Positions 1 to 64,000 of a stretch of 64,000 bases of DNA are shown here, piece after piece. Every line of letters begins with the position of its first letter. The stretch's first letter is position 1. The translations under genes and the position numbers were made by a program. A model generated the notes under the pieces. The model worked only from the letters and a program-made list of their open reading frames with translations. It did not search any database and was not told the origin of the DNA. This stretch comes from Owenia fusiformis (taxonomy: Eukaryota > Annelida > Polychaeta > Sabellida > Oweniidae), in assembly GCA_903813345.2 (NCBI GenBank), contig CAIIXF020000006.1, positions 4,299,096 through 4,363,095 of the forward strand, read 5' to 3'.

Positions 1-553
1 AGTCATATAAATCTGACCCTCGTATGATGTTATTTGTTGTTATTTTTTCTGATTTGGATATTTATTTTTTCTTATTTTCTTGCATACTAGAGTCATAAAC
101 ACTCCGCGCATCTAAATTGCGGGAAATGCTTTCCTCGCCTGTCTACCCAACCAAATTCACACAAATGATAAATAAATTTCTTTGCTTCAACTATAAAGTA
201 TTTAATCTTACCTTAGACACGTAAAACGCTTGGTAATTGAAGAAATATAAGCATGCCGCTTTAATTTTAAAATGTTCTCATTTTGCCATGCCAAGGTCAC
301 TTCCGGGTTAAACTGAGTCTAGATGTAAAACTATATCAAACGAAATCATAAGTACTTGTTACACGAAGATTCAGTTGAAAGGGAAGCAGTGTCGTTAAGA
401 AGGGAAGCTTTTTGGAAAAGTTATTGTTTCAAAATGAGAAAAGTAATAAGTATGAGAGAACGGCTTTGGAATCGATCTCTGTGTAATAAATAATTACGAT
501 TCCGTTTCATTTCATGTTTCACATTTAGACTACCGGAAACAACATTCAGCAAC
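1..553. other. no gene recognised (left edge)
   Basis: AT-rich sequence with no long reading frame and no recognisable repeat. Short ETS-like CCGGAA-type words occur at about 302 and 533, the second just upstream of a possible first exon. Nothing else can be supported. Confidence 0.5.
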
Positions 554-619
554 ATGGCGGGCGATAATGAAAATATAATTCAATTGATTATATTTCGTCA
601 AGCGTTTTACATGTCTAAG
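554..619 (+). CDS. possible first coding exon (weak)
   Basis: The ATG at 554 is in a strong context (CAACATGGCGG) about 20 bases after a CCGGAAAC word, as is common at animal housekeeping promoters. It opens a 22-codon stretch (MAGDNENIIQLIIFRQAFYM then SK) that ends at AAG followed by GTAAGA, a consensus splice donor at 620. The frame stays open a further 56 codons but becomes low-complexity after the donor. I see no matching downstream exon and no known domain. GGGCGATAAT-type words also occur at 1042 and 13094, so this could be transposon-derived. Treat it as a candidate only. Confidence 0.25.
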
Positions 620-1166
620 GTAAGATTTAACACTTTGATGTTGGAGCTAAATAATTACTCGATAATTTGTGTGACTTTGGTTAGTATGGTAACTATGGTT
701 ACCAAGACAGGCCAGAAAAGCGTTTACCGCAATTTGTCAGCTATAATATCTACGACCGTATATGCTAAGAAAATGATAAAAAATAAATAGCCAAATAGGA
801 ACAAGGAATATCGAAGAACAGCATAAAACGGTCGGATTTATATGACTAAGAAGACGGTAGACACATCATTTTACGAGTACAGTGACTGGTGATATATATT
901 GTAGTCTAAAAATGCATCGGATTCCTCCTGATGCCAATGGTTTGTCTTGGATCGCCCCATTTCTGAGAAGTCCTATTTGTAATCTAGTTCGTCTCGGAGT
1001 TGATATTCATTCTGTTTATTTTCAAAATTTATTTAATTTTGATGGGCGATAATAGAGTGTCAAAGTATTCAGGAGCGCTTGTTGCTAATTTTTCACGGAG
1101 ACTATACAGTAAATTGAATTGAAAACGGTATCAGTAAACCAAACTTTTTTAAAATAAGATAGTTAC
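620..1166. other. no gene recognised
   Basis: If the first exon at 554 is real, this is the start of its intron. On the - strand a stretch at about 840-945 stays open and could be spliced to the exon at 1167-1253 in phase, but no domain supports this. Confidence 0.35.
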
Positions 1167-1253
1167 CTTCGTTACCAGACATTTGACGCTTCATTCGTCT
1201 TAGATCGTCGTCGGAAAACCCAGCCCAGTTCGCCATCTCGTTCTTTGCCACGT
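1167..1253 (-). CDS. possible internal exon (weak)
   Basis: On the - strand a pyrimidine-rich tract ending in CTACAG precedes an 87-bp open stretch that ends GAAG before GTAACT, a good donor. The stretch encodes NEMANWAGFSDDDLRRMKRQ and a short tail. It is noticeably richer in CpG and GC than its surroundings, as a real exon would be. The core GFSDDDLRRM resembles GMSWDDLRNM at the C-terminus of the precursor ending at 14002, but that may be chance. Neighbouring exons were not found. Confidence 0.3.
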
Positions 1254-1879
1254 CTGTAGCGAGATAAAGCGAGACTGGAACATACAAGAGTATGATTTTA
1301 GGCGCGAAATTTAAAGCAAAGTAACTCTATCAAAAATTATTCTTTATCTTAACGTTTCATCTCGTGTAAAATAAACTGCCTCTGGTAATGGCTAAATCAA
1401 TCAATATTTTGTAGAATCTGGTCAATCAGCCAGTCCGGGTCTAATTTGCAGTTTTTCAAATAACTCAGAAGGCAATGTAAGCTTACACGCTCGTTATCTC
1501 GCTCGGTGATCGTACAGAATGGATTGAGGGGGGATTAGGCGATTTCTGCAAGAAAACTCAACTTTGGAAAATTTATTTTTTCAAGAGAAAATTTACAACT
1601 GAATTGCCAAATGAATCTAGGCAAAATATGTAAGGCCATCCGATCGTATTTTTTTGGAACTGAGTGATACAGTACCCTTCTAAGATATGAGATCAAGGCC
1701 CGTAGCCCATGGCGTAGAATAATGGAAATAGCGTCATGAATCCCGGGACAATGAATCTCGGATCCAAGTACGTCATTAATGGTCGAAAATCAAAATATTG
1801 ACAAATTTATAACCTAAAAGGCCGAAAGATTATGCGGCAAATATTGAAACGGGGGTTGTCTATGGCATTATTTTTGCTT

Positions 1880-2530
1880 CTTTATTCATTAAATTCAAAT
1901 ATATTCGATATATGGAATATTTATATTCGCTAAATCAGTTTCCATTCGGTATAAACGTTACACATTATATGCACAATATCGAATTTCTATTTGAACCCTA
2001 CCGAAATAAGTTAGTCTTTATTTACCAAATGGTTTATTTTTCTAAAACATAGTTAATGCATTTTACCGAAAGCTAATTTGCTATTTACCGAATGCAATAA
2101 AGTAATATTCGATAACTTTCGTTGTTGTTCGATATTTTATCACGTGACCTCGAGTTTTGCAAAATGGCCGCGCAGATATTTTGCATCGTTCAAATATATC
2201 ACCTGACTGAAAGTCTCGTAAAGTATCGAAAAATAGCGAAATTCATCGAATGTGGCATTCGGTATTTACCGAATATAAATAATCTAAATACCGAATGCAC
2301 AAACAATTAATTGAATTATACGTGCGTTAGGGAAAACTAATTGATTCGCTGCATCGCACAATTACATGTATGCCAACACAAAGTACAAGTGTAACTATCT
2401 AGCGAATATAAATTGTATAGATTATTGTATTCGATAAAATAAAAAAAATTGATGGATTGGGTAAAGGTTTGGTAAATTGTTTGTTTTATTTGGTAATTGT
2501 ATGGAATATTTAATGTACCGAATAAAGAAG
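1880..2530. repeat. scattered ATTCGGTAT / ATACCGAAT words
   Basis: Copies of TACCGAAT or its complement occur near 1944, 1997, 2061, 2087, 2255, 2264, 2288 and 2515, including a palindrome ATTCGGTATTTACCGAAT at 2255-2272. The repeats are irregular and lie inside the element at 1482-3957. They could be degenerate subterminal repeats. Confidence 0.4.
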
Positions 2531-2933
2531 CAGTATAAATACCATAGTTGTCAACATATTGTATTAGCTTTGATCTCTTAGAATCCGTTGAATCCTAAGC
2601 GATTGGAGTTGTTTAGATCACTTAACGAATGATATGAAATGATGAGGATTTGAGTTTTTTCAAAGTTCAAAATGGCGGCCAATGGGGGATTTTAGCAAAA
2701 TATCCCGAAAATTAAATCATTAAAAGGCCGAAAGATCTATGGATGGATTTTGCTGATTTATATATCAAAACAAACACTTCGTTGGGTGTAACAAGGATCC
2801 GTTGAATCCTAAGAAAATAAATGATTTGCTAAAAAGTTATTAAGATTTTAAATTTTGATGAAGACTGCTCTCAATTGAAATCTTCGGACCATGAAATGTC
2901 GATTTACGCGCATGCGTTGTGACGTTATTTTCA

Positions 2934-3125
2934 TTATTCTACGCCATGCAGAGGGGGAGCTGGGGAAGCGGAAGCTCCCCCCGCCCCCTGGCCAGAAATT
3001 CTTTCAAAATCATGCAGTTTTTCACCATTCTGAGAATTTTTCGCATGATTTTTAGCCAAAATTGTGAAAAAGCTCCCCCCCCCCTGGAAAAAAGCCCCCC
3101 CCCCCTCCTGGTAAAAGCTGTCTAT
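2934..3125. repeat. C-rich interspersed repeat fragment
   Basis: CCCCCTGG blocks surround a central stretch similar to 12385-12440: both read TTCTTTC.AAAT.ATGCAGTTTTTC.CCATTCTG. The open frames on both strands here are by-products of the C runs. Confidence 0.5.
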
Positions 3126-3129
3126 GGGC

Positions 3130-3757
3130 AAGAGATCTATTAGTGCATCATCACCGACGTGCAAAAGTCAATGTTTTTGCTATAAATCGGGCAACAATGG
3201 TCTACACGACCTGTAATAAAAAGGTATAAGGGACGTTATTATCACAATATTAATGACATTGCTCACCGAGTTTTTAAAGTTAGTCTAGTTTCCATGCGTT
3301 ATACAAAAAATAATCAAAATAAATTAATATTGGATGGAGGGGGATAGGATGGAGGGGGGATTTATGTCCGGCTTTACGATGGAACAAATTCACAAGAACT
3401 CGTGAAAAAACTAATTAATTAACTCAGTACCCCACTAAGAAACTGGATATAATATCTATGGAGAATGAAAACTGGGAAAGAATTTGCAGAATAAATTCAA
3501 GTGGCATGTCTTATCATGTCTTATACACACGTTATCCCCTCCCCTTCCATCCTATCCCCCTCCATCCAATATAAATTCATTTTGATTATTTTTTGTATAA
3601 CGAATGGAAACTAACTGGGGCAATGTCATTAGTATTGTGATAATAACGTCCCCTATACCTATTTATTACAGGTCGTGTCGACCATTGTTGCCCTATTTAA
3701 TAGCAAAAACATTGACTTTTGCACGTTGGTGATGATGCGCCTTTTTTAATAGATCTC
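3130..3757. repeat. inner inverted repeat
   Basis: The arm 3130-3360 (from GAGATCTATTAGTGCATCATC to the GGATGGAGGGGGATAGGATGG block) is repeated in reverse complement at 3522-3757, with a spacer of about 160 bp. It lies within the element at 1482-3957 and may be its ancestral core or a second insertion. Confidence 0.6.
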
Positions 3758-4583
3758 ATATCTTAGAAGAGTATCAGTTCAAAAAAAATACTAGATGGCC
3801 TAACATATTTTCCCATGCACTGCGCCTTTTCATTTGGCAATTCAGTTGTAAATTTTCTCTTGAAAAAATAAATCTTCCAAATTTGTTGAGTTTTCTTGCA
3901 GAAATCTCCTAATCCCCCCCCCTCCCCAATCCATTTTGTACGATCACCGGGCGTGTAAATAGGCTGCGAAAGATTTTTTTCTATGATAACGTTTTACAAC
4001 ATTTACACAAAGTATTTTTAAAAACACCTGAAACTCTCTTAATACAGCTGATGAAAGCACATTTACTTGCTTTCTGGGCATCAAGCCCACACTGCATCTG
4101 TATAACCCCCCTCTTACTTGACTACCCACCTTCTCACACAGAGTGCTTTTCACGTACCCATTTGAAAAGAAATTCTGTGCGATAAATAAAACCTATGTTA
4201 TTTTTTCTTGCCTGAACACTCACTGGCCCATATATTCTACCTGTCATGCCTGCTGAGTCGATATACCTCGCAACGTTAACTGGTTAATGACATGATATTT
4301 GTATTTCTGGTATAACAAAGCTATTGCCTACAGTAAATGTACAAAAATACTGATGTTGTTTCTCAAGGGTTATTTCTTGGTGTTGTATTCTTTCAAGCAT
4401 TTTTGTATCTTTTTTCCGAAAATTTTATCAATAATTCAATTAGTCAATGCTCCTACTCGCGCTAAGAGTTCAGGTGGTAATTTACATAAATATCTCCCAT
4501 GATGCATCGCTTTGGAAGGGACAAATTTTCATTGGCCAGCTTGATCTTCCATCAGCCCTCAAGCAAAGTTATATGATCCAATC

Positions 4584-4640
4584 TCACGCCCGGTGATCGT
4601 ACAAAAATGATGGGGGGGCCATTAAGCGATTTCTGCAATT
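4584..4640. repeat. fragment of the 1482-3957 terminus
   Basis: CACGCCCGGTGATCGTACA, a G run and GCGATTTCTGCA match the terminus of the element at 1482. Only about 55 bp can be recognised. Confidence 0.55.
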
Positions 4641-6908
4641 TCTGCGACCGACGGGAGCCGAGTGAACGAAGATGCGTGGGAGGGCTAATTTGCAACAAAG
4701 AGAGTGAAAAGTAGAATTATCTATTACGTAAAGCGAGACGCTGCTATGTTAAAAATGGGCGGTCGAGAAGGTGGCGGAAATTTCAAAATTCGATTATGTG
4801 ACTTTTGAAGAACCATCTTTTTATAATTCAAAAGATATTTCGATGGGCCATTTTTTGCCCCACAGGACCGTTTTGCTCCATGTTTTCAATGATGTCTTGT
4901 AGCATGAGTAGTATCCAGTCACAGATATTACGCTGTCAGCCTGTGCGGTACTGATGCATTTTACCAACTGAACGATTTTTGTGGGAGCGCCGTACATGAA
5001 AAATTCGTAAGCAACGCAATTTGGACAAATGAGTCTGTGCTGTCATTCTTCCATTATTTGGGTGCGATATTGTTCACCTTGTGTCTTGATTTAGGTATAT
5101 ATGATTGAAAATAGAACAAATGCTTCTCATCCACTTATTAGTCCAACGAACGCATTCCTTTTCATTATGATTAGAATTTTTATTTTGAAATACATTTTTT
5201 GTGACATTTGCACAGCGAAAAATGGTATAGTATCCGATAGTTTCCACACGTATCACAAATCGAGGATATTTATAGTATCCTGGAATATCCTAAAATATAC
5301 CGATACTTTGACAGTTGTACATATTTAACGTTCAATTTACAACTTTAGAGTCATTAAAACATTTGTTTGGCGTTTCACCAAATATAGGATGTGAAATATC
5401 TAGTATGAAGATATGTCTCTGTCCAGTCTATATAGTGAGTTTATCATCAAAAGTAAGAGGAAAAAGTCAAGATAGGTTTGTTGCTGGATATATAAAATAT
5501 AATCACGTTTACTTTAGTCTATTATTTTACATAGCAATAAATGTTGCTGATATAGCTAACAACCACGGTATTCAAATCAAACGATGTTCAAAAATATATT
5601 CGAAAAAATGCCTGAACGCACGTTTTATTTTTGAATCAACCCATGATCCTATAGACTATATCGAATCCATCACAAGGCGGCTGAAACCCATACAGGTTTG
5701 ACTCTAGGCATCTATGACTTCGTTACACAAAAACAAAAGTGTACAAGACGCTTGCTATCATGTGGTAAATTGTACAATTGTAAGCGAACAAATCATGGTC
5801 GTTTATATTTGAGAACAAAGTGCAATCAGCACAATTAGCATTTATAGTAGTTAAATGTGATAACAGAATTGCCGATCCAATCATTACTAACTCAGTTCGT
5901 CTTGTCTCATTCTCTGTTGTGAAGTTTTGACCAAAACAAACTCCTCATCGCGGCTATAAAATCCCTAGCTATTCGATATTGTTCATGTTTTAAGATGGGA
6001 GGAAAATAAACTCAGTGACTATCTAAATTCTAATGTAATACCAACCTCGGAACATATAAAGACAAATTGCCAGATAATAAACTGGGAAATGATCCCTCCG
6101 GATGCTAAATATGTCGGGAATAGCACGAAAGGTCAAGTCTGTTGATGAGCTGATGAAATGACGATTCAATAAGTGACTATTAAATTATGCAATAGTAAAC
6201 TCAAACGCCTTGCAAATCGTTAAGGAAATTGTTAATTACAATTAAGCTAGAGATGAGTATTGGGGATTAGTATTAGATATTTCATTTCGTGTTTCTATTG
6301 AAACTAACTGTCACGAACCATATCGCAGAATAAACAACGTGGTACTAGTGAAAATAAATGCAAATGAAATTACCTTTGTCAGTTTTAAGTAGCGCTATGT
6401 TCACGACGTTTACGCTGAATTTCGCGTTCAGTGTAACCCGTGTGTTAAGATAGAATACAAATTTGAATATTACACCTTTAAACCAACTGATAAATCAGCA
6501 TTCGGAGACTTACCGCATAAGAATAACATTTTGCTCCAGGTTTTAACAGTTTAATGGAATATTTAACCACTGAGAAATCGAAAGAGCTAATCCTATATAT
6601 CGGCGTTCGTTTTGGAAAAACTAAAGAATTAATTCAATGATTTGGGGAAGGGAGCTTACGAAAATCTTGGTGTTTTCAAATGATGGAATTTCGCAGGATA
6701 ATGTTAATACTGTTTCAGATAGTGATAATCCCGCGTAAGAACATCTCTATGGATTAAAAACTTGAATTCCCCTTTGACGCAAAATAATATCAAATATAAA
6801 ATTTACGTTATGTTTTGTTAAGTTACAAAATTACTTTATTACGATTTCTTAAGCGATTAATACGCATCTATCAGTTGTTCTTCTTCACATCCTAAAAGCA
6901 TGCTTGTT
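4641..6908. other. no clear gene
   Basis: AT-rich sequence with one unexplained ORF (5315-5701) and no repeat or splice model that I can support. Confidence 0.4.
5315..5701 (+). CDS. unrecognised 128-codon ORF (doubtful)
   Basis: An ATG-started frame of 128 codons in AT-rich sequence. Its last 60 residues (from NVADIANNHGIQIKR onward, ending RRLKPIQV) are less biased than random AT-rich translation. No signal peptide, domain or motif is recognised. The end has ACAG|GTTTGA, a poor donor. An open frame this long is mildly unusual by chance at this base composition but not decisive. Confidence 0.2.
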   Translation: MYIFNVQFTTLESLKHLFGVSPNIGCEISSMKICLCPVYIVSLSSKVRGKSQDRFVAGYIKYNHVYFSLLFYIAINVADIANNHGIQIKRCSKIYSKKCLNARFIFESTHDPIDYIESITRRLKPIQV

Positions 6909-7757
6909 CACCCTATGCAGACAGAGCCTGTGGGAAATATTGGGTGCGGAGCAAATGTGCGGAGGGTGCGGAGCTAACGGTTATTTTTGAATTTAAATTT
7001 GGGATATTTCTGAAACTAAGCCGTTTTGGGACTTCAAATATACCAAGATATGTGTATTTGATACCAAATATCAATACAATTGTGAAAATAGTAGCGCAAT
7101 TCATTCTATAGCGACGCAGTGTGCCTTAAACCTTTCCCAGACCTATATATTTTGAAATTATCCTTTTAATACTGAGTCCCCAGCATTCATAAAAAATGGT
7201 GTTCAATGTGCACTATCTATACAAATTATTTTTGCATCTTGGAAGCCAGGCAGTATCTGTGTGATTTTATAAAAGTCGGAAATTTTTTCAGATATGAGCC
7301 CCCTCTAAATATTGGGTGCGGAGGAGCTCCATAAACGTAGCTCCGCACCCAATATTTAGAAGGGGCTCATATCTGAAGAACATTTCCGAATTTTTATAAA
7401 ATCACACAGATACTGCCTGGCTTCCAAGATGCAAAAATAATTTGCATGGGTAGTGTATCTTGAACACCATTTTTTATGAATGCTGGGGACGCAGTATTAA
7501 AAGGATAGTCTCAAAATATATAGGTCTGGGAAATGTTTAAGGCATACTGCGTCGCTATAAAATGAATTGCACTACTATTTTCACAATTTTATTGATATTT
7601 GATGTCAAATACACATATCTTGGTATATTTGAAGTCCCAAAACGGCTTAGTTTCAGAAATATCCAAATTTTAAATTCAAAAATGACCGTTAGCTCCGCAC
7701 CCTCCGCTCATTTGCGCCGCACCCAATATTTCCCACAGGCTCTGTCTGCATAGGGTG
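6909..7757. mobile_element. 849-bp near-perfect palindromic element
   Basis: Two arms of about 420 bp (6909-7323 and 7341-7757) are inverted copies with a 17-bp centre. The termini read CACCCTATGCAGACAGAG and its complement. A 5-bp direct repeat TTGTT flanks it (6904-6908, 7758-7762). Each arm carries the same 63-codon open frame in opposite orientation, which follows from the palindrome. The termini resemble those of the element at 37780-38236 (CACCCCATACAGACAGAT). CAC ends with a 5-bp duplication are seen in Transib-type transposons, but no transposase is present. Confidence 0.75.
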
Positions 7758-8474
7758 TTGTTTGTAATTTCATATAAATAAGTTGTGTACAAGGACATCA
7801 TAATGCACTAACGTAAACAAACCATTTATATTTCCAAACATAGGTAGCATTGACTGAACTACAAATGTTCTTCCAAACGATCATATATATTGTTTGAAAA
7901 TTCCAAAAAGGATCTCGTCTGATAATATTTCACTAAGCTAGCTTGTATTCTCGAATGCAACATTCTGCTCTCGGTTACCGAATTAAACCACTATTTTATG
8001 GGCGACTCATTTCAATATGAATGGTAATTTTTAATCCGGAAGCCGACAGCCGAAAGTTGCATTTGCGAATACAAGCTAAGTTTTCTTACCCTAAACATTT
8101 CTATTTTCAATTTGTGGCGGAGTGTTTGGAAGCTTTCAGCGGCTTGTTGAAATTATCGGAGATCGTGTCAGAAATAGATTTGTTTTAATCTTATTCAGAA
8201 ATCCATGGCAAACCCGTTTACCTTGCATCCTATTTAACACATAATCTTGTAATACTTAGGCATTATTCATAAGGAACACTCCGTTATCGTCATCTTTTAC
8301 TGAGCCAATCACAACAATTAGGCACTCTCGTCATCTCCTTGTGATTGAATTGTCCATTGTGTGATTACGGTAAACCACGCGGATAGGCAACAGTTTAAAT
8401 GGATTGACAAAAACCATCAGAAGCATTTATTATCATTAACTTTGATCGAAACACTCTTAGACTTGCTCAAGGCA
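7758..8474. other. region 5' of the 8475 precursor gene
   Basis: No repeat or ORF of note. It should contain the promoter and 5' UTR of the gene starting at 8475, but no convincing TATA box or upstream exon could be placed. Confidence 0.35.
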
Positions 8475-11400
8475 ATGGGAACATTACGCTGGGGAAGTGT
8501 TATGTCAGTCTTGCTTTTTCTATGTACAATTTCTATTGCAAACGCAAGGACAGTGTTAAGAAATGCAAACGATGCTCTAATACTAGATGAACTATTTGGT
8601 GATTCTCCATTTCCTGAAAATGATGATTTTAGATGGAGTTACCAAGAGCATGGAATTCCCGAGGAGGATGTAGAACAAAGAAATATTTTAATGAAAGTTT
8701 TGCGAAGTAAAACACAGACGAGAAGAAAGCGGCCACGTAAGTTCTTATAATTTTACATTTCTACTCTATTGTCATTCTCTTGCCAATTATTATCCGAACG
8801 CAATATGCTTTCCAATTAATAATGTTATACTGGTGTATATGGAGAACACGGGACCTCCATCATCAAACTAACTCAGTCAGCGGGAAGTCTAAAATATGAA
8901 CGAAATGAAGTTATTTTTGAGATTTTAATTTCTGCACATACAAATATCAAAATGTAAATAAACTTTTCAGAAATATCGCTACTATCTCGATCGTATTTGA
9001 CATAAAATGTTTTCTCCAAAATGTATAAAGTTAAAATCTTTGAACCCAAAATTGTTTTAACCCTAGAAGCCCTAAGGTAAAAATAGTCACACGAACACCT
9101 AAGGGGGGGTCAAAAGGGCACCCCCCTTGTAAAATGATTATTAGTAGAGCTAGGATGTTCAAACTTTTTCTACATATACTTCATTCAATTATCTACAACT
9201 TGGTATAAAAGTTTTAACAACTACGATGATGTGAGATTGCGTAATTTTATTCTTAAGACAACACGTATGGTAGAATTAGTGCTAGCTTTTTTCTGATTTT
9301 GTCTATTGGAGCTGATGATTACATCATAATAAATAAATAACAAATTAGTAAAGCTAGGATGTTCACACTTTTACCAAAATATACTTCATTCAATTATCTA
9401 CAACTTGGTGTAATAACTTTAACAACTATGATGATGGAAGATTGTGTAATCTTATTCGAAAGATAACACATATGGTAGAAATAGTGCTAGCTTTTTCCGA
9501 TTTTGTCTATTGCAGCCAATGATTACATCATAATAAATCAGTAACCCTATGTACAATTCTGCTGATTTTTTCAGAAAACATGTCTTATATCTGTAGCTTC
9601 AGCTACTGAAAATTTGAAGACCCTACCAGATGCCAATAAAAAGTTATGGGGAAAAAACTTCACAGGGGGGGTCATTTTGACCCTCCCCCTTAGGGCTTCT
9701 AGGGTTAAAGGAACTCTTCCATTGAAATTATCTCGGAGCGCGGAGCCAAAACTTTATTTTGAAGATCAGTAACTCTATTTGTTCAAAAGCCATTTACCTG
9801 TCACCGTACACCCAAAGGAATGTTATGCCACTTATTTCTTTAAAAGGAAAACAATTCCCTAATATTTTATGCTGCTTTAAAAACCCAATACACACTACTT
9901 AAGACCAATTTAAATATAAAACGTGGATCTATGATAGTAAACATGATAAATCATCGCAGCTTTTTCCTAGGGTAGTCTGACATTACTTTTAAGCAACACA
10001 GGCAACTGCAAATATCGATATCACGAGTAATTGTTACGAGAAGTTTGTTAAAAAGTAATCTGCTCTTATGGTGATTGTTCTAGCTTTATTGAAGTTTTAT
10101 ATGCGATAATCAAGGCGTAGAAGAAGTGTCTTTATGATGAATATGATGCATATTTACCTGTCTATAGTTAGTGATAATTCTGATTTCTGCTTTTGTTCAG
10201 TTGTGCATGTACAATACGAGTAAATCATGGACCATGTTTGATCTTGAAAATGAGGACATATTTGAAATGTGTTATACGAGTAATGGATCGTTTATATCCA
10301 CACCATTTTATAGGTTAATACTCTCGACGCCATTTTGTAATTATTGTTCAGCTATCGTGATAACTGAAGTTGACTTATATGCCATTATGAAAAATTATTG
10401 TTAATTTTTCTTCACCTTGATATATACTTTTTGTAGTTATTACAGCAGTAGCGTAAGCAATGTTTACTATATCGACTTAATTTATTCAAAATATTGTTTC
10501 AATTCACAGTTGGCTTTCAAGAGAAAGCCCATGAATTCACCAAAAATACAAAATACAAAATTTTCCCTCAAGGTAAAAAGTATCATGACGAAAATCCGGA
10601 CTAATTCTCGGGTCTTACGAATTCACAGCCCTCGATTACTATACCAGGCTAACTCAGAACGAGGCTCCACTTAAGGCGACATTTATTGACATGCATGATT
10701 GCCAATGAAGTGGCACGACGCCATGATCATGATGATGATCAGGCACAATACAATGACATTGGCAATCATTTTTCCGATTTACCTTTAATTGTAACATAAT
10801 CATAAAGTACCCAATTACTCAGATGCGAGAAGGTAGTTCCGCCACCAGGTGGCTGATTCGGGGAATTAACATGGCAGGGTATTACAAAATTCTCTTTAAC
10901 TTGAATATGCATCAGTTTTAGTGGTTCACTTTTCATATTATCTTTATGTATCTGATAGTTATACAAATTAAAATATGTTCAGTAAAAGAAAATATTATCT
11001 ACCCAACACAAGAAAAGATATTTCACTTTTTGTGGTTTTACAACATGGGGTCTATGGGGAATCTCCCCGACCTAGAAGTCACATATTCAAACAAAATTAA
11101 ATTTTCATTTCAAAATAACATTTCTAAATGTAATTTTACATGTAGATTCCAAATATGACATCAGTTTGACTGAATTGTAAATTGTGAATGACGTAAATCA
11201 AGATTATTTCTACTCGCATCTGGGATATTAGTGAATTCATGAAATCGAAATTTGAGTATATAGAATTAGATATACTTTATTGTGACATTAGTCATATTCC
11301 CAACTCTCTTATTGGTCTGTACATTACACGTGGCCCCGGTGTAAAAGGGTAGGAGGTCCTATCAAATCATGGTCCTACTTTCCATTGATTTATATGGTGA

Positions 11401-14002
11401 CCTAAATACAACTCTTTCCTTTATTATCGTATCCACAATCAGGGCCAGTAAGGGCCTTTAATAAAGGGGACCATAATCCCCAGGGGACCATAATTTCTTT
11501 TACACCGGCACGTGGCATAAATATTATAAGTTATTTGAAATGATTCGAGTGAAATACAGAAAATAAGTATTCTGCCCGAGAAGGTCTGTATTTCAAGAAT
11601 GCAACATCGATATTCTGTCCCATATATGGGAATGTCGTGATACAAAATTCGAATTCAAACAGCCGCCATTTTGTTCACTTTGGTTTGAATCGTGAATTTT
11701 GGTCACTTTTCGCATGATAATACGAAAAAAGGTTTGACTAAAGTATATCATTCTTGTTCTTATAAGACATTCTCATTTCTCAATAAGAGAGTGGGAAGTA
11801 TAACAGTGAATAATAAAACATTTTTAAAATTTTTGGTGAATACCTGTTGCACTTTCAATGATGCTGCAAGGTGTATTCCTCCTGGCTTCGGGGAATACAC
11901 CTTACTTGAATCATTAATAGAAATTACCAAATACATGAGCCTCTCTTTGGCACGTGTGCATGCATATACAAAATAATTGATATTCATATTTAAATTTCAG
12001 TGGGGAAATATATAGATATTTAGCTAATGGTATAGAAACCAAGAATGAAGTTGAATCGACAAACCTTAAAGCCATGCGAACCACCTTAATGCTATTAATG
12101 TTTGTCAAAAATGATTCCTGATCTTAGTAAAGCATTTTAGACGGAAAGGTTAATGAGAGCACCAATTGTGCAACAGCTAATCAATACAGAATGATTAACG
12201 CTTAAAAGCAATTTCAATAGAATATTTCTCCCTCGGGCAAAGTGTGAAAGGATGACTTGCTATGTATTAAGTTATGTATTAAGCTAAAGTTATTTAAAGG
12301 AATAGTTACTTATTTTAAATAGTGACCCCCTGACAAATCCTTGCTTCGGGCCTAATTCCCATGCCCCTCCCCCCGGTCAAAAATTCTTTCCAAATGATGC
12401 AGTTTTTCGCCATTCTGGGCACTTATCAAGTGATTTTGGCCATTTTTGGGCAAAGTTGTCAAGATGAACCCCGTTGGAACTTTTTAAAAAGTGAACCCCC
12501 GCCGTCTTGGCAAATCCAGGCCACTGGCCTGGGCCTGGTGATGCAGAAGTACCCCAACATGGCCATTGATTATATCAATTTCACGTATTGGAATTTTTAG
12601 TCTTTAAAGGTAGTAAACAATTACTTTGGCCTGCCATTTTGAATGTTAATTTCCAAAATGACCGATACAGTTTCTGTCGTTTGATAACTTCTTATATCAT
12701 ATATCATATTCATACCAGTGCTTTATTTCTACCGGAAGTAGGAAATGTAGTGGCTGTTTTGCAAGATTTTGGTGGGTTTTCATGTTCGAATTGTATTTAT
12801 ATATATTACACTCGTTTGTATCAGTATTATTCGTAGATATAATAATGCCCACTCTTCAGTCTATATTTCCTAAATAAATAAAGAATCTTGACTAAAAAAA
12901 TTCGAACCCACCATATCCGGCAATTTTGCGAGCCCCCAAATTTTGAGTTAATATTTTGCAGTATTTCAGTAATTTATCGTTTTTTGATTACCTTAGATAT
13001 TCGAGGAAAATGCAAGGATGGAAATAAGTGAGATGTTATTTCATCTTGAGTAAATTGACTGAGAATACAGAAAATCGATCAATTTGACTGGATGGGCGAT
13101 AATAGGTTTGCATTTTAGGCCTGAAATACTGTTCTAATACCATCAAAAGGAATTCATTGTACAAATAAAGCATACTTACCAAGTATAAATTGTCTGATTG
13201 GGATATACGGTCAAAATTATCCCTTTATGATATAAATCAGAGAATTTTGAACATGAAAGTTCAGTGATGCAACATTGAAGTTCTGAACGCTAGAAACTAT
13301 TTTTGGTCAGGTGTCACTTTCAAAATTGTTTTCTTTCATTGGAACTCACATTTTTGCTACTTTTGCCTCTTTATTGAGGAGTACAATGTACATTGTGCAA
13401 GTAATGGAAAATATACAATTGAATTACACAACCTATGCTTGAATCAAATTTGGGGGGGGGGAGTTTTTGTCTGATAATGATAAAATTTAAACGGATTTTG
13501 ACTGGCCTTTGTTGAAAAAGCTTCCAAATGATCGAAATTTGTCAAAAATTGGGATATTTCACTTGTCATATAATTTTGCTCTTGCAATTGATTGGCAAAG
13601 GTAGAACTTTAATTTCCAGCAAACTGGCAAGAATTAATAAAATGGACCTCAATTATGCAAATTTGGGCAAAATTTAAGCAAATTTGGCAAAATTTAGGCA
13701 GAGCTTAAGCAAATTTCACCAAATTCACCGTTAGGTGGCTCCTGAAAAAAATGTTGCCGAAAATATTCAAACCCCCTCCTGTCAAATCCTGGCTACACCA
13801 CTGCTAGATGTGTATTTGCCGTCACATCATGATGCGTTTAGATTCGTAATTGAAATGTCTTTTATTTTCAGTGGGGTTCGAAAATATAGATTTAGTCGCA
13901 TCACACTTTGACAAGTCGAGAGGGAAGAACCCATTATCAATATCTGGCATGTCTTGGGATGATTTGAGAAACATGATGAAGGATGCAGGGAAAAAACGAT
14001 AA
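8475..14002 (+). CDS. secreted, amidated neuropeptide-type precursor (family not recognised)
   Basis: Three coding exons, 8475-8736, 10510-10572 and 13872-14002, join in phase 1 at both junctions to give 151 residues. Splice sites are good: CAC|GTAAGT, TTCACAG|TTGGC, CTCAAG|GTAAAA, TTTTCAG|TGGGG. Residues 1-24 form a signal peptide (hydrophobic core VMSVLLFLCTISIANA). An acidic spacer follows, then a furin-type RRKR site at 83-86. The released peptide would begin PLGFQEKAHEF and end SWDDLRNMMKDA before G-KKR-stop, a classic amidation and dibasic signal. It would be about 60 residues without further cuts. Start: the in-frame ATG at 8475 directly precedes the signal peptide; the frame upstream of it has no ATG. 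Exons 2 and 3 both begin with hydrophobic-Gly-Phe, and exon 2 (63 bp) can be skipped without a frameshift. Role inferred only from precursor layout; the peptide matches no family I can name. Confidence 0.62.
9061..9704. mobile_element. piggyBac-like MITE in intron 1
   Basis: The element is flanked by TTAA on both sides (9057-9060, 9705-9708). The termini CCCTAGAAGCCCTAAGG are inverted copies and match the CCCTAGAAA-type ends of piggyBac elements. Inside is a direct duplication of about 190 bp (from about 9143 and about 9343, each starting TAGAGCTAGGATGTTCA or close to it). No transposase is present, so it is non-autonomous. Confidence 0.8.
10695..10772. repeat. small inverted repeat
   Basis: ATGATTGCCAATG and CATTGGCAATCAT are separated by about 50 bp in intron 2 of the precursor gene. 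Function unknown. Confidence 0.4.
11595..11715. repeat. fragment of the GGAGGATTGGCTCC MITE family
   Basis: GCAACATCGATATTCTGTCC, CATATATGGGAATGTCG and GCCGCCATTTTGTTCACTT match the full copies at 39198 and 52605. Only the left third is present. Confidence 0.65.
11868..11903. repeat. perfect short hairpin
   Basis: AAGGTGTATTCC, a 12-base loop and GGAATACACCTT form a perfect 12-bp stem in intron 2. No known RNA family is recognised. Confidence 0.5.
12325..12545. repeat. C-rich interspersed repeat copy
   Basis: It shares its core with 2934-3125 (TTCTTTCCAAATGATGCAG and CGCCATTCTGG) and is bounded by CCCC-rich blocks. Open frames here are incidental. Confidence 0.5.
13430..13807. repeat. C/G-rich repeat ending in CTGGCTACACCACTG
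   Basis: It runs from a G run at about 13450 to AAATCCTGGCTACACCACTG at 13788-13807. This end resembles the CAGTGGCGTAGCCAGG terminus common to hAT-type MITEs of marine invertebrates. The left terminus is not clear. Confidence 0.45.
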
Positions 14003-14629
14003 ATCATGTTACTCATCTACAGCTAGGGTATGTTTTTATTTAGTTATGTAAGTATGTGTTAATGTCGATTAAAATTGTGGATTATCATCTAAAGAAAGCT
14101 TGGCTTTTTAATAAAGTATATCTTTTGAATGCCTACCTAATGGATTCTACTTAATGGATAATATCAAGTTTTAATTCCAAACATCAGCAATCGATTAGTG
14201 CGCCTGTTTGTCGGTCGCCTACATTTTTTCGCTTACACTTTTTCAAGGGCGATGTAGGTATAGATACTCGAAGCTAAGAGATTAAAACTATAACCCATTG
14301 ACACTGGTCAGTATTAAGCGAATGTAACGGCCGTAACATTCGCATCTAAGATGGCGGACGATAATTGTTGATTTCGATATTTTAAGTTTTCATCGAATTA
14401 AACTACTGCGTTTGACGCTACATGTATGCTATGGTCTGATGGTATTTGAACCAAATCAGGCTTATATGACATGGGATGAAGTCTAGAGTATGATAAATTG
14501 GTCATATATTGTGCGCAGGCGCCACAGTTCAACGATATCTTTCACCGCTTAGGTATTTGGAAATGTATGAAACGGTAATGGTCATATTAGTTTTCACACA
14601 CAGTAAATGGACATCTTAGCTCTCGATTA

Positions 14630-15419
14630 CCCCCCTGCCTATCACACCAAACTAGTTCTTACCCGTTCTTGCCAGTCCTACGAAGACGTCGTAAAACGGG
14701 CTCAATCTGGCTGTGGTCGGGAAATATGTCAGAAATAATTAGCTTCTTCCTTCTTAAACAGTCTTCAATACGTCCATCTCGTTCGCAGTTCGTTCAGGTG
14801 GCACCACGTCGGTGTGCAACGTCGTAGAACGCGTCCCTTAGTCTAGAAGGTCAACATGACCTGATTACAGAACGGTATGGTTCAAGATTCTAAAATCACA
14901 TTCCCGTCTGAGAACGTTCAAAAAGTTCGTAAATAGACCTTAAAAAGTTGCAGGTACGTTCATTCCGTTCGCCCACAGTTTAAAACCAGTTTTGAAGAAC
15001 GCAGTGGCAACTTGTTTGGTGTGATAGCTATATTTTTGCTAACTCGTTCATAAGCAGTGTTAAATACGTTCTTAATCAGTTTAAACCCGTTTGCAATTAG
15101 TTCTACCTCGTTCTCAACACGCCCTCAGACAGTTCAACTCGTTGTTAAAACGTCCCTAGTAGGATTGAAGTACGACGGTTCCGTTCGTAGTACGTCCAGC
15201 TCGTCGTTAGTACGTTGTCACTCGTTCTAATTGTAGAACGTGACGACCACGAGAACATTTTGAGCATTGTCTAATTTCTAGAGGACCTACCCGTTCGAGT
15301 ACGTTCGATGAAGTTTGTAAATAGATCCCAAACGGTTCTTAGTAGGTCCAGTCCGTTCGTACACAGTTGAAGCCCGTTTTCGAGAACGTAGTGAGAACTA
15401 GTTTGGTGTGATAGTAGGG
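14630..15419 (-). mobile_element. GAACG-rich MITE, copy 1
   Basis: Termini are CCC...TATCACACCAAACTAGTTCT and its inverse, flanked by TTA on both sides (14627-14629, 15420-15422). It is the reverse complement of the 21105 copy and nearly identical to it. TTA/TAA duplications fit PIF/Harbinger-type elements. The body is unusually rich in GAACG/CGTTC words. An internal copy of the terminus (TTTGGTGTGATAGC) lies near 15017. Confidence 0.75.
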
Positions 15420-15464
15420 TTATAAACTCTCATAACGTTACCGGACCACCGCATATCAGTTATA

Positions 15465-15905
15465 TTACACTCTTCACATAACCTGTGAAGAAAATACTTG
15501 GTATCGATGCCCAATGCCTAAATTTTCTCAATTTTTCCTCAATTACAATAGGTCGAAAATTGATGATAAATTTAATGAATTTTTGAAAATCGACGTTCCC
15601 ATGTAAACTAATGGGAAATGGTAGATTTGCCGCGAGACATATGCCAGAGTATTCATCCATCCGACTTTTTGCAAAAATATACAAGTAATGTAGTCAACTG
15701 AATTTGCTTTTGTCTAATAAAGAATTGATACGTTTCTTCAGGTTTACATGGGAATAACGATTTTTAAAAATTCATCAAATATATCATCAATTTCCGACCT
15801 ATTGTAATTGAGAAAAAAATTTGGAAAATTTGGAGGCATTGGAAATGAAGTCAAGTTATATTCTCATCAATATCATACGTTTTTTCTTCACAGGTTATAT
15901 AAATA
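15465..15905. repeat. inner inverted repeat
   Basis: Arms of about 180 bp start AACCTGTGAAGAAAA and share CCTCAATTACAATAGGTCG with its inverse at about 15795. A spacer near 15610-15740 separates them. Probably a separate non-autonomous element inside 14325-16235. Confidence 0.55.
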
Positions 15906-16826
15906 AAAAGAAATCAAACATAAAGAGGCTTTAACACGTAGTTCAATGAGGGAGCTAAGGTTGCCAAACTTATGTGTCATCAGTAAAACCGAAATCCTAG
16001 TTACCCTCCCTTAAGCGGTGGAAGATATCGTTGAACTGTGGTGCCTACGCATGGCGTAGGAACAAATGATCATACTCCAGAGTTACCATGTCATATATGT
16101 CTGATATAGTTCAAATATCAAAGTATTGCTTTTGCTTCAACATAGTTTAATTCGATGAAAACTAAAAAATATCTAAATCGACACTCACCATCCGCCATCT
16201 TAGATGCGTAGGCTACGTCCGTTACCTTTGTTTGATTACTAGAATGGGTACCCAACTACAAAAGAATACGATGCCATCTTCCCCCCTCGCAAATATAATT
16301 TCTACATTTTAAAAAATTTGTTCTTATTAAATCAATTTGTATCACTCAAAAGCTGGTTAATAGTTGGTTTTCAAGAAAAAAATATTTACAACTGAAAGTT
16401 TTAAGTTTTTATAATATTCACTGGATGTTTTTCAAAAGCTATTGCTATTGTTTACACCTCGATCGTTGCAATTAAAAGGGCATAGTTTAGTCTCTCAAAT
16501 ACATATAAAATATTTATTTAACATGATCGAATTCAGATGTTTTCATTTTTGGTATGACTTGGGATCTAAGATATATGAACTGAGCCCCTTTGATATGCTT
16601 AATTGAAGCTGATATCAGGTGCAAGGGAGTATTACTACGCTCTTCAATTGATACATATTTCACTCGTCGATGACAGATTTCATCCATCTTTCTCTCAACA
16701 CGTACATCCTTTCCAACTTATCCTGTCAACCCATTTAGTTAATTAAATGTATTAAACATATTCATGGAAATACCATTACTCATATCAAGAGTTACAAAAT
16801 GATATGAACTGAATGATTTATTTCAG

Positions 16827-17120
16827 GTGCTGCGATACGTTCGCTAATCCACTGGTTAAAGAAAGAGCGTGAATAGAAGCAACGCCCACGTACAATTAAT
16901 TCAATGCGCTCTACGAGTGCCCTCTACTCGTATTTCATCTGTTGACTTTGAATGAACATGGATTTTGCAGTTTAATTCTTCAATCAATGAATAGAATTAT
17001 TTGTTATTGTATTAGTCTCAAATGGTGCAGTCACTCTCCACTTGGCTTTAACATTTGAGACTGAAAAAAGTCTGAATTTTAACTTGATTTGTGAATAAAA
17101 TAAAAGTTAAGTGATTATAT
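16827..17120 (+). other. probable 3' UTR exon of the 8475 gene
   Basis: A donor CTAGG|GTATGT lies 25 bases after the stop codon (14028), and TTATTTCAG|GTGCTGCGATACG provides an acceptor at 16827. The exon then runs through overlapping AATAAA signals at 17094-17104. No other gene nearby would explain the pair. Inferred only. Confidence 0.4.
17094..17104 (+). terminator. polyadenylation signals (AATAAA twice)
   Basis: Overlapping AATAAAATAAA in a context suited to ending the transcript of the 8475 gene near 17115-17125. Confidence 0.4.
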
Positions 17121-18080
17121 TTTAGACTGCAATTAGTGTTGCTTTGTTGTTCTTGTGAGATGTTATAAAAGATGTCAGACATCTATTGAAGAAACCGATG
17201 CCAAACTATATACATATCGTGAGTAACACATTTAGTTGAAAGGTGTTTCCACAGCACAAAGCCTGTCGTATCGCCTCCACCACAGCCTTTTAGTTTCAAA
17301 AGCTACCACTTTGCTACTAATTTGCTAAATTGAAATGAGTTCACCTCAACAATGATCATCCATCTTATCAACAAAAGCATGTGTATTGTTATCATCTTTC
17401 ATACACTTTTGCTATCATATTTCAATTAATACGACGATTACATTAATTCATTATTCTTGAGGTTTTGATTTAATCACAATTTCAAGTGACTTAAAGACAC
17501 AAAGGCTCAGGAATAGCATAATTGATAAATCGTCCTTAAAAGATGAACATCACCCTTTGCATCCGTTCACCTTCTAAAACTACGCTGTGCGCAGATTTGA
17601 TGCTGCACGGTCAGAGGAAATTCGATTACCAGATTGAAAGAATCATGTATTTTCTATTGTAAATTAAACGCCCCCTATTTAACACCAATACTCTATTTTT
17701 GTATGCCCGCCGTGCCAGTGAATTGCGTATTGTTTAAATGAGGTTTCTCCCCATGTATGACTAAAAGAACAACAAGCCATGCATTGTAAATTACATGCTC
17801 ATGTATTTTCAACAAAAAATAGCTTATCCATGCAAGGGAAAAATCAATACCCAGTGATTCAGAAGGTAGTTTCATTTAGTTCCGCGGATGAGCTGCGCAC
17901 GCACGCATAACAGATTATCAAATACAATTATGGGGAGGGATATTTAAAATAATTTTCGTCACAGACACGGCCAAGAGCCTTCAATTAAGGACATTACGTT
18001 GAACATGGCCCCTTTGCCGGATAACTGGTTAGCAGTTGGGATCGTATATTGCAAAACCTTTACTTAGACAAAAGTCATAT
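17121..18080. other. nothing recognised
   Basis: AT-rich spacer. No exon, repeat or inverted repeat could be supported. Confidence 0.4.
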
Positions 18081-18081
18081 A

Positions 18082-19079
18082 TAGGGTGTCTCAAAAAATG
18101 TACCCAAAAATATATATAAACGGCATAGACAAACCAATCAATATTTTCAGACATTTCTTGCATGGTCTTGTAGTCAAAACATGAAAGTTTTTTCCCTTAC
18201 ATTCAGTTTTTAATTCAGTTTTGCCTTTTTGATGCTTTAACCCTTTCCCTTTTACACCACATAATAAAATGTAATCTCATATTTCGATGACAGTCTGCAT
18301 CCTTACTACTACATTGTTCATCACATTTGATATTTCTGGTGGAATGTTTTAATTCCTGTTCGGATGCTGGTCTTAAGTTGTTGTAGGTCTCTTAGCTTGG
18401 GTTTAGCATAAAAATGGTCCTTCAAATAACCCCAGAGAAATAAGTATGGGTCGTCAAATCTGGTAAATAGGGAGGCCCTCACAATATCTTATAGCCCCCT
18501 TGAGAGAGGTCAGACGTTCAAGAAACTGCATTGGTTGGGATTCTAGTGTAGCCTTTGTTGTGTGTAGAGGGGCTCAATCAATTTTGAGACCACTGTATTT
18601 TCATTTGGATATCATTTGGTCTCCAGGCTAGCCTGCATAACTCTGAAAGGTAACTCCTGGATCATTTACCGATAATTGATCTGATCCTCTGTGTTCTGCC
18701 ATCGTCATCCTCAAACATGTTTCTCTGTGGCTATTTGAAGGAGTGTTTTAATGCTCATTCCAAGCCAAAAAGACCTAGATCAACTTAAGGGCAACATCCA
18801 AAGAGAAATCCAAAACATTCCACTGGAATTATTATCAAATGTGAAGAACAATGTAGCAGTAAGGATACAGGCTGTCATCGAAATATGAGGTTACATTGAT
18901 TATGTGTTGTAAAAGGTAAAGGGTTAAAGCATCAAAAAGGCAAGACTGAAATAAAATGGTGTATTGGGGAGAAAAATTTCATGTATTGTCTACATGATCA
19001 TGCAAAAAATGTCTGAAAATATTGATTGGTTTATCTTTGCTGTTGATAATACTTTTGGGTACATTTTTGAGACACCCGA
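18082..19079. mobile_element. mariner-like inverted dimer
   Basis: Inverted termini (GGGTGTCTCAAAAA..TGTACCCAAAA) flank about 1 kb. The left arm, read on -, encodes a mariner transposase C-terminal piece (RFDDPYLFLWGYLKD then HFYAKPKLRDLQQLKTSI, about 18350-18465). The right arm, read on +, encodes the following part (DLDQLKGNIQREIQNIPLE, about 18770-18890). Two transposase 3' halves therefore face outward around a centre. No catalytic core is left. Confidence 0.72.
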
Positions 19080-19329
19080 TACTTATAAAAGATTTAGCTG
19101 GAAAAAAGCCGTTAAGGTGCTATGGAAGTTGACAGGAAATGACAAAACAAAAAATGTCAAAAACCATGCTGGATTTTGAAAAAATTTTGAACCAAGATAA
19201 CAGAGTTCTGTTTGGACCTCCAGTCAGTTTAACTAGTTCCACATATCATTTACATGACCGTGGGGAACACAATGAAAATGGTCAGAATGACCATAAACAT
19301 GATGAAATAACCTTTTCAGCCCTCTGAAA

Positions 19330-19632
19330 ATGTGACTGAAAAATAGCCAAAAGTATGTGCTCAGGAAAGGTCAATAAACAGAATCTTTTGATTTTTTCAG
19401 AAAATGCGTCTAACATATTGCTCTAAATGATACAATCTTTGAAATTTTAAAAAATCTTCAGAAACAATAATGGCTGTAGTTAAAAGGAAAATAGATCGAT
19501 TTTAAATTTATGATATGACATTTTTTAAATTGTATCATTTAGAGCAATATATTGGGCACATTTTCTGAAAAAGTCAAAAGATTCTGTTCATTGACCTTTC
19601 CCGAGCACGTACTTTTAGCTATTTTTCAGGCA
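19330..19632. repeat. 303-bp palindromic repeat
   Basis: Arms of about 105 bp (from CTGAAAAATAGC to GCTCTAAATGATACAAT, and the inverse from ATTGTATCATTTAGAGC) surround a spacer of about 90 bp. Likely a small non-autonomous element. Confidence 0.6.
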
Positions 19633-19639
19633 AATAATA

Positions 19640-20296
19640 ATAACAAATTATGAATATAATGTCTCTTGGTTGATCGTGTTTATTTTCAAGCTGATTTGAA
19701 ATAACAAAAACAAACATGACAATCTTAGAACTTTGTGAATTCAAAATAAGTCCACAAGAAACTGAAAAAGGTTTGTCTTGTGAAGGAAAAGGGAATACCG
19801 TTCAGCTGTTCACAAGGTTTTGCAGAATGTACAGATCTCTGCCCCCGGTCTCTTCCATTGAGTCTAAAATGCATTATAGGATTATTTATGTGTGCAATAT
19901 ATAATCATCTTCGAGTGCTTTTAGAATGACAAGGACAAAGCAACAACCTCATTCATGGTATTTACAATTAAAAGCTTGACCTGCTCCATCTACATTACTG
20001 CTATACAAGATATCTATTCAAATGGAAAAGAAGGATGTTAGCTGGCAGTCTACCCTAGCAACGTCACAATGCCTTACATCGTTTCCGGAACGCTTTGTCC
20101 GACAACTATTATGTGGATCGAAAAACATCATTTGCAGCTGAAAATGTTGTCTACTGTTTTACAAATGGGGCATCGTATACGGTTTTGGCTGAATCAAAAC
20201 CTTTTTGAAAATGTCCCTATTTCTTCACACAAAATGCTTGCATTTCAGGGGCGTAGTTGGAGACTTTAACGATCGGTCACCACTTGTGGTGATGAT
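19640..20296. other. nothing recognised
   Basis: No ORF above background. A CTAGCAACGTCAC word near 20056 resembles a promoter-type motif, but no gene can be attached to it. Confidence 0.35.
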
Positions 20297-20474
20297 AAAA
20301 CGTGGACTATTTAATTTATTCATTTTCATACTACTAGTATATGAACATGTGATCCTCATGTAAAACGTGGACTATTTAATTTATTCATTTTCATACTATA
20401 TGAACATGTGCTCCTCATGTAAAACGTGGACTATTTAATTTATTCATTTTCATACTATTATGAACATGTGCTCA
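20297..20474. repeat. tandem repeat, three ~60-bp units
   Basis: AAAACGTGGACTATTTAATT begins units at 20297, 20362 and 20421. Each also contains TTATTCATTTTCATACTA and TATGAACATGTG. Spacing is 65 then 59 bp. Confidence 0.85.
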
Positions 20475-21104
20475 GTCTCAACTCTGATAAATCGAAGAAC
20501 TTTCAGCTGACATAGGTAGCACCAACTGCGTACAAAATTTACAACATGGTTTATTATCTTCATCATGTACCTACGTAAAGAGGATTACGTTGAAGAGCAT
20601 GTGTGCCATTGTGTAATATCAATCCAACTGCTGCTGCATCTCAAGGAGGAAGCGGAAAAATAAGCAAAATAGTTCGTGCAAGAACGCATAAAGCGCAGAA
20701 AACTCCTTGAAATCAAGTGAATTACAAAAGTTTATCATTCGTTTTGTCAACAATTCCAAACGAGAAGACTCTGATTTTCTTTTATTACTTTAAGATGGTA
20801 TAATAAAAATCATGTATTCCCTTAGAAGCAGTGATTTCTTTTGTCAGATAAAGAGTTAGGATAAGATGATTGGAAATATGGTTTATGGGATTTGAAAAGA
20901 ATTACTCACAGATTACAATTTTTATGTTAAAGGAACGCATTGCATCAATGTATTTCGCAACCGCAGTTATGAGCCTGTTTTTAAATCCCTCGTTTTTAAA
21001 GTGTGTTTGCTACGTCATCATTTGATGTGCAGCTCTATCCATATTGGAGTTTGGAATCATAGTGATACTTGGCATGAAATCTTAGTATTATACAATTCAT
21101 CTTA
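20475..21104. other. nothing recognised
   Basis: Spacer without a supported gene or repeat. Confidence 0.4.
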
Positions 21105-21912
21105 CCCTACTATCACACCAAACTAGTTCTCACTACGTTCTCGAAAACGGGCTTCAACTGTGTACGAACGGACTTGACCTACTAAGAACCGTTTGGGATC
21201 TATTTACAAACTTCATCGAACGTACTCGAACGGGTAGGTCCTCTAGAACTTAGACAATGCTCAAAATGTTCTCGTGGTCGTCACGTTCTACAATTAGACC
21301 GAGTGACAACGTACTAACGACAAGCTGGACGTACTACGAACGGAACCGTCGTACTTCAATCCTACTAGGGACGTTTTTACAACGAGTTGAACTGTCTAAG
21401 GACGTGTTGAGAACGAGGTAGAACTAATTGCAAACGGGTTTAAACTGATTAAGAACGTATTTAACACTGCTTATTAACGAGTTAGCAAAAATATAGCTAT
21501 CACACCAAACAAGTTGCCACTGCGTTCTTCAAAACTGGTTTTAAACTGTGTGCGAACGGAATGAACGTAGCTGCAACTTTCTAAGGTCTATTTACGAACT
21601 TTATGAACGTTCTCAGACGGGAATGTGATTTTAGAATTTTGAATCGATTCAAAATTCGATGACGACCATACCGTTCTGTAACCAGGTCAGGTTGACCTTA
21701 TAGACTAAGGGACGCGTTCTACGACGTTGCACACCGACGTGGTGCGACCTGAACGAACTGCGAACGAGATGGACGTATTGAAGACTGTTTAAGAACGAAG
21801 AAGCTAATTATTTCAGACATATTTCCCGACCACAGCCAGATTGAGCCCGTTTTACGACGTTTTCGTAGGACTGGCAAGAACGGATAAGAACTAGTTTGGT
21901 GTGATAGGGGGG
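21105..21912 (+). mobile_element. GAACG-rich MITE, copy 2
   Basis: The 808-bp copy is flanked by TTA (21102-21104, 21913-21915). Ends are CCCTACTATCACACC and GGTGTGATAGGGGGG. An internal terminus (CTATCACACCAAACAAGTT) begins near 21498, suggesting the family arose by fusing two related units. Near-identity to copy 1 suggests recent spread. Confidence 0.78.
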
Positions 21913-22219
21913 TTATAAATAAACATTATAATGCAATATAATGTGCTTTATTGTTTCAATTGCCTAAGGGAGTCTTCTGTTTACACAAATGGGGGTTTAG
22001 TGAAAAGTAGGCACTCCTCAATGTGTTTTAGTTTAAATTGATCAATCCCCTTTTGGATTTATTGGTACACGTGTCACATGACACACCATGTACATTCTAT
22101 TCATTTTAAATTCCCAACCGGGAAAGACACATTGATAGGGAGGTAGGATTATTTAATTTCCCTCCCTCCTCCCTGTACTACACACTTAATCTTTTTATAA
22201 TACTTTTAATTCTACTAAT

Positions 22220-22385
22220 AAGCAGAAAACGTGAGTATGCACTTAATTATTCTAATTAGGTTTTTATATTAGGGGATCGTACTAATTAGCTAGATTATGG
22301 TCGTTTCTTATTAAGCTAATCTAGCTAATTAAGCTTATTAAGCTAGTTATGCTTATCTAGCTAATTAAGCTAATTAAGTGCTCAA
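22220..22385. repeat. AGCTAATTA-rich low-complexity tract
   Basis: Overlapping copies of TTAAGCTAATTAAGCT and related palindromes form an AT-rich tract. No gene signal. Confidence 0.6.
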
Positions 22386-22624
22386 CTTAAGACTCTCCGA
22401 TGGCCAAATTAATATAAACTTACCACCAATCCACTCATTTGAAGCTGCTGATTTGCTAATTATACGACCAGAAATATGAAGCTGGTCGGTAAGAAAATTA
22501 ATTAAGTTTATGATCACCATAAGTTGGTGATTGAAGTTGTTGGTGTTCTAATATGTAATTAATCACAGTTATGTCGATTTTCGTATTCGTATTTTCGTAT
22601 TTAAATTTTCACGTTTGTACCATT

Positions 22625-22750
22625 TGGGATTGGCTCCCAGGGTTCCAACTCTGCCATATATTGAGGTATCGTGTTTACAAAATCCAAGGCTCTCAGAATG
22701 CAACATCGATATTCTGTCTCATATATGGAGATGTCGGGCTAACACATCCC
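22625..22750. repeat. fragment of the GGAGGATTGGCTCC MITE family
   Basis: GGGATTGGCTCCCAGGG, then TGCAACATCGATATTCTGTC and CATATATGGAGATGTCG, match the left half of the 39198 and 52605 copies, with a short unrelated stretch between. Confidence 0.6.
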
Positions 22751-23242
22751 AAATGCTATAATATGTGTATTTCCTTCAAATGATTTGTCTTTCAGAGAAA
22801 CTAAGCTTAGTGGACATGTTTTGCTATCTGTTACGCGGTAAACACGATACAAAAATATGTCATATTCCGCAACGAATATGGCATATTCACTTGCGGTGTA
22901 TGACAGATTCACCTGCGGTATATGGCATACACACTAACCAATGAGAACGCGATACAGAAGTACGCAATTATCAATTACATCGATTGAACGAACAAGTAAA
23001 ACGTTATAAATTATCATAATGATTACTGAATCAACAGTACTGTGTATCGAATATATTAACTTAGCAGACGTATCAGTCACCAATCTCGCGTAATAAACTT
23101 GAATTAATGCGTTTTAAATATTATATGTTCTCGTTTATGTAAACGTTCCTTGAATTGTTGTTCTATTTTTACATGTTATTTTTATGTAAACATTACTTTT
23201 ATAATATATTCTATTTTTATTCTTGTACTCTTCTTTTATAAG

Positions 23243-23285
23243 GAGGAAATAAAGATAATACAATACAATACAATACAATACTAAC
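23243..23285 (+). repeat. AATAAAG plus (ATACA)n tail
   Basis: GGAGGAAATAAAGATAATAC followed by about four ACAATAC repeats looks like the 3' end of a retroposon with a pentanucleotide tail, just left of the mariner insertion. Confidence 0.45.
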
Positions 23286-23619
23286 TACAGGGTGGGCCAA
23301 AAAATTTTGCAACCTTTTCAGAAGGCAAAAAAAGTATCACAACATTATGGTATTGACATGAATTTTTTTTACAGAAACTTAAGGATAGGCATATTTTACC
23401 ATTCAAATACTTAAGCTAATACTGACTTCAAATTTTTTTGTCAGATGTTTAAATATTAATGGTAAATTGTTCATGTGTCCGAGATTTACCGATTTTCCTA
23501 GAAAATGTGATTTTCTATAATTCTATGTGATCATTGATAGAACATTTATTATGTTCACTAAATATGCTGCAATCTTTGTTTAGTGGTGTATTGTGCGGCT
23601 ATTCATTAGGACTAATGAA

Positions 23620-23814
23620 TCAAGGGGTATTTTGCTCCAGATATTCTATAGTGACTTTTGGCCTATGGTCAGGAGCACTATCCTGCTGGAATATGTAATC
23701 ACTTGGGGCTGAAAGAGCCCCCATTCTTGAAAGATGTCCCTTTTGAATAAGATTAGCCCTGAGTTGAATGACCACCCAATACACCAGATGCCAACCCCTG
23801 GGACTATCACACAT
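23620..23814 (-). pseudogene. mariner transposase fragment
   Basis: The - frame contains YIFQQDSAPDHRPKVTIEYL and then EQNTP, the block around the second catalytic Asp of mariner/Tc1 DDE transposases (usual form FQQDNAPAH..). Upstream residues (HLSRMGALSA) fit poorly. Neither the first Asp nor the C-terminal catalytic residue is present, so the fragment is dead. Confidence 0.75.
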
Positions 23815-24277
23815 GGGTGCACATGGAGCAATGTATTGTAGTTAATGGTTATACCCCACAAATTATTTATCAACTATTAGAAGTTCTGCAGGATAAGTAG
23901 AGACGACTACTACAAGAACTGCTGCATCTCGCCATTGACCAGTTCAGTTCTCATCTCCATGTGATTGTGAAGGTGAAAGGCGGATGCATAGAACATTTGT
24001 TTAATAAATAATTAACACAGTGTAACAATATTACTATACATATGTAGTGACTAGATACTGATATAAACCTGTACTAGACATTGGTTAAACAGTTATCAAC
24101 GATTTTAGCAGATTTAGTAAACATAATGAATGTGTTATTGTTGATCACATAAAATCATAGAAAGTCAGATTTTCTAGGAAAAATGGTAAATCTCGGACAA
24201 ATGAACAATTTACCATTAATATTCAAACCTCTGACAAAAAAATGTGAAGTCAGTATTAGCTTAAGTATATGAATAGT

Positions 24278-24289
24278 AATATATGCCTA
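24278..24289. repeat. LINE target-site duplication, left
   Basis: AATATATGCCTA recurs at 28413-28424 immediately after the A-rich 3' tail of the LINE. This fixes the insertion limits to one or two bases. Confidence 0.85.
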
Positions 24290-27200
24290 GTTTTCTCAAA
24301 TAAGTTCAGTAAAGCCAACCATAGCAATGTGAATACTCTCTGTGCACAATGCTAGCTACTACTGCAGAACCTATTAACCAGTACATCACACTTTTCTCTG
24401 AGAGCCTCCTTCCTCAGATTGCTTCATTTCCATGAGACACTTTATCCTTACTGGGGTTGTGACAGGCAGGTTTTGGGTTGGGACTGGGGCATGGGTGACT
24501 AGACAAGGGGTCGGATAGACCTAATACAACAATGGAGGGTGACTATTGGCCTATTCAACCATCTACATATACTTAAACAATCTAAATGCCGACAAAATAG
24601 AATTCCAATAACTAGAGACTTGCTCTTTTTTGAATTGATCAAACCCCCCCCCCCCCCCTCGTAATGTATATGCTCTTATATGCATACCTGAGATTCTTCG
24701 ACATATCATATGTGATCTATGGGATTTTACTATTGTTGTATCTGGTCAGTTGCATAACAACTTGTCTTTTCCTTCCACTGTTGATAATATACCATATAAA
24801 TCAGCATCTCAAATACATTGTGAGTCCTTACTCCCTATGTTTGACCTTAAAAGTTCTAGCAACCAGTTGTGTTGTACCTGGAATTTGCATATTATTATTT
24901 GCTCCAAACTTGAAAATGTTATTACTTCTTATAGCAGGAGATGTCCATCCTAATCCAGGTCCGAACAATCTTTCATTTTTGTTTTCCAATATAAATAGCC
25001 TCTCAGCAAATGGGGGTACACGATTTGACTCTTTGAAACTAAGAATAAATGAACTTAATCCAAGCATTATTGGCCTTTGTGAGGCTGGAATTTCCAAATC
25101 CAAAATGGATTCGGGTGATTTTGACATTAATAATTATGATGTTTTTTACAGTGAAAGAGGTAGAGGTCTGGTAATTTATACTCATAAAACCCTAGTGACA
25201 AAAATCTCTAATGACTTTATCATAGATGGGCTTGACATCCTGTTAGTAACTGTTATTGTGAACCATAAACGAATTTTATTTGGCACTTGCTACAGGTCAC
25301 CCAGTCAGAATGCAACAGAAACAAGAAATTATTTTTCATTATTGGAAACTCAACTTGATCAAATAGTAACATCTCAGCCGGCCTTTGACCATGTCATACT
25401 GATGGGTGACCTGAATGCAAAACATTCAATCTGGTATGATAATGATGACATAAACTTAGCAGGAACTAAACTCTTAGAAACCATAGATAACCAAGACTTT
25501 GTACAACTTGTTAGTGAACCAACTAGAATAACTGATCACTCCAAATCCTGCATTGATCATATTTTGACCGATTCTCCAGATATTTTTGACAACTGGGATG
25601 TCACTGATCCCATTGAAAAAACCGACCACAGCACAATTGTAGCTCAAATTAAAGTTGGTGTGACTAAGTCCAAGCCTATTAAAAAAACCATTTGGAAATA
25701 CCATGAAGCTAGTCTTGAAACTTTGAATGATGCAATTAGAAATACCGAATGGACAGATATTATCGATAGAAACATAGACTTGGACTTAGCTACCTCTAAC
25801 TTTATTGAAAAACTCTCGGACATATACAAATCCAAAATTCCAAATAAAATCATCACTGTAAGGTCAAATGACCAGCCATGGTTCAATAATAATCTTAAAC
25901 GTGAAATATCAAAAAAGAAAGTTTTATATAAGAAATTTTCAAAAGCTCCTAATCAAGTTAACAAATTCAATTATAATCAACAAGCTTCTAAAGTTTCCCA
26001 ACTAATTGAACAAGCCAAAGAGGCACATGAACTCAAAACTATCTCATCAATTGACCAACTCAATAAATCTGATAAAAACTATTGGAGGTTAATTAAATCA
26101 TTCCTTGGTAACAATTTACATAAAAATGATATTTCTAGTATCTATGATGATGTCTCTGGACACGACTTATCTAACAACCTTGATATAGCTAACCGATTTA
26201 TGAGTTTCTTTGCCTCAAAAAATCATACTGATGCAACTTTTGATCAATTGCCCGATTTCCCAATTAGGACTAATTCTCTACTCATTTCCGCCCAGACCGA
26301 TCAATTTGAGGTAATGAAAATAATTTTGTCCTTAGACACCTCAAAGGCATGTGGCCCAGATAACATCACAAACAAAATGTGGAATTTGACAGCCCATACC
26401 ATTTCAAAACCTTTAGCCAACTTATTCAACAAACTTTTATCAAAGTGTACCTACCCGGATATCTGGAAAATTGGAAATGTTTGCCCAATTTTTAAGAAGA
26501 ATGACAAATCAAACATCAACAATTATAGACCTATCACTCTTTTAAGCTGTATCTCTAAAGTATTTGAAAAGGTTTTAGCTGATCGAATCAGGAAGCATTT
26601 AATTGACAATAATCTTCTTTTCAAACATCAGTCCGGATTCTTACCAGGTCATAGTACTATTCATCAACTTTTATCGATTGAACATTTTCTTCAGAGCACA
26701 TTTGAACAAGGAAAAGCTTCCAAAACAATTTTTCTAGATATAGCGGCTGCATTTGACAGAGTACCACATAAGCTACTACTTCATAAACTTTCAGCATGCT
26801 TCCAAGGGCAAATTCAAAAAATTATCAAATCTTACCTTACTAACAGAAAAATTGCTGTACAGATATCTGGGGAACTTTCAAATTATTCTGAAAATGACTT
26901 TATCAATTGTGGTGTCCCCCAGGGCTCAATACTTGGGCCAATATTATTTCTCCTATACATTAATGACCTTCCAGACAATCTGGAGGGGCATTGCTATATT
27001 TATGCGGATGACACTTCTCTACATCATCCTTTTGACCCTAAGCATCCACAAGAAGTAGATGCAATAGCCAGATCTAACCTAATTAAAATTGAAAAATGGT
27101 CTGACACCTGGAAATTGGAGTTTAAACCTGAAAAGAGTTCTGAAATGATATTCCACTCATCCAGATCTAAAGTCGATAATGTTTCTGTTTCAAAGTTAAA

Positions 27201-28412
27201 CAATGTTGAAATTACCAGAGATCACGAGCACAAACATCTGGGATTTACTTTTGACCCAAGCTTATCATATGACAAGCATATTGGAGAAATCACATCAAAA
27301 ATACGAAAAATGTTGAACCCTTTAAAGAAACTTAAATATAAGTTAGGTAGTAAGCATCTAGAAACCATATTTAAGTCCTTTATTTTACCCCATTTTGACT
27401 ATGGTGCTATCATGTACAGCACAGCCTCAAAGTTCCTATTACAACGACTCGACAGTCTTTATTATTATAAAGCTGCACTTTATTGTTCTGGGTGTATCCA
27501 AGGGAGCAGTTCAAAAAAGGTTTTAAACCTACTCAATTGGCCAACTCTTGAATCAAGGCGCAGTATCCAGATTAACAACTTTGTGTTCAAAATTGTAAAT
27601 GGTACAAGTCCTCCCTATGTAACTGATATTTTTGACAAATTTAGAAACCGTGCAAACAGAGTATTGAGATATAATGAAGCATTTAAAATGCCCATTAGAT
27701 GCTCAAATAGATTCTCCACCTCAGCAATACCAGCTGCAATTTCAAATTGGATCAATCTTCCACCTGCTATTAAATCTAAGAATACTCTTTCGAATTTTAA
27801 AAAACACCAAAGAGTACATTTCCAAAAAACGCCCTCGATTTTGTCAACAAGCCAGCTTAATCTAACAAGGGTTCAAGAAATAGTTCTCAATAAAGTGAGA
27901 GCTGACCTATACTTCAAAGCCCAGTTCTACGCTCACAACTTTCAGTCTATTGACAGCCCTAATTGCACTTGTGGAAAACCACAAACTCTGAAACATTTTC
28001 TCTTTCAATGTGACTTACTTACTATACAAAGACAGCAATTCATGGACAAACTCACTGATCTCGAACCAAACATCTTCAGTCATAATCTCTCTCAAACTGA
28101 TTTCATAGCTATTTTGAAAACAGGAATTCCCAAATTAAACATAGATGCAAATTCCCAAATACTACTTCTCATTGTTAATTTTGTCAAAGACAATAGCTAA
28201 TTCCCTCCTTCTTATCCATCTCTAGTATCCTCAAGTCCCGTCACACCTGCCCTAGTCCAAGACCCTGCCTGCTCTGCCACTTCTACTTCCACCTGCCCCC
28301 TATTCTTATATAATGCCATTGTGGCGATTTAAGAATTTACATGTCTGTATTTACATTTTTTGTATTCTATTGAAATAAATTTAATAATAGAAATAATACG
28401 TATCATAAAAAA
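24290..28412 (+). mobile_element. non-LTR retrotransposon, Jockey/CR1 group
   Basis: A 4.1-kb insertion within the mariner relic, flanked by a 12-bp duplication. It holds a 374-bp leader with a long C run (about 24643-24658), one intact ORF, a 3' UTR of about 200 bp and an A-rich tail. No ORF1 is present, so the element is either a one-ORF type or 5'-truncated before the protein start. Confidence 0.88.
24664..28200 (+). CDS. LINE endonuclease-reverse transcriptase (ORF2-type)
   Basis: An intact 1178-residue polyprotein for target-primed reverse transcription. Residues 1-90 are strongly hydrophobic and end in AGDVHPNPGP (91-100), a 2A-like motif with His where active 2A peptides have Glu. The APE-type endonuclease follows: SNINS (about 108), LCEA with Glu140, YRSPS (210), MGDLNAKH (247), SCIDHIL (295) and TDHS (320), all key residues present. 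The reverse transcriptase has NNYRPITLLSCISKVFEK, FLDIAAAFDRV (690-700), GVPQGSILGPILFLLYINDL and YADD (780-783). Near the C-terminus a CTCGKPQTLKHFLFQC segment forms a Cys-Cys-His-Cys knuckle-like motif. No stops or frameshifts, so it may be active or very recent. Exact clade is unresolved. The start is the first ATG, 6 bases after the C run; a later start before the endonuclease is possible. Confidence 0.95.
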   Translation: MYMLLYAYLRFFDISYVIYGILLLLYLVSCITTCLFLPLLIIYHINQHLKYIVSPYSLCLTLKVLATSCVVPGICILLFAPNLKMLLLLIAGDVHPNPGPNNLSFLFSNINSLSANGGTRFDSLKLRINELNPSIIGLCEAGISKSKMDSGDFDINNYDVFYSERGRGLVIYTHKTLVTKISNDFIIDGLDILLVTVIVNHKRILFGTCYRSPSQNATETRNYFSLLETQLDQIVTSQPAFDHVILMGDLNAKHSIWYDNDDINLAGTKLLETIDNQDFVQLVSEPTRITDHSKSCIDHILTDSPDIFDNWDVTDPIEKTDHSTIVAQIKVGVTKSKPIKKTIWKYHEASLETLNDAIRNTEWTDIIDRNIDLDLATSNFIEKLSDIYKSKIPNKIITVRSNDQPWFNNNLKREISKKKVLYKKFSKAPNQVNKFNYNQQASKVSQLIEQAKEAHELKTISSIDQLNKSDKNYWRLIKSFLGNNLHKNDISSIYDDVSGHDLSNNLDIANRFMSFFASKNHTDATFDQLPDFPIRTNSLLISAQTDQFEVMKIILSLDTSKACGPDNITNKMWNLTAHTISKPLANLFNKLLSKCTYPDIWKIGNVCPIFKKNDKSNINNYRPITLLSCISKVFEKVLADRIRKHLIDNNLLFKHQSGFLPGHSTIHQLLSIEHFLQSTFEQGKASKTIFLDIAAAFDRVPHKLLLHKLSACFQGQIQKIIKSYLTNRKIAVQISGELSNYSENDFINCGVPQGSILGPILFLLYINDLPDNLEGHCYIYADDTSLHHPFDPKHPQEVDAIARSNLIKIEKWSDTWKLEFKPEKSSEMIFHSSRSKVDNVSVSKLNNVEITRDHEHKHLGFTFDPSLSYDKHIGEITSKIRKMLNPLKKLKYKLGSKHLETIFKSFILPHFDYGAIMYSTASKFLLQRLDSLYYYKAALYCSGCIQGSSSKKVLNLLNWPTLESRRSIQINNFVFKIVNGTSPPYVTDIFDKFRNRANRVLRYNEAFKMPIRCSNRFSTSAIPAAISNWINLPPAIKSKNTLSNFKKHQRVHFQKTPSILSTSQLNLTRVQEIVLNKVRADLYFKAQFYAHNFQSIDSPNCTCGKPQTLKHFLFQCDLLTIQRQQFMDKLTDLEPNIFSHNLSQTDFIAILKTGIPKLNIDANSQILLLIVNFVKDNS

Positions 28413-28424
28413 AATATATGCCTA
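28413..28424. repeat. LINE target-site duplication, right
   Basis: Second copy of AATATATGCCTA; the sequence then continues the mariner inverted repeat. Confidence 0.85.
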
Positions 28425-29004
28425 TCCTTAAGTTTCTGTAGAAAAAATTTCATGTCAATACCATAATGTTGTGATACTTTTTTTGCCTTTTAAAAAGGTT
28501 GCAAAATTTTTTGGCCCACCCTGTATATTGGTAATCCAGCGTAGTTTTACATTTAGAGTCGATTCTCGCAACCAATCAAATCAAGGCTTTCTGTATCACG
28601 TTTTCACCTGCGGTATATGTCATATTCACCTGCGGTATATGGCATATTCCGCAAGTGAGTATGACATATTCCTCAGGTGAGTATCGGGTATTCACTGAAA
28701 TCAATGTATCGCATATTCACTGCGGAATATCGCATACTCGCCTGCGGAATATGCCATATACAGCAGGTGAGTATGGCATATTCACCCGTATCACAAATAC
28801 CGCGCAACCATGAATGTATGCCATATACCGCGTAACACTATCATGCCATCATAGCCCCAGTATGTCCTCTGTCATTCAAAAAGGTATGAACCAAAAGTCT
28901 CCACGAAAATTAAAAGATCTCACCTGTTGAATGCGCCATCTATAGAAACTTTCACTCTGAAACTTTGACGAGATGGAGGCAGGTCAAAAAAGTCAAATTC
29001 CTAA

Positions 29005-29590
29005 CCCTACTATCACACCAAACTAGTTCTCACTACGTTCTCGAAAACGGGCTTAAACTGTGCACGAACGGATTTGACGTACTAAGAACCCACTAAGAAC
29101 CCTTTGGGATCTGTTTACAAACTTCATAAAACTACTAGAACGAGTAGGTCCTCCAGAACGTAGAGCATGCTCAAAATTTTCTGGCGATCGTCAGAACGTT
29201 GTCGAATCGGTTTTAAACTGTGTGCGAACGGGATGAATGTAGCTGCAACTTTCTAAGGTCTATTTGCGAACTTCATGAACGTTCTCAGACGGGAAGGTGA
29301 TTTTAGAATTTTGAATCGATTCAAAATTCGATGGCGACCATACCGTTCTGTAATCAGGTCATGATGACCTTCTAGACTAAGGGACGCGTTATACGACGTT
29401 GCACACCGACCTGGTGTGACCTAAACGAACTGCGAACGAGATGGACGTATTGAAGACTGTTTATGAACGAAGTAGCTAATTATTTTAGACATATTTCCCG
29501 ACCACAGCCAGATTGAGCCCGTTTTACAACGTTTTCGTAGGACTGGCCATGGCAAGAACGGGTAAGAACTAGTTTGGTGTGATAGGGGGG
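29005..29590 (+). mobile_element. GAACG-rich MITE, copy 3 (internally deleted)
   Basis: Same ends as copy 2 but 586 bp, lacking the central part around 29200. The left flank is TAA and the right TTA, so a perfect duplication is not seen. It begins about 170 bp after the 22829-28837 nest. Confidence 0.72.
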
Positions 29591-29819
29591 TTAAAGAAAA
29601 TGCACCTCAATCACAACAAATCATGTGTTAGAGTTGGTCCATACATACAGGGTGGTCCAAAACATGTCATATTATATACCAATGGATAGTGAACTTACTT
29701 TTCTTTAATTTGGTATATCATAAGTTCAAATTAATTATAATACATGTCAACCAACGCCATAATACAAATGACGTCATTTTCGTTTCAAAACGGGTTTTAA
29801 AAAACTTGCAAAACAAGTT

Positions 29820-30089
29820 CTTTTGTCTACAGAAACAGATGTTCAACGTGTCCTCCACTTTGATCAATTATAGCCCCCAATATTGGCCTAAAATGATCAG
29901 TAACATCAATGATATGCTGTTGAGACAGTGAATTCCATTTATCAACAATTCTATCCTTTAGGGACTGAAAAGATGTAAGGAGTTCATGATACACTCCTCA
30001 TACGTGGCAGTCGCAGACGTTGGCATCAGGTGATCTGGGGGGCCAGTGATAAGGGGGTATATATGAATTGAGGCACATTCTCCTTTAAA
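29820..30089 (-). pseudogene. mariner transposase C-terminal half, left arm
   Basis: Read on -, it gives YPLITGPPDHLMPTSATATY and later LSQQHIIDVTDHFRPILGAI followed by IDQSGGHVEHL, the GGHIEHL ending typical of mariner transposases. It is continued upstream by the fragment at 32094-32170 across the insertion. Confidence 0.75.
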
Positions 30090-30091
30090 TA

Positions 30092-32084
30092 CAGGGTGTT
30101 CAAAAAAACGCAACCCAAAGAAATTGCTATATCTTGAAAAATACTGGTTCAATTGTGTCCATATTTTCAGGAAATAAAGTAGAGACTGTGTATGTTTAGC
30201 TCCTGTAAATGGTTAGTTGTAAATTATGATGCCTTGGACACCTGCTCAAAAGACAGTTGTACTAGGAAAATACGACAAACGCAGTCACTGGTGACTGCAA
30301 CTGCAAAAAGTTCAATAACTTCCTAACCATAGTGTTTTGGCTCTTCAAATTTGGCTCAAACCATCTTCTTTCACTGTATGGTAATTCTGTTTGGTGAAAT
30401 CAAAATCACTTCAGGGACTTCACTGTCATAGTTGAAATGCTTTCAAATCGCAGTCAAACGACCTGGTTCAGGGAGACTTAAGAAGGCATTTTGACCATGA
30501 CTGTAAAGTCCCCTGAGTGATTTTAATGAAACTACACAGATTCACCACACATTGAATGAGGATAATTTGTGCCAAATCTGAAGTGCCAAAACACCATGGT
30601 TAGAGAGTTATTTGGTTTTATTGCTGTGGCAGACACCTCTGACTGCGTTTTCATATTTTCCTAGTACAACTGTCATTTGAGCAGGTGTCCAAGGCATCAT
30701 GTTTTACAATTTACTGACAACAGGAGCTATACATACACAGTCTCTTCTTTCTTTTCCTGAAAAAATGAAAATAATTGAATTAGTATTTTCCAAGATATGG
30801 TGATTTTCCATTCGCGTTTTTCGTATTTTGCTAGTACAACTGTCTTTTGAGCAAGTGTCCAAGACAACATGTTTTACAACTAACTCACAACAGGGGCTAT
30901 ACATACGGTAACTGGTCAACTCAACCCCAAGTCAACTCAACCCAAGTCAACTCAACCCTTAGTCAAGTCGACCCCAAGTCAAGTCGACCCTTAGTCAAGT
31001 CGACCCCAAGTCATCTCGACCCTCAGTCAACTCGACCCCAAGTCATCTCAACCCTTGGTCATCTCAACCCTTAGTCAACTCGACCCCACCATAAAAAACA
31101 AATAGATATACTATTTTCATGGTATGATATTGATGAATTTTGAAAGAATGAGGGACTAAAATGCTAATTTTCCAAAATAAAATTATCAACTATTGAAGTT
31201 TGTGCTTAACGCATTTATAATTTTTATAAATATGACATTTATTTACCAAAATAATATTTGATTAATCTTAATAGGGCTATTCACGATGCTATACATATAT
31301 TTCACCCCTTCATATTTGAGCTTGTTTTATCTCTCTGAAATAAAAAAATTATCTATACACTTTTCTGTTATACCGAAATTGTTGCAACAGTATTTTTGAC
31401 AACAGGTAACTTATGCAACATGTGCATTGTGCCAACATCCATCCATTACTTTGTATTGAATGATTTTATATTTTGATAATAATAATAAACAATAAACAAT
31501 ATGATATAGTTCAAATCTTCCTTCTGATCTATAGGCGATAGAAATGTTTATTTTTTTAATCTAGATTTTAAAACAAGACTGAACAAACAATGGGATTTAT
31601 GATTTTACAATTTCCATTATCGTACCCATGTCAGGTGTCATAAACAATCAGATTGGGATTTTATGATCCATTTCAAATCTTCGTTTTGATCTATAGGTGG
31701 CAGGAATTTTTTTTCTTTGAAGTTTGATTTCAAATCAAACTGCACAAACAATGGGATTATATTGTATTTTAATCTACTTAAAACAAGTAAAATCATTTGG
31801 GTCGACTTGACTAAGGGTTGAGTTGACCAAGGGTTGAGATGACTTGGGGTCGAGTTGACTAAGGGTCGAGATGACTTGGGGTCGAGTTGACTAAGGGTCG
31901 ACTTGACTTGCGGTCAACTTGACTAAGGGTTGAGTTAACTTGGGTTGAGTTGACTTGGGGTTGAGTTGACCAGGAAGCATACATACACAGTCTCTTCTTT
32001 CTTTCCTGAAAATATGAACATAATTGGATTAGTATTTTCCAAGAGATAGCGATTTCTTTGGGTTGCGTTTTTTTGAACACCCTG
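30092..32084. mobile_element. TA-flanked inverted-repeat element, middle layer
   Basis: Termini CAGGGTGTTCAAAAAAACGC are inverted copies with TA duplications (30090-30091, 32085-32086). The left part is itself a palindrome of about 700 bp (arms about 30092-30440 and 30470-30800, sharing CTAGTACAACTGTC and GAGCAGGTGTCCAAGGCATC). A truncated third copy of the arm lies at 30810-30900. No transposase is seen. Confidence 0.72.
30907..31978. mobile_element. TU/Foldback-like element with tandem-repeat termini
   Basis: The element is 1072 bp, flanked by the 8-bp duplication ATACATAC (30899-30906, 31979-31986). Each end (30914-31085 and about 31800-31972) is a tandem array of a unit of about 16 bp, GTCAACTCGACCCCAA or close variants. 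The two arrays are inverted copies. The middle (31086-31798) is AT-rich and non-coding. The layout of long inverted ends built of short tandem repeats with an 8-bp duplication matches sea urchin TU and Drosophila FB elements. An uninterrupted version of the target exists nearby at 30722-30745. Confidence 0.75.
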
Positions 32085-32093
32085 TATTTTAAT

Positions 32094-32170
32094 GTCTTGT
32101 GGGATCTATGGTTTGAAGCCCCTTCTTGCTGGAATATGAAGATCAGGAATAAGTCCTCAGTGCAGGACAT
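32094..32170 (-). pseudogene. mariner transposase core fragment
   Basis: The - frame encodes IFQQEGASNHRSHKTLKY, the block around the second catalytic position of mariner transposase, with Glu in place of Asp. It joins in sense to the left-arm fragment at 29820-30089, now separated by the 2-kb insertion. Confidence 0.72.
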
Positions 32171-32470
32171 ATTGAATCATTCCCCTTACAGCCTTAATTT
32201 CCCCCTGAAACCAGAACACCTAATGTTAACTTCTGCGACTACCAAGTATGATGAGAACTAATAACAGAGTTGGTATACCATGAACCCCTTACATCCGTTC
32301 AGTCCCTAAAGGACAGAATTGTGGAGAACTAGAATTTATTATTTCAAAAGCATATCAATGATAATATCAACAAGTTTATGCCAAGATGTAGGCATATATT
32401 TGATCAGAATAGTGGACATATTGAACTTCTGTTCATGTTGACAAAAAACTTGATTTTTAAAAGTTTTTGA
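32171..32470 (+). pseudogene. mariner transposase C-terminal half, right arm
   Basis: The + frame gives PLKPEHLMLTSATTKYDEN near 32200 and NDNINKFMPRCRHIFDQNSG then HIELL near 32358-32420. It is homologous to the left arm but in the opposite orientation. Stops and frameshifts are present. Confidence 0.72.
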
Positions 32471-32824
32471 AAAACCGTTTTGAAAAGAAAATGACGCCAT
32501 TTGAATTATGGACGCTGGTTGATAGGCATTATAATAAATTTGAACTTATGATATACCAAATTAAAGATAAGTAAATTCCATATCCACTGGTATATAATAT
32601 GATACATTTTCATTAACAATATCAATTTTTATTTTTGAAATGCGAGTGTCCCATTTTTGGACCACCCTGTACATACACTTTTTCATTCATACACTTACTA
32701 AAATCCAACCACTAGTGATCCTAATAGAATTACAATAATTGGACTCTATTCTTGCCTTTAAAATGCCATCTATTCGTCCCACTCTGGTGGAAGGATCAAT
32801 ATAATAAGTTGTGTGTCCCCGTCG

Positions 32825-33062
32825 TGATTCAAAATTCGAATTCAAATAGCCGCCATTTTGTTCACTTCAACATTTGAATTTTGGTCTTATTTCTAAACGA
32901 AAAATTCCAAAACTCACAAGAAATGATCGAGATATTGGTTCGAATCTTTAGTACTGTTTATTTTGAACTTATTGTTCGTTATGATTTCAGAAAATAACGA
33001 CATTTCAACGTTTACATTGTTGGAAAATATTGAGCTTCGATCCTGGGAGCCTATCCTCCTTG
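32825..33062. repeat. partial GGAGGATTGGCTCC MITE copy
   Basis: It lacks the left terminus; it runs from CAAAATTCGAATTC through GCCGCCATTTTGTTCACTTC to the right end CTGGGAGCCTATCCTCCTTG. Confidence 0.7.
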
Positions 33063-33290
33063 ACAAAATCCGAATCCAAACTCTAGCCATTTTGTTCACT
33101 TCAGAATTTGGATCGCGAGTTTTGGTCTTAATTCCACACAGAAAATTTCAAAACACACAAGAAGTGACAAATATGTAAGTTCGAATTTTGGATTGCTGAT
33201 AATGAATTTATAGTCAGTTATTATGTCAGAAAATAACGACATTCTGACATTTTCATTGTTGGAAAATATCGAGTTGAGTGCCTGAGGGCC
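33063..33290. repeat. second, diverged copy of the same MITE
   Basis: It directly follows the previous copy and repeats its middle and right part (CATTTTGTTCACTTCAG, AGAAAATAACGACATT, TTCATTGTTGGAAAATATCG). Confidence 0.6.
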
Positions 33291-33929
33291 AAACCTTGAC
33301 TGGTATTTGAGTTATCAAAGTAATCAAATTAATTATCACGAGACACCTAACCATATAAGACAAACGGACAGTACCGTTCTCATTGAATTATGGCATAACC
33401 CAAAAATGGCATTTCCAGTTCAAACCATAACTTCTCTGCTTAAAATTTTACGTTAATCAATTAGATATTTACTTAATTCAATACTAAAAGAAAATTCAAT
33501 TTCGTCAAATGCATTGTAAAGACTCTACTTTTACATTTTCGAATTAAAAGGCTTATTTGGTTCACAATCTGTTTCATGTTTCAATTTCAATAAACAGTTG
33601 ACGTTTTGTAATCAATTACATTTCTTTGATAATCATACGCAATCTAAGTTTTGAGATAGATAATAAAAATGAGAGTTTGAATGAGTGTTTATTAGTATTT
33701 AACAGGAAAACACAAGCGCATTTCCTGACTTTGCGGGGTTTCACTTGGAGTCAAAAGCACGAAATACGAGATGACAAATCAAATTCCATGTGAATGTTAT
33801 CCTTTATGCTGTTTATCAACATTATTTTACAAAAGATGGAGCTACTGAGAATTACGACAATGAAAGACTTTGATAGTTAAACTGACATATCCGATATGAT
33901 ATCAGCAAATTATCATATCTTGCTTCAGT
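33291..33929. other. nothing recognised
   Basis: AT-rich spacer without supported features. Confidence 0.4.
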
Positions 33930-35000
33930 GCTTAGGATTCCGATTTGACCCTAATAAATCAAGTAATCATGATTATTGGCAAGCGAATTGATAAAAATAG
34001 AACTTGGGTATTGGGTGACTTTGAAATCAAAAAAATTGATACTTTCAGATATATTGGCATTCATGTAAATAGGCAATTAAGAGAGATCTGCATGTGAATG
34101 TTGTTTTAAAAGAAAAGGATAAGAAAATCTATTTGCATCAACTTTAACGAAACATATTAATTGTAATAAAATATCATTTGGTAATACATTATACTACTCC
34201 CAGTAGCTCCCTGCTTTGTTGCATGGATGTGGTGTTCTAATTCTTGACAAGACCTGTAAAGACCCTTTCTTCAATGCAATATAAATTGGCTAAATCAATT
34301 TTTCAACTTAAATGTAACCCTGCCAAGGCAGCAATGTTAGGTGACCTTGGCTGGAGAAGCATTATTTACATTATTCAGAAAAGACAAATTGTTTATTTTT
34401 TATATCTTAAGTTCACATTGAGGAACGGCCTACATAAAGCAATTTTTGATAAACTGTTTGAAAATTTCAAGGGTAGATTAAAACATGCGGTTGGCCATAT
34501 TTTGAAAACATACATTGAACATGGCCTTGATGATTTTGTATTTAGAAATGACAATGAAGGGCATGATTTTTTATTACCACATCCTCCCAACAGCACAAAA
34601 GTAATTTTCTTGTTGAATGTTTATCGAAATCTTCACTAGAATTTTATGAACCCCATTTCTTGAGAATTAACTTGCTTCAAATATATAATGATTTTGTTGG
34701 ACAGAGATTGAAGTTCAAAGCCAGAACTGAGTGTTTTGGTATTGAAACCGACCTCAAAAGAAGAAAATGTGATGATGGTTTTTGCAAACGTTGTTCCCTT
34801 CGTCCAATTGATGATTTCGGGCACATATTTTTTACATGTAGTCAACGAGAACTAACGAGAAAGAAATCAAAACCTCATCTTCACCTGATGTATTCAATAA
34901 TATGTTTTTTACGCTTCCTTTAAATGAAAAATTAGAATGGTGCCCTGGAGATGTTATTATTAGTATTTGGCGCATAGACCAAGAATTCTTCTTTGACAAG
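33930..35000 (+). pseudogene. decayed LINE reverse transcriptase, C-terminal half
   Basis: Fragments in varying frames follow the order of a LINE ORF2 after the RT core. VIMIIGKRIDKNRTW and DTFRYIGIHVNR (about 33943-34060) are the post-catalytic region. SSMQYKLAKSIFQLK and AAMLGDLGW (34270-34350) come next, then QIYNDFVGQRLKFK (34680). A Cys-Cys-His-Cys segment, CKRCSLRPIDDFGHIFFTC (about 34785-34842), ends it. The open stretches at 34244-34639 and 34660-34923 are pieces of this relic. It is a different lineage from the intact LINE at 24664. Confidence 0.7.
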
Positions 35001-35420
35001 TATGTCAAACAATTTTTAGTGACTTAATACCGGTCAATTGCGCAATGCCTGCAGCTCAAATGAAATTGAAAAGATGGATGATTTATTTCAAAAGGTAGTA
35101 AAACAAGATACCTTAGAACGATGCGACATCTTTAAGCAGCAACACGTATTAAAAGATAGATTGGACTGATTGGGTTTGGGCATCCTGTAATCATGAGGAA
35201 ACATTTAGTTGGTAATTCCGGGGATGACGGTGGGTCGATATATGAATTTCTATTTTGAAAACATTTTTAGGAAAATATATCTTACATGTATACTATTTGA
35301 CATTATTAGAAATAAATTACAAAACTGGGTTTGCAAATAAGCATAAGAATTTATTTATAAGAAAATATTTATAAGAAATGTAAATACAAATACATATTAA
35401 TTAAAAAACAATCTACATTA

Positions 35421-35512
35421 TTCATTTATGCCGATGATACAGTTTTATATGTGCGTACTACACCTAATGCAGGTGTACAAACTTCTCCTGATAGAATTTA
35501 CTTTTCGTCTCA
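35421..35512 (+). pseudogene. reverse transcriptase YADD fragment
   Basis: A short open stretch encodes FIYADDTVLYVRTTPNAG, the catalytic YADD block of a LINE reverse transcriptase, and stops at 35512. It lies downstream of a relic that should follow it, so it is from a separate or rearranged insertion. Confidence 0.65.
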
Positions 35513-35703
35513 TTAAAACTCACATTAGAACTCTTTTCGTGTCATTAATTTCACGATCGTCATGAATTAACGGTTAAATTAATCAACATCTTAGCATAGT
35601 CTTATATATTATAAGTATAATTTCTTTCATTACTTCTTAATTTTAAATTCAATTTCCCTAACATATATACTTTTCTTAAGTATCGTCCTTATCTATTTTG
35701 ACT

Positions 35704-35790
35704 AATGGAAACCAAGCGTATGTCTTGTATGCTGATAACCATGTCCACCTTTGCGCCTGTTATTTTTCTTTTTGGGACTTTACAGCCGTT
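35704..35790 (-). pseudogene. decayed third copy of the LMRY-precursor tail region
   Basis: Read on -, GCGCAAAGGTGGACATGG and on encodes AQRWTWLSAYKTYAWFPL, homologous to GKGTWTWLPAYKRYAWLP of the two genes upstream. The KR cleavage site has become KT and the frame is broken just before it. It lies about 20 bp downstream of the stop codon of the 35813 gene, so it is a remnant of a further tandem duplication. Confidence 0.7.
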
Positions 35791-35812
35791 ACATCACTTC
35801 TTCAGGTTTAAT

Positions 35813-36268
35813 TTACTTTCCATAACGCATAAGTTTGCTGAAACTGTCGTCCTTGTCTGGCTTTTCTTCTGGCAACCAGGCGTATCTTTTGTATGCGGGT
35901 AACCACGTCCACGTACCTTTACCTCCGGCTGTTATTCTTCTTCGGACATTTGGCGACCTGGATTTGTTGCGTCTTGACTTAAGATGGCGACGGTGTCCCC
36001 TGTGTTTGTGAAATCTTGGTCCTGGCATCATTGCGCTAAAGTTCAAATGTGCACTACGTTTGCTACGTTGGTTGGACACTGTTTCCCTGGTGTCTTGAGC
36101 CTTTGCCTGATTCTCAGAATATTCACTTTCTACTTCGAGATCGCCACCAGTGATTTGATTTAGTTTGGCAACGTTTTTGTTAACTCTAAGCACAGCAGCA
36201 TTGCTCTGTTCAACCAAAGAGCAGACAAGAATCACACTCGCGAGCATCAAGTAAGTGAAGATGACCAT
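35813..36268 (-). CDS. secreted amidated-peptide precursor, LMRY type, copy A
   Basis: Single-exon precursor of 151 residues. Signal peptide: MVIFTYLMLASVILVCSLV then EQSNA. A propeptide is followed by an RSKR site, then SAHLNFSAMMPGPRF and a very basic, His/Arg-rich linker. The tail is GKGTWTWLPAY-KR-YAWLPEEK..DDSFSKLMRY-GK-stop. Expected products are a short WTW-containing peptide and a 21-residue peptide ending MRY-amide. An upstream in-frame ATG at 36289 would add MRKRSTI. I prefer 36268 because its distance from the TATA box (about 73 bp) equals that in the paralogue. The family is not recognised. The paralogue at 36939-37385 shares the tail exactly. Confidence 0.75.
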   Translation of the reverse strand: MVIFTYLMLASVILVCSLVEQSNAAVLRVNKNVAKLNQITGGDLEVESEYSENQAKAQDTRETVSNQRSKRSAHLNFSAMMPGPRFHKHRGHRRHLKSRRNKSRSPNVRRRITAGGKGTWTWLPAYKRYAWLPEEKPDKDDSFSKLMRYGK

Positions 36269-36335
36269 GATTGTTGATCGCTTTCTCATAGAAGCGCTGC
36301 TTTGGTTGAAGTGATGGAATTTTGATTCTGCACCC

Positions 36336-36346
36336 CTTTATAAATA
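36336..36346 (-). promoter_or_regulatory. TATA box of copy A
   Basis: TATTTATAAAG read on -, about 50 to 73 bp before the two possible start codons. Transcription would begin near 36306. Confidence 0.55.
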
Positions 36347-36938
36347 ATCACAAAGCACTTATCGCAATTTTAAAAATTGTCATTGAGAAAAGAACACGCA
36401 TTATAGTTATAGGTAGCTTTGAGGAGGCAACCACCCTGGGGACTCTGTATGGATGAATAATATAATATCATTCTTTGTTTAAGAGTTGGTAATACCTCAT
36501 AGTCAGTTTTACATTAATCAATTCTAAATAACTTAGATGCGTAATATCCGACAGTATAGTGCAGTTAGTGAAGAAGATTATGTATATATGGTTTAAGCAT
36601 CAAGTGAGGCCAATAAGGCGACCCCTTACCAACGTAATATACATTTTTTGGTCCACGTCATCAAACGCCACATCGATTTGAAATATCACGAACACAATGT
36701 CCTTTCAATAGTTAACGCCATTTTATACAACATTATTTTCAACTTCTATGATCGCCAGCTTTCAATTATTCTATATCAATCTAAACATTCGAATCTAAAT
36801 GTCAATTTCAGTTTCAGAATCACCAAAATTTAGCGGCACAATTGTTCTCATTGTCCCATCTTGCGAATAACGAACAACCGTGATTTTCATTAATGTTTTT
36901 GAAACTTTTAGTCGTACTCTTACTTCTTTACTTTGGGC
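36347..36938. other. spacer between the paired precursor genes
   Basis: No repeat or ORF recognised. It includes the 3' flank of copy B and the upstream region of copy A. Confidence 0.4.
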
Positions 36939-37385
36939 TCACTTTCCATAACGCATAAGTTTGCTGAAACTGTCGTCCTTGTCTGGCTTCTCTTCTGGCA
37001 ACCAGGCGTATCTTTTGTATGCGGGTAACCACGTCCACGTACCTTTCCTTCCTGTGGTAATCTTTCTGAGGACACATTGTCTGAATTTGCGGCGTCTTAA
37101 AATTCGATGGGGACGATTGTGTCTTATATGCCTGTGAAACCTTGGTCCTGGCATCAGTGCATTAAAGTTAAAATATGCACTACGTTTGCTTCGTAGGTTG
37201 GCAACTGGTTCCCCATTTGTTAATTTGGCAGAATATGCGGATTTAACTATGATATTCCGATCGGTAATTTTATTTAGTTTTGCAACGCTTTCATGAACTT
37301 TAAGCACGGAAGCATTGCTTTGTTCAATCATCACGGAGCAGATTAGAATCACATTCGCGAGTATTGAGTAAATGTAGAAGTTCAT
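36939..37385 (-). CDS. secreted amidated-peptide precursor, LMRY type, copy B
   Basis: Paralogue of the 35813 gene, 148 residues from the ATG at 37385. The open frame continues upstream to 37469, but a TATA box at 37454-37460 lies inside that extension, so the ATG at 37385 is chosen. Signal peptide MNFYIYSILANVILICSVMI then EQSNA. RSKR is followed by SAYFNFNALMPGPRF, a basic linker with one Cys, and a tail identical to copy A from KGTWTW through LMRYGK. The propeptides and linkers of the two genes have diverged heavily. The terminal 106 bp differ at only one base, which suggests gene conversion. Confidence 0.75.
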   Translation of the reverse strand: MNFYIYSILANVILICSVMIEQSNASVLKVHESVAKLNKITDRNIIVKSAYSAKLTNGEPVANLRSKRSAYFNFNALMPGPRFHRHIRHNRPHRILRRRKFRQCVLRKITTGRKGTWTWLPAYKRYAWLPEEKPDKDDSFSKLMRYGK

Positions 37386-37453
37386 GGTTCGTTTCCTAGA
37401 ATTGTTCTTTCGTCGGAGAAATGTGAAGTGGTAGAATGTTGAACTGTGGGTAC

Positions 37454-37460
37454 GTTTATA
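37454..37460 (-). promoter_or_regulatory. TATA box of copy B
   Basis: TATAAAC read on -, 72 bp before the chosen start, matching the spacing in copy A. Confidence 0.5.
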
Positions 37461-37779
37461 TGGTGACAAAAAAAGTCAAAGTTCCAATTATTCATAATTG
37501 GAATAATAGCACTTATTAAAGCTTTCGGTATGCTATACCCATAGGCTGATTATAAGCGACATTATAACATCACACTCATCGTAAATATAGTAAATTGCAC
37601 TCCATGAGGCAATACTTGTAACAATGGATTGGTATATCATACAATGGACACATGAAACAAAATAAAAACATTACTCCCTGCTATCTAACAATTATGCATG
37701 CGTCAATGGCCCTCCTCAACGACATCTCCAAAAATATTATGAATAAATGTATTTAAAAAAGATTGCCCTGGACTACCTA

Positions 37780-38236
37780 CACCCCATACAGACAGATTGC
37801 CCAAAATTGCATTCGTTTGATGCGAGATTCGACATTCACCAGGAAACTTGAAATAATTTTAACGAAATATTTGTAGATTTCTTTGAAGCACTAAGAAATA
37901 TGCATCACATATCGAATTTTCCGAAACAGAAAAAAAACATGTATAAATAGTAAGGCCTGCAGGTCCGATTCCCCCTGGAAGCATTAACATTGGTCACGTG
38001 TATGCCATACAGTTAATATTTGAAACACAACTGCTATTCGAACTTATGATCGGACATTAGTATGATATTACTTTATTACCTTGAATTACACATCATTCAA
38101 TGTGACTGGCATTCACCAATCAAGCAGTAAAAAATTAATTTGCTTCATGGGTGGCAAAATGTTTCTAGTTTCCTGGTGAATGTCGAGTCTGGCATCATAC
38201 GAATGTTATTTGTTGGCGATCTGTCTGCATGGGGTG
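37780..38236. mobile_element. inverted-repeat element with CACCCC ends
   Basis: Termini CACCCCATACAGACAGAT and ATCTGTCTGCATGGGGTG are inverted, flanked by TACCTA (37774-37779, 38237-38242). The inverted arms continue with GCATTCGTTTGATGC-type sequence and GACATTCACCAGGAAAC. The ends match those of the palindrome at 6909-7757, so the two belong to one family. Confidence 0.72.
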
Positions 38237-38242
38237 TACCTA

Positions 38243-39188
38243 CCACTGTAACTATGACACCTGCCTCAATGGCCCTTCGCAGCCCCCCCCCACACTTGAT
38301 CCATCATAGTGTTTGATATGAACATATATTTTTCAATAATATGTATAACCTGTAAATATATTTATGAAATCGTCAATATCGTGAAAATAAATGTTTCTCA
38401 AATTCTGAATATATGGCAATTTTGAAGAACTCAAATACATAATCGGGTATTTATGGTATCCTTGGATGTTATTTTTATCAGGTTGAGATCGGTTGCATGT
38501 TCTCTTTCGAATTCCTATCTTGTCTATGTATGAAGTATGTGTTTCTTGGTTCCCAATGGTTTCAGTATACCTCTCTTGAGGTCAACTGGCAAAACTGTAT
38601 GCCAATACTGTAAACCTTGAACGCACTGTTCACCGAGACCGTAAGTCGAGATCAACAGTATTTTCAAGGTTTAAAGTTTATATACGAGAGGTTAACAATT
38701 GTTTGTTAACTCGTATATTAAACTCGAATATATTAAAGGAGTAACCCTACAGGTTTGAGAAAATATCATTTAAATCCATCAATGGATGTAATTGATATTT
38801 TTGAAAATATTGGATTGTCCGTTTATCCCATGGAAACCATTATAGCCAAGCAAAAAAAATTAAAAATTTAAAAATTCTGAAAAATTATTCAAAGAAAAAA
38901 TTTTGAAAAAGAAATTAGAAAAAAAATAAAAGTGAGGGGTTCGAAAGCTAAAGCTTCTGTGCCTAGCCTTAAGAGGTTTATTGGTCGATAGCAACTGATC
39001 TGAGGTCTGTATTACGATTATGAAAACTGACCAAAATATTTCGAATATTCATTATGGTCCGCCATTACTATAGCCCGACGTTATCACGGCACACATTCGA
39101 ATTTCCCAGGGTATTGTTGACGAATACTCCCGGGAGAAATATTGACTTTGTTCACAGTTTATAGATGGCGTGAATACAGTCATGTTCG
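38243..39188. other. no gene; A-rich low complexity at 38840-38935
   Basis: A run of AAAAATT/GAAAAA words at 38840-38935 is the only feature. Confidence 0.4.
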
Positions 39189-39197
39189 AATTATGAA

Positions 39198-39501
39198 CAA
39201 GGAGGATTGGCTCCCAGAGTGCAACATCGATATTCTGCCCCATATATGGACATGTCGTGCTACAAAATTTGAATTCCAACGACCGCCATTTTGTTCACTT
39301 CAACATTTGAATCGTGAATTTTGGTCTTATTTCCCAACGAAAAATTCCAAAACTCACAAGAAATGATCGAGATATTGGTTCGAATATTTTGAACTGTTTA
39401 TTTTGAATTTATAATCGGTTATAATTTCAGAAAATAACGACATTTCGGCGTTTTCATTGTTGGAAAATATCGACTTCGATTCTGGGAGCCAATCCTCCTT
39501 G
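39198..39501. mobile_element. GGAGGATTGGCTCC MITE, full copy
   Basis: 304 bp with inverted ends CAAGGAGGATTGGCTCCCAG, flanked by the 9-bp duplication AATTATGAA (39189-39197, 39502-39510). A 9-bp duplication fits Mutator-like elements. Non-coding. Confidence 0.82.
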
Positions 39502-39806
39502 AATTATGAATATAACACTTGTAACTTGGCGTAATTACACGCGTTGTAATACATCGAAACACGACTTAAATTTCACGCTTAATCACACCCGTTATTGCAC
39601 GCTTTATTGATTTAAACACGTGTTAAAGATTACCCGTTAAAAGGCCATTTCAGGTGTTAGCTAAAACAGCCAGTGAAATTCATGCTATGATAAAAAAAAC
39701 GCATGTCCACTCAGCTCAAATTATTTCCCTAAACATGCAAATCAAATATCATGGCTAGCATTACTGCTGGTCAACTTATGAATTGTATTAGTGAATCGGT
39801 TGAAAT

Positions 39807-39837
39807 TACACGCGTAATATTCATAATTACGCGTGTA
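39807..39837. repeat. perfect ACACGCGTAAT hairpin
   Basis: TACACGCGTAAT and ATTACGCGTGTA form a 12-bp stem with a 7-base loop. A related word ATTACACGCGTT occurs at about 39534. Confidence 0.55.
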
Positions 39838-39889
39838 GTTTCTCATACAAATCTTTTGGTGCGTTGTCCAGCCATCAATAGTAACTAAT

Positions 39890-40062
39890 GAACGTCTAAG
39901 GGGTAAAACGTCGAGGTAGTGAAATTTCCATATATGTGTTGAAACGTCCAAATAGTGGGAGTAAAATGTCCAGAGAGTGAAACGTCTATGAAGTGATTTT
40001 TCCATGAAATGACCAGAGAGCAAAATGTCTAGAGGATGAAATGTCCAAGTGGTGGGACCTCT
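39890..40062. repeat. degenerate tandem repeat, ~18-bp GTGAAACGTC units
   Basis: Units such as AGTGAAACGTCTA, GAAACGTCCAAATAG, AAAATGTCCAGAGAG and GATGAAATGTCCAAG follow one another. This resembles one arm of a Foldback-like element, but no inverted partner was found. A 132-codon frame on - across it is a by-product. Confidence 0.6.
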
Positions 40063-40245
40063 GGAAAGCGTTAAAACTACAGTCGTTACAAGCCCTCTCG
40101 AGCCAGAAAAATAATTTAACGTCGTAAGAGGCAAAATCACATCCCTTGTCCACTTTCAAGAATAAACAGCAACAGAATGTTTGAAATGTGTGTGAAAGCA
40201 TCATCATTATAAAAAACAAAAGTTTATTCTAATATTTTAACATAG

Positions 40246-40700
40246 TGACGTGTCGCAAAAAGGTCGCGCACGCATTGTTACACATTTTCGCTTTTTAACA
40301 CCACAGAATGTGACGTTTTTTGAGAAAAATGTACACATATGGAAATCCTTTCGTCCTCCACATTCATTCTTTGAAATAAAACTTCCATCTACCTTTATCA
40401 AGAAAAATAAGTATACTAGTCATATATTGTTTGAGTTATGAGCGTTTAAAGACGAAAAATAATTTAAAATGTAACGTGTCAACAGGGGATATTTGCCAGA
40501 TGTTTTGGTAAAAAACTATTTTTTTAAAAAGAACGCGCAAGAATCGTGAACGTAGTGTAGTTGATCTAAAAACTTCATTGAAACAGCTTTAAAATGATAT
40601 ATAACTTTAATTTGAATATTATCTTATAATCCGGGGAATCAAAGTTACATTCACGCGATACCCTTAAAAAACAAATGCGCCACCTTTTTGCGACACGTCA
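40246..40700. mobile_element. 455-bp element with TGACGTGTCGCAAAAAGG ends
   Basis: TGACGTGTCGCAAAAAGGTC at the left is inverted as ACCTTTTTGCGACACGTCA at the right. The target duplication is not clear and the interior is non-coding. Confidence 0.7.
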
Positions 40701-42247
40701 GTTTATTCACCGTTTACATACATTGCACTGTTGATGTGTCCATAACCATTTATCGTGCCACTGATAAAAAGTACATGTCAAACTTAGGTAAACGAATGCA
40801 TGTTACCACGCAGAAAAATATTTAAGTGAATATTTTGAAATGAGTGCAGTTTTTTGTGTATGAGCATCTGATATTCTATTTATTATGCAAATAAAAACTT
40901 TAACTCGATAAAAACATTTCATACTTGTCCATCATAACACCGAGTCAAAGATATGTGAGTTTTAATTCATTTGAGTTTAATTCATTTTTATCTGCAAGTT
41001 CTGTAACTTTGTAAAGCTATAGAGGAAGAATTACTTTTTACATGCTATATTGATCATAATTTTTGAGGCTCGAGGTTTTGACGAAAACGAAACCAGATCA
41101 ATGATCAAACGTGTACATCTGGTGAAAACGTTCGGGAACACGTATTTCAAATCGACACTTAATGTCAATACTACAGAAATGGGGCAAGAATCCAATTGCC
41201 CCTCGAGTTTCATCGAGTCTCTCTATGCCATATCGAGTCCTATTGAAATAATGTAATTTAATTTAGAATGTTGTACCGAGGCCATGTTGATGCAAAGTCG
41301 CCTGACACGTCACATGATCAAAGGTCCCATGATTCGAGATGATTCTGCATAGAAACAGGGAAGAATGAACATATTCATTCTCGATGGCCTTCGTAGGCTT
41401 TTGCCCCATGGGTTTCACGGATGGAATCCCACGAGGTCCAATGCAAAGTTACGTCTATGGAGGTCACAAATTGCCCCATTGGTCTATGGTAAGGCTAAAC
41501 CTCTCTACTATAGGTAGTTTCAAGCCACGCACTTTCCTCCATAGGCTTGGCAACCGCAGGACGTCAATTAATGGCATGTGGAGCCTGCCGATGGATCTTT
41601 TTTTGTAATGTTATTACTTTGGATGACTTTTTCATATCACCAAATTGATCCAAATGGGTGATTTTCATTTGTCAAACTTATAAAGGGGAGTGTATACCGA
41701 TACCAGGTGGTACCTTGTGATAGAGATGCCATTCTAGCCCTATTACATCGTTACCTAAAGATCTTAGTCTTTACAATTTTTCGACCCCTCCTTATTCAAC
41801 AAGTTAATTGGTTTAAATAAGCTATACCATAGTATTAAGATCGCCCGATCCTTGTTACGTCATTTTATGTGCATTACGTTTAAGTTACGTATAGGTTGAA
41901 CACCTAATTTGATGAGCAAGTAATTTCTGCAAACATAATATCCATTTGTGATTATCAATAAACCTTTTTTAATGTCAGTTTGTGTAGTGTAGCTTTTTCG
42001 AGCAACTGGTCTTAAAAGTGAACACGATGGCTTTGTCGACAAACATTTACAGAATGATGAGTCTAAGAGGGTGCATCCAATACATCAGACGGGGCACATC
42101 TATGATGGGACACACCTATGATGAGGTACGAAAGTATCAGTCGACCATTAGTCTCGATCTACAAATAGAAGACACATTTACAAGTCCTATGTACGGCGTT
42201 AAAGGGCAGTGGCCTATTTTCTTTAATTCATAGCGATATGTACATAT
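40701..42247. other. no supported gene
   Basis: It contains a GC-richer patch (41384-41580) with an open frame MAFVGFCPMGFTDGIPRGPM and a potential donor ATG|GTAAGG at about 41490. There is no acceptor partner or domain, so no gene is called. Confidence 0.35.
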
Positions 42248-44279
42248 ACACTCTCCCTTGTATACCGTTCCGTATTAGTGAAATTGTTGACATTAATACG
42301 GAATAATACATACCATTTCATGAAAAATGGTGACCTTGTCCTACGAAAATTGAGATTATGTTTCACAGCAAATTCGCATGGCGATACTGTATAGCACATG
42401 CTCTGGGGAATTGATTCTACTTTCTATAGACACCAATCACATCTCTGTCGATAAAATAATAGAAAAGCCTTAGGGTCCCAACCTCCTTTGTTTACATTTA
42501 CAAAAACGTGAAAAAATGACAAAAGTTGTCATAACTTTTTAAATCTTAAACTTTTGAAACCGATTTCACTTGCCAGCGACAGATACTTTAGTCGTTGACG
42601 AACCGAACATGTCTGTTTGGTTCGTAATATCTCCAAATAAACGATTTCAACATTTTAAAAAACTCGATGCTAGTCCACGTGTTAATACGGAATTGGTCGA
42701 CTCAATAAGTAAGCTCAATGAACGAAACGGTGCACCCGTGAATGAAATGAAGATTAAAATAATTAGTAGTGTTATACAATATGAGTGTGTTTTAACCCGG
42801 AGTATGAAACATAATACCTTGAATACGGGTTTCAGTAGCATGGACATTTAGTTTCAATTATAACTTCACTCGAGCCATCAGTTTTAACTGTAGAAGACCG
42901 TTTCCTCCTCCTTTTCCCCAAAGTCAATCCCAATTTCTTCTTCCTACGAGGTCGAGGCATCTTGAAAAGCGGGTTCAGATTTTTGATGAAAGTATGATAA
43001 CCGCTACGAAAAAAGGTTTGCCTGACTAGCCTACATGATTTGGTATCCTTATAAGAATTGAAAATAGACGTAAAATAACATACCTCATCTGTGTACGCGC
43101 AGTTCTTTGGGCGTTGCGGTGTGGGATAGTTAACACTTCATGGTAAATAATTGAGGGGATTGATAAGGAGCGCGTGATTAATTTGGGATTATAAACTTAG
43201 TACAGCTAATTAACAGGATTAACGTATGGTGAACTGGGTCAAACTCGGTAAACAAATCACTCAGATGTTTGTTGGTGCTTTTATTATCATGTTTTTTATA
43301 TCCACAAGAATTGGTGTGGTTACATGTAATACAAGATTCAAGATTTTATTGTGTTTCAAGCCAAGCAGTTGGCGTCCCCACATGAATGTTACATAAAGGG
43401 ATGAAATTATTTGTTACATACAATAATAAAAAAGAATGAAAATGTTTATGAACAACCAATACCTGGTGTTGACGGTCGTTGAAGCAGTCGATAAAGTACT
43501 ACCTATTAGATGCAATAAGAAAAAGTACAATAATCTATCTTTACTATTAATGGGCGTAAAGCTATCGCGTTGATGCCGTCGATGTACAAATTATCTTTTA
43601 ATACTTAAGAAAAAAGAAGAAAACACTAATTATGTACATTCAATCCTTGCGATTGACACACGTGTTGACGCCGTCGATTAATGTGCCATTTGCATACAAT
43701 AAGATACTGTCCAATGTCCATCAATAAGCTATCAGAACAATTATCATTGCAAGTTTTATGGAAATTATGATTTCCCCGGGAATGTATACGATTTAACACC
43801 CATTCCGTATTAACACTTGGAAACCGTTTACCCATTCCGTATTAACACGTGGACTAGCATCGAGTTTTTCAAAATGTTGAAATCATTTATTTGGAGACAT
43901 TACAAACCAAACTGACATGTTCGGTTCGTGAAAGACGAAAGTATCTGTCGCTAGCAAGTGAAATCGGTTTCAACAGATTTAGATTTAAAAAGTTATGACA
44001 ACTTTTGTCTTTTTTTCACGTTTTTCTTAATGTAAACAAAGCAGGTTGGGGCCCTAAGGCTTTTTTATTATTCTATGGACAGAGATGTGTTTGGTGTCTA
44101 TAGAAAGTAGAATCAATTCTCCAGAGCATCTGCTATACAGTATCGCCATGCGAACTTGCTGTGAAACATAATCTCAATTTCCGTAGGACAAGGTCACCAT
44201 TTTTCATGAAATGGTATAAATTATTCCGTATTAATGTCATCACGATCACAAATACGGAACGGTATACATGGGAGAGTGT
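42248..44279. mobile_element. 2-kb element with ~450-bp inverted repeats
   Basis: Ends ACACTCTCCC and GGGAGAGTGT, with ATAT on both sides. The arms (42248-42710 and 43835-44279) share GTATACCGTTCCGTATT, TTCATGAAAAATGGTGACC, GCGACAGATACTTT and CACGTGTTAATACGGAAT, inverted. The centre (42711-43834) is unique sequence carrying a small basic ORF on -. Confidence 0.75.
42832..42960 (-). CDS. small basic ORF inside the 42248-44279 element (doubtful)
   Basis: 42 codons beginning MPRPRRKKKLGLTLGKRRRK, then a short acidic-polar tail ending KCPCY. The N-terminus looks like a nuclear localisation or DNA-binding basic patch. It could be the first exon of a lost transposon protein. No domain recognised. 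Confidence 0.25.
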   Translation of the reverse strand: MPRPRRKKKLGLTLGKRRRKRSSTVKTDGSSEVIIETKCPCY

Positions 44280-44763
44280 ATATACACAATTAATAAGTAT
44301 ATGTATATATCATATATACAACTACACAATACACATTCCTTTCTCGAAATATCAAAGGTTGAATTCTCAATTAGTTAATTGCAAGAGCAATTTAAAAAAA
44401 AACTCGCAATTTTTTAAATTTTAAAAGAAAATTGATTATTTTTCTGTGTGAACATTTTTTCAAGCTTAAACATTTAAAGAAAAGAAGGTCCTTGCCCTGA
44501 TCTATTAATTGTGTACGTTACATACTCCATGAACTATTACTATAATGAAGCAACAATATTAAGCGTTATAATTACAGCTATTATTCTTTTTATATCGTGA
44601 TATTTTTCTATATGAAGATCTTACGCTGCACCAACGAAACGGAGTTGATTGGCTCGATTCATGATAACATAATATTGTAGGTAGGCATGTTCCCCAACTA
44701 GATCTTGAGGTGTTTTTAAAATTGGCAATACGTTCATCCAATTTCTTGTTGGAAACATGACAA

Positions 44764-45400
44764 CCTGGAACATTACATCTAACATGACACCATGCATATA
44801 TTATAACACCATGCATCTAACATGACACCATACATCTAACATGACGCCATGTGTCTAACCTGATGACATACACCTTACACATCATGTATCTAACATAGCA
44901 CAGTGCCTCTAACCCGTCGCCATGCATCTAACCCGACACTATGCCTTTAACATGACGACATGCGCCTTACATGACACCATGCATCTAACCTGCCACCATG
45001 TATCTAACCAGGTACCATGTATTCATCAACATAACACCTTGAATCTAATATGACACACTGCATCTAACATGACACCATGCATCTAACCTGACACCCTGAT
45101 CCAGTGTGGTCCCATACATCTAACCTGACACCATACATCTTACCCGACACTATACATCTAGCATGACACCATGCATGTAACATGACACCATGCATCTAAC
45201 ATGACACAGTGCATGTAACAAGACACCATCGAATATGACGCCATGCATGTAACAAGACACCATGCACTAATATGACGCCATGAATGTAACAATACATCAT
45301 GTATCTAACATGACGCCATGCATCAAGACACCATGCATCTAGCATGACGCCATGCATCCCGCATGATACCATGTATCTATCATGACACAGTACATCTAAC
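44764..45400. repeat. minisatellite, ~19-bp CATCTAACATGACACCATG units
   Basis: About 30 imperfect units with variants of CATCTAACATGACACCATG run across roughly 640 bp. Open frames on - rich in His, Cys and Met are by-products of the repeat. Confidence 0.85.
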
Positions 45401-45771
45401 AAGCATATCTTTCTCGGCTCCCCATGCAGGCATTACTTTTTAATATCACATTCATTGACAACTTGCTATCTCGAGCTCGCCAATGGTGTTCGCATAAATC
45501 TTTGAAATGGTTGGTAGGTGTCGAGGCGTGCATTTAAGAGGGTCTGTTTCCTATAGGGGACATTCTTTTAACACCTTTTATGTCATTAGACTTGATTTTA
45601 CTGTTGAATTACGTAGATAACATTCTTTGGGCTCGCACAACCATAAAGCACGCTAACGCGATTAAGAGGAAATCGAGGCAGCCAAACTTGTTAATGGCAA
45701 CTAGAACAATGGCAGCCAGAGAAAGTAGGCAATTACCAATTATGTTAACTAAAAGAGATACATCATTCAAG

Positions 45772-45958
45772 TTAGTGTTGTAATCCTTCAGCGATTTCAC
45801 TAAGTAGACTCTTCTCGGAAGATCTTGCTGGTTCCTTAGTGTCCCTTCTCTTCCTTCCAGGACTAATGGCACTGTTAAGATAGTGCCACTGGTCAGCAAC
45901 AGAAGCAGCCTTTTCAGTAGCACAGTGGCCTCCAAGGTTAAACAAGCAGTTCCTCTTT
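45772..45958 (-). CDS. last coding exon of calcitonin-type precursor 1
   Basis: The acceptor CATTTCAG lies at 45959-45960 and the stop codon at 45772-45774. It encodes the whole mature peptide, the G-RKRR amidation/cleavage site and a 20-odd-residue C-terminal peptide ending IAEGLQH. The 139-codon frame that overlaps it in another register is spurious. Confidence 0.85.
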
Positions 45959-48900
45959 CTGAAATGAAGGTGTACAATAGGTATACACTCCCCTCCATAA
46001 GTTTGACAACAAGAGGATTGTACATCAAAACGCAAATGTTTAAATTTAATCATATTAATTAATTATCACTCTTAATTATAGTTAGGGAAATGACGACAAA
46101 GCTGTCATTTATTTAAATCACCCAAAATAAACGGGCTTTAATAAATTATCCAAAAGGGGACGTTCAGTTATCAAACGTATGGCGGGTAGTGTGCCATCAA
46201 AATGGTCGTGCGCGTTTATATATTCATTTGTCTGTCTTATGTACAACATACGATGTATTTGTATATTAGTTAAACATTTTTACCAAATATTCACACATTG
46301 TGGGTGATTTTGCTAATACTCCAGTAAAACCGTTGTAAATATTCACAAATAAATGAGAAAATTGCAACAAAATGTAAACCTAGTGTAATCAATAACCATT
46401 GGTAAGTAAAATGACATATCAAAAATCTAGAAAAATCTAAGTGGTGGAAAACCTTTAAATCACCATTTATACCCCCTGGGGTAATTTTATGAAGGGGTAC
46501 TATGATAAACATTAATAATTTCTGTTATGTAACTGCAATCACAATAAAATTTTCAGGGATCATGCACCTATATATAGTTCAGTTGTCACAGCAAGTTTGA
46601 TATAAATTGGTCAATTGGTTACCATAGCAACACAACTTAAATGCTCAAAATCTTTAATATTTCAGTAAATTTGAAGCTTCCTATACTAACTGATGTTGCC
46701 ATTTCTCTTCAAGTCATTTAGAAATGAACATAAAGTTACCCTTAAAACATATATGGGGAGTGTTTAATAAGATAACATGATTAATTTGATGAATTATATG
46801 ATAATGGGCGTGGCACTTTTTGGTGATAATTTCCTAGAAATGTCATTTTACAGGATCAGTCACAGTTATATTTATAGAGGTCATGGATGCTGATGTAATT
46901 CTTTAATGTAATGAGTCTGAACATGATTGGTTGCCATAGTAACTGAGCATAATAAACGCAAATAGTATAGTACATATGTTCTATAAACACTTATAATACT
47001 GGATGATCATGAGCATGGCATGTGGGATGTTGAATTGGTCGAATAATGTACATTCATGGCTTAGATTATTTTGTATGCCTTATTTTCATCTGGTATTATT
47101 AAATAATTAAAATAATAAACATTATCTATGTGATATTCCATTATACCAAATTACAAGCATTATTTAAATATTGCAATTTAACCAAAAATATCCTTGATGT
47201 GATTGCAAATTTAATCTGCATACCTAGGAATACGTTGATTATGAAAAGATAAATTACATTATGGAATTAGGTTGAGTTATACATATAATGCTTCAATACA
47301 CAAAATTGTCAGATGTCATTGGCCTTGCTGATTGAGCTGTGATGAGCTGATAAGCAGTGCTGAAAAGCTGTGCTGGTAGGTGAGCTGAAAAGTTGGTTAG
47401 CTGTATTTGGACACAGGTATGATTTTGATTTAATTGTCCAGAACCAAGCTGAATCCCCAAGTCCACATTTAGTGGTGTGGTATCCCCAAGTCCACATTTT
47501 GTGGTGTGGTATCCCCAAGTTCACATTTTGTGGTGCGGTATTCCCAAGTCCACATTTTGTGGTGCGGTATTCCCAAGTCCACATTTTGTGGTAAGGTTAT
47601 GTAATTGTGTTGATACACAGTCTATTGTATATATAGCTGAAGATTTTTTTTCTTTGTCTTAGTGTTACTATTGTGACATTACACTATACCTCCTTTATCG
47701 AGACAATTATATTCTTGTATATTCTCATGTAAATGGTAGATATATAATAATACTGTATATACAGTCTTGCTTCATTCACATATAGCTATTCAGTCATAGG
47801 GAACCATCCATAGCAATCAGCTAAGCTGTTATGTGATAAAATATGAATTACATGTAGTTGAGATAGTTTAGTGTAGTTAAGATAGTTAACATAATTTAGT
47901 TAGAGTAGATAAGATATACAAGATTAGTTTAGTAGTTAGTTAAGTACTAGTTAAGTAGAAATCATAATCATGGCTGAGATGATGGATGTGGATAATGATG
48001 AGTGCATACTTTGTAATGAAACACTCTCTGACAGTACTGTGCCAACTGTAAAACTGGGTGAAAAGGGCATGTCAGGTTTACAAAAGGCAATTAATGCTAG
48101 AAATGATAGCTTTACTATAGCAGTTGGGCAAGTTGTTCATGTCCATTGTAGAAAAGAGTATACAAATACTAATGTCATATCTGCTTTGAAACGGAAACTA
48201 AGTGCACCAACAGAAAGAAATTCCAAAAATCTAAGATCTCAAGAAGTCAAATTCAATTATAAGACAAATTGCCTATTTTGTGGATAGGGTGACCCATATC
48301 AAGGTAGAAAGACTGATTTAAAACTGAACCCTATAATGACCCTAGACTATAGTTCCACATGTTTAGAAATATGCGACAAACTTAATTCGCCATGGAGCGA
48401 TGAAGTAAAAGATCGGATGCTTTTTTTGTCCAGACCTTCCAGCAGCAGATGCTGTGTACCATCAAGTATGTAGCACAAACTTTAGAACTGGGAGGGATGT
48501 CCCCCGAATTTTTGAACAGGGTGGTTCAAAGGTTAAAAATGTGGGAAGGCCACAAGAAGAAGAAAGGGAGAATGCTTTTAAAATGGTAGTAAAATATCTA
48601 GAGCAAGCTGAAGATGAGCAAATTTCAATTGAGGAGACATTGGAAAAAATGAATGAGTATTTAGAAGGAAATGAGCCTTTCAGTTGCCGTTACATGAAGG
48701 ACAGACTCAAGGCACATTTTGGAGATAGCATCCTGATAACAAACATACAAAAAAAGAAAAATGTGCAAACACAAATAAAATGGATGATATTGATTTAGAT
48801 ACAGTGTAATTGCATTGTCATGGAAAATGAAAAGTTTTCAAGCATTGATAATTTAGTCATGGTATAAATATAAAAGAGTATTGTGTATTTTTGAAGTTCA

Positions 48901-51900
48901 TTTTTCAATATAAAAAGGCAATTTGTATCCTTGCCGAAGCAAACCATGATCTAGACATGTTATTCGAAAAGCTGAAATAGTCTACCCCCCCCCCCCCAAA
49001 TTTATGTCAGAATCATTTTTATGCACTTTCCCATGTTCCATTCATCTACAAAATCGTGTTCTATTGGATTGTACTCATCAATAGTACAATAATAAGACAA
49101 AAATTCGGCTGATACACTTCAAATGCAAAACTTATTAGGTCAAGCTAATCCTGACCCTAAAATTGAACCTGAAAAATTAACACATTTATGATATTTTCAG
49201 CATTTTTTCTGACAAACCTATTAAGCTCAAGTTTTGATATTGACCATGCCTAATCTTTGACATTAGTTCAGCTAGCATGAATTTTTACAAGTTACCATTA
49301 AGCCTGATAATAGAGTTATACATAAATATAGTGAAAAATGATCCAAAATATAATACAAGGTGGGTATAAACATACACAAAAATACATTTTCTGACAATTT
49401 TTAATTTTCTGTTGAATAGATTTCTCAATTTTAATATGTCTCTGATGCATATCCAAAAAAAGAACTACAATTTTGTAATGAGAGCCGAATGAGATTTTTT
49501 TAAAGATATATCATTGAGATTTAGGGGGTGATTAAGGAGGGTATCTTCATCCTTTGAATTCTTAGTCTTCCACTGCTTAGATTTTTCTAGATTTTTGATA
49601 TGTTGTTTCACTTACCAATGGCTATTGATTACACTAGGTTTACATTGTGTTGCAATTTTTTCATTTATTTTTCAAGATTTTACTGGAGTATAAACGAATT
49701 TTGTAATCTCGAATAAGACTTATTTGAAATAGCATGTATGGTGAATATTTTTTGCTTAAAAAGTATTTGAGAATTTTGAAGTCAACACATGAGTCAACAT
49801 CCGTTAAGGTTGTTATACGGCAGTGGTCCAGAAATAACAACTCAATTGCAAAGCAATAATGGTCATCATCTATATTAATAATAGCACATATACATATATA
49901 GATAGCACGACGTGAATTATATTGAATAATTCAAACCTTAGTACACTTTTTAACGTATTATATTTATAGCAAATTTGAGTGAGTCATAAGGCGACCGTGC
50001 GTCATCACTTCAAACGGCAGAACGGCAAGCTTAGGTTTTCTGTCTGCACAACGTACGCCGCATTGTTTGACAGTAGAAACCAAGACTTCGGCGGTCTTGA
50101 GATTGCTTTTGACCGTAAATAGCCTATAGACCACATGGTCACCTTAGCAAATGTGAGCCTGACTTTGACATAGTTAATATAAAGTAATCTTATTGCTAAC
50201 TTACTGTTCCAGCATGAGGTCTTCGTCTAAATCTTCTAGCAATCTTCTCAATATGTTTAGTGCACTTCTTTTATTTTTAAGGGTCTCGATGGCTCTACAA
50301 TTAAAAGAAATTAACATACATTTTGTACGCAGTTTCATGCGGTAGAAAAGAAATATTTGTCTTTAATTAATAATACAGGGTGGTCCAAAAAAAGTGAACC
50401 CCTGCAACTGGCCATATTTCCCTTATTACTTGCAGGAATTATTTTTTATTTTCACACGTTGTAGAGGAAGGTCTAAAATTCATGTTGGTACCATACATTC
50501 TTCTTAGTCTTGAAATTTGCAGAAATTATAAGCCCTAACCAAACATTACTGAAAATGGACAAATTATGATTTTCAATATCCGCGATTCTTCAACCCTTTA
50601 ACACCTTTCCCTTGAGAATTTTTTAAGCTGCAGTTTAAAGAAGTAATATTTTCTGACTTTGTTCAATTTTAAATCCTGCACATTATGGCTTAAAACTAGC
50701 ATCCTACCTTTGTTAGTTGCAAAGTTATTGTGATCCAAAGAGATGTGCTAAGCTTCCACAGACGAAAACATTTTCCAGTGAAATCATGAACATACCCCTG
50801 TATGATCTTGAAATGTCAATATCTTCATAAATCATGGACCAATTCTAATGATATATGACTCAAAACATTGAAAATTGAATTTTCTTTTGATTTTTTAAAG
50901 ATATTTGATGAATGGGTTATCAGATTCCTGGTCACAGGGGGCAACTTCCTTCCATAAGAGGCCCCCCTCTAACTGTTGGTGTAGGTACCATACCCCTGAA
51001 CTGTTGAACAGATAAAATGCTTCAAAATGATCAATGAAAGTGTGAAATGTGTTTTCTGCTTTAATAGTGTCCCTTTTGTCATATGGTAGGGTTTTAAACT
51101 TTTATCTCTAACTGAAAGCTGTTTAAGATCATCCAATGTGTTTCAACAATTTCCGTGAATAACATATGTAAAATTTTGTACAATATCTCATTTCCAGGCA
51201 TGTTTGTTAAACGTTTGTAATTTCTTCAAAATTTAAGACTGAGAATTAATTATGGCATCAACCAAAATTTTAGACCTTTCTCTTCATAATATGAGCCAAT
51301 TCATGCATGTGTAATGACCTTCGATATCAAGTCGCTACTACAGTCTCAGCTGTAGTGGCTAGCCTTTATGGCTCAGGGGTAGAGCGTCTGACTCGAGAGC
51401 GGGAGCGATTCCCGTAAGGGGCATTGAATTTAGCACATTCTCTTTCGAGTCTAGTATCTGGCTCGGTACACTACAGCTCCCCGACGAGCGTGCCCAAGGG
51501 TCGTTACACATGTATTAAGAAAAATGTAGCCTGTTGCAGGGGTTCACTTTTTTGGACCACCCTGTATATTGTAGACTTGACAGGATGGAATCGATTATCG
51601 ACATATTTCAACACATAAACATTCAAGGTTTTTCCACATATGTCTATTTTATATATTGCTGAGCATTGTGGATAAATAAAACACAGTTATATCCCCAATG
51701 GCTTTATACCTCGCCAACTTTAGGATTTTAGTTACATCATCGAAGCTGATGGTTTTAAGGTTAACGTTAAATGTAAAATTATTACATGACAGCATAGGAA
51801 CACCTTAATTAAAAATCCCACCACCTACAAATAAATCTCATGTGTAATGAGACCTTAATTAATATTATTGAACCACCACATAGTGAAAGCATTAAACAAT

Positions 51901-53378
51901 TCCTAATACCACATTCGTTTGATAAAATTAGTAATCGAAAGGACGATTCTCGGTTTGGAGAACAGTCTCCTGGGCTAATAATTTTTTCATGAAAAATATA
52001 GAAATATTACCCAAATTAAACTATGAATATTCAAAAGAGGACATTTAAATCTACAAGATGTAAAAATAACAAATTGGTCTGAAGCAGGGATAACGCTCAA
52101 CTAGACCGATTCAATAAAATACAAGTCTCGATTTGGGGAAAGAAGTTCATCAGTGTACTGCGCTAATATTTTTTTGCGAAAAATCTAGTAATATTACCCA
52201 AATTAAATTATGACTATTCAAAAGAAGACATTCAAAAATCTATATTATGTAAAAAAATCAAATTTGTCCGAAGCAGGGATAATGCTCATTTAGATTGATG
52301 AACTTTGTTCTCCAAACCGAGAATCGTCCTTCCCCCTTTTAGATCGGATATGAACTCATGTTCATGTTTGGAAATTTAAAAAATTCATCAAATCAAACAG
52401 ATCATTGACTCCAGGAGTGTGATGAGCGACCAAAAAGATATTCACTGCGGATTTCCAAATTGTGGAAAATGGGAAATTTGAACTTTGGCAACTTCAAAAG
52501 AGGTTCATTTATACAAGCATAGTGCAAAATTAAGCAATAATACTTTTAATTATATTTTTAATTAATTATCAATCGTGTATTCTTATATAAATTTATGATG
52601 ATTCCATGGAGGATTGGCTCCTAGAGTGCAACATCGATATTTTGTCCCATATATGGGGATGTCGTGCTACAAAATTCGAATTCCATCAGCCGCCATTTTG
52701 TTTACTTCAACATTTGAATCGTGAATTTTGGTCTTATTTCAAAACGAAAAATTACAAAACTCACATGAATTGATCGAGATATTGGTTCGAATCTTTTGGA
52801 CTGTTTATTTTGTATTTATTATCATTTATAAATTCAGAAAATAACGACATTTCGGCGTTTTCATTGTTGGAAAATATCGACTTCGATTCTGAGAGCCAAT
52901 CCTCATTGTGATGATTCGGTCAAGCATATTGAGTGCAGCTGTGACTACAATATGAAGGAAAATTTGGGAATTTTCATTTTTTGATTTTTGGTCGCTCAAG
53001 GCACCCCTTGTGTCAATTTTAGTCTCTAACTCCACGAGAAAACAAAGGTAGTTCAACTGGATGGTGTCATTCTGTAAGGAAATGATTTATCTTGAAAATG
53101 ATATATGAGACATGTCATGGTTTAACATGGGTCATTCATCTTTAAACTTGGATGTTGGTTTTTTGGCCCACCCTGTATACTGTAGTAAAACTTGAAATAC
53201 AGTATCATCAAAGCAAGAGTATATACGAGATTATATTGCTTCTTATACTATAACAATCTACCACAAAGTGAATGTGTGTCATGCTACACATTTCAATTCC
53301 TTCACATAACCGTTCCCTGTGCGTTAGACTGAGGATTAATCCCAATGCGTTGACTAGAACTGTAATTATTCTCATCAT
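45772..53378 (-). CDS. calcitonin-type peptide precursor 1
   Basis: Exons on -: 53311-53378 (signal peptide; weakest), 50205-50294, 45772-45958. All introns are phase 2; total 114 residues. Signal MMRIITVLVNALGLILSL. The middle exon (90 bp) gives a propeptide, AIETLKNKRSALNILRRLL and on. The last exon gives Q-KR, then NCLFNLGGHCATEKAASVAD and QWHYLNSAISP before G-RKRR. The product is a 31-residue peptide with an N-terminal disulphide (Cys2-Cys10) and C-terminal Pro-amide, the hallmark of calcitonin-type hormones acting on class B GPCRs. The GGHCATE..VADQW..LNS pattern is typical of lophotrochozoan calcitonins. Donor/acceptor CA|GTAAGT and TTTCAG|A support the last two exons. The first-exon donor, CG|GTTATG, is poor, so that exon is tentative. 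Introns hold the elements at 46317, 50376 and 52605. Confidence 0.72.
45986..46192. mobile_element. Tc1-like MITE next to the exon acceptor
   Basis: CACTCCCCTCCATAAGTTTG begins after TA at 45984. The inverted right end (ACGTATGGCGGGTAGTG) is degenerate. Related to the copy at 58116-58306. Its left end lies only 27 bp from the calcitonin last exon. Confidence 0.55.
46618..46631. promoter_or_regulatory. X-box-like (RFX) motif
   Basis: GTTACCATAGCAAC fits the RFX X-box GTNRCC-spacer-RGYAAC. It sits in the 46317-49690 element about 1.35 kb before its ORF. Confidence 0.4.
46930..46943. promoter_or_regulatory. second X-box-like (RFX) motif
   Basis: GTTGCCATAGTAAC fits the same consensus and shares flanking bases (ATTGG before it) with the first, so the pair may be an internal duplication. 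Confidence 0.4.
47455..47591. repeat. 29-bp tandem repeat, 4.7 copies
   Basis: Units start at 47455, 47484, 47513, 47542 and 47571, with the core CCAAGTCCACATTTTGTGG. Each unit contains the small palindrome CCACATTTTGTGG. Open frames on both strands here follow from the repeat. Confidence 0.88.
47970..48798 (+). pseudogene. decayed ORF with Cys/His zinc-binding-like N-terminus
   Basis: It starts MAEMMDVDNDECILCNETLS. A Cys-X2-Cys pair, then KLGEKGMSGLQKA and VGQVVHVHCRKEYTN (a His-X-His-Cys block), and later NCLFCG, suggest a zinc-binding fold. A stop at 48285 interrupts it, yet the same frame continues (GDPYQGRKTDLK, TCLEICDKLNSPWSDEVKDR). After a frameshift near 48425 it resumes as VYHQVCSTNFRTG and a coiled-coil-like acidic region, ending at 48796. 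I believe this is a transposon-borne gene family found in many invertebrates, but I cannot name it. The enclosing inverted-repeat element supports that. Confidence 0.6.
50205..50294 (-). CDS. middle exon of calcitonin-type precursor 1
   Basis: 90 bp between TTGTAG and CA|GTAAGT, phase 2 at both ends. Same length and phase as the exon at 58596-58685, with a similar charged, Leu-rich product (ALNILRRLLEDLDEDLMLEQ). Confidence 0.75.
51310..51508. mobile_element. 199-bp element with TGTAATGACC ends
   Basis: TGTAATGACC and GGTCGTTACA are inverted ends, flanked by CATG (51306-51309, 51509-51512). It carries a tRNA-like stretch and an inner inverted pair AGCTGTAGTG / CACTACAGCT. Confidence 0.6.
51362..51424 (+). 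other. tRNA-like sequence (not a functional tRNA)
   Basis: ATGGCTCAGGGGTAGAGCG matches a tRNA D-arm and A-box. CTCGAGA could be an anticodon loop (CGA). CGGGAGCGATTCCCG makes a T-arm stem, but its loop has 5 bases instead of 7. No complementary acceptor stem is visible. Most likely a tRNA-derived piece of a short element. Confidence 0.4.
51567..52595. other. no gene; diverged internal repeats
   Basis: Intron sequence of calcitonin-type gene 1. ATTACCCAAATTAAA and GAAGCAGGGATAA occur twice each (about 52009/52194 and 52082/52271). CGATTCTCGGTTTGGAGAA at about 51942 is inverted at about 52305, indicating another small inverted-repeat element (about 51935-52335). Confidence 0.45.
52605..52898. 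mobile_element. GGAGGATTGGCTCC MITE, full copy
   Basis: 294 bp with inverted ends CATGGAGGATTGGCTCC and GAGCCAATCCTCATTG, flanked by the 9-bp duplication TGATGATTC (52596-52604, 52899-52907). It lies in intron 1 of the gene-1 model. Confidence 0.82.
53311..53378 (-). CDS. possible signal-peptide exon of calcitonin-type precursor 1
   Basis: ATGATG at 53378 opens MMRIITVLVNALGLILSL then THRER, a good signal peptide. Ending at CG before GTTATG gives the phase 2 junction needed by the next exon, but the donor is weak. A TATA-like TTATATAAAT on - at about 53613-53622 lies 240 bp upstream. Confidence 0.4.
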
Positions 53379-53790
53379 GAGATAAAAGTACACCTTATTA
53401 GAGGATCAATATCAATTATTGATAGGATATCCTTGTTTTGGGATTTCAAGTTTGCACCACTTTTCTTAATTGTCTCTAGTTTGTCACACAGAGCACGTGT
53501 CTGTTTCAAAGAGCATAGGGATTTCCTCCTGTTGAAACATAGTATTCAACCAATTTCATTCTGTGCTTACATTAATTATTTTTATCATAAAATGTTACAA
53601 GGCTAATAAACTAAATTTATATAACGAGAGTCGCTGTTTGTCACAGATTAACATATTAAACTTAAACTTCGGTTAAAAAATAGTTGTCATCGACAAAAAG
53701 ACATTTCTAAGTCTAAGATATCTTTTTAGAGTTAAAAACGACAAAAAGAGCTATGATAAATTGTAATAATTAAGATATGAAAATAAATAT

Positions 53791-53810
53791 AACATAACAT
53801 AACATAACAT
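53791..53810. repeat. (AACAT)4 microsatellite
   Basis: Four perfect AACAT units just downstream of the stop codon of calcitonin-type gene 2. Confidence 0.85.
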
Positions 53811-53830
53811 ATGATCAGATTAGACTAGAT

Positions 53831-54041
53831 TTAGACCAAGATTATGACAACACCATACGCCATCGCCCACCTTTTCATTTCAACATGTTGATCACTTGAT
53901 GCAAAGAGGTCGGCAATCGATCGTCTTCTTCTGCCAGGACTGAGCCCACTTTTCAACCAATCGTAAACCTGCATCTTGTCGTTGAGGCCCTGTAGCGCAC
54001 AGTGGTGACTCAGACCACCTCCTATGGCACAGGTCTTTTTC
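53831..54041 (-). CDS. last coding exon of calcitonin-type precursor 2
   Basis: The acceptor is at 54042-54043 and the stop at 53831-53833. It encodes the KK-flanked mature peptide and the G-RRRR signal. It begins with one base completing a Gln codon, exactly as in precursor 1. Confidence 0.85.
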
Positions 54042-57000
54042 CTGAAATGACGTCATATATATTACTACGCGATTCCAGCTATATAAGAGTATGAAATTGG
54101 CATTAGCTGTCCTGAAAGCAATTTAAAAACAGTTTCAATTCAAGGCACCTTTATTTGACCTTTTCCAATCGCAAAAGATATTCTCAACGTATTCGCATGG
54201 GTCCCCCATCACAAGTGTACTTCAGAGTTTTACAGGGAACATGATGCAAGTTGAGTGTTGGTTTTATGCTATACTATTTTTGAAAGTACGTAACTAGCTC
54301 CTATAAATACTATTCCAAACATTTGAATGTATTACTTAAAATTCACATTAAAACAAAGTAATAGTTATACTATTTGTGTTAATAACTTGACCAATAGAAA
54401 GTGTGAGAAAATTAATAATCGGTGTATTTATTCATGTTATAAAGTATGAACAATAGTAATATTGAAGATATTGAGCTTAACAGTAAAATAAAAACAAAAT
54501 ATTTCATTCTCCTTAATAAAAAATCTATAATACATTATTAAACAAAACCAGTATACAAATTATGCAGATGACAAGCAAAAAGTAAATACGAAATCTGAAG
54601 AAAATGTAGATGTAGCTTCAACAAATAGTAGTAGTAGTAGTAGTATTGGTATACAACTTATTTGACGCAGAACAGTATATTCATACCACAAATACAATTT
54701 CAAAAATGCGGAGTTGTACTCCTACACATTTGACACGGACAGCGCATAATGTCAGATCAACATGAAAGTGAGTGAGTCCATTCACAGGAGCTAAATCAAA
54801 ACCAACCCCGATAATCCTCAGGGCGAATTGAAAGACAGTGGATTGAACTTTGATACCTTCTGGTAGCTTTGTTACATACTTTACACAATTTATAACAAAG
54901 TTGTTTATTGCGGTTTCATCGACCGTCTGATTCCAATTTACAAACTAAGTGTTCTTAGACGACATAACAACAATATGGGGCTAATAGGTAATTCAGCTTA
55001 TGTTTTTAAAAGAAATCCAATAAAAGTCAATATCGCCTAGAGAGATCGATGAGTTAAAACAATTTTTAATTAACATTTGTATTTCCCAATTCAACCCCTG
55101 TGGATGTTATTTTCTAATTTCTGTTTTAAATAACACCTTCATATTTAATCCTATAGGGAGGTCCAAAAAAGTGAACCCTGCAACAGGCTATTTTTTCTTT
55201 AAACTTGCACGAATAGACTCATATTTTCACATGTTTTAGAGAAAGGTCTAAAATTTTGGTGTAATCTCAGTCTTTAATTTTGAAGAAATTACAAGAGTTT
55301 AGCAAACATGCCTGAAAATTAGATATTGTGCAAAATTTTACCAATGTGATTCACAGAAATTGTTGAAACACATTGGATGATCTTAAAGAGCTTTCAGTTA
55401 GAGATACAAGTTTAAAACCCTACCATATGATAAAAGGGAAACTATTTCATCAGAAAACACATTTCACACTTTCATTGATCATTTTGAAGCAGTTCAACGG
55501 TTCAGGGGTATGTTACCTACACCAACAGTTAGAGGAGGGCCTCTTGTGGAAGGAAGTTGCCCCCTGTGACCAGGAATCTGAGAAGCCCTTCATCAAATAT
55601 CTTTAGAAAATCAAAGGAAAATCTAATAATCAATGTTTTGAGCCATATTTCATTAGAATCGGTCCATGATTTATGAAGATATTAACATTTCAAGATCATA
55701 TAGGGGTATGTTCGCGATTTCACTGAAAAATGATATCGTTTATGGAAGCTTAGAACATTTCTTTGGATCACAAGAACTTTGCAACTAACAAAGGTAGGAT
55801 GCTAGTTTTAAGCCATAATGTGCGGGATTCAAGATTGAACAAAGTGAGAAAATATTCGTTCTTTTAGACTGCAGCTTAAAAAATGGGTAGTTTAGAAAAT
55901 ACATCACCAAGAAAATGCATTTTCTAAGATTTTGGGGCTCCCAGAGGGTAAATTAAAATTATGAATTTCACTTTTAGATTTTTATGAAACAAATTGCCTA
56001 CATCATTATGTAATATTATACATTAATCAATAAGAGGTACTAAAGTATTACTACTACACATTTAATTTTTAAATGTTATTATCGAATTCAATTATAAATC
56101 AACTATTTTAACTGAGCCAAGTATTGGATGATTGGAGGCAGTTTTGATCAAATTTGCAAAGGGTTAATTTTATTCTCACCTGTCTCAACAAAACAGGAAT
56201 ATCCCAGAATTCATACAGTCATACTTCTCTTATGTAAAGTATATCATTGATTGGCCAAGGGTTCATCTATAATCCTGGAAAATGACCTCTTCTGGACGAA
56301 AAGCGTGGGAACATCTGATATGACCAGTTCCCATGACAGTGTGTCACCTGTCATTTCTCTGTAATGATGTTCACTTTCCTCCAAAAGATTGAAAACAATT
56401 GTAGTACAGTAAAACCTGTATATCTGAACACTTGGCTAATCCGAACACCTCCCAATTTGAACATTTTTTGGTCCCGTTTTTCCTCCCATTGACTCAAATG
56501 TTAAAAAAACTTGAAATATGAACACCTCCCAATTTGGACAGTGAACAGTCATGTTTGAAAAATTAACCTATCTAATCTGAACACATAAAATATCACATGT
56601 TCCATACAAAATTGATCAAATATTTGAAAAAAAAACTTGAACGATCTCACTCATGGTGGGGCTTTCTAGGATGACTAAATTCATTTGAATCAGATTTTCA
56701 TGTCACTGTAATGCCATAAAGCTAAGTAGTCACATATCAAATATGAACAAAATCGCTCCACTACTTTTCAAGTACAGCAAAAATTGTAAAATAGCGTGTA
56801 AATAATGGTGGCCATTTTCAAAATGGCCGCCTTCTTGCCAAAATATCATAAAACAGTGTGGCATGCTAATAAGTAGTCACATATTAAATATGAACAAAAT
56901 CGCTCCACTACTTTTCAAGTTATAGCAAAAATTGTAAAATCGTGTGTAAAAGCCGCCATTTTTCAAGATGGCTGCCATGTGTTTCTTAAATATCTACATG

Positions 57001-59968
57001 TCTAGCTTAATTAATGTGCTATATAACTTTTTTACTTCTTCTACTCCCATAGGGTATATGTGTCTACATGCATAAACTACGAAAAAAGCACTTGGTGAAA
57101 AATGTGTATATCCTCTGGGAGCCCCAGCATGCATTTTCTTGGTGTTGTATTTTCTAAACTACCTAAAAAATGTCAGGGGAAGGGTGTTGAAGTGTTGAAG
57201 AATCGCGGATATTGAAAATCAAATTATATCCATATTCAGTATTATTTGGTTAGGGCTTATAATTTCTTCAAATTTCAAGACTAAGAAAAATGTATGATGC
57301 CAACATGAATTTTAGACCTTCCTCTACAACATGTGAAAATATAAAAGAATTCCTGCAAGTAGTAAAATAAAATTTGGCCCGTTGGAGGGGTTCACCTTTT
57401 TTGGACCACCCTGTAATTGACGATTGTTGTATAAACCATCTGAGCACTAAATACCTCGAACGACAATTTTGATAAGTGATAAGGCATTTTTGAGATATGT
57501 ATTTAGTCAAAACAAATTAGATTAGAACCTACAAACGGAAACTAATAAATTAATACCTTTTGTGAAGGTTACAATGAATAATAACAGACATGAAAGACAG
57601 TAACATGTAAAAGTTACACGCACCTCCATTTTTCCCTATTATTAAAAGTACAACAAATGCCTATATGGGATTGTATAAATATATCCTCGGATTGACCAAC
57701 TGATTTTAATTAGTTCGATTCCATTTAGCGTATATTGATTTCTTGAAAGTACAGATTTTTACTTTTCTTAATTACTTTTCACCCACTACGGTGGTTTAAT
57801 AAAGAATACGAATCCCTTTGAGCAATGAACGCATGCAATTGTGGCATAAATGTGTCACGAAGTCCAAAACGATATCCACTATATTAGATGAAAAATATAA
57901 TGACCTTGGTTGACAATAAATACTTCAGTTTCGTATTAAAGGCAGAACAAAACGTATACTACTGTAAGTTGCTATGCGGATAAACAGGGTAAAAACTAGA
58001 AATGTTCATTCTACCTAATAAATACATGGATAATTGTCTTTAGAGGAAGTCTAATAATTAACCTTACATTAACCTGTACATTCCCATGTTGCCATGGCAG
58101 CACAACACAAATATACACTCCCCTCCATAAGTTTCCCAACAGGAAGTTGCCATAGCAGAGTAAATCAAAACCTGAGAATGTGTGAATCTTAAATTTATTC
58201 ATGAATTACAATCATGGTAATGACGTTTGTGTTTGTTTTGTAAATCGCCAAAAAAACAAGATTTGTTAAATGGGACTATCTGAGAATCACGTTGTCAAAC
58301 TAATGAGAGTGGAGTGTAATTGTTTTAAAATCGCATCAATTTCTTCATTTTGTTAGGAAGGTAAAAGCTATACGGAAAATGGTTATTTGTCTGTGTTTTG
58401 GTAAAACGTAAATTATCATTCTGTAATAAGCCTCAGTATAACACGGTGTACTTCTGTACTTTTACTGACAGCACATTTGCTTTAAAGAAAGTCTTTTTAT
58501 TAACACAATGGATTTTGAAAATTTCTCACATACTACCTTTTCATAATGTTTAGAATGTGATTGGAATGTGTAGCGATTTATTGAGAATGACTTACTGTAT
58601 TCTTTCCAATTCTCCATCTAACGCCCCCACCAGGTCCTTTATATGGAGAAGATTATTTCTCGTCTCTAGCAATTGTTGGGCTTTTCTGAAATCAGAAATT
58701 ATAATCAAACTACTACTTGTGAGAACAACCAATTAATTAAAAAAATTCCTTGGCAGAAATCAGGAATCGCTAAACTAGTATAAACAATTCTTGGTTTTGA
58801 TTTTAACTAATACTTATTTTTTTCATAAATAGATTGACAACTTGAAAACTGCCTTAAAACAACCTATTAAATTAAATTATGCTTGAAGATTTTGACAAAG
58901 TGATACATTTTAAACCTCATTATGCATTACCATATATATGCAGGCTTTAATGAATCACTCTATATGGACTTAAACAAAAACCTCATGAAAAACAAAAGAA
59001 TTCCAAATTTTTTGCTCAACATCATCAACCCTGGCTTCAACTAGGCACCAAAACGAGACTTACGGTTAGCATCAGAAAATCAAAAATAAAAACATAGGGT
59101 TAGATTTTGAATTTCATTATTCAACCACAAATATCGCCGCGGACATAATCATCCTGGTCTCCAATATCAGGCTTTCAATATAGTGCATTTTGTGACTCCA
59201 CTCCTTGCCCAGAAATTCCTTTACGATTATATTTCCACCCTATTTTTTCTCCTTGAAACACAATTTTCAATATTAGCCTCATCACCTTCACTCAAAGGGA
59301 TTCTTAATCCTTCAAAACTGAAACTTTGAACAAGACGGATACAGACAACAATGGACGAAATGAATAGACTTCGCACCGGACTGAATAACAAATGCCAGCT
59401 CCTGAAATATGACACAAGTATGGGGAAGGCCTCATTGCGCAGCTCCAATATTAGATTTTTGACATGCTGTTGAATTTGCCAATACTTGTATAGTATGTAG
59501 AGGATCTCGTTCATATTCATAAGCCTTGTTGATGATATTTTTAACCCACTTTGTACAAACTTTCATAGGTCAATTGTTGATAAATACTTGTCAAAAAAGC
59601 GGCTCATCTTTTTGGAACGACCGAGAAAATCGAAAGAAATATGCAGCATAAATTATTGGGATAAGCTGTATGATGTAGACCTTCTATATCAATTTTGTGA
59701 AGCTACGGCCGCCGTAGAGCAAATGTGACTAAGGCTTAGACAATACAATTAGTTATAAGAAAATGTTTCAGGAACAGTGTGGAGATGTTAAGGCTAAAAG
59801 AGGTCAAAAACAAAGTTTTTTAGCTATTCGTAAATATTACATTAATTAAAAGTCCTTGATAAATTCTAATTCTTACTTAACGTATATATCCTTGTCAGCT
59901 GAGCATAGACCGACAGCTAGGACGATTCCTAAGACAGCGGTTAAGGTACATCGGTCCTGCATACACAT
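53831..59968 (-). CDS. calcitonin-type peptide precursor 2
   Basis: Exons on -: 59877-59968 (coding part), 58596-58685, 53831-54041; introns all phase 2; 130 residues. Splice sites are good: AA|GTAAGA, TGATTTCAG|A, CA|GTAAGT, ATTTCAG|G. Signal peptide MCMQDRCTLTAVLGIVLAVG then LCSA. The middle exon gives KAQQLLETRNNLLHIKDLVG and on. The last exon gives Q-KK, then TCAIGGGLSHHCALQGLNDK and MQVYDWLKSGLSP before G-RRRR. The mature peptide would have 33 residues, a Cys2-Cys12 disulphide and a C-terminal Pro-amide. The ring is longer than in precursor 1. The two genes are tandem paralogues about 450 bp apart. A residual C-terminal peptide of 28 residues follows the RRRR site. A 5' UTR exon probably lies upstream near 60.7 kb. 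Confidence 0.8.
54626..54643. repeat. (TAG)6 microsatellite
   Basis: Six perfect TAG units in the large intron of calcitonin-type gene 2. Confidence 0.9.
55886..57163. mobile_element. nested element with 9-bp duplication, GGTAGTTTAG ends
   Basis: 1278 bp flanked by TAAAAAATG (55877-55885, 57164-57172). The inverted ends include GGTAGTTTAGAAAATACA, CCAAGAAAATGCAT and GGGGCTCCCAGAGG. The interior has a direct repeat of about 100 bp (ACATAT.AAATATGAACAAA, about 56730 and 56878) and a Tigger/pogo-like end. The 9-bp duplication fits Mutator-like elements. Confidence 0.72.
56404..56600 (+). repeat. pogo/Tigger-like terminal fragment
   Basis: ACAGTAAAACCTGTATATCT, then GAACACTTGGCTAATCCGAA and repeated CCAATTTG.ACA words, look like the subterminal region of pogo-group elements. 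No right end or transposase. Confidence 0.45.
58116..58306. mobile_element. Tc1-like MITE
   Basis: TA-flanked (58114-58115, 58307-58308). The ends CACTCCCCTCCATAAGTTT and AACTAATGAGAGTGGAGTG are inverted. A related copy is at 45986-46192. Both calcitonin-type genes carry one in an intron. Confidence 0.7.
58596..58685 (-). CDS. middle exon of calcitonin-type precursor 2
   Basis: 90 bp, phase 2 at both ends, with consensus acceptor and donor. It encodes a Leu-rich propeptide segment (KDLVGALDGELERI). Confidence 0.78.
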
Positions 59969-59974
59969 ACCTTG
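59877..59974 (-). CDS. signal-peptide exon of calcitonin-type precursor 2
   Basis: The acceptor TTATTCCAG is followed by CAAGGT and the ATG at 59968, so the 5' UTR is split by an intron. The donor is AA|GTAAGA. A second in-frame ATG lies two codons later. Confidence 0.75.
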
Positions 59975-60688
59975 CTGGAATAAGTAAATAAAAGTATAGA
60001 AACAAAAATCCAAGTGCATGTATACGAGGATACTAATCTATAACAGAGTACCTAAAGAAAATGCGTGTACAGATATAGGATTTAGTTGTCGACACAATGA
60101 AAGGGCGATAATATCTACACTGTGATAAAGAATTAAATAATTAACTTTGAGTAAATTTACTTTTGATAATATTAGCCAACTATTGAGTGATCAGTCAATT
60201 CTCCCTTTTAATATTACTATGATAACTTATAAATCCGAATATAGGTGTAAAATCAGATGGCATTTAGGAATGTAAGACTTCCTTATGTAAATTTGCGGAC
60301 TGTCAAAGAGTTTGTCCTTGACTTCTTAACACTTTCACTGTAGCTTTGGTTAAATAGACGGAAGGAAGAATTGATTTACACATTCGTCTTAAAATGGGAT
60401 ATGTCATGTTTAATTTAGTGAGGCACGTCTTAACTATGTTGTAAGATAACATATTATTTGATCAGTAGACACACTTAGTGTTCGAGTGTAGATGCATGTA
60501 CTAACATGATACATAAAAATTTCATTTGTCACATGACCTGAATTATGCCCTCCAATTGGCTGCCATGGTAGCATAAACACGCATGATCAACAATCTCCCG
60601 AAAATAGTCATAAAATGATTATTCCGTCAAGTAAGGTATATTGGTTTTGATCGCGGAACATAACAATAAATTACCTAAGTTGTCATAC

Positions 60689-60755
60689 CTATTTCGAAAT
60701 TCTTGGATCTGCGAAAGGTGCACATCTTCTAAAATCAAATACCCGAGAGTATGGG
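60689..60755 (-). other. possible 5' UTR exon of calcitonin-type gene 2
   Basis: On -, a TATA-like TTATATAGAAGG (about 60775-60786) is followed about 30 bp later by a plausible start site and a donor ATAG|GTATGA at 60688. This would join the acceptor at 59975-59976. Inferred from spacing and splice words only. Confidence 0.3.
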
Positions 60756-61701
60756 AGTTGTGCTTTTGTAGGCGCCTTCTATATAATTTTCACGCGGTGT
60801 ACTGAATGTGTGACACGACATGGTTCCTTCCCGGAAGCCCTTTGATTTCTAAGAGTTTCCCTTTTAAACACATCAGAGCCATCCCCGATGCTCATTTAGA
60901 TAATCGAAAAACACGAGAATACAATTTCTTAATTAAAGGTATCATCCGGAACCTTTAACCCAAGTTAGAATAGTTGAAGCCTTCAAACAATGTTGCCCTA
61001 GCTAATTCAATGAGTGTAAAATTGGTTAATCTTGTAATGTTGTCTCTTGGGACAATATTTCACAGGATATTCTAAACATGATACTTTGATCTTCAACAGG
61101 CGATCCTCTTAGCGGTTTTTACAGATCCTTGCGATTGGGACTTGCACAAGTGCAAAAATGTCTTTATCGACCACAAATTTTAGATCATATATTTGACACC
61201 TCACTTGGATAAAAAATCTTTCAAATTAATTTCCAATTATGGTTTTCATTGACAAATTACAGTGGGATTGATTCTTTAAATTGCTACTATCTTGCTACTG
61301 AAACAAATATCATCATTGCTACATTAATACTTGCACTTAGCACTTTAAGGTTGGCCCCATATTCATTTAGATTCGCCGTATCAAATCATTTTAACATAGA
61401 CATTTTTGGAGTTAATAATAACGGAACTATCGGACGATGTATGTATTCTATGTTGATGCCTCGTGAAAGTATAATTTACATATAAGTATGGATTAAAAAT
61501 AGTTTTTGTTATTCAGCCTGAAAATCACTGATATTAGCCTTCTTAGTATATTATATATGAACTATTCCATTTACAGATTTTCATATTTTCACATGAAATA
61601 TGATAAATGACTGTAGCCTTTAGTCATCGATTGGACTATCGAAAACCTAATGTAACGTTTTGTGATAAATGGATGCCATGACGTAAAACAGATGAAACCA
61701 T
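60756..61701. other. nothing recognised beyond the possible promoter
   Basis: No repeat found. A 78-codon frame at 61249-61485 has no supporting feature. Confidence 0.35.
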
Positions 61702-62057
61702 AACTGGTGTATCTCATACTTGAGTGGGTTTAGGGTAGATATAACCTTTTCCACCTTTTTCAAATGACAAGATATTTATATTTAACATTTTCGTAATATT
61801 CCTTTTTGTTCAATACAATGAAACTGTAACACTTAAACTTAAAAAATTTAAATTTTAAAATTAAAAAATTAAAACTTTTTATATTTAAACTTTTTTAAAC
61901 TTTTGCAAAATTCCCGGGAGCGGGATGGATATATTATATCTGCCCGCATTTGGCCTGGAGCGGGACATATACAATATATCCTACCCGCTCCTCAGATACG
62001 ATATATATTCCCGGGTGATATCTACCCCAAACCCACTCAAGTATGAGATACATAGGG

Positions 62058-62198
62058 GTTATGCACTGGGAGGTTTTGGATACAGGGAATATCCCGAGGG
62101 ATATACAATATATCTTCCCGAGGGACCGAAGGGACCGAGAGAAGATGTATTGTATATCCCAAGGGATATTCCCTGTATCCAAACCGACCGTGCATAAC
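62058..62198. mobile_element. 141-bp hairpin MITE in unit 1
   Basis: Ends GTTATGCACTGGGAGGTTTT and the inverse AAACCGACCGTGCATAAC. The body forms a nearly complete hairpin (GGATACAGGGAATATCCC with its inverse). Confidence 0.65.
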
Positions 62199-62546
62199 TG
62201 GTGTATCTCATACTTGAGTGGGTTTAGGGTATAACCCTTTCCACCTTTTTCAAATGACAATATATTTATATTTAACATTTTCGTAATATTCTTTTTGTTC
62301 AATACAATGAAATTGTAACATTTAAACTTAAAAAAATTAAATTTTAAAATTAAAAAATTAAAACTTTTGATATCTAAACTTTTTTAAACTTTTGAAAAAT
62401 TCCCGGGAGCGGGATGGATACATTATATCTGCCCGCATTTGGCCTGGAGCGGGACATATACAATATATCCTGCCCGCTCCTCAGATACGATATATATTCC
62501 CAGGTGATATCTACCCCAAACCCACTCAAGTATGAGATACATAAGG

Positions 62547-62687
62547 GTTATGCACTGGGAGGTTTTGGATACAGGGAATATCCCGAGGGATATACAATAT
62601 ATCTTCCCGAGGGACCGAAGAGACCGAGGGAAGATGTATTGTATATCCCAAGGGATATTCCATGTATCCAAACCGACCGTGCATAAC
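62547..62687. mobile_element. 141-bp hairpin MITE in unit 2
   Basis: Same as the 62058 copy with a few substitutions, so the duplication of the unit followed the insertion. Confidence 0.65.
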
Positions 62688-63377
62688 TGGTGTATCTCAT
62701 ACTTGAGTGGGTTTAGGGTAGATATAACCTTTTCCACCTTTTTCAAATGACAAGATATTTATATTTAACATTTTCGTAATATTCTTTTTGTTCAATACAA
62801 TGAAATTGTAACATTTAAACTTAAAAAAATTAAATTTTAAAATTAAAAATTAAAACTTGATATATAAACTTTTTTAAACTTTTAAAAAAATCCCGGGAGC
62901 GGGATGGATATATTATATCTGCCCGCATTTGGCCTGGAGCGGGACATATGCAATATATCCTGCCCGCTCCTCAGATACGATATATATTCCCGGGTGATAT
63001 CTACCCCAAACCCACTCGAGTATGAGATACATAGCTTTACGTCCCGCTCCAAGCGGGCAAATATAGTATATCTGCCCGCTACGTCATAATCGCTGTTCCC
63101 GTATTGGTTCTTTTTTGTAACGTTCGCATACTGTAAACGACAATGGAGAAAAACGCAGACAATCACCGGATCTGTTTGATGCTTTAAAGAAGGGAAGGAG
63201 CAGTATGCCCCGTTAATAATGTTAATAATCAAAGATTTGAACAGGAAAAGAAACAAGAATACAAAACTGGACATGAATATTTAAAAATAATTCTACGGTT
63301 GGTTGCAAAGTTTCTGAACTGGCCAATTGAACAATGTGATTGGTATGGGATAAACAGATCATCCTGTAGTCGGTTCA

Positions 63378-63445
63378 GGATATTTGGATTATCCCTTGGC
63401 CAATATAATATATCTTATATTGGCCTTGGGATAATCCCAATATCC
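63378..63445. repeat. strong hairpin, ~31-bp arms
   Basis: GGATATTTGGATTATCCC, then TTGGCCAATATAA, pairs with TTATATTGGCC and TTGGGATAATCCCAATATCC across a short loop. No transcript signal is attached. Confidence 0.65.
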
Positions 63446-63716
63446 CGAACCTCGTATAGGATAATCTCTATTTATTTCTCTCCGAACCCATGATTATTCT
63501 GCATAACCTTTTTGACACGGTGATGAAAGTGGGGATTACTATGATTCCAAATAATTCTCATTAGAATATAAAAAATGATTCAATTTAGGTCTTATGGACA
63601 GGTTTATGGAAATTAAAAAAAAACGGAAGCGTTGATATTCTTTCTCGGTGTACGTTTGTCAATAGAGCGTGTCAAACTAGCCTTTTTCAGGTTTTTACCT
63701 GCACATTCTATTATAT

Positions 63717-64000
63717 ATTGGGTGTCCCAAAAACAGTAAACCACTTTTTGACTATTATTTTCTATACAGCAGATGAACCGAATTCTTTGAAATGTTACTC
63801 AGTAGTTGGTTATCGTCAACAAGCCTACAAAATATTCAAGAGGTCAGCTGCAATCTATGCAGGTATTGTCAAATTAAAAACAACATGTCAAAATATCCAA
63901 TATCAACAGAAAAGTCACTTATCTTAACAGTTTTTCAAGCTTGAATGCTTTTGTGTATTTCTTCCAAAGATCTCGTCTCCCATTCCGTCCTATGGTGTAT
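63717..64000. mobile_element. left end of a Tc1/mariner-type element (cut by window edge)
   Basis: TTGGGTGTCCCAAAAACAGT after TA resembles the GGGTGTCTCAAAA terminus at 18082 and other mariner ends. The rest is outside the window. The 69-codon frame starting at 63718 is incidental. Confidence 0.5.

Follow-up and report, generated by a model that had tools for sequence, protein, structure and literature searches.

We identified a calcitonin locus on the minus strand of a 64,000-nucleotide window of the Owenia fusiformis genome (contig C6, positions 4299096 to 4363095), and its two peptide-coding halves probably form one gene with one signal exon and two calcitonin peptides. Two genes are clearly less likely than one. 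The signal exon, the two middle exons and the two peptide exons are real, and a further 135-bp exon at 53528-53394 likely joins the halves. The calcitonin gene itself is real and largely of an ordinary lophotrochozoan type, where the term lophotrochozoan reflects the matches of the predicted peptides to published ones. No N bases are present from 45 to 61 kb of the window. In 5' to 3' order, the exons and mature peptides are as follows.

59974-59877, minus strand: signal-peptide exon, ATG at 59968-59966, MCMQDRCTLTAVLGIVLAVGLCSADKDIYV, ending in the phase-2 donor GTAAGAAT
58685-58596, minus strand: middle exon A, 90 bp, phase 2-2, KAQQLLETRNNLLHIKDLVGALDGELERI
54041-53871, minus strand: peptide exon A, 171 bp, phase 2-2
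54034-53936, minus strand: mature peptide A, predicted as TCAIGGGLSHHCALQGLNDKMQVYDWLKSGLSP-amide, cysteine spacing 9, followed by GRRRR
53528-53394, minus strand: likely linker exon, 135 bp, phase 2-2, no other frame open
50294-50205, minus strand: middle exon B, 90 bp, phase 2-2, AIETLKNKRSALNILRRLLEDLDEDLMLE
45958-45772, minus strand: peptide exon B and end of the coding sequence, stop codon TAA at 45774-45772
45951-45859, minus strand: mature peptide B, predicted as NCLFNLGGHCATEKAASVADQWHYLNSAISP-amide, cysteine spacing 7, followed by GRKRR

The introns of this six-exon model measure 1191, 4554, 342, 3099, and 4246 bp, and all five are in phase 2. All four internal exons (90, 171, 135, and 90 bp) are divisible by three and symmetric (phase 2-2), and the phase-2 frame is the only open one in each of them, while peptide exon B has one extra open frame. 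Joined in frame, the six exons encode a single 254-amino-acid precursor that carries peptides A and B with basic sites around both; when the linker is left out, the frame is kept and the precursor has 209 amino acids. The sequence-only reading, which preceded this analysis, had described middle exons of equal 90-bp length and introns that are all in phase 2, and both descriptions are accurate. The three junctions that it proposed (59877-50294, 58596-45958, and 50205-45958) all maintain the frame. Its broader claim, that all combinations of signal, middle, and peptide exons could be spliced together in frame, stands with regard to frame but not with regard to several signal exons or to the joining of middle exon B to peptide exon A, which is impossible by ordinary splicing because middle exon B lies downstream of peptide exon A. 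Its statement that the exons are phase-compatible is right, as is its suggestion that one promoter could serve both hormones.

Splice sites were scored with a generic animal weight matrix that was not trained on O. fusiformis; on this scale, the six modelled acceptors ranked in the top 0.6 to 4.8% among 3,194 minus-strand AGs and the five modelled donors in the top 0.5 to 7.9% among 3,552 minus-strand GTs. A scan for open, symmetric phase 2-2 exons with a summed score of at least 11.5, with thresholds chosen with the modelled exons in view, returned 10 candidates over the whole minus strand, 7 of them in the 14.2-kb gene region. These seven were the four modelled internal exons and three overlapping variants with a common acceptor at 54111. 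Elsewhere, the scan gave 0.06 candidates per kb for the minus strand, and the plus-strand figure was 0.11 per kb; the cluster in the gene region is more than chance. The 5' end of the signal exon (59974) is an acceptor-like AG at which the sequence-only reading had placed it, and a non-coding leader exon farther 5' is possible. A second long open frame of 146 codons (45609-46049, minus strand) overlaps peptide exon B in a different frame, and we take it for a chance occurrence.

Judged by their sequences, peptides A and B are calcitonin-type. Each ends in proline followed by glycine and basic residues (SPGRRRR and SPGRKRR), as expected of the Pro-amide ends that had been proposed for them, and each is preceded by a dibasic site at which cleavage is predicted (KK before A and KR before B). 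Protostome calcitonins are reported to carry two N-terminal cysteines 7 to 9 residues apart (PMC6002491), and the spacings of 9 in peptide A and 7 in peptide B fall inside this range. Both peptides were compared with nine published peptides in 18 comparisons with 5000 shuffles each, in which the cysteines and the last two residues were held fixed and the lowest attainable p was 0.0002. Four pairings reached this floor: peptide A with scallop 1a (16 of 33 columns, z=10.3) and mussel CALCIa (15 of 32 columns, z=9.6), and peptide B with scallop 2a (15 of 31 columns, z=11.5) and scallop 1b (15 of 30 columns, z=9.9). Lower degrees of similarity were seen between peptide A and scallop 2a (p=0.0006), mussel CALCIIa (p=0.012), and salmon calcitonin (p=0.035, at most a weak match) and between peptide B and Locusta A (p=0.014) and scallop 1a (p=0.027); the nine remaining comparisons gave p values above 0.09. 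In the same fixed-cysteine shuffles, human calcitonin matched neither A (p=0.26) nor B (p=0.98), and salmon calcitonin did not match B (p=0.87). PF00214 (Calc_CGRP_IAPP) gave no match up to an E value of 10 in hmmscan of three precursor models, and Pfam and PDB sequence searches likewise returned no calcitonin match. The proposal that the peptides are calcitonin-type, which dissimilarity to calcitonins would have overturned, was thus upheld by the search against lophotrochozoan calcitonins, with z values of 9.6 to 11.5 against mussel and scallop and four pairings at the p floor.

Searches of the 498-Mb assembly (525 contigs) detected this locus as the sole one of its kind at the level of sequence similarity. 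The scallop 2a query gave one genome match, peptide exon B (E=1.8e-5), and the scallop 1a query also gave one, peptide exon A (E=0.023). When used as the query, peptide exon A retrieved itself and, at a distance of 8 kb, peptide exon B as its sole further hit (E=0.98, 33% identity); peptide exon B retrieved nothing in the genome beyond itself. Middle exon B and peptide exon B queried together matched those two exons and missed middle exon A. A second copy of the signal exon was not found in the genome by a search that a diverged second signal exon would escape. Neither mussel CALCIIa nor Drosophila DH31 matched the genome, and these are weak absences given the sensitivity of the search, since peptides that are about 50% identical are detectable and yet the A query came just to an E value of 0.023.

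To act as a gene of its own, the downstream half would need a signal peptide. The exon at 59974-59877 is signal-like by Kyte-Doolittle hydrophobicity, with a best 10-residue mean of 2.95, a value reached by only 7 of 247 minus-strand ATGs followed by 30 open codons. The sequence-only reading had drawn two genes in tandem, both equipped with a promoter and a signal exon, and tandem duplicates of this sort would fit the presence of one 90-bp middle exon plus one peptide exon on either side. We scanned the 3.1 kb between the linker and middle exon B for an ATG with a hydrophobic stretch and a phase-2 donor, with positions 100-45000 of the same strand as the background (19 rows, best combined score 3.99). 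The scan returned three rows from two ATGs, compared with 1.3 rows expected from the background rate. The two candidates and a neighbouring element are listed here.

51892-51822, minus strand: candidate downstream signal exon, combined score 4.34, hydrophobicity 2.12
51082-50994, minus strand: candidate downstream signal exon, combined score 4.27, hydrophobicity 1.98
50374-51566, no strand assigned: repeat-derived element that carries TACAGGGTGGTCC... as terminal inverted repeats and stops about 80 bp 5' of middle exon B

Both candidates outscored all 19 background rows, which counts in favor of a second gene, and so did one further candidate, in the intron that follows middle exon A (combined score 4.21). 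However, their hydrophobicity falls short of the 2.95 of the exon at 59974-59877, and when the gap that separates the linker from middle exon B was simulated 300 times with a Markov model, 10% of the simulations contained a combined score of 4.34. Of these simulated gaps, 2.3% held at least three rows, 8.7% held at least two ATGs, and 2% reached a hydrophobicity of 2.95. The plus strand of the window yielded 16 rows, 2 of which reached 4.27. Additionally, one of the two candidates falls within the repeat-derived element, whose 28-base end has 302 genome matches with at most two mismatches. A separate downstream gene should have its promoter upstream of middle exon B, and the nearest stretch there is taken up by this element. 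An unspliced alternative, the in-frame 5' extension of middle exon B from the ATG at 50338, had a best hydrophobicity of 1.3, a value reached by 49% of the same 247 ATGs, and is not signal-like. We consider a signal exon of its own for the downstream half improbable, as the candidates are weak and within the reach of chance.

The lone copy of the signal exon in the genome, the weakness of the downstream candidates, the repeat upstream of middle exon B, and the frame that continues across both halves all favor one gene, so that two tandem genes are an unlikely arrangement and the drawing of two units, each with a promoter and a signal exon, is an overstatement. The same lack of a convincing signal exon could point to a downstream half that is a decaying duplicate with lost expression, and a repeat-end fragment does lie about 23 bp upstream of the acceptor of peptide exon B. 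This is highly improbable, because the downstream reading frame is intact, the downstream splice sites score in the same range as those of the upstream half, and peptide B retains its cysteine pair, amidation signal, and cleavage sites and shares about 50% of its residues with the scallop peptides. The locus cautions against an annotation that splits it into two genes.

The exon that likely links the two halves has the weakest donor of the modelled set (4.5). It is the sole candidate with a score of at least 12 in its 3.6-kb interval, but a chance candidate with its score appeared in 15% of 300 Markov-simulated intervals. If it is left unspliced at 53394, the frame runs to a TGA at 53377-53375, and the unspliced linker could serve as an A-specific terminal exon. 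We rejected the idea that the linker is a decayed middle exon or peptide exon. Its similarity to middle exons A and B was not significant (p=0.19 and 0.25, respectively), and neither was its similarity to peptide B (p=0.16); a value of p=0.034 against peptide A, obtained by free shuffling, was discarded given that four comparisons had been made. The two middle exons, compared without gaps in the exon register, share 7 of 29 residues (p=0.014), with zero offset the best of the seven shifts tried, whereas free local alignment of the same pair was not significant (p=0.25). The register comparison suggests that an old cassette duplication likely gave rise to middle exons A and B.

With one gene as the preferred reading, a single promoter upstream of 59974 would drive minus-strand transcription of a lophotrochozoan gene of the CALC I kind, in which one signal exon is followed by cassettes A and B, each made of a 90-bp middle exon and a calcitonin peptide exon, with the 135-bp linker probably connecting them. 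The full-length transcript would encode the 254-amino-acid precursor, from which cuts at basic sites and amidation would release both peptides. Any internal exon could be skipped without a frameshift, and transcripts with A only or B only may therefore exist. An A-only transcript might end in the linker, at the stop codon 53377-53375 with AATAAA signals 3' of it at 52820 and 52809, or might arise by read-through from peptide exon A; between peptide exon A and the linker, neither AATAAA nor ATTAAA is present. A B-only transcript might splice the signal exon directly to middle exon B, or might pass from middle exon A straight to peptide exon B. The 1.27 kb that follow peptide exon B contain one ATTAAA, at 45444.

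In the vertebrate CALCA gene, which encodes calcitonin and CGRP, one promoter serves alternative peptide exons. The locus described here would share this general one-promoter logic with CALCA, whereas human and salmon calcitonin are unlike peptide B and at most weakly like peptide A. The vertebrate calcitonin/CGRP analogy is unneeded for the present gene, as two calcitonins per bivalve precursor and the splicing of A and B calcitonins in insects and crustaceans are already in print. According to PMC7200681, the mussel CALCI precursor encodes two peptides, three peptides lie on one precursor in Capitella, and in oysters and a limpet a two-peptide precursor is one of two precursors. The scallop peptide list in PMC5996578 is given as 'A, B; B', other', so that the semicolon comes after one A-type and one B-type peptide; should it mark the boundary between precursors, the list would agree with two precursors that carry two peptides each. 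O. fusiformis resembles bivalves in having A-type and B-type calcitonins with matching sequences, of which bivalves are reported to carry two per precursor (PMC7200681 and PMC5996578). The comparison covers peptide sequences, with CALCIa for mussel CALCI, and the cysteine spacing of peptide A is 9 where the bivalve peptides have 8.

Splicing precedents come from arthropods and a sea cucumber. The termite has one calcitonin gene with A and B transcripts, in which the A exons lie ahead of the B exon (Veenstra 2014, PMC4237046); it is similar to the present locus in its single gene and single signal exon, its A-before-B order, and the cysteine pair and Pro-amide of both peptides, but its B transcript encodes three B peptides, and two termite transcripts are reported. 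Decapods have two calcitonin transcripts (PMC4888303). The calcitonin gene of the shrimp Litopenaeus vannamei has four exons, of which exon 3 or exon 4 is used (PMC11673531), and it likewise combines one gene and a common N terminus with an A or a B peptide exon, whereas the present gene has six coding exons with a middle exon of its own for each peptide. In the sea cucumber, AjCTP1/AjCTP2 transcripts encode one or two peptides (PMC12638048), so that one gene encodes two calcitonin peptides in exons that follow each other, and one of these exons can be omitted; this is a deuterostome type, in which the long form has both peptides and the short form one. We rejected Locusta calcitonin A (PMC4237046) as proof of A/B orthology, since its similarity was the wrong way round for a plain equation of A with A (p=0.14 for peptide A and p=0.014 for peptide B). 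Any link with the A and B types of arthropods would rest on gene order and type. In our literature search, whose scope excluded a J Exp Biol 2019 oyster study, we found no account of a lophotrochozoan calcitonin gene being alternatively spliced.

These precedents bear on which product is made. By analogy with the bivalve relatives, which are reported to have such precursors, a two-peptide precursor is favored as the default product, and alternative splicing of the A and B exons is a plausible addition to it. The array might instead make A and B precursors that are mutually exclusive, by alternative splicing and alternative 3' ends, with the polyprotein rare or absent; we consider this a doubtful but by no means negligible possibility, and its likelihood overlaps that given to a single gene. 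The four symmetric internal exons, the stop in the linker frame with its two AATAAA signals, and the termite, decapod, and shrimp genes are consistent with such exclusive use. However, the bivalve precursors are reported with two peptides per chain (PMC7200681, and PMC5996578 by its punctuation), and no competing splice structure was found in the gene. The candidate for one was a 23-bp direct repeat located within 46014-45982, by the acceptor of peptide exon B, and within 58144-58112, after middle exon A. With at most two mismatches, this motif has 4,236 genome matches (2,280 forward and 1,956 reverse), and we rejected it as a docking element for splicing because it is a common repeat end.

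The exon map places lophotrochozoan-type A and B calcitonins in one in-frame array at the level of the gene, with A ahead of B as in the termite gene. It thereby makes testable whether the A/B pair of protostomes goes back to a single ancestral gene and whether splicing lets lophotrochozoans switch between the hormones. A tentative reading, to which we give a minor share of probability, is that an A-then-B array was ancestral in protostomes, has stayed whole in lophotrochozoans, and was trimmed in the termite and shrimp, and that A-only, B-only, and two-peptide precursors are made here according to the cell. If true, lophotrochozoans would have retained a middle exon per peptide and skippable phase 2-2 exons.

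Several repeats and other features were found in and around the gene. Some of the listed copies of the 23-bp motif lie about 850 to 860 bp apart in opposite orientation, like the ends of short transposons. Inverted copies of the repeat element, up to 373 nucleotides long and 91% identical, occur at 50423-51244 and 55265-57365 in two introns of the gene; they might pair in the pre-mRNA and perhaps affect exon skipping. Inside the element before middle exon B, the stretch at about 51370-51440 (minus strand) resembles part of a tRNA by eye, and ARAGORN, run with the bacterial code, found no tRNA gene in the window. On the plus strand, an uninterrupted frame of 1188 residues at 24634-28200 contains a reverse transcriptase domain and an endonuclease domain (Pfam RVT_1 and Exo_endo_phos_2) of the sort found in non-LTR retrotransposons. 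The stretch 61699-63033, upstream of the calcitonin gene, holds 2.7 copies of a 489-bp tandem repeat with 95% matches. Directly downstream of peptide exon B, a degenerate 19-bp minisatellite spans 44776-45401 and may sit within, or close to, the 3' end of the gene.
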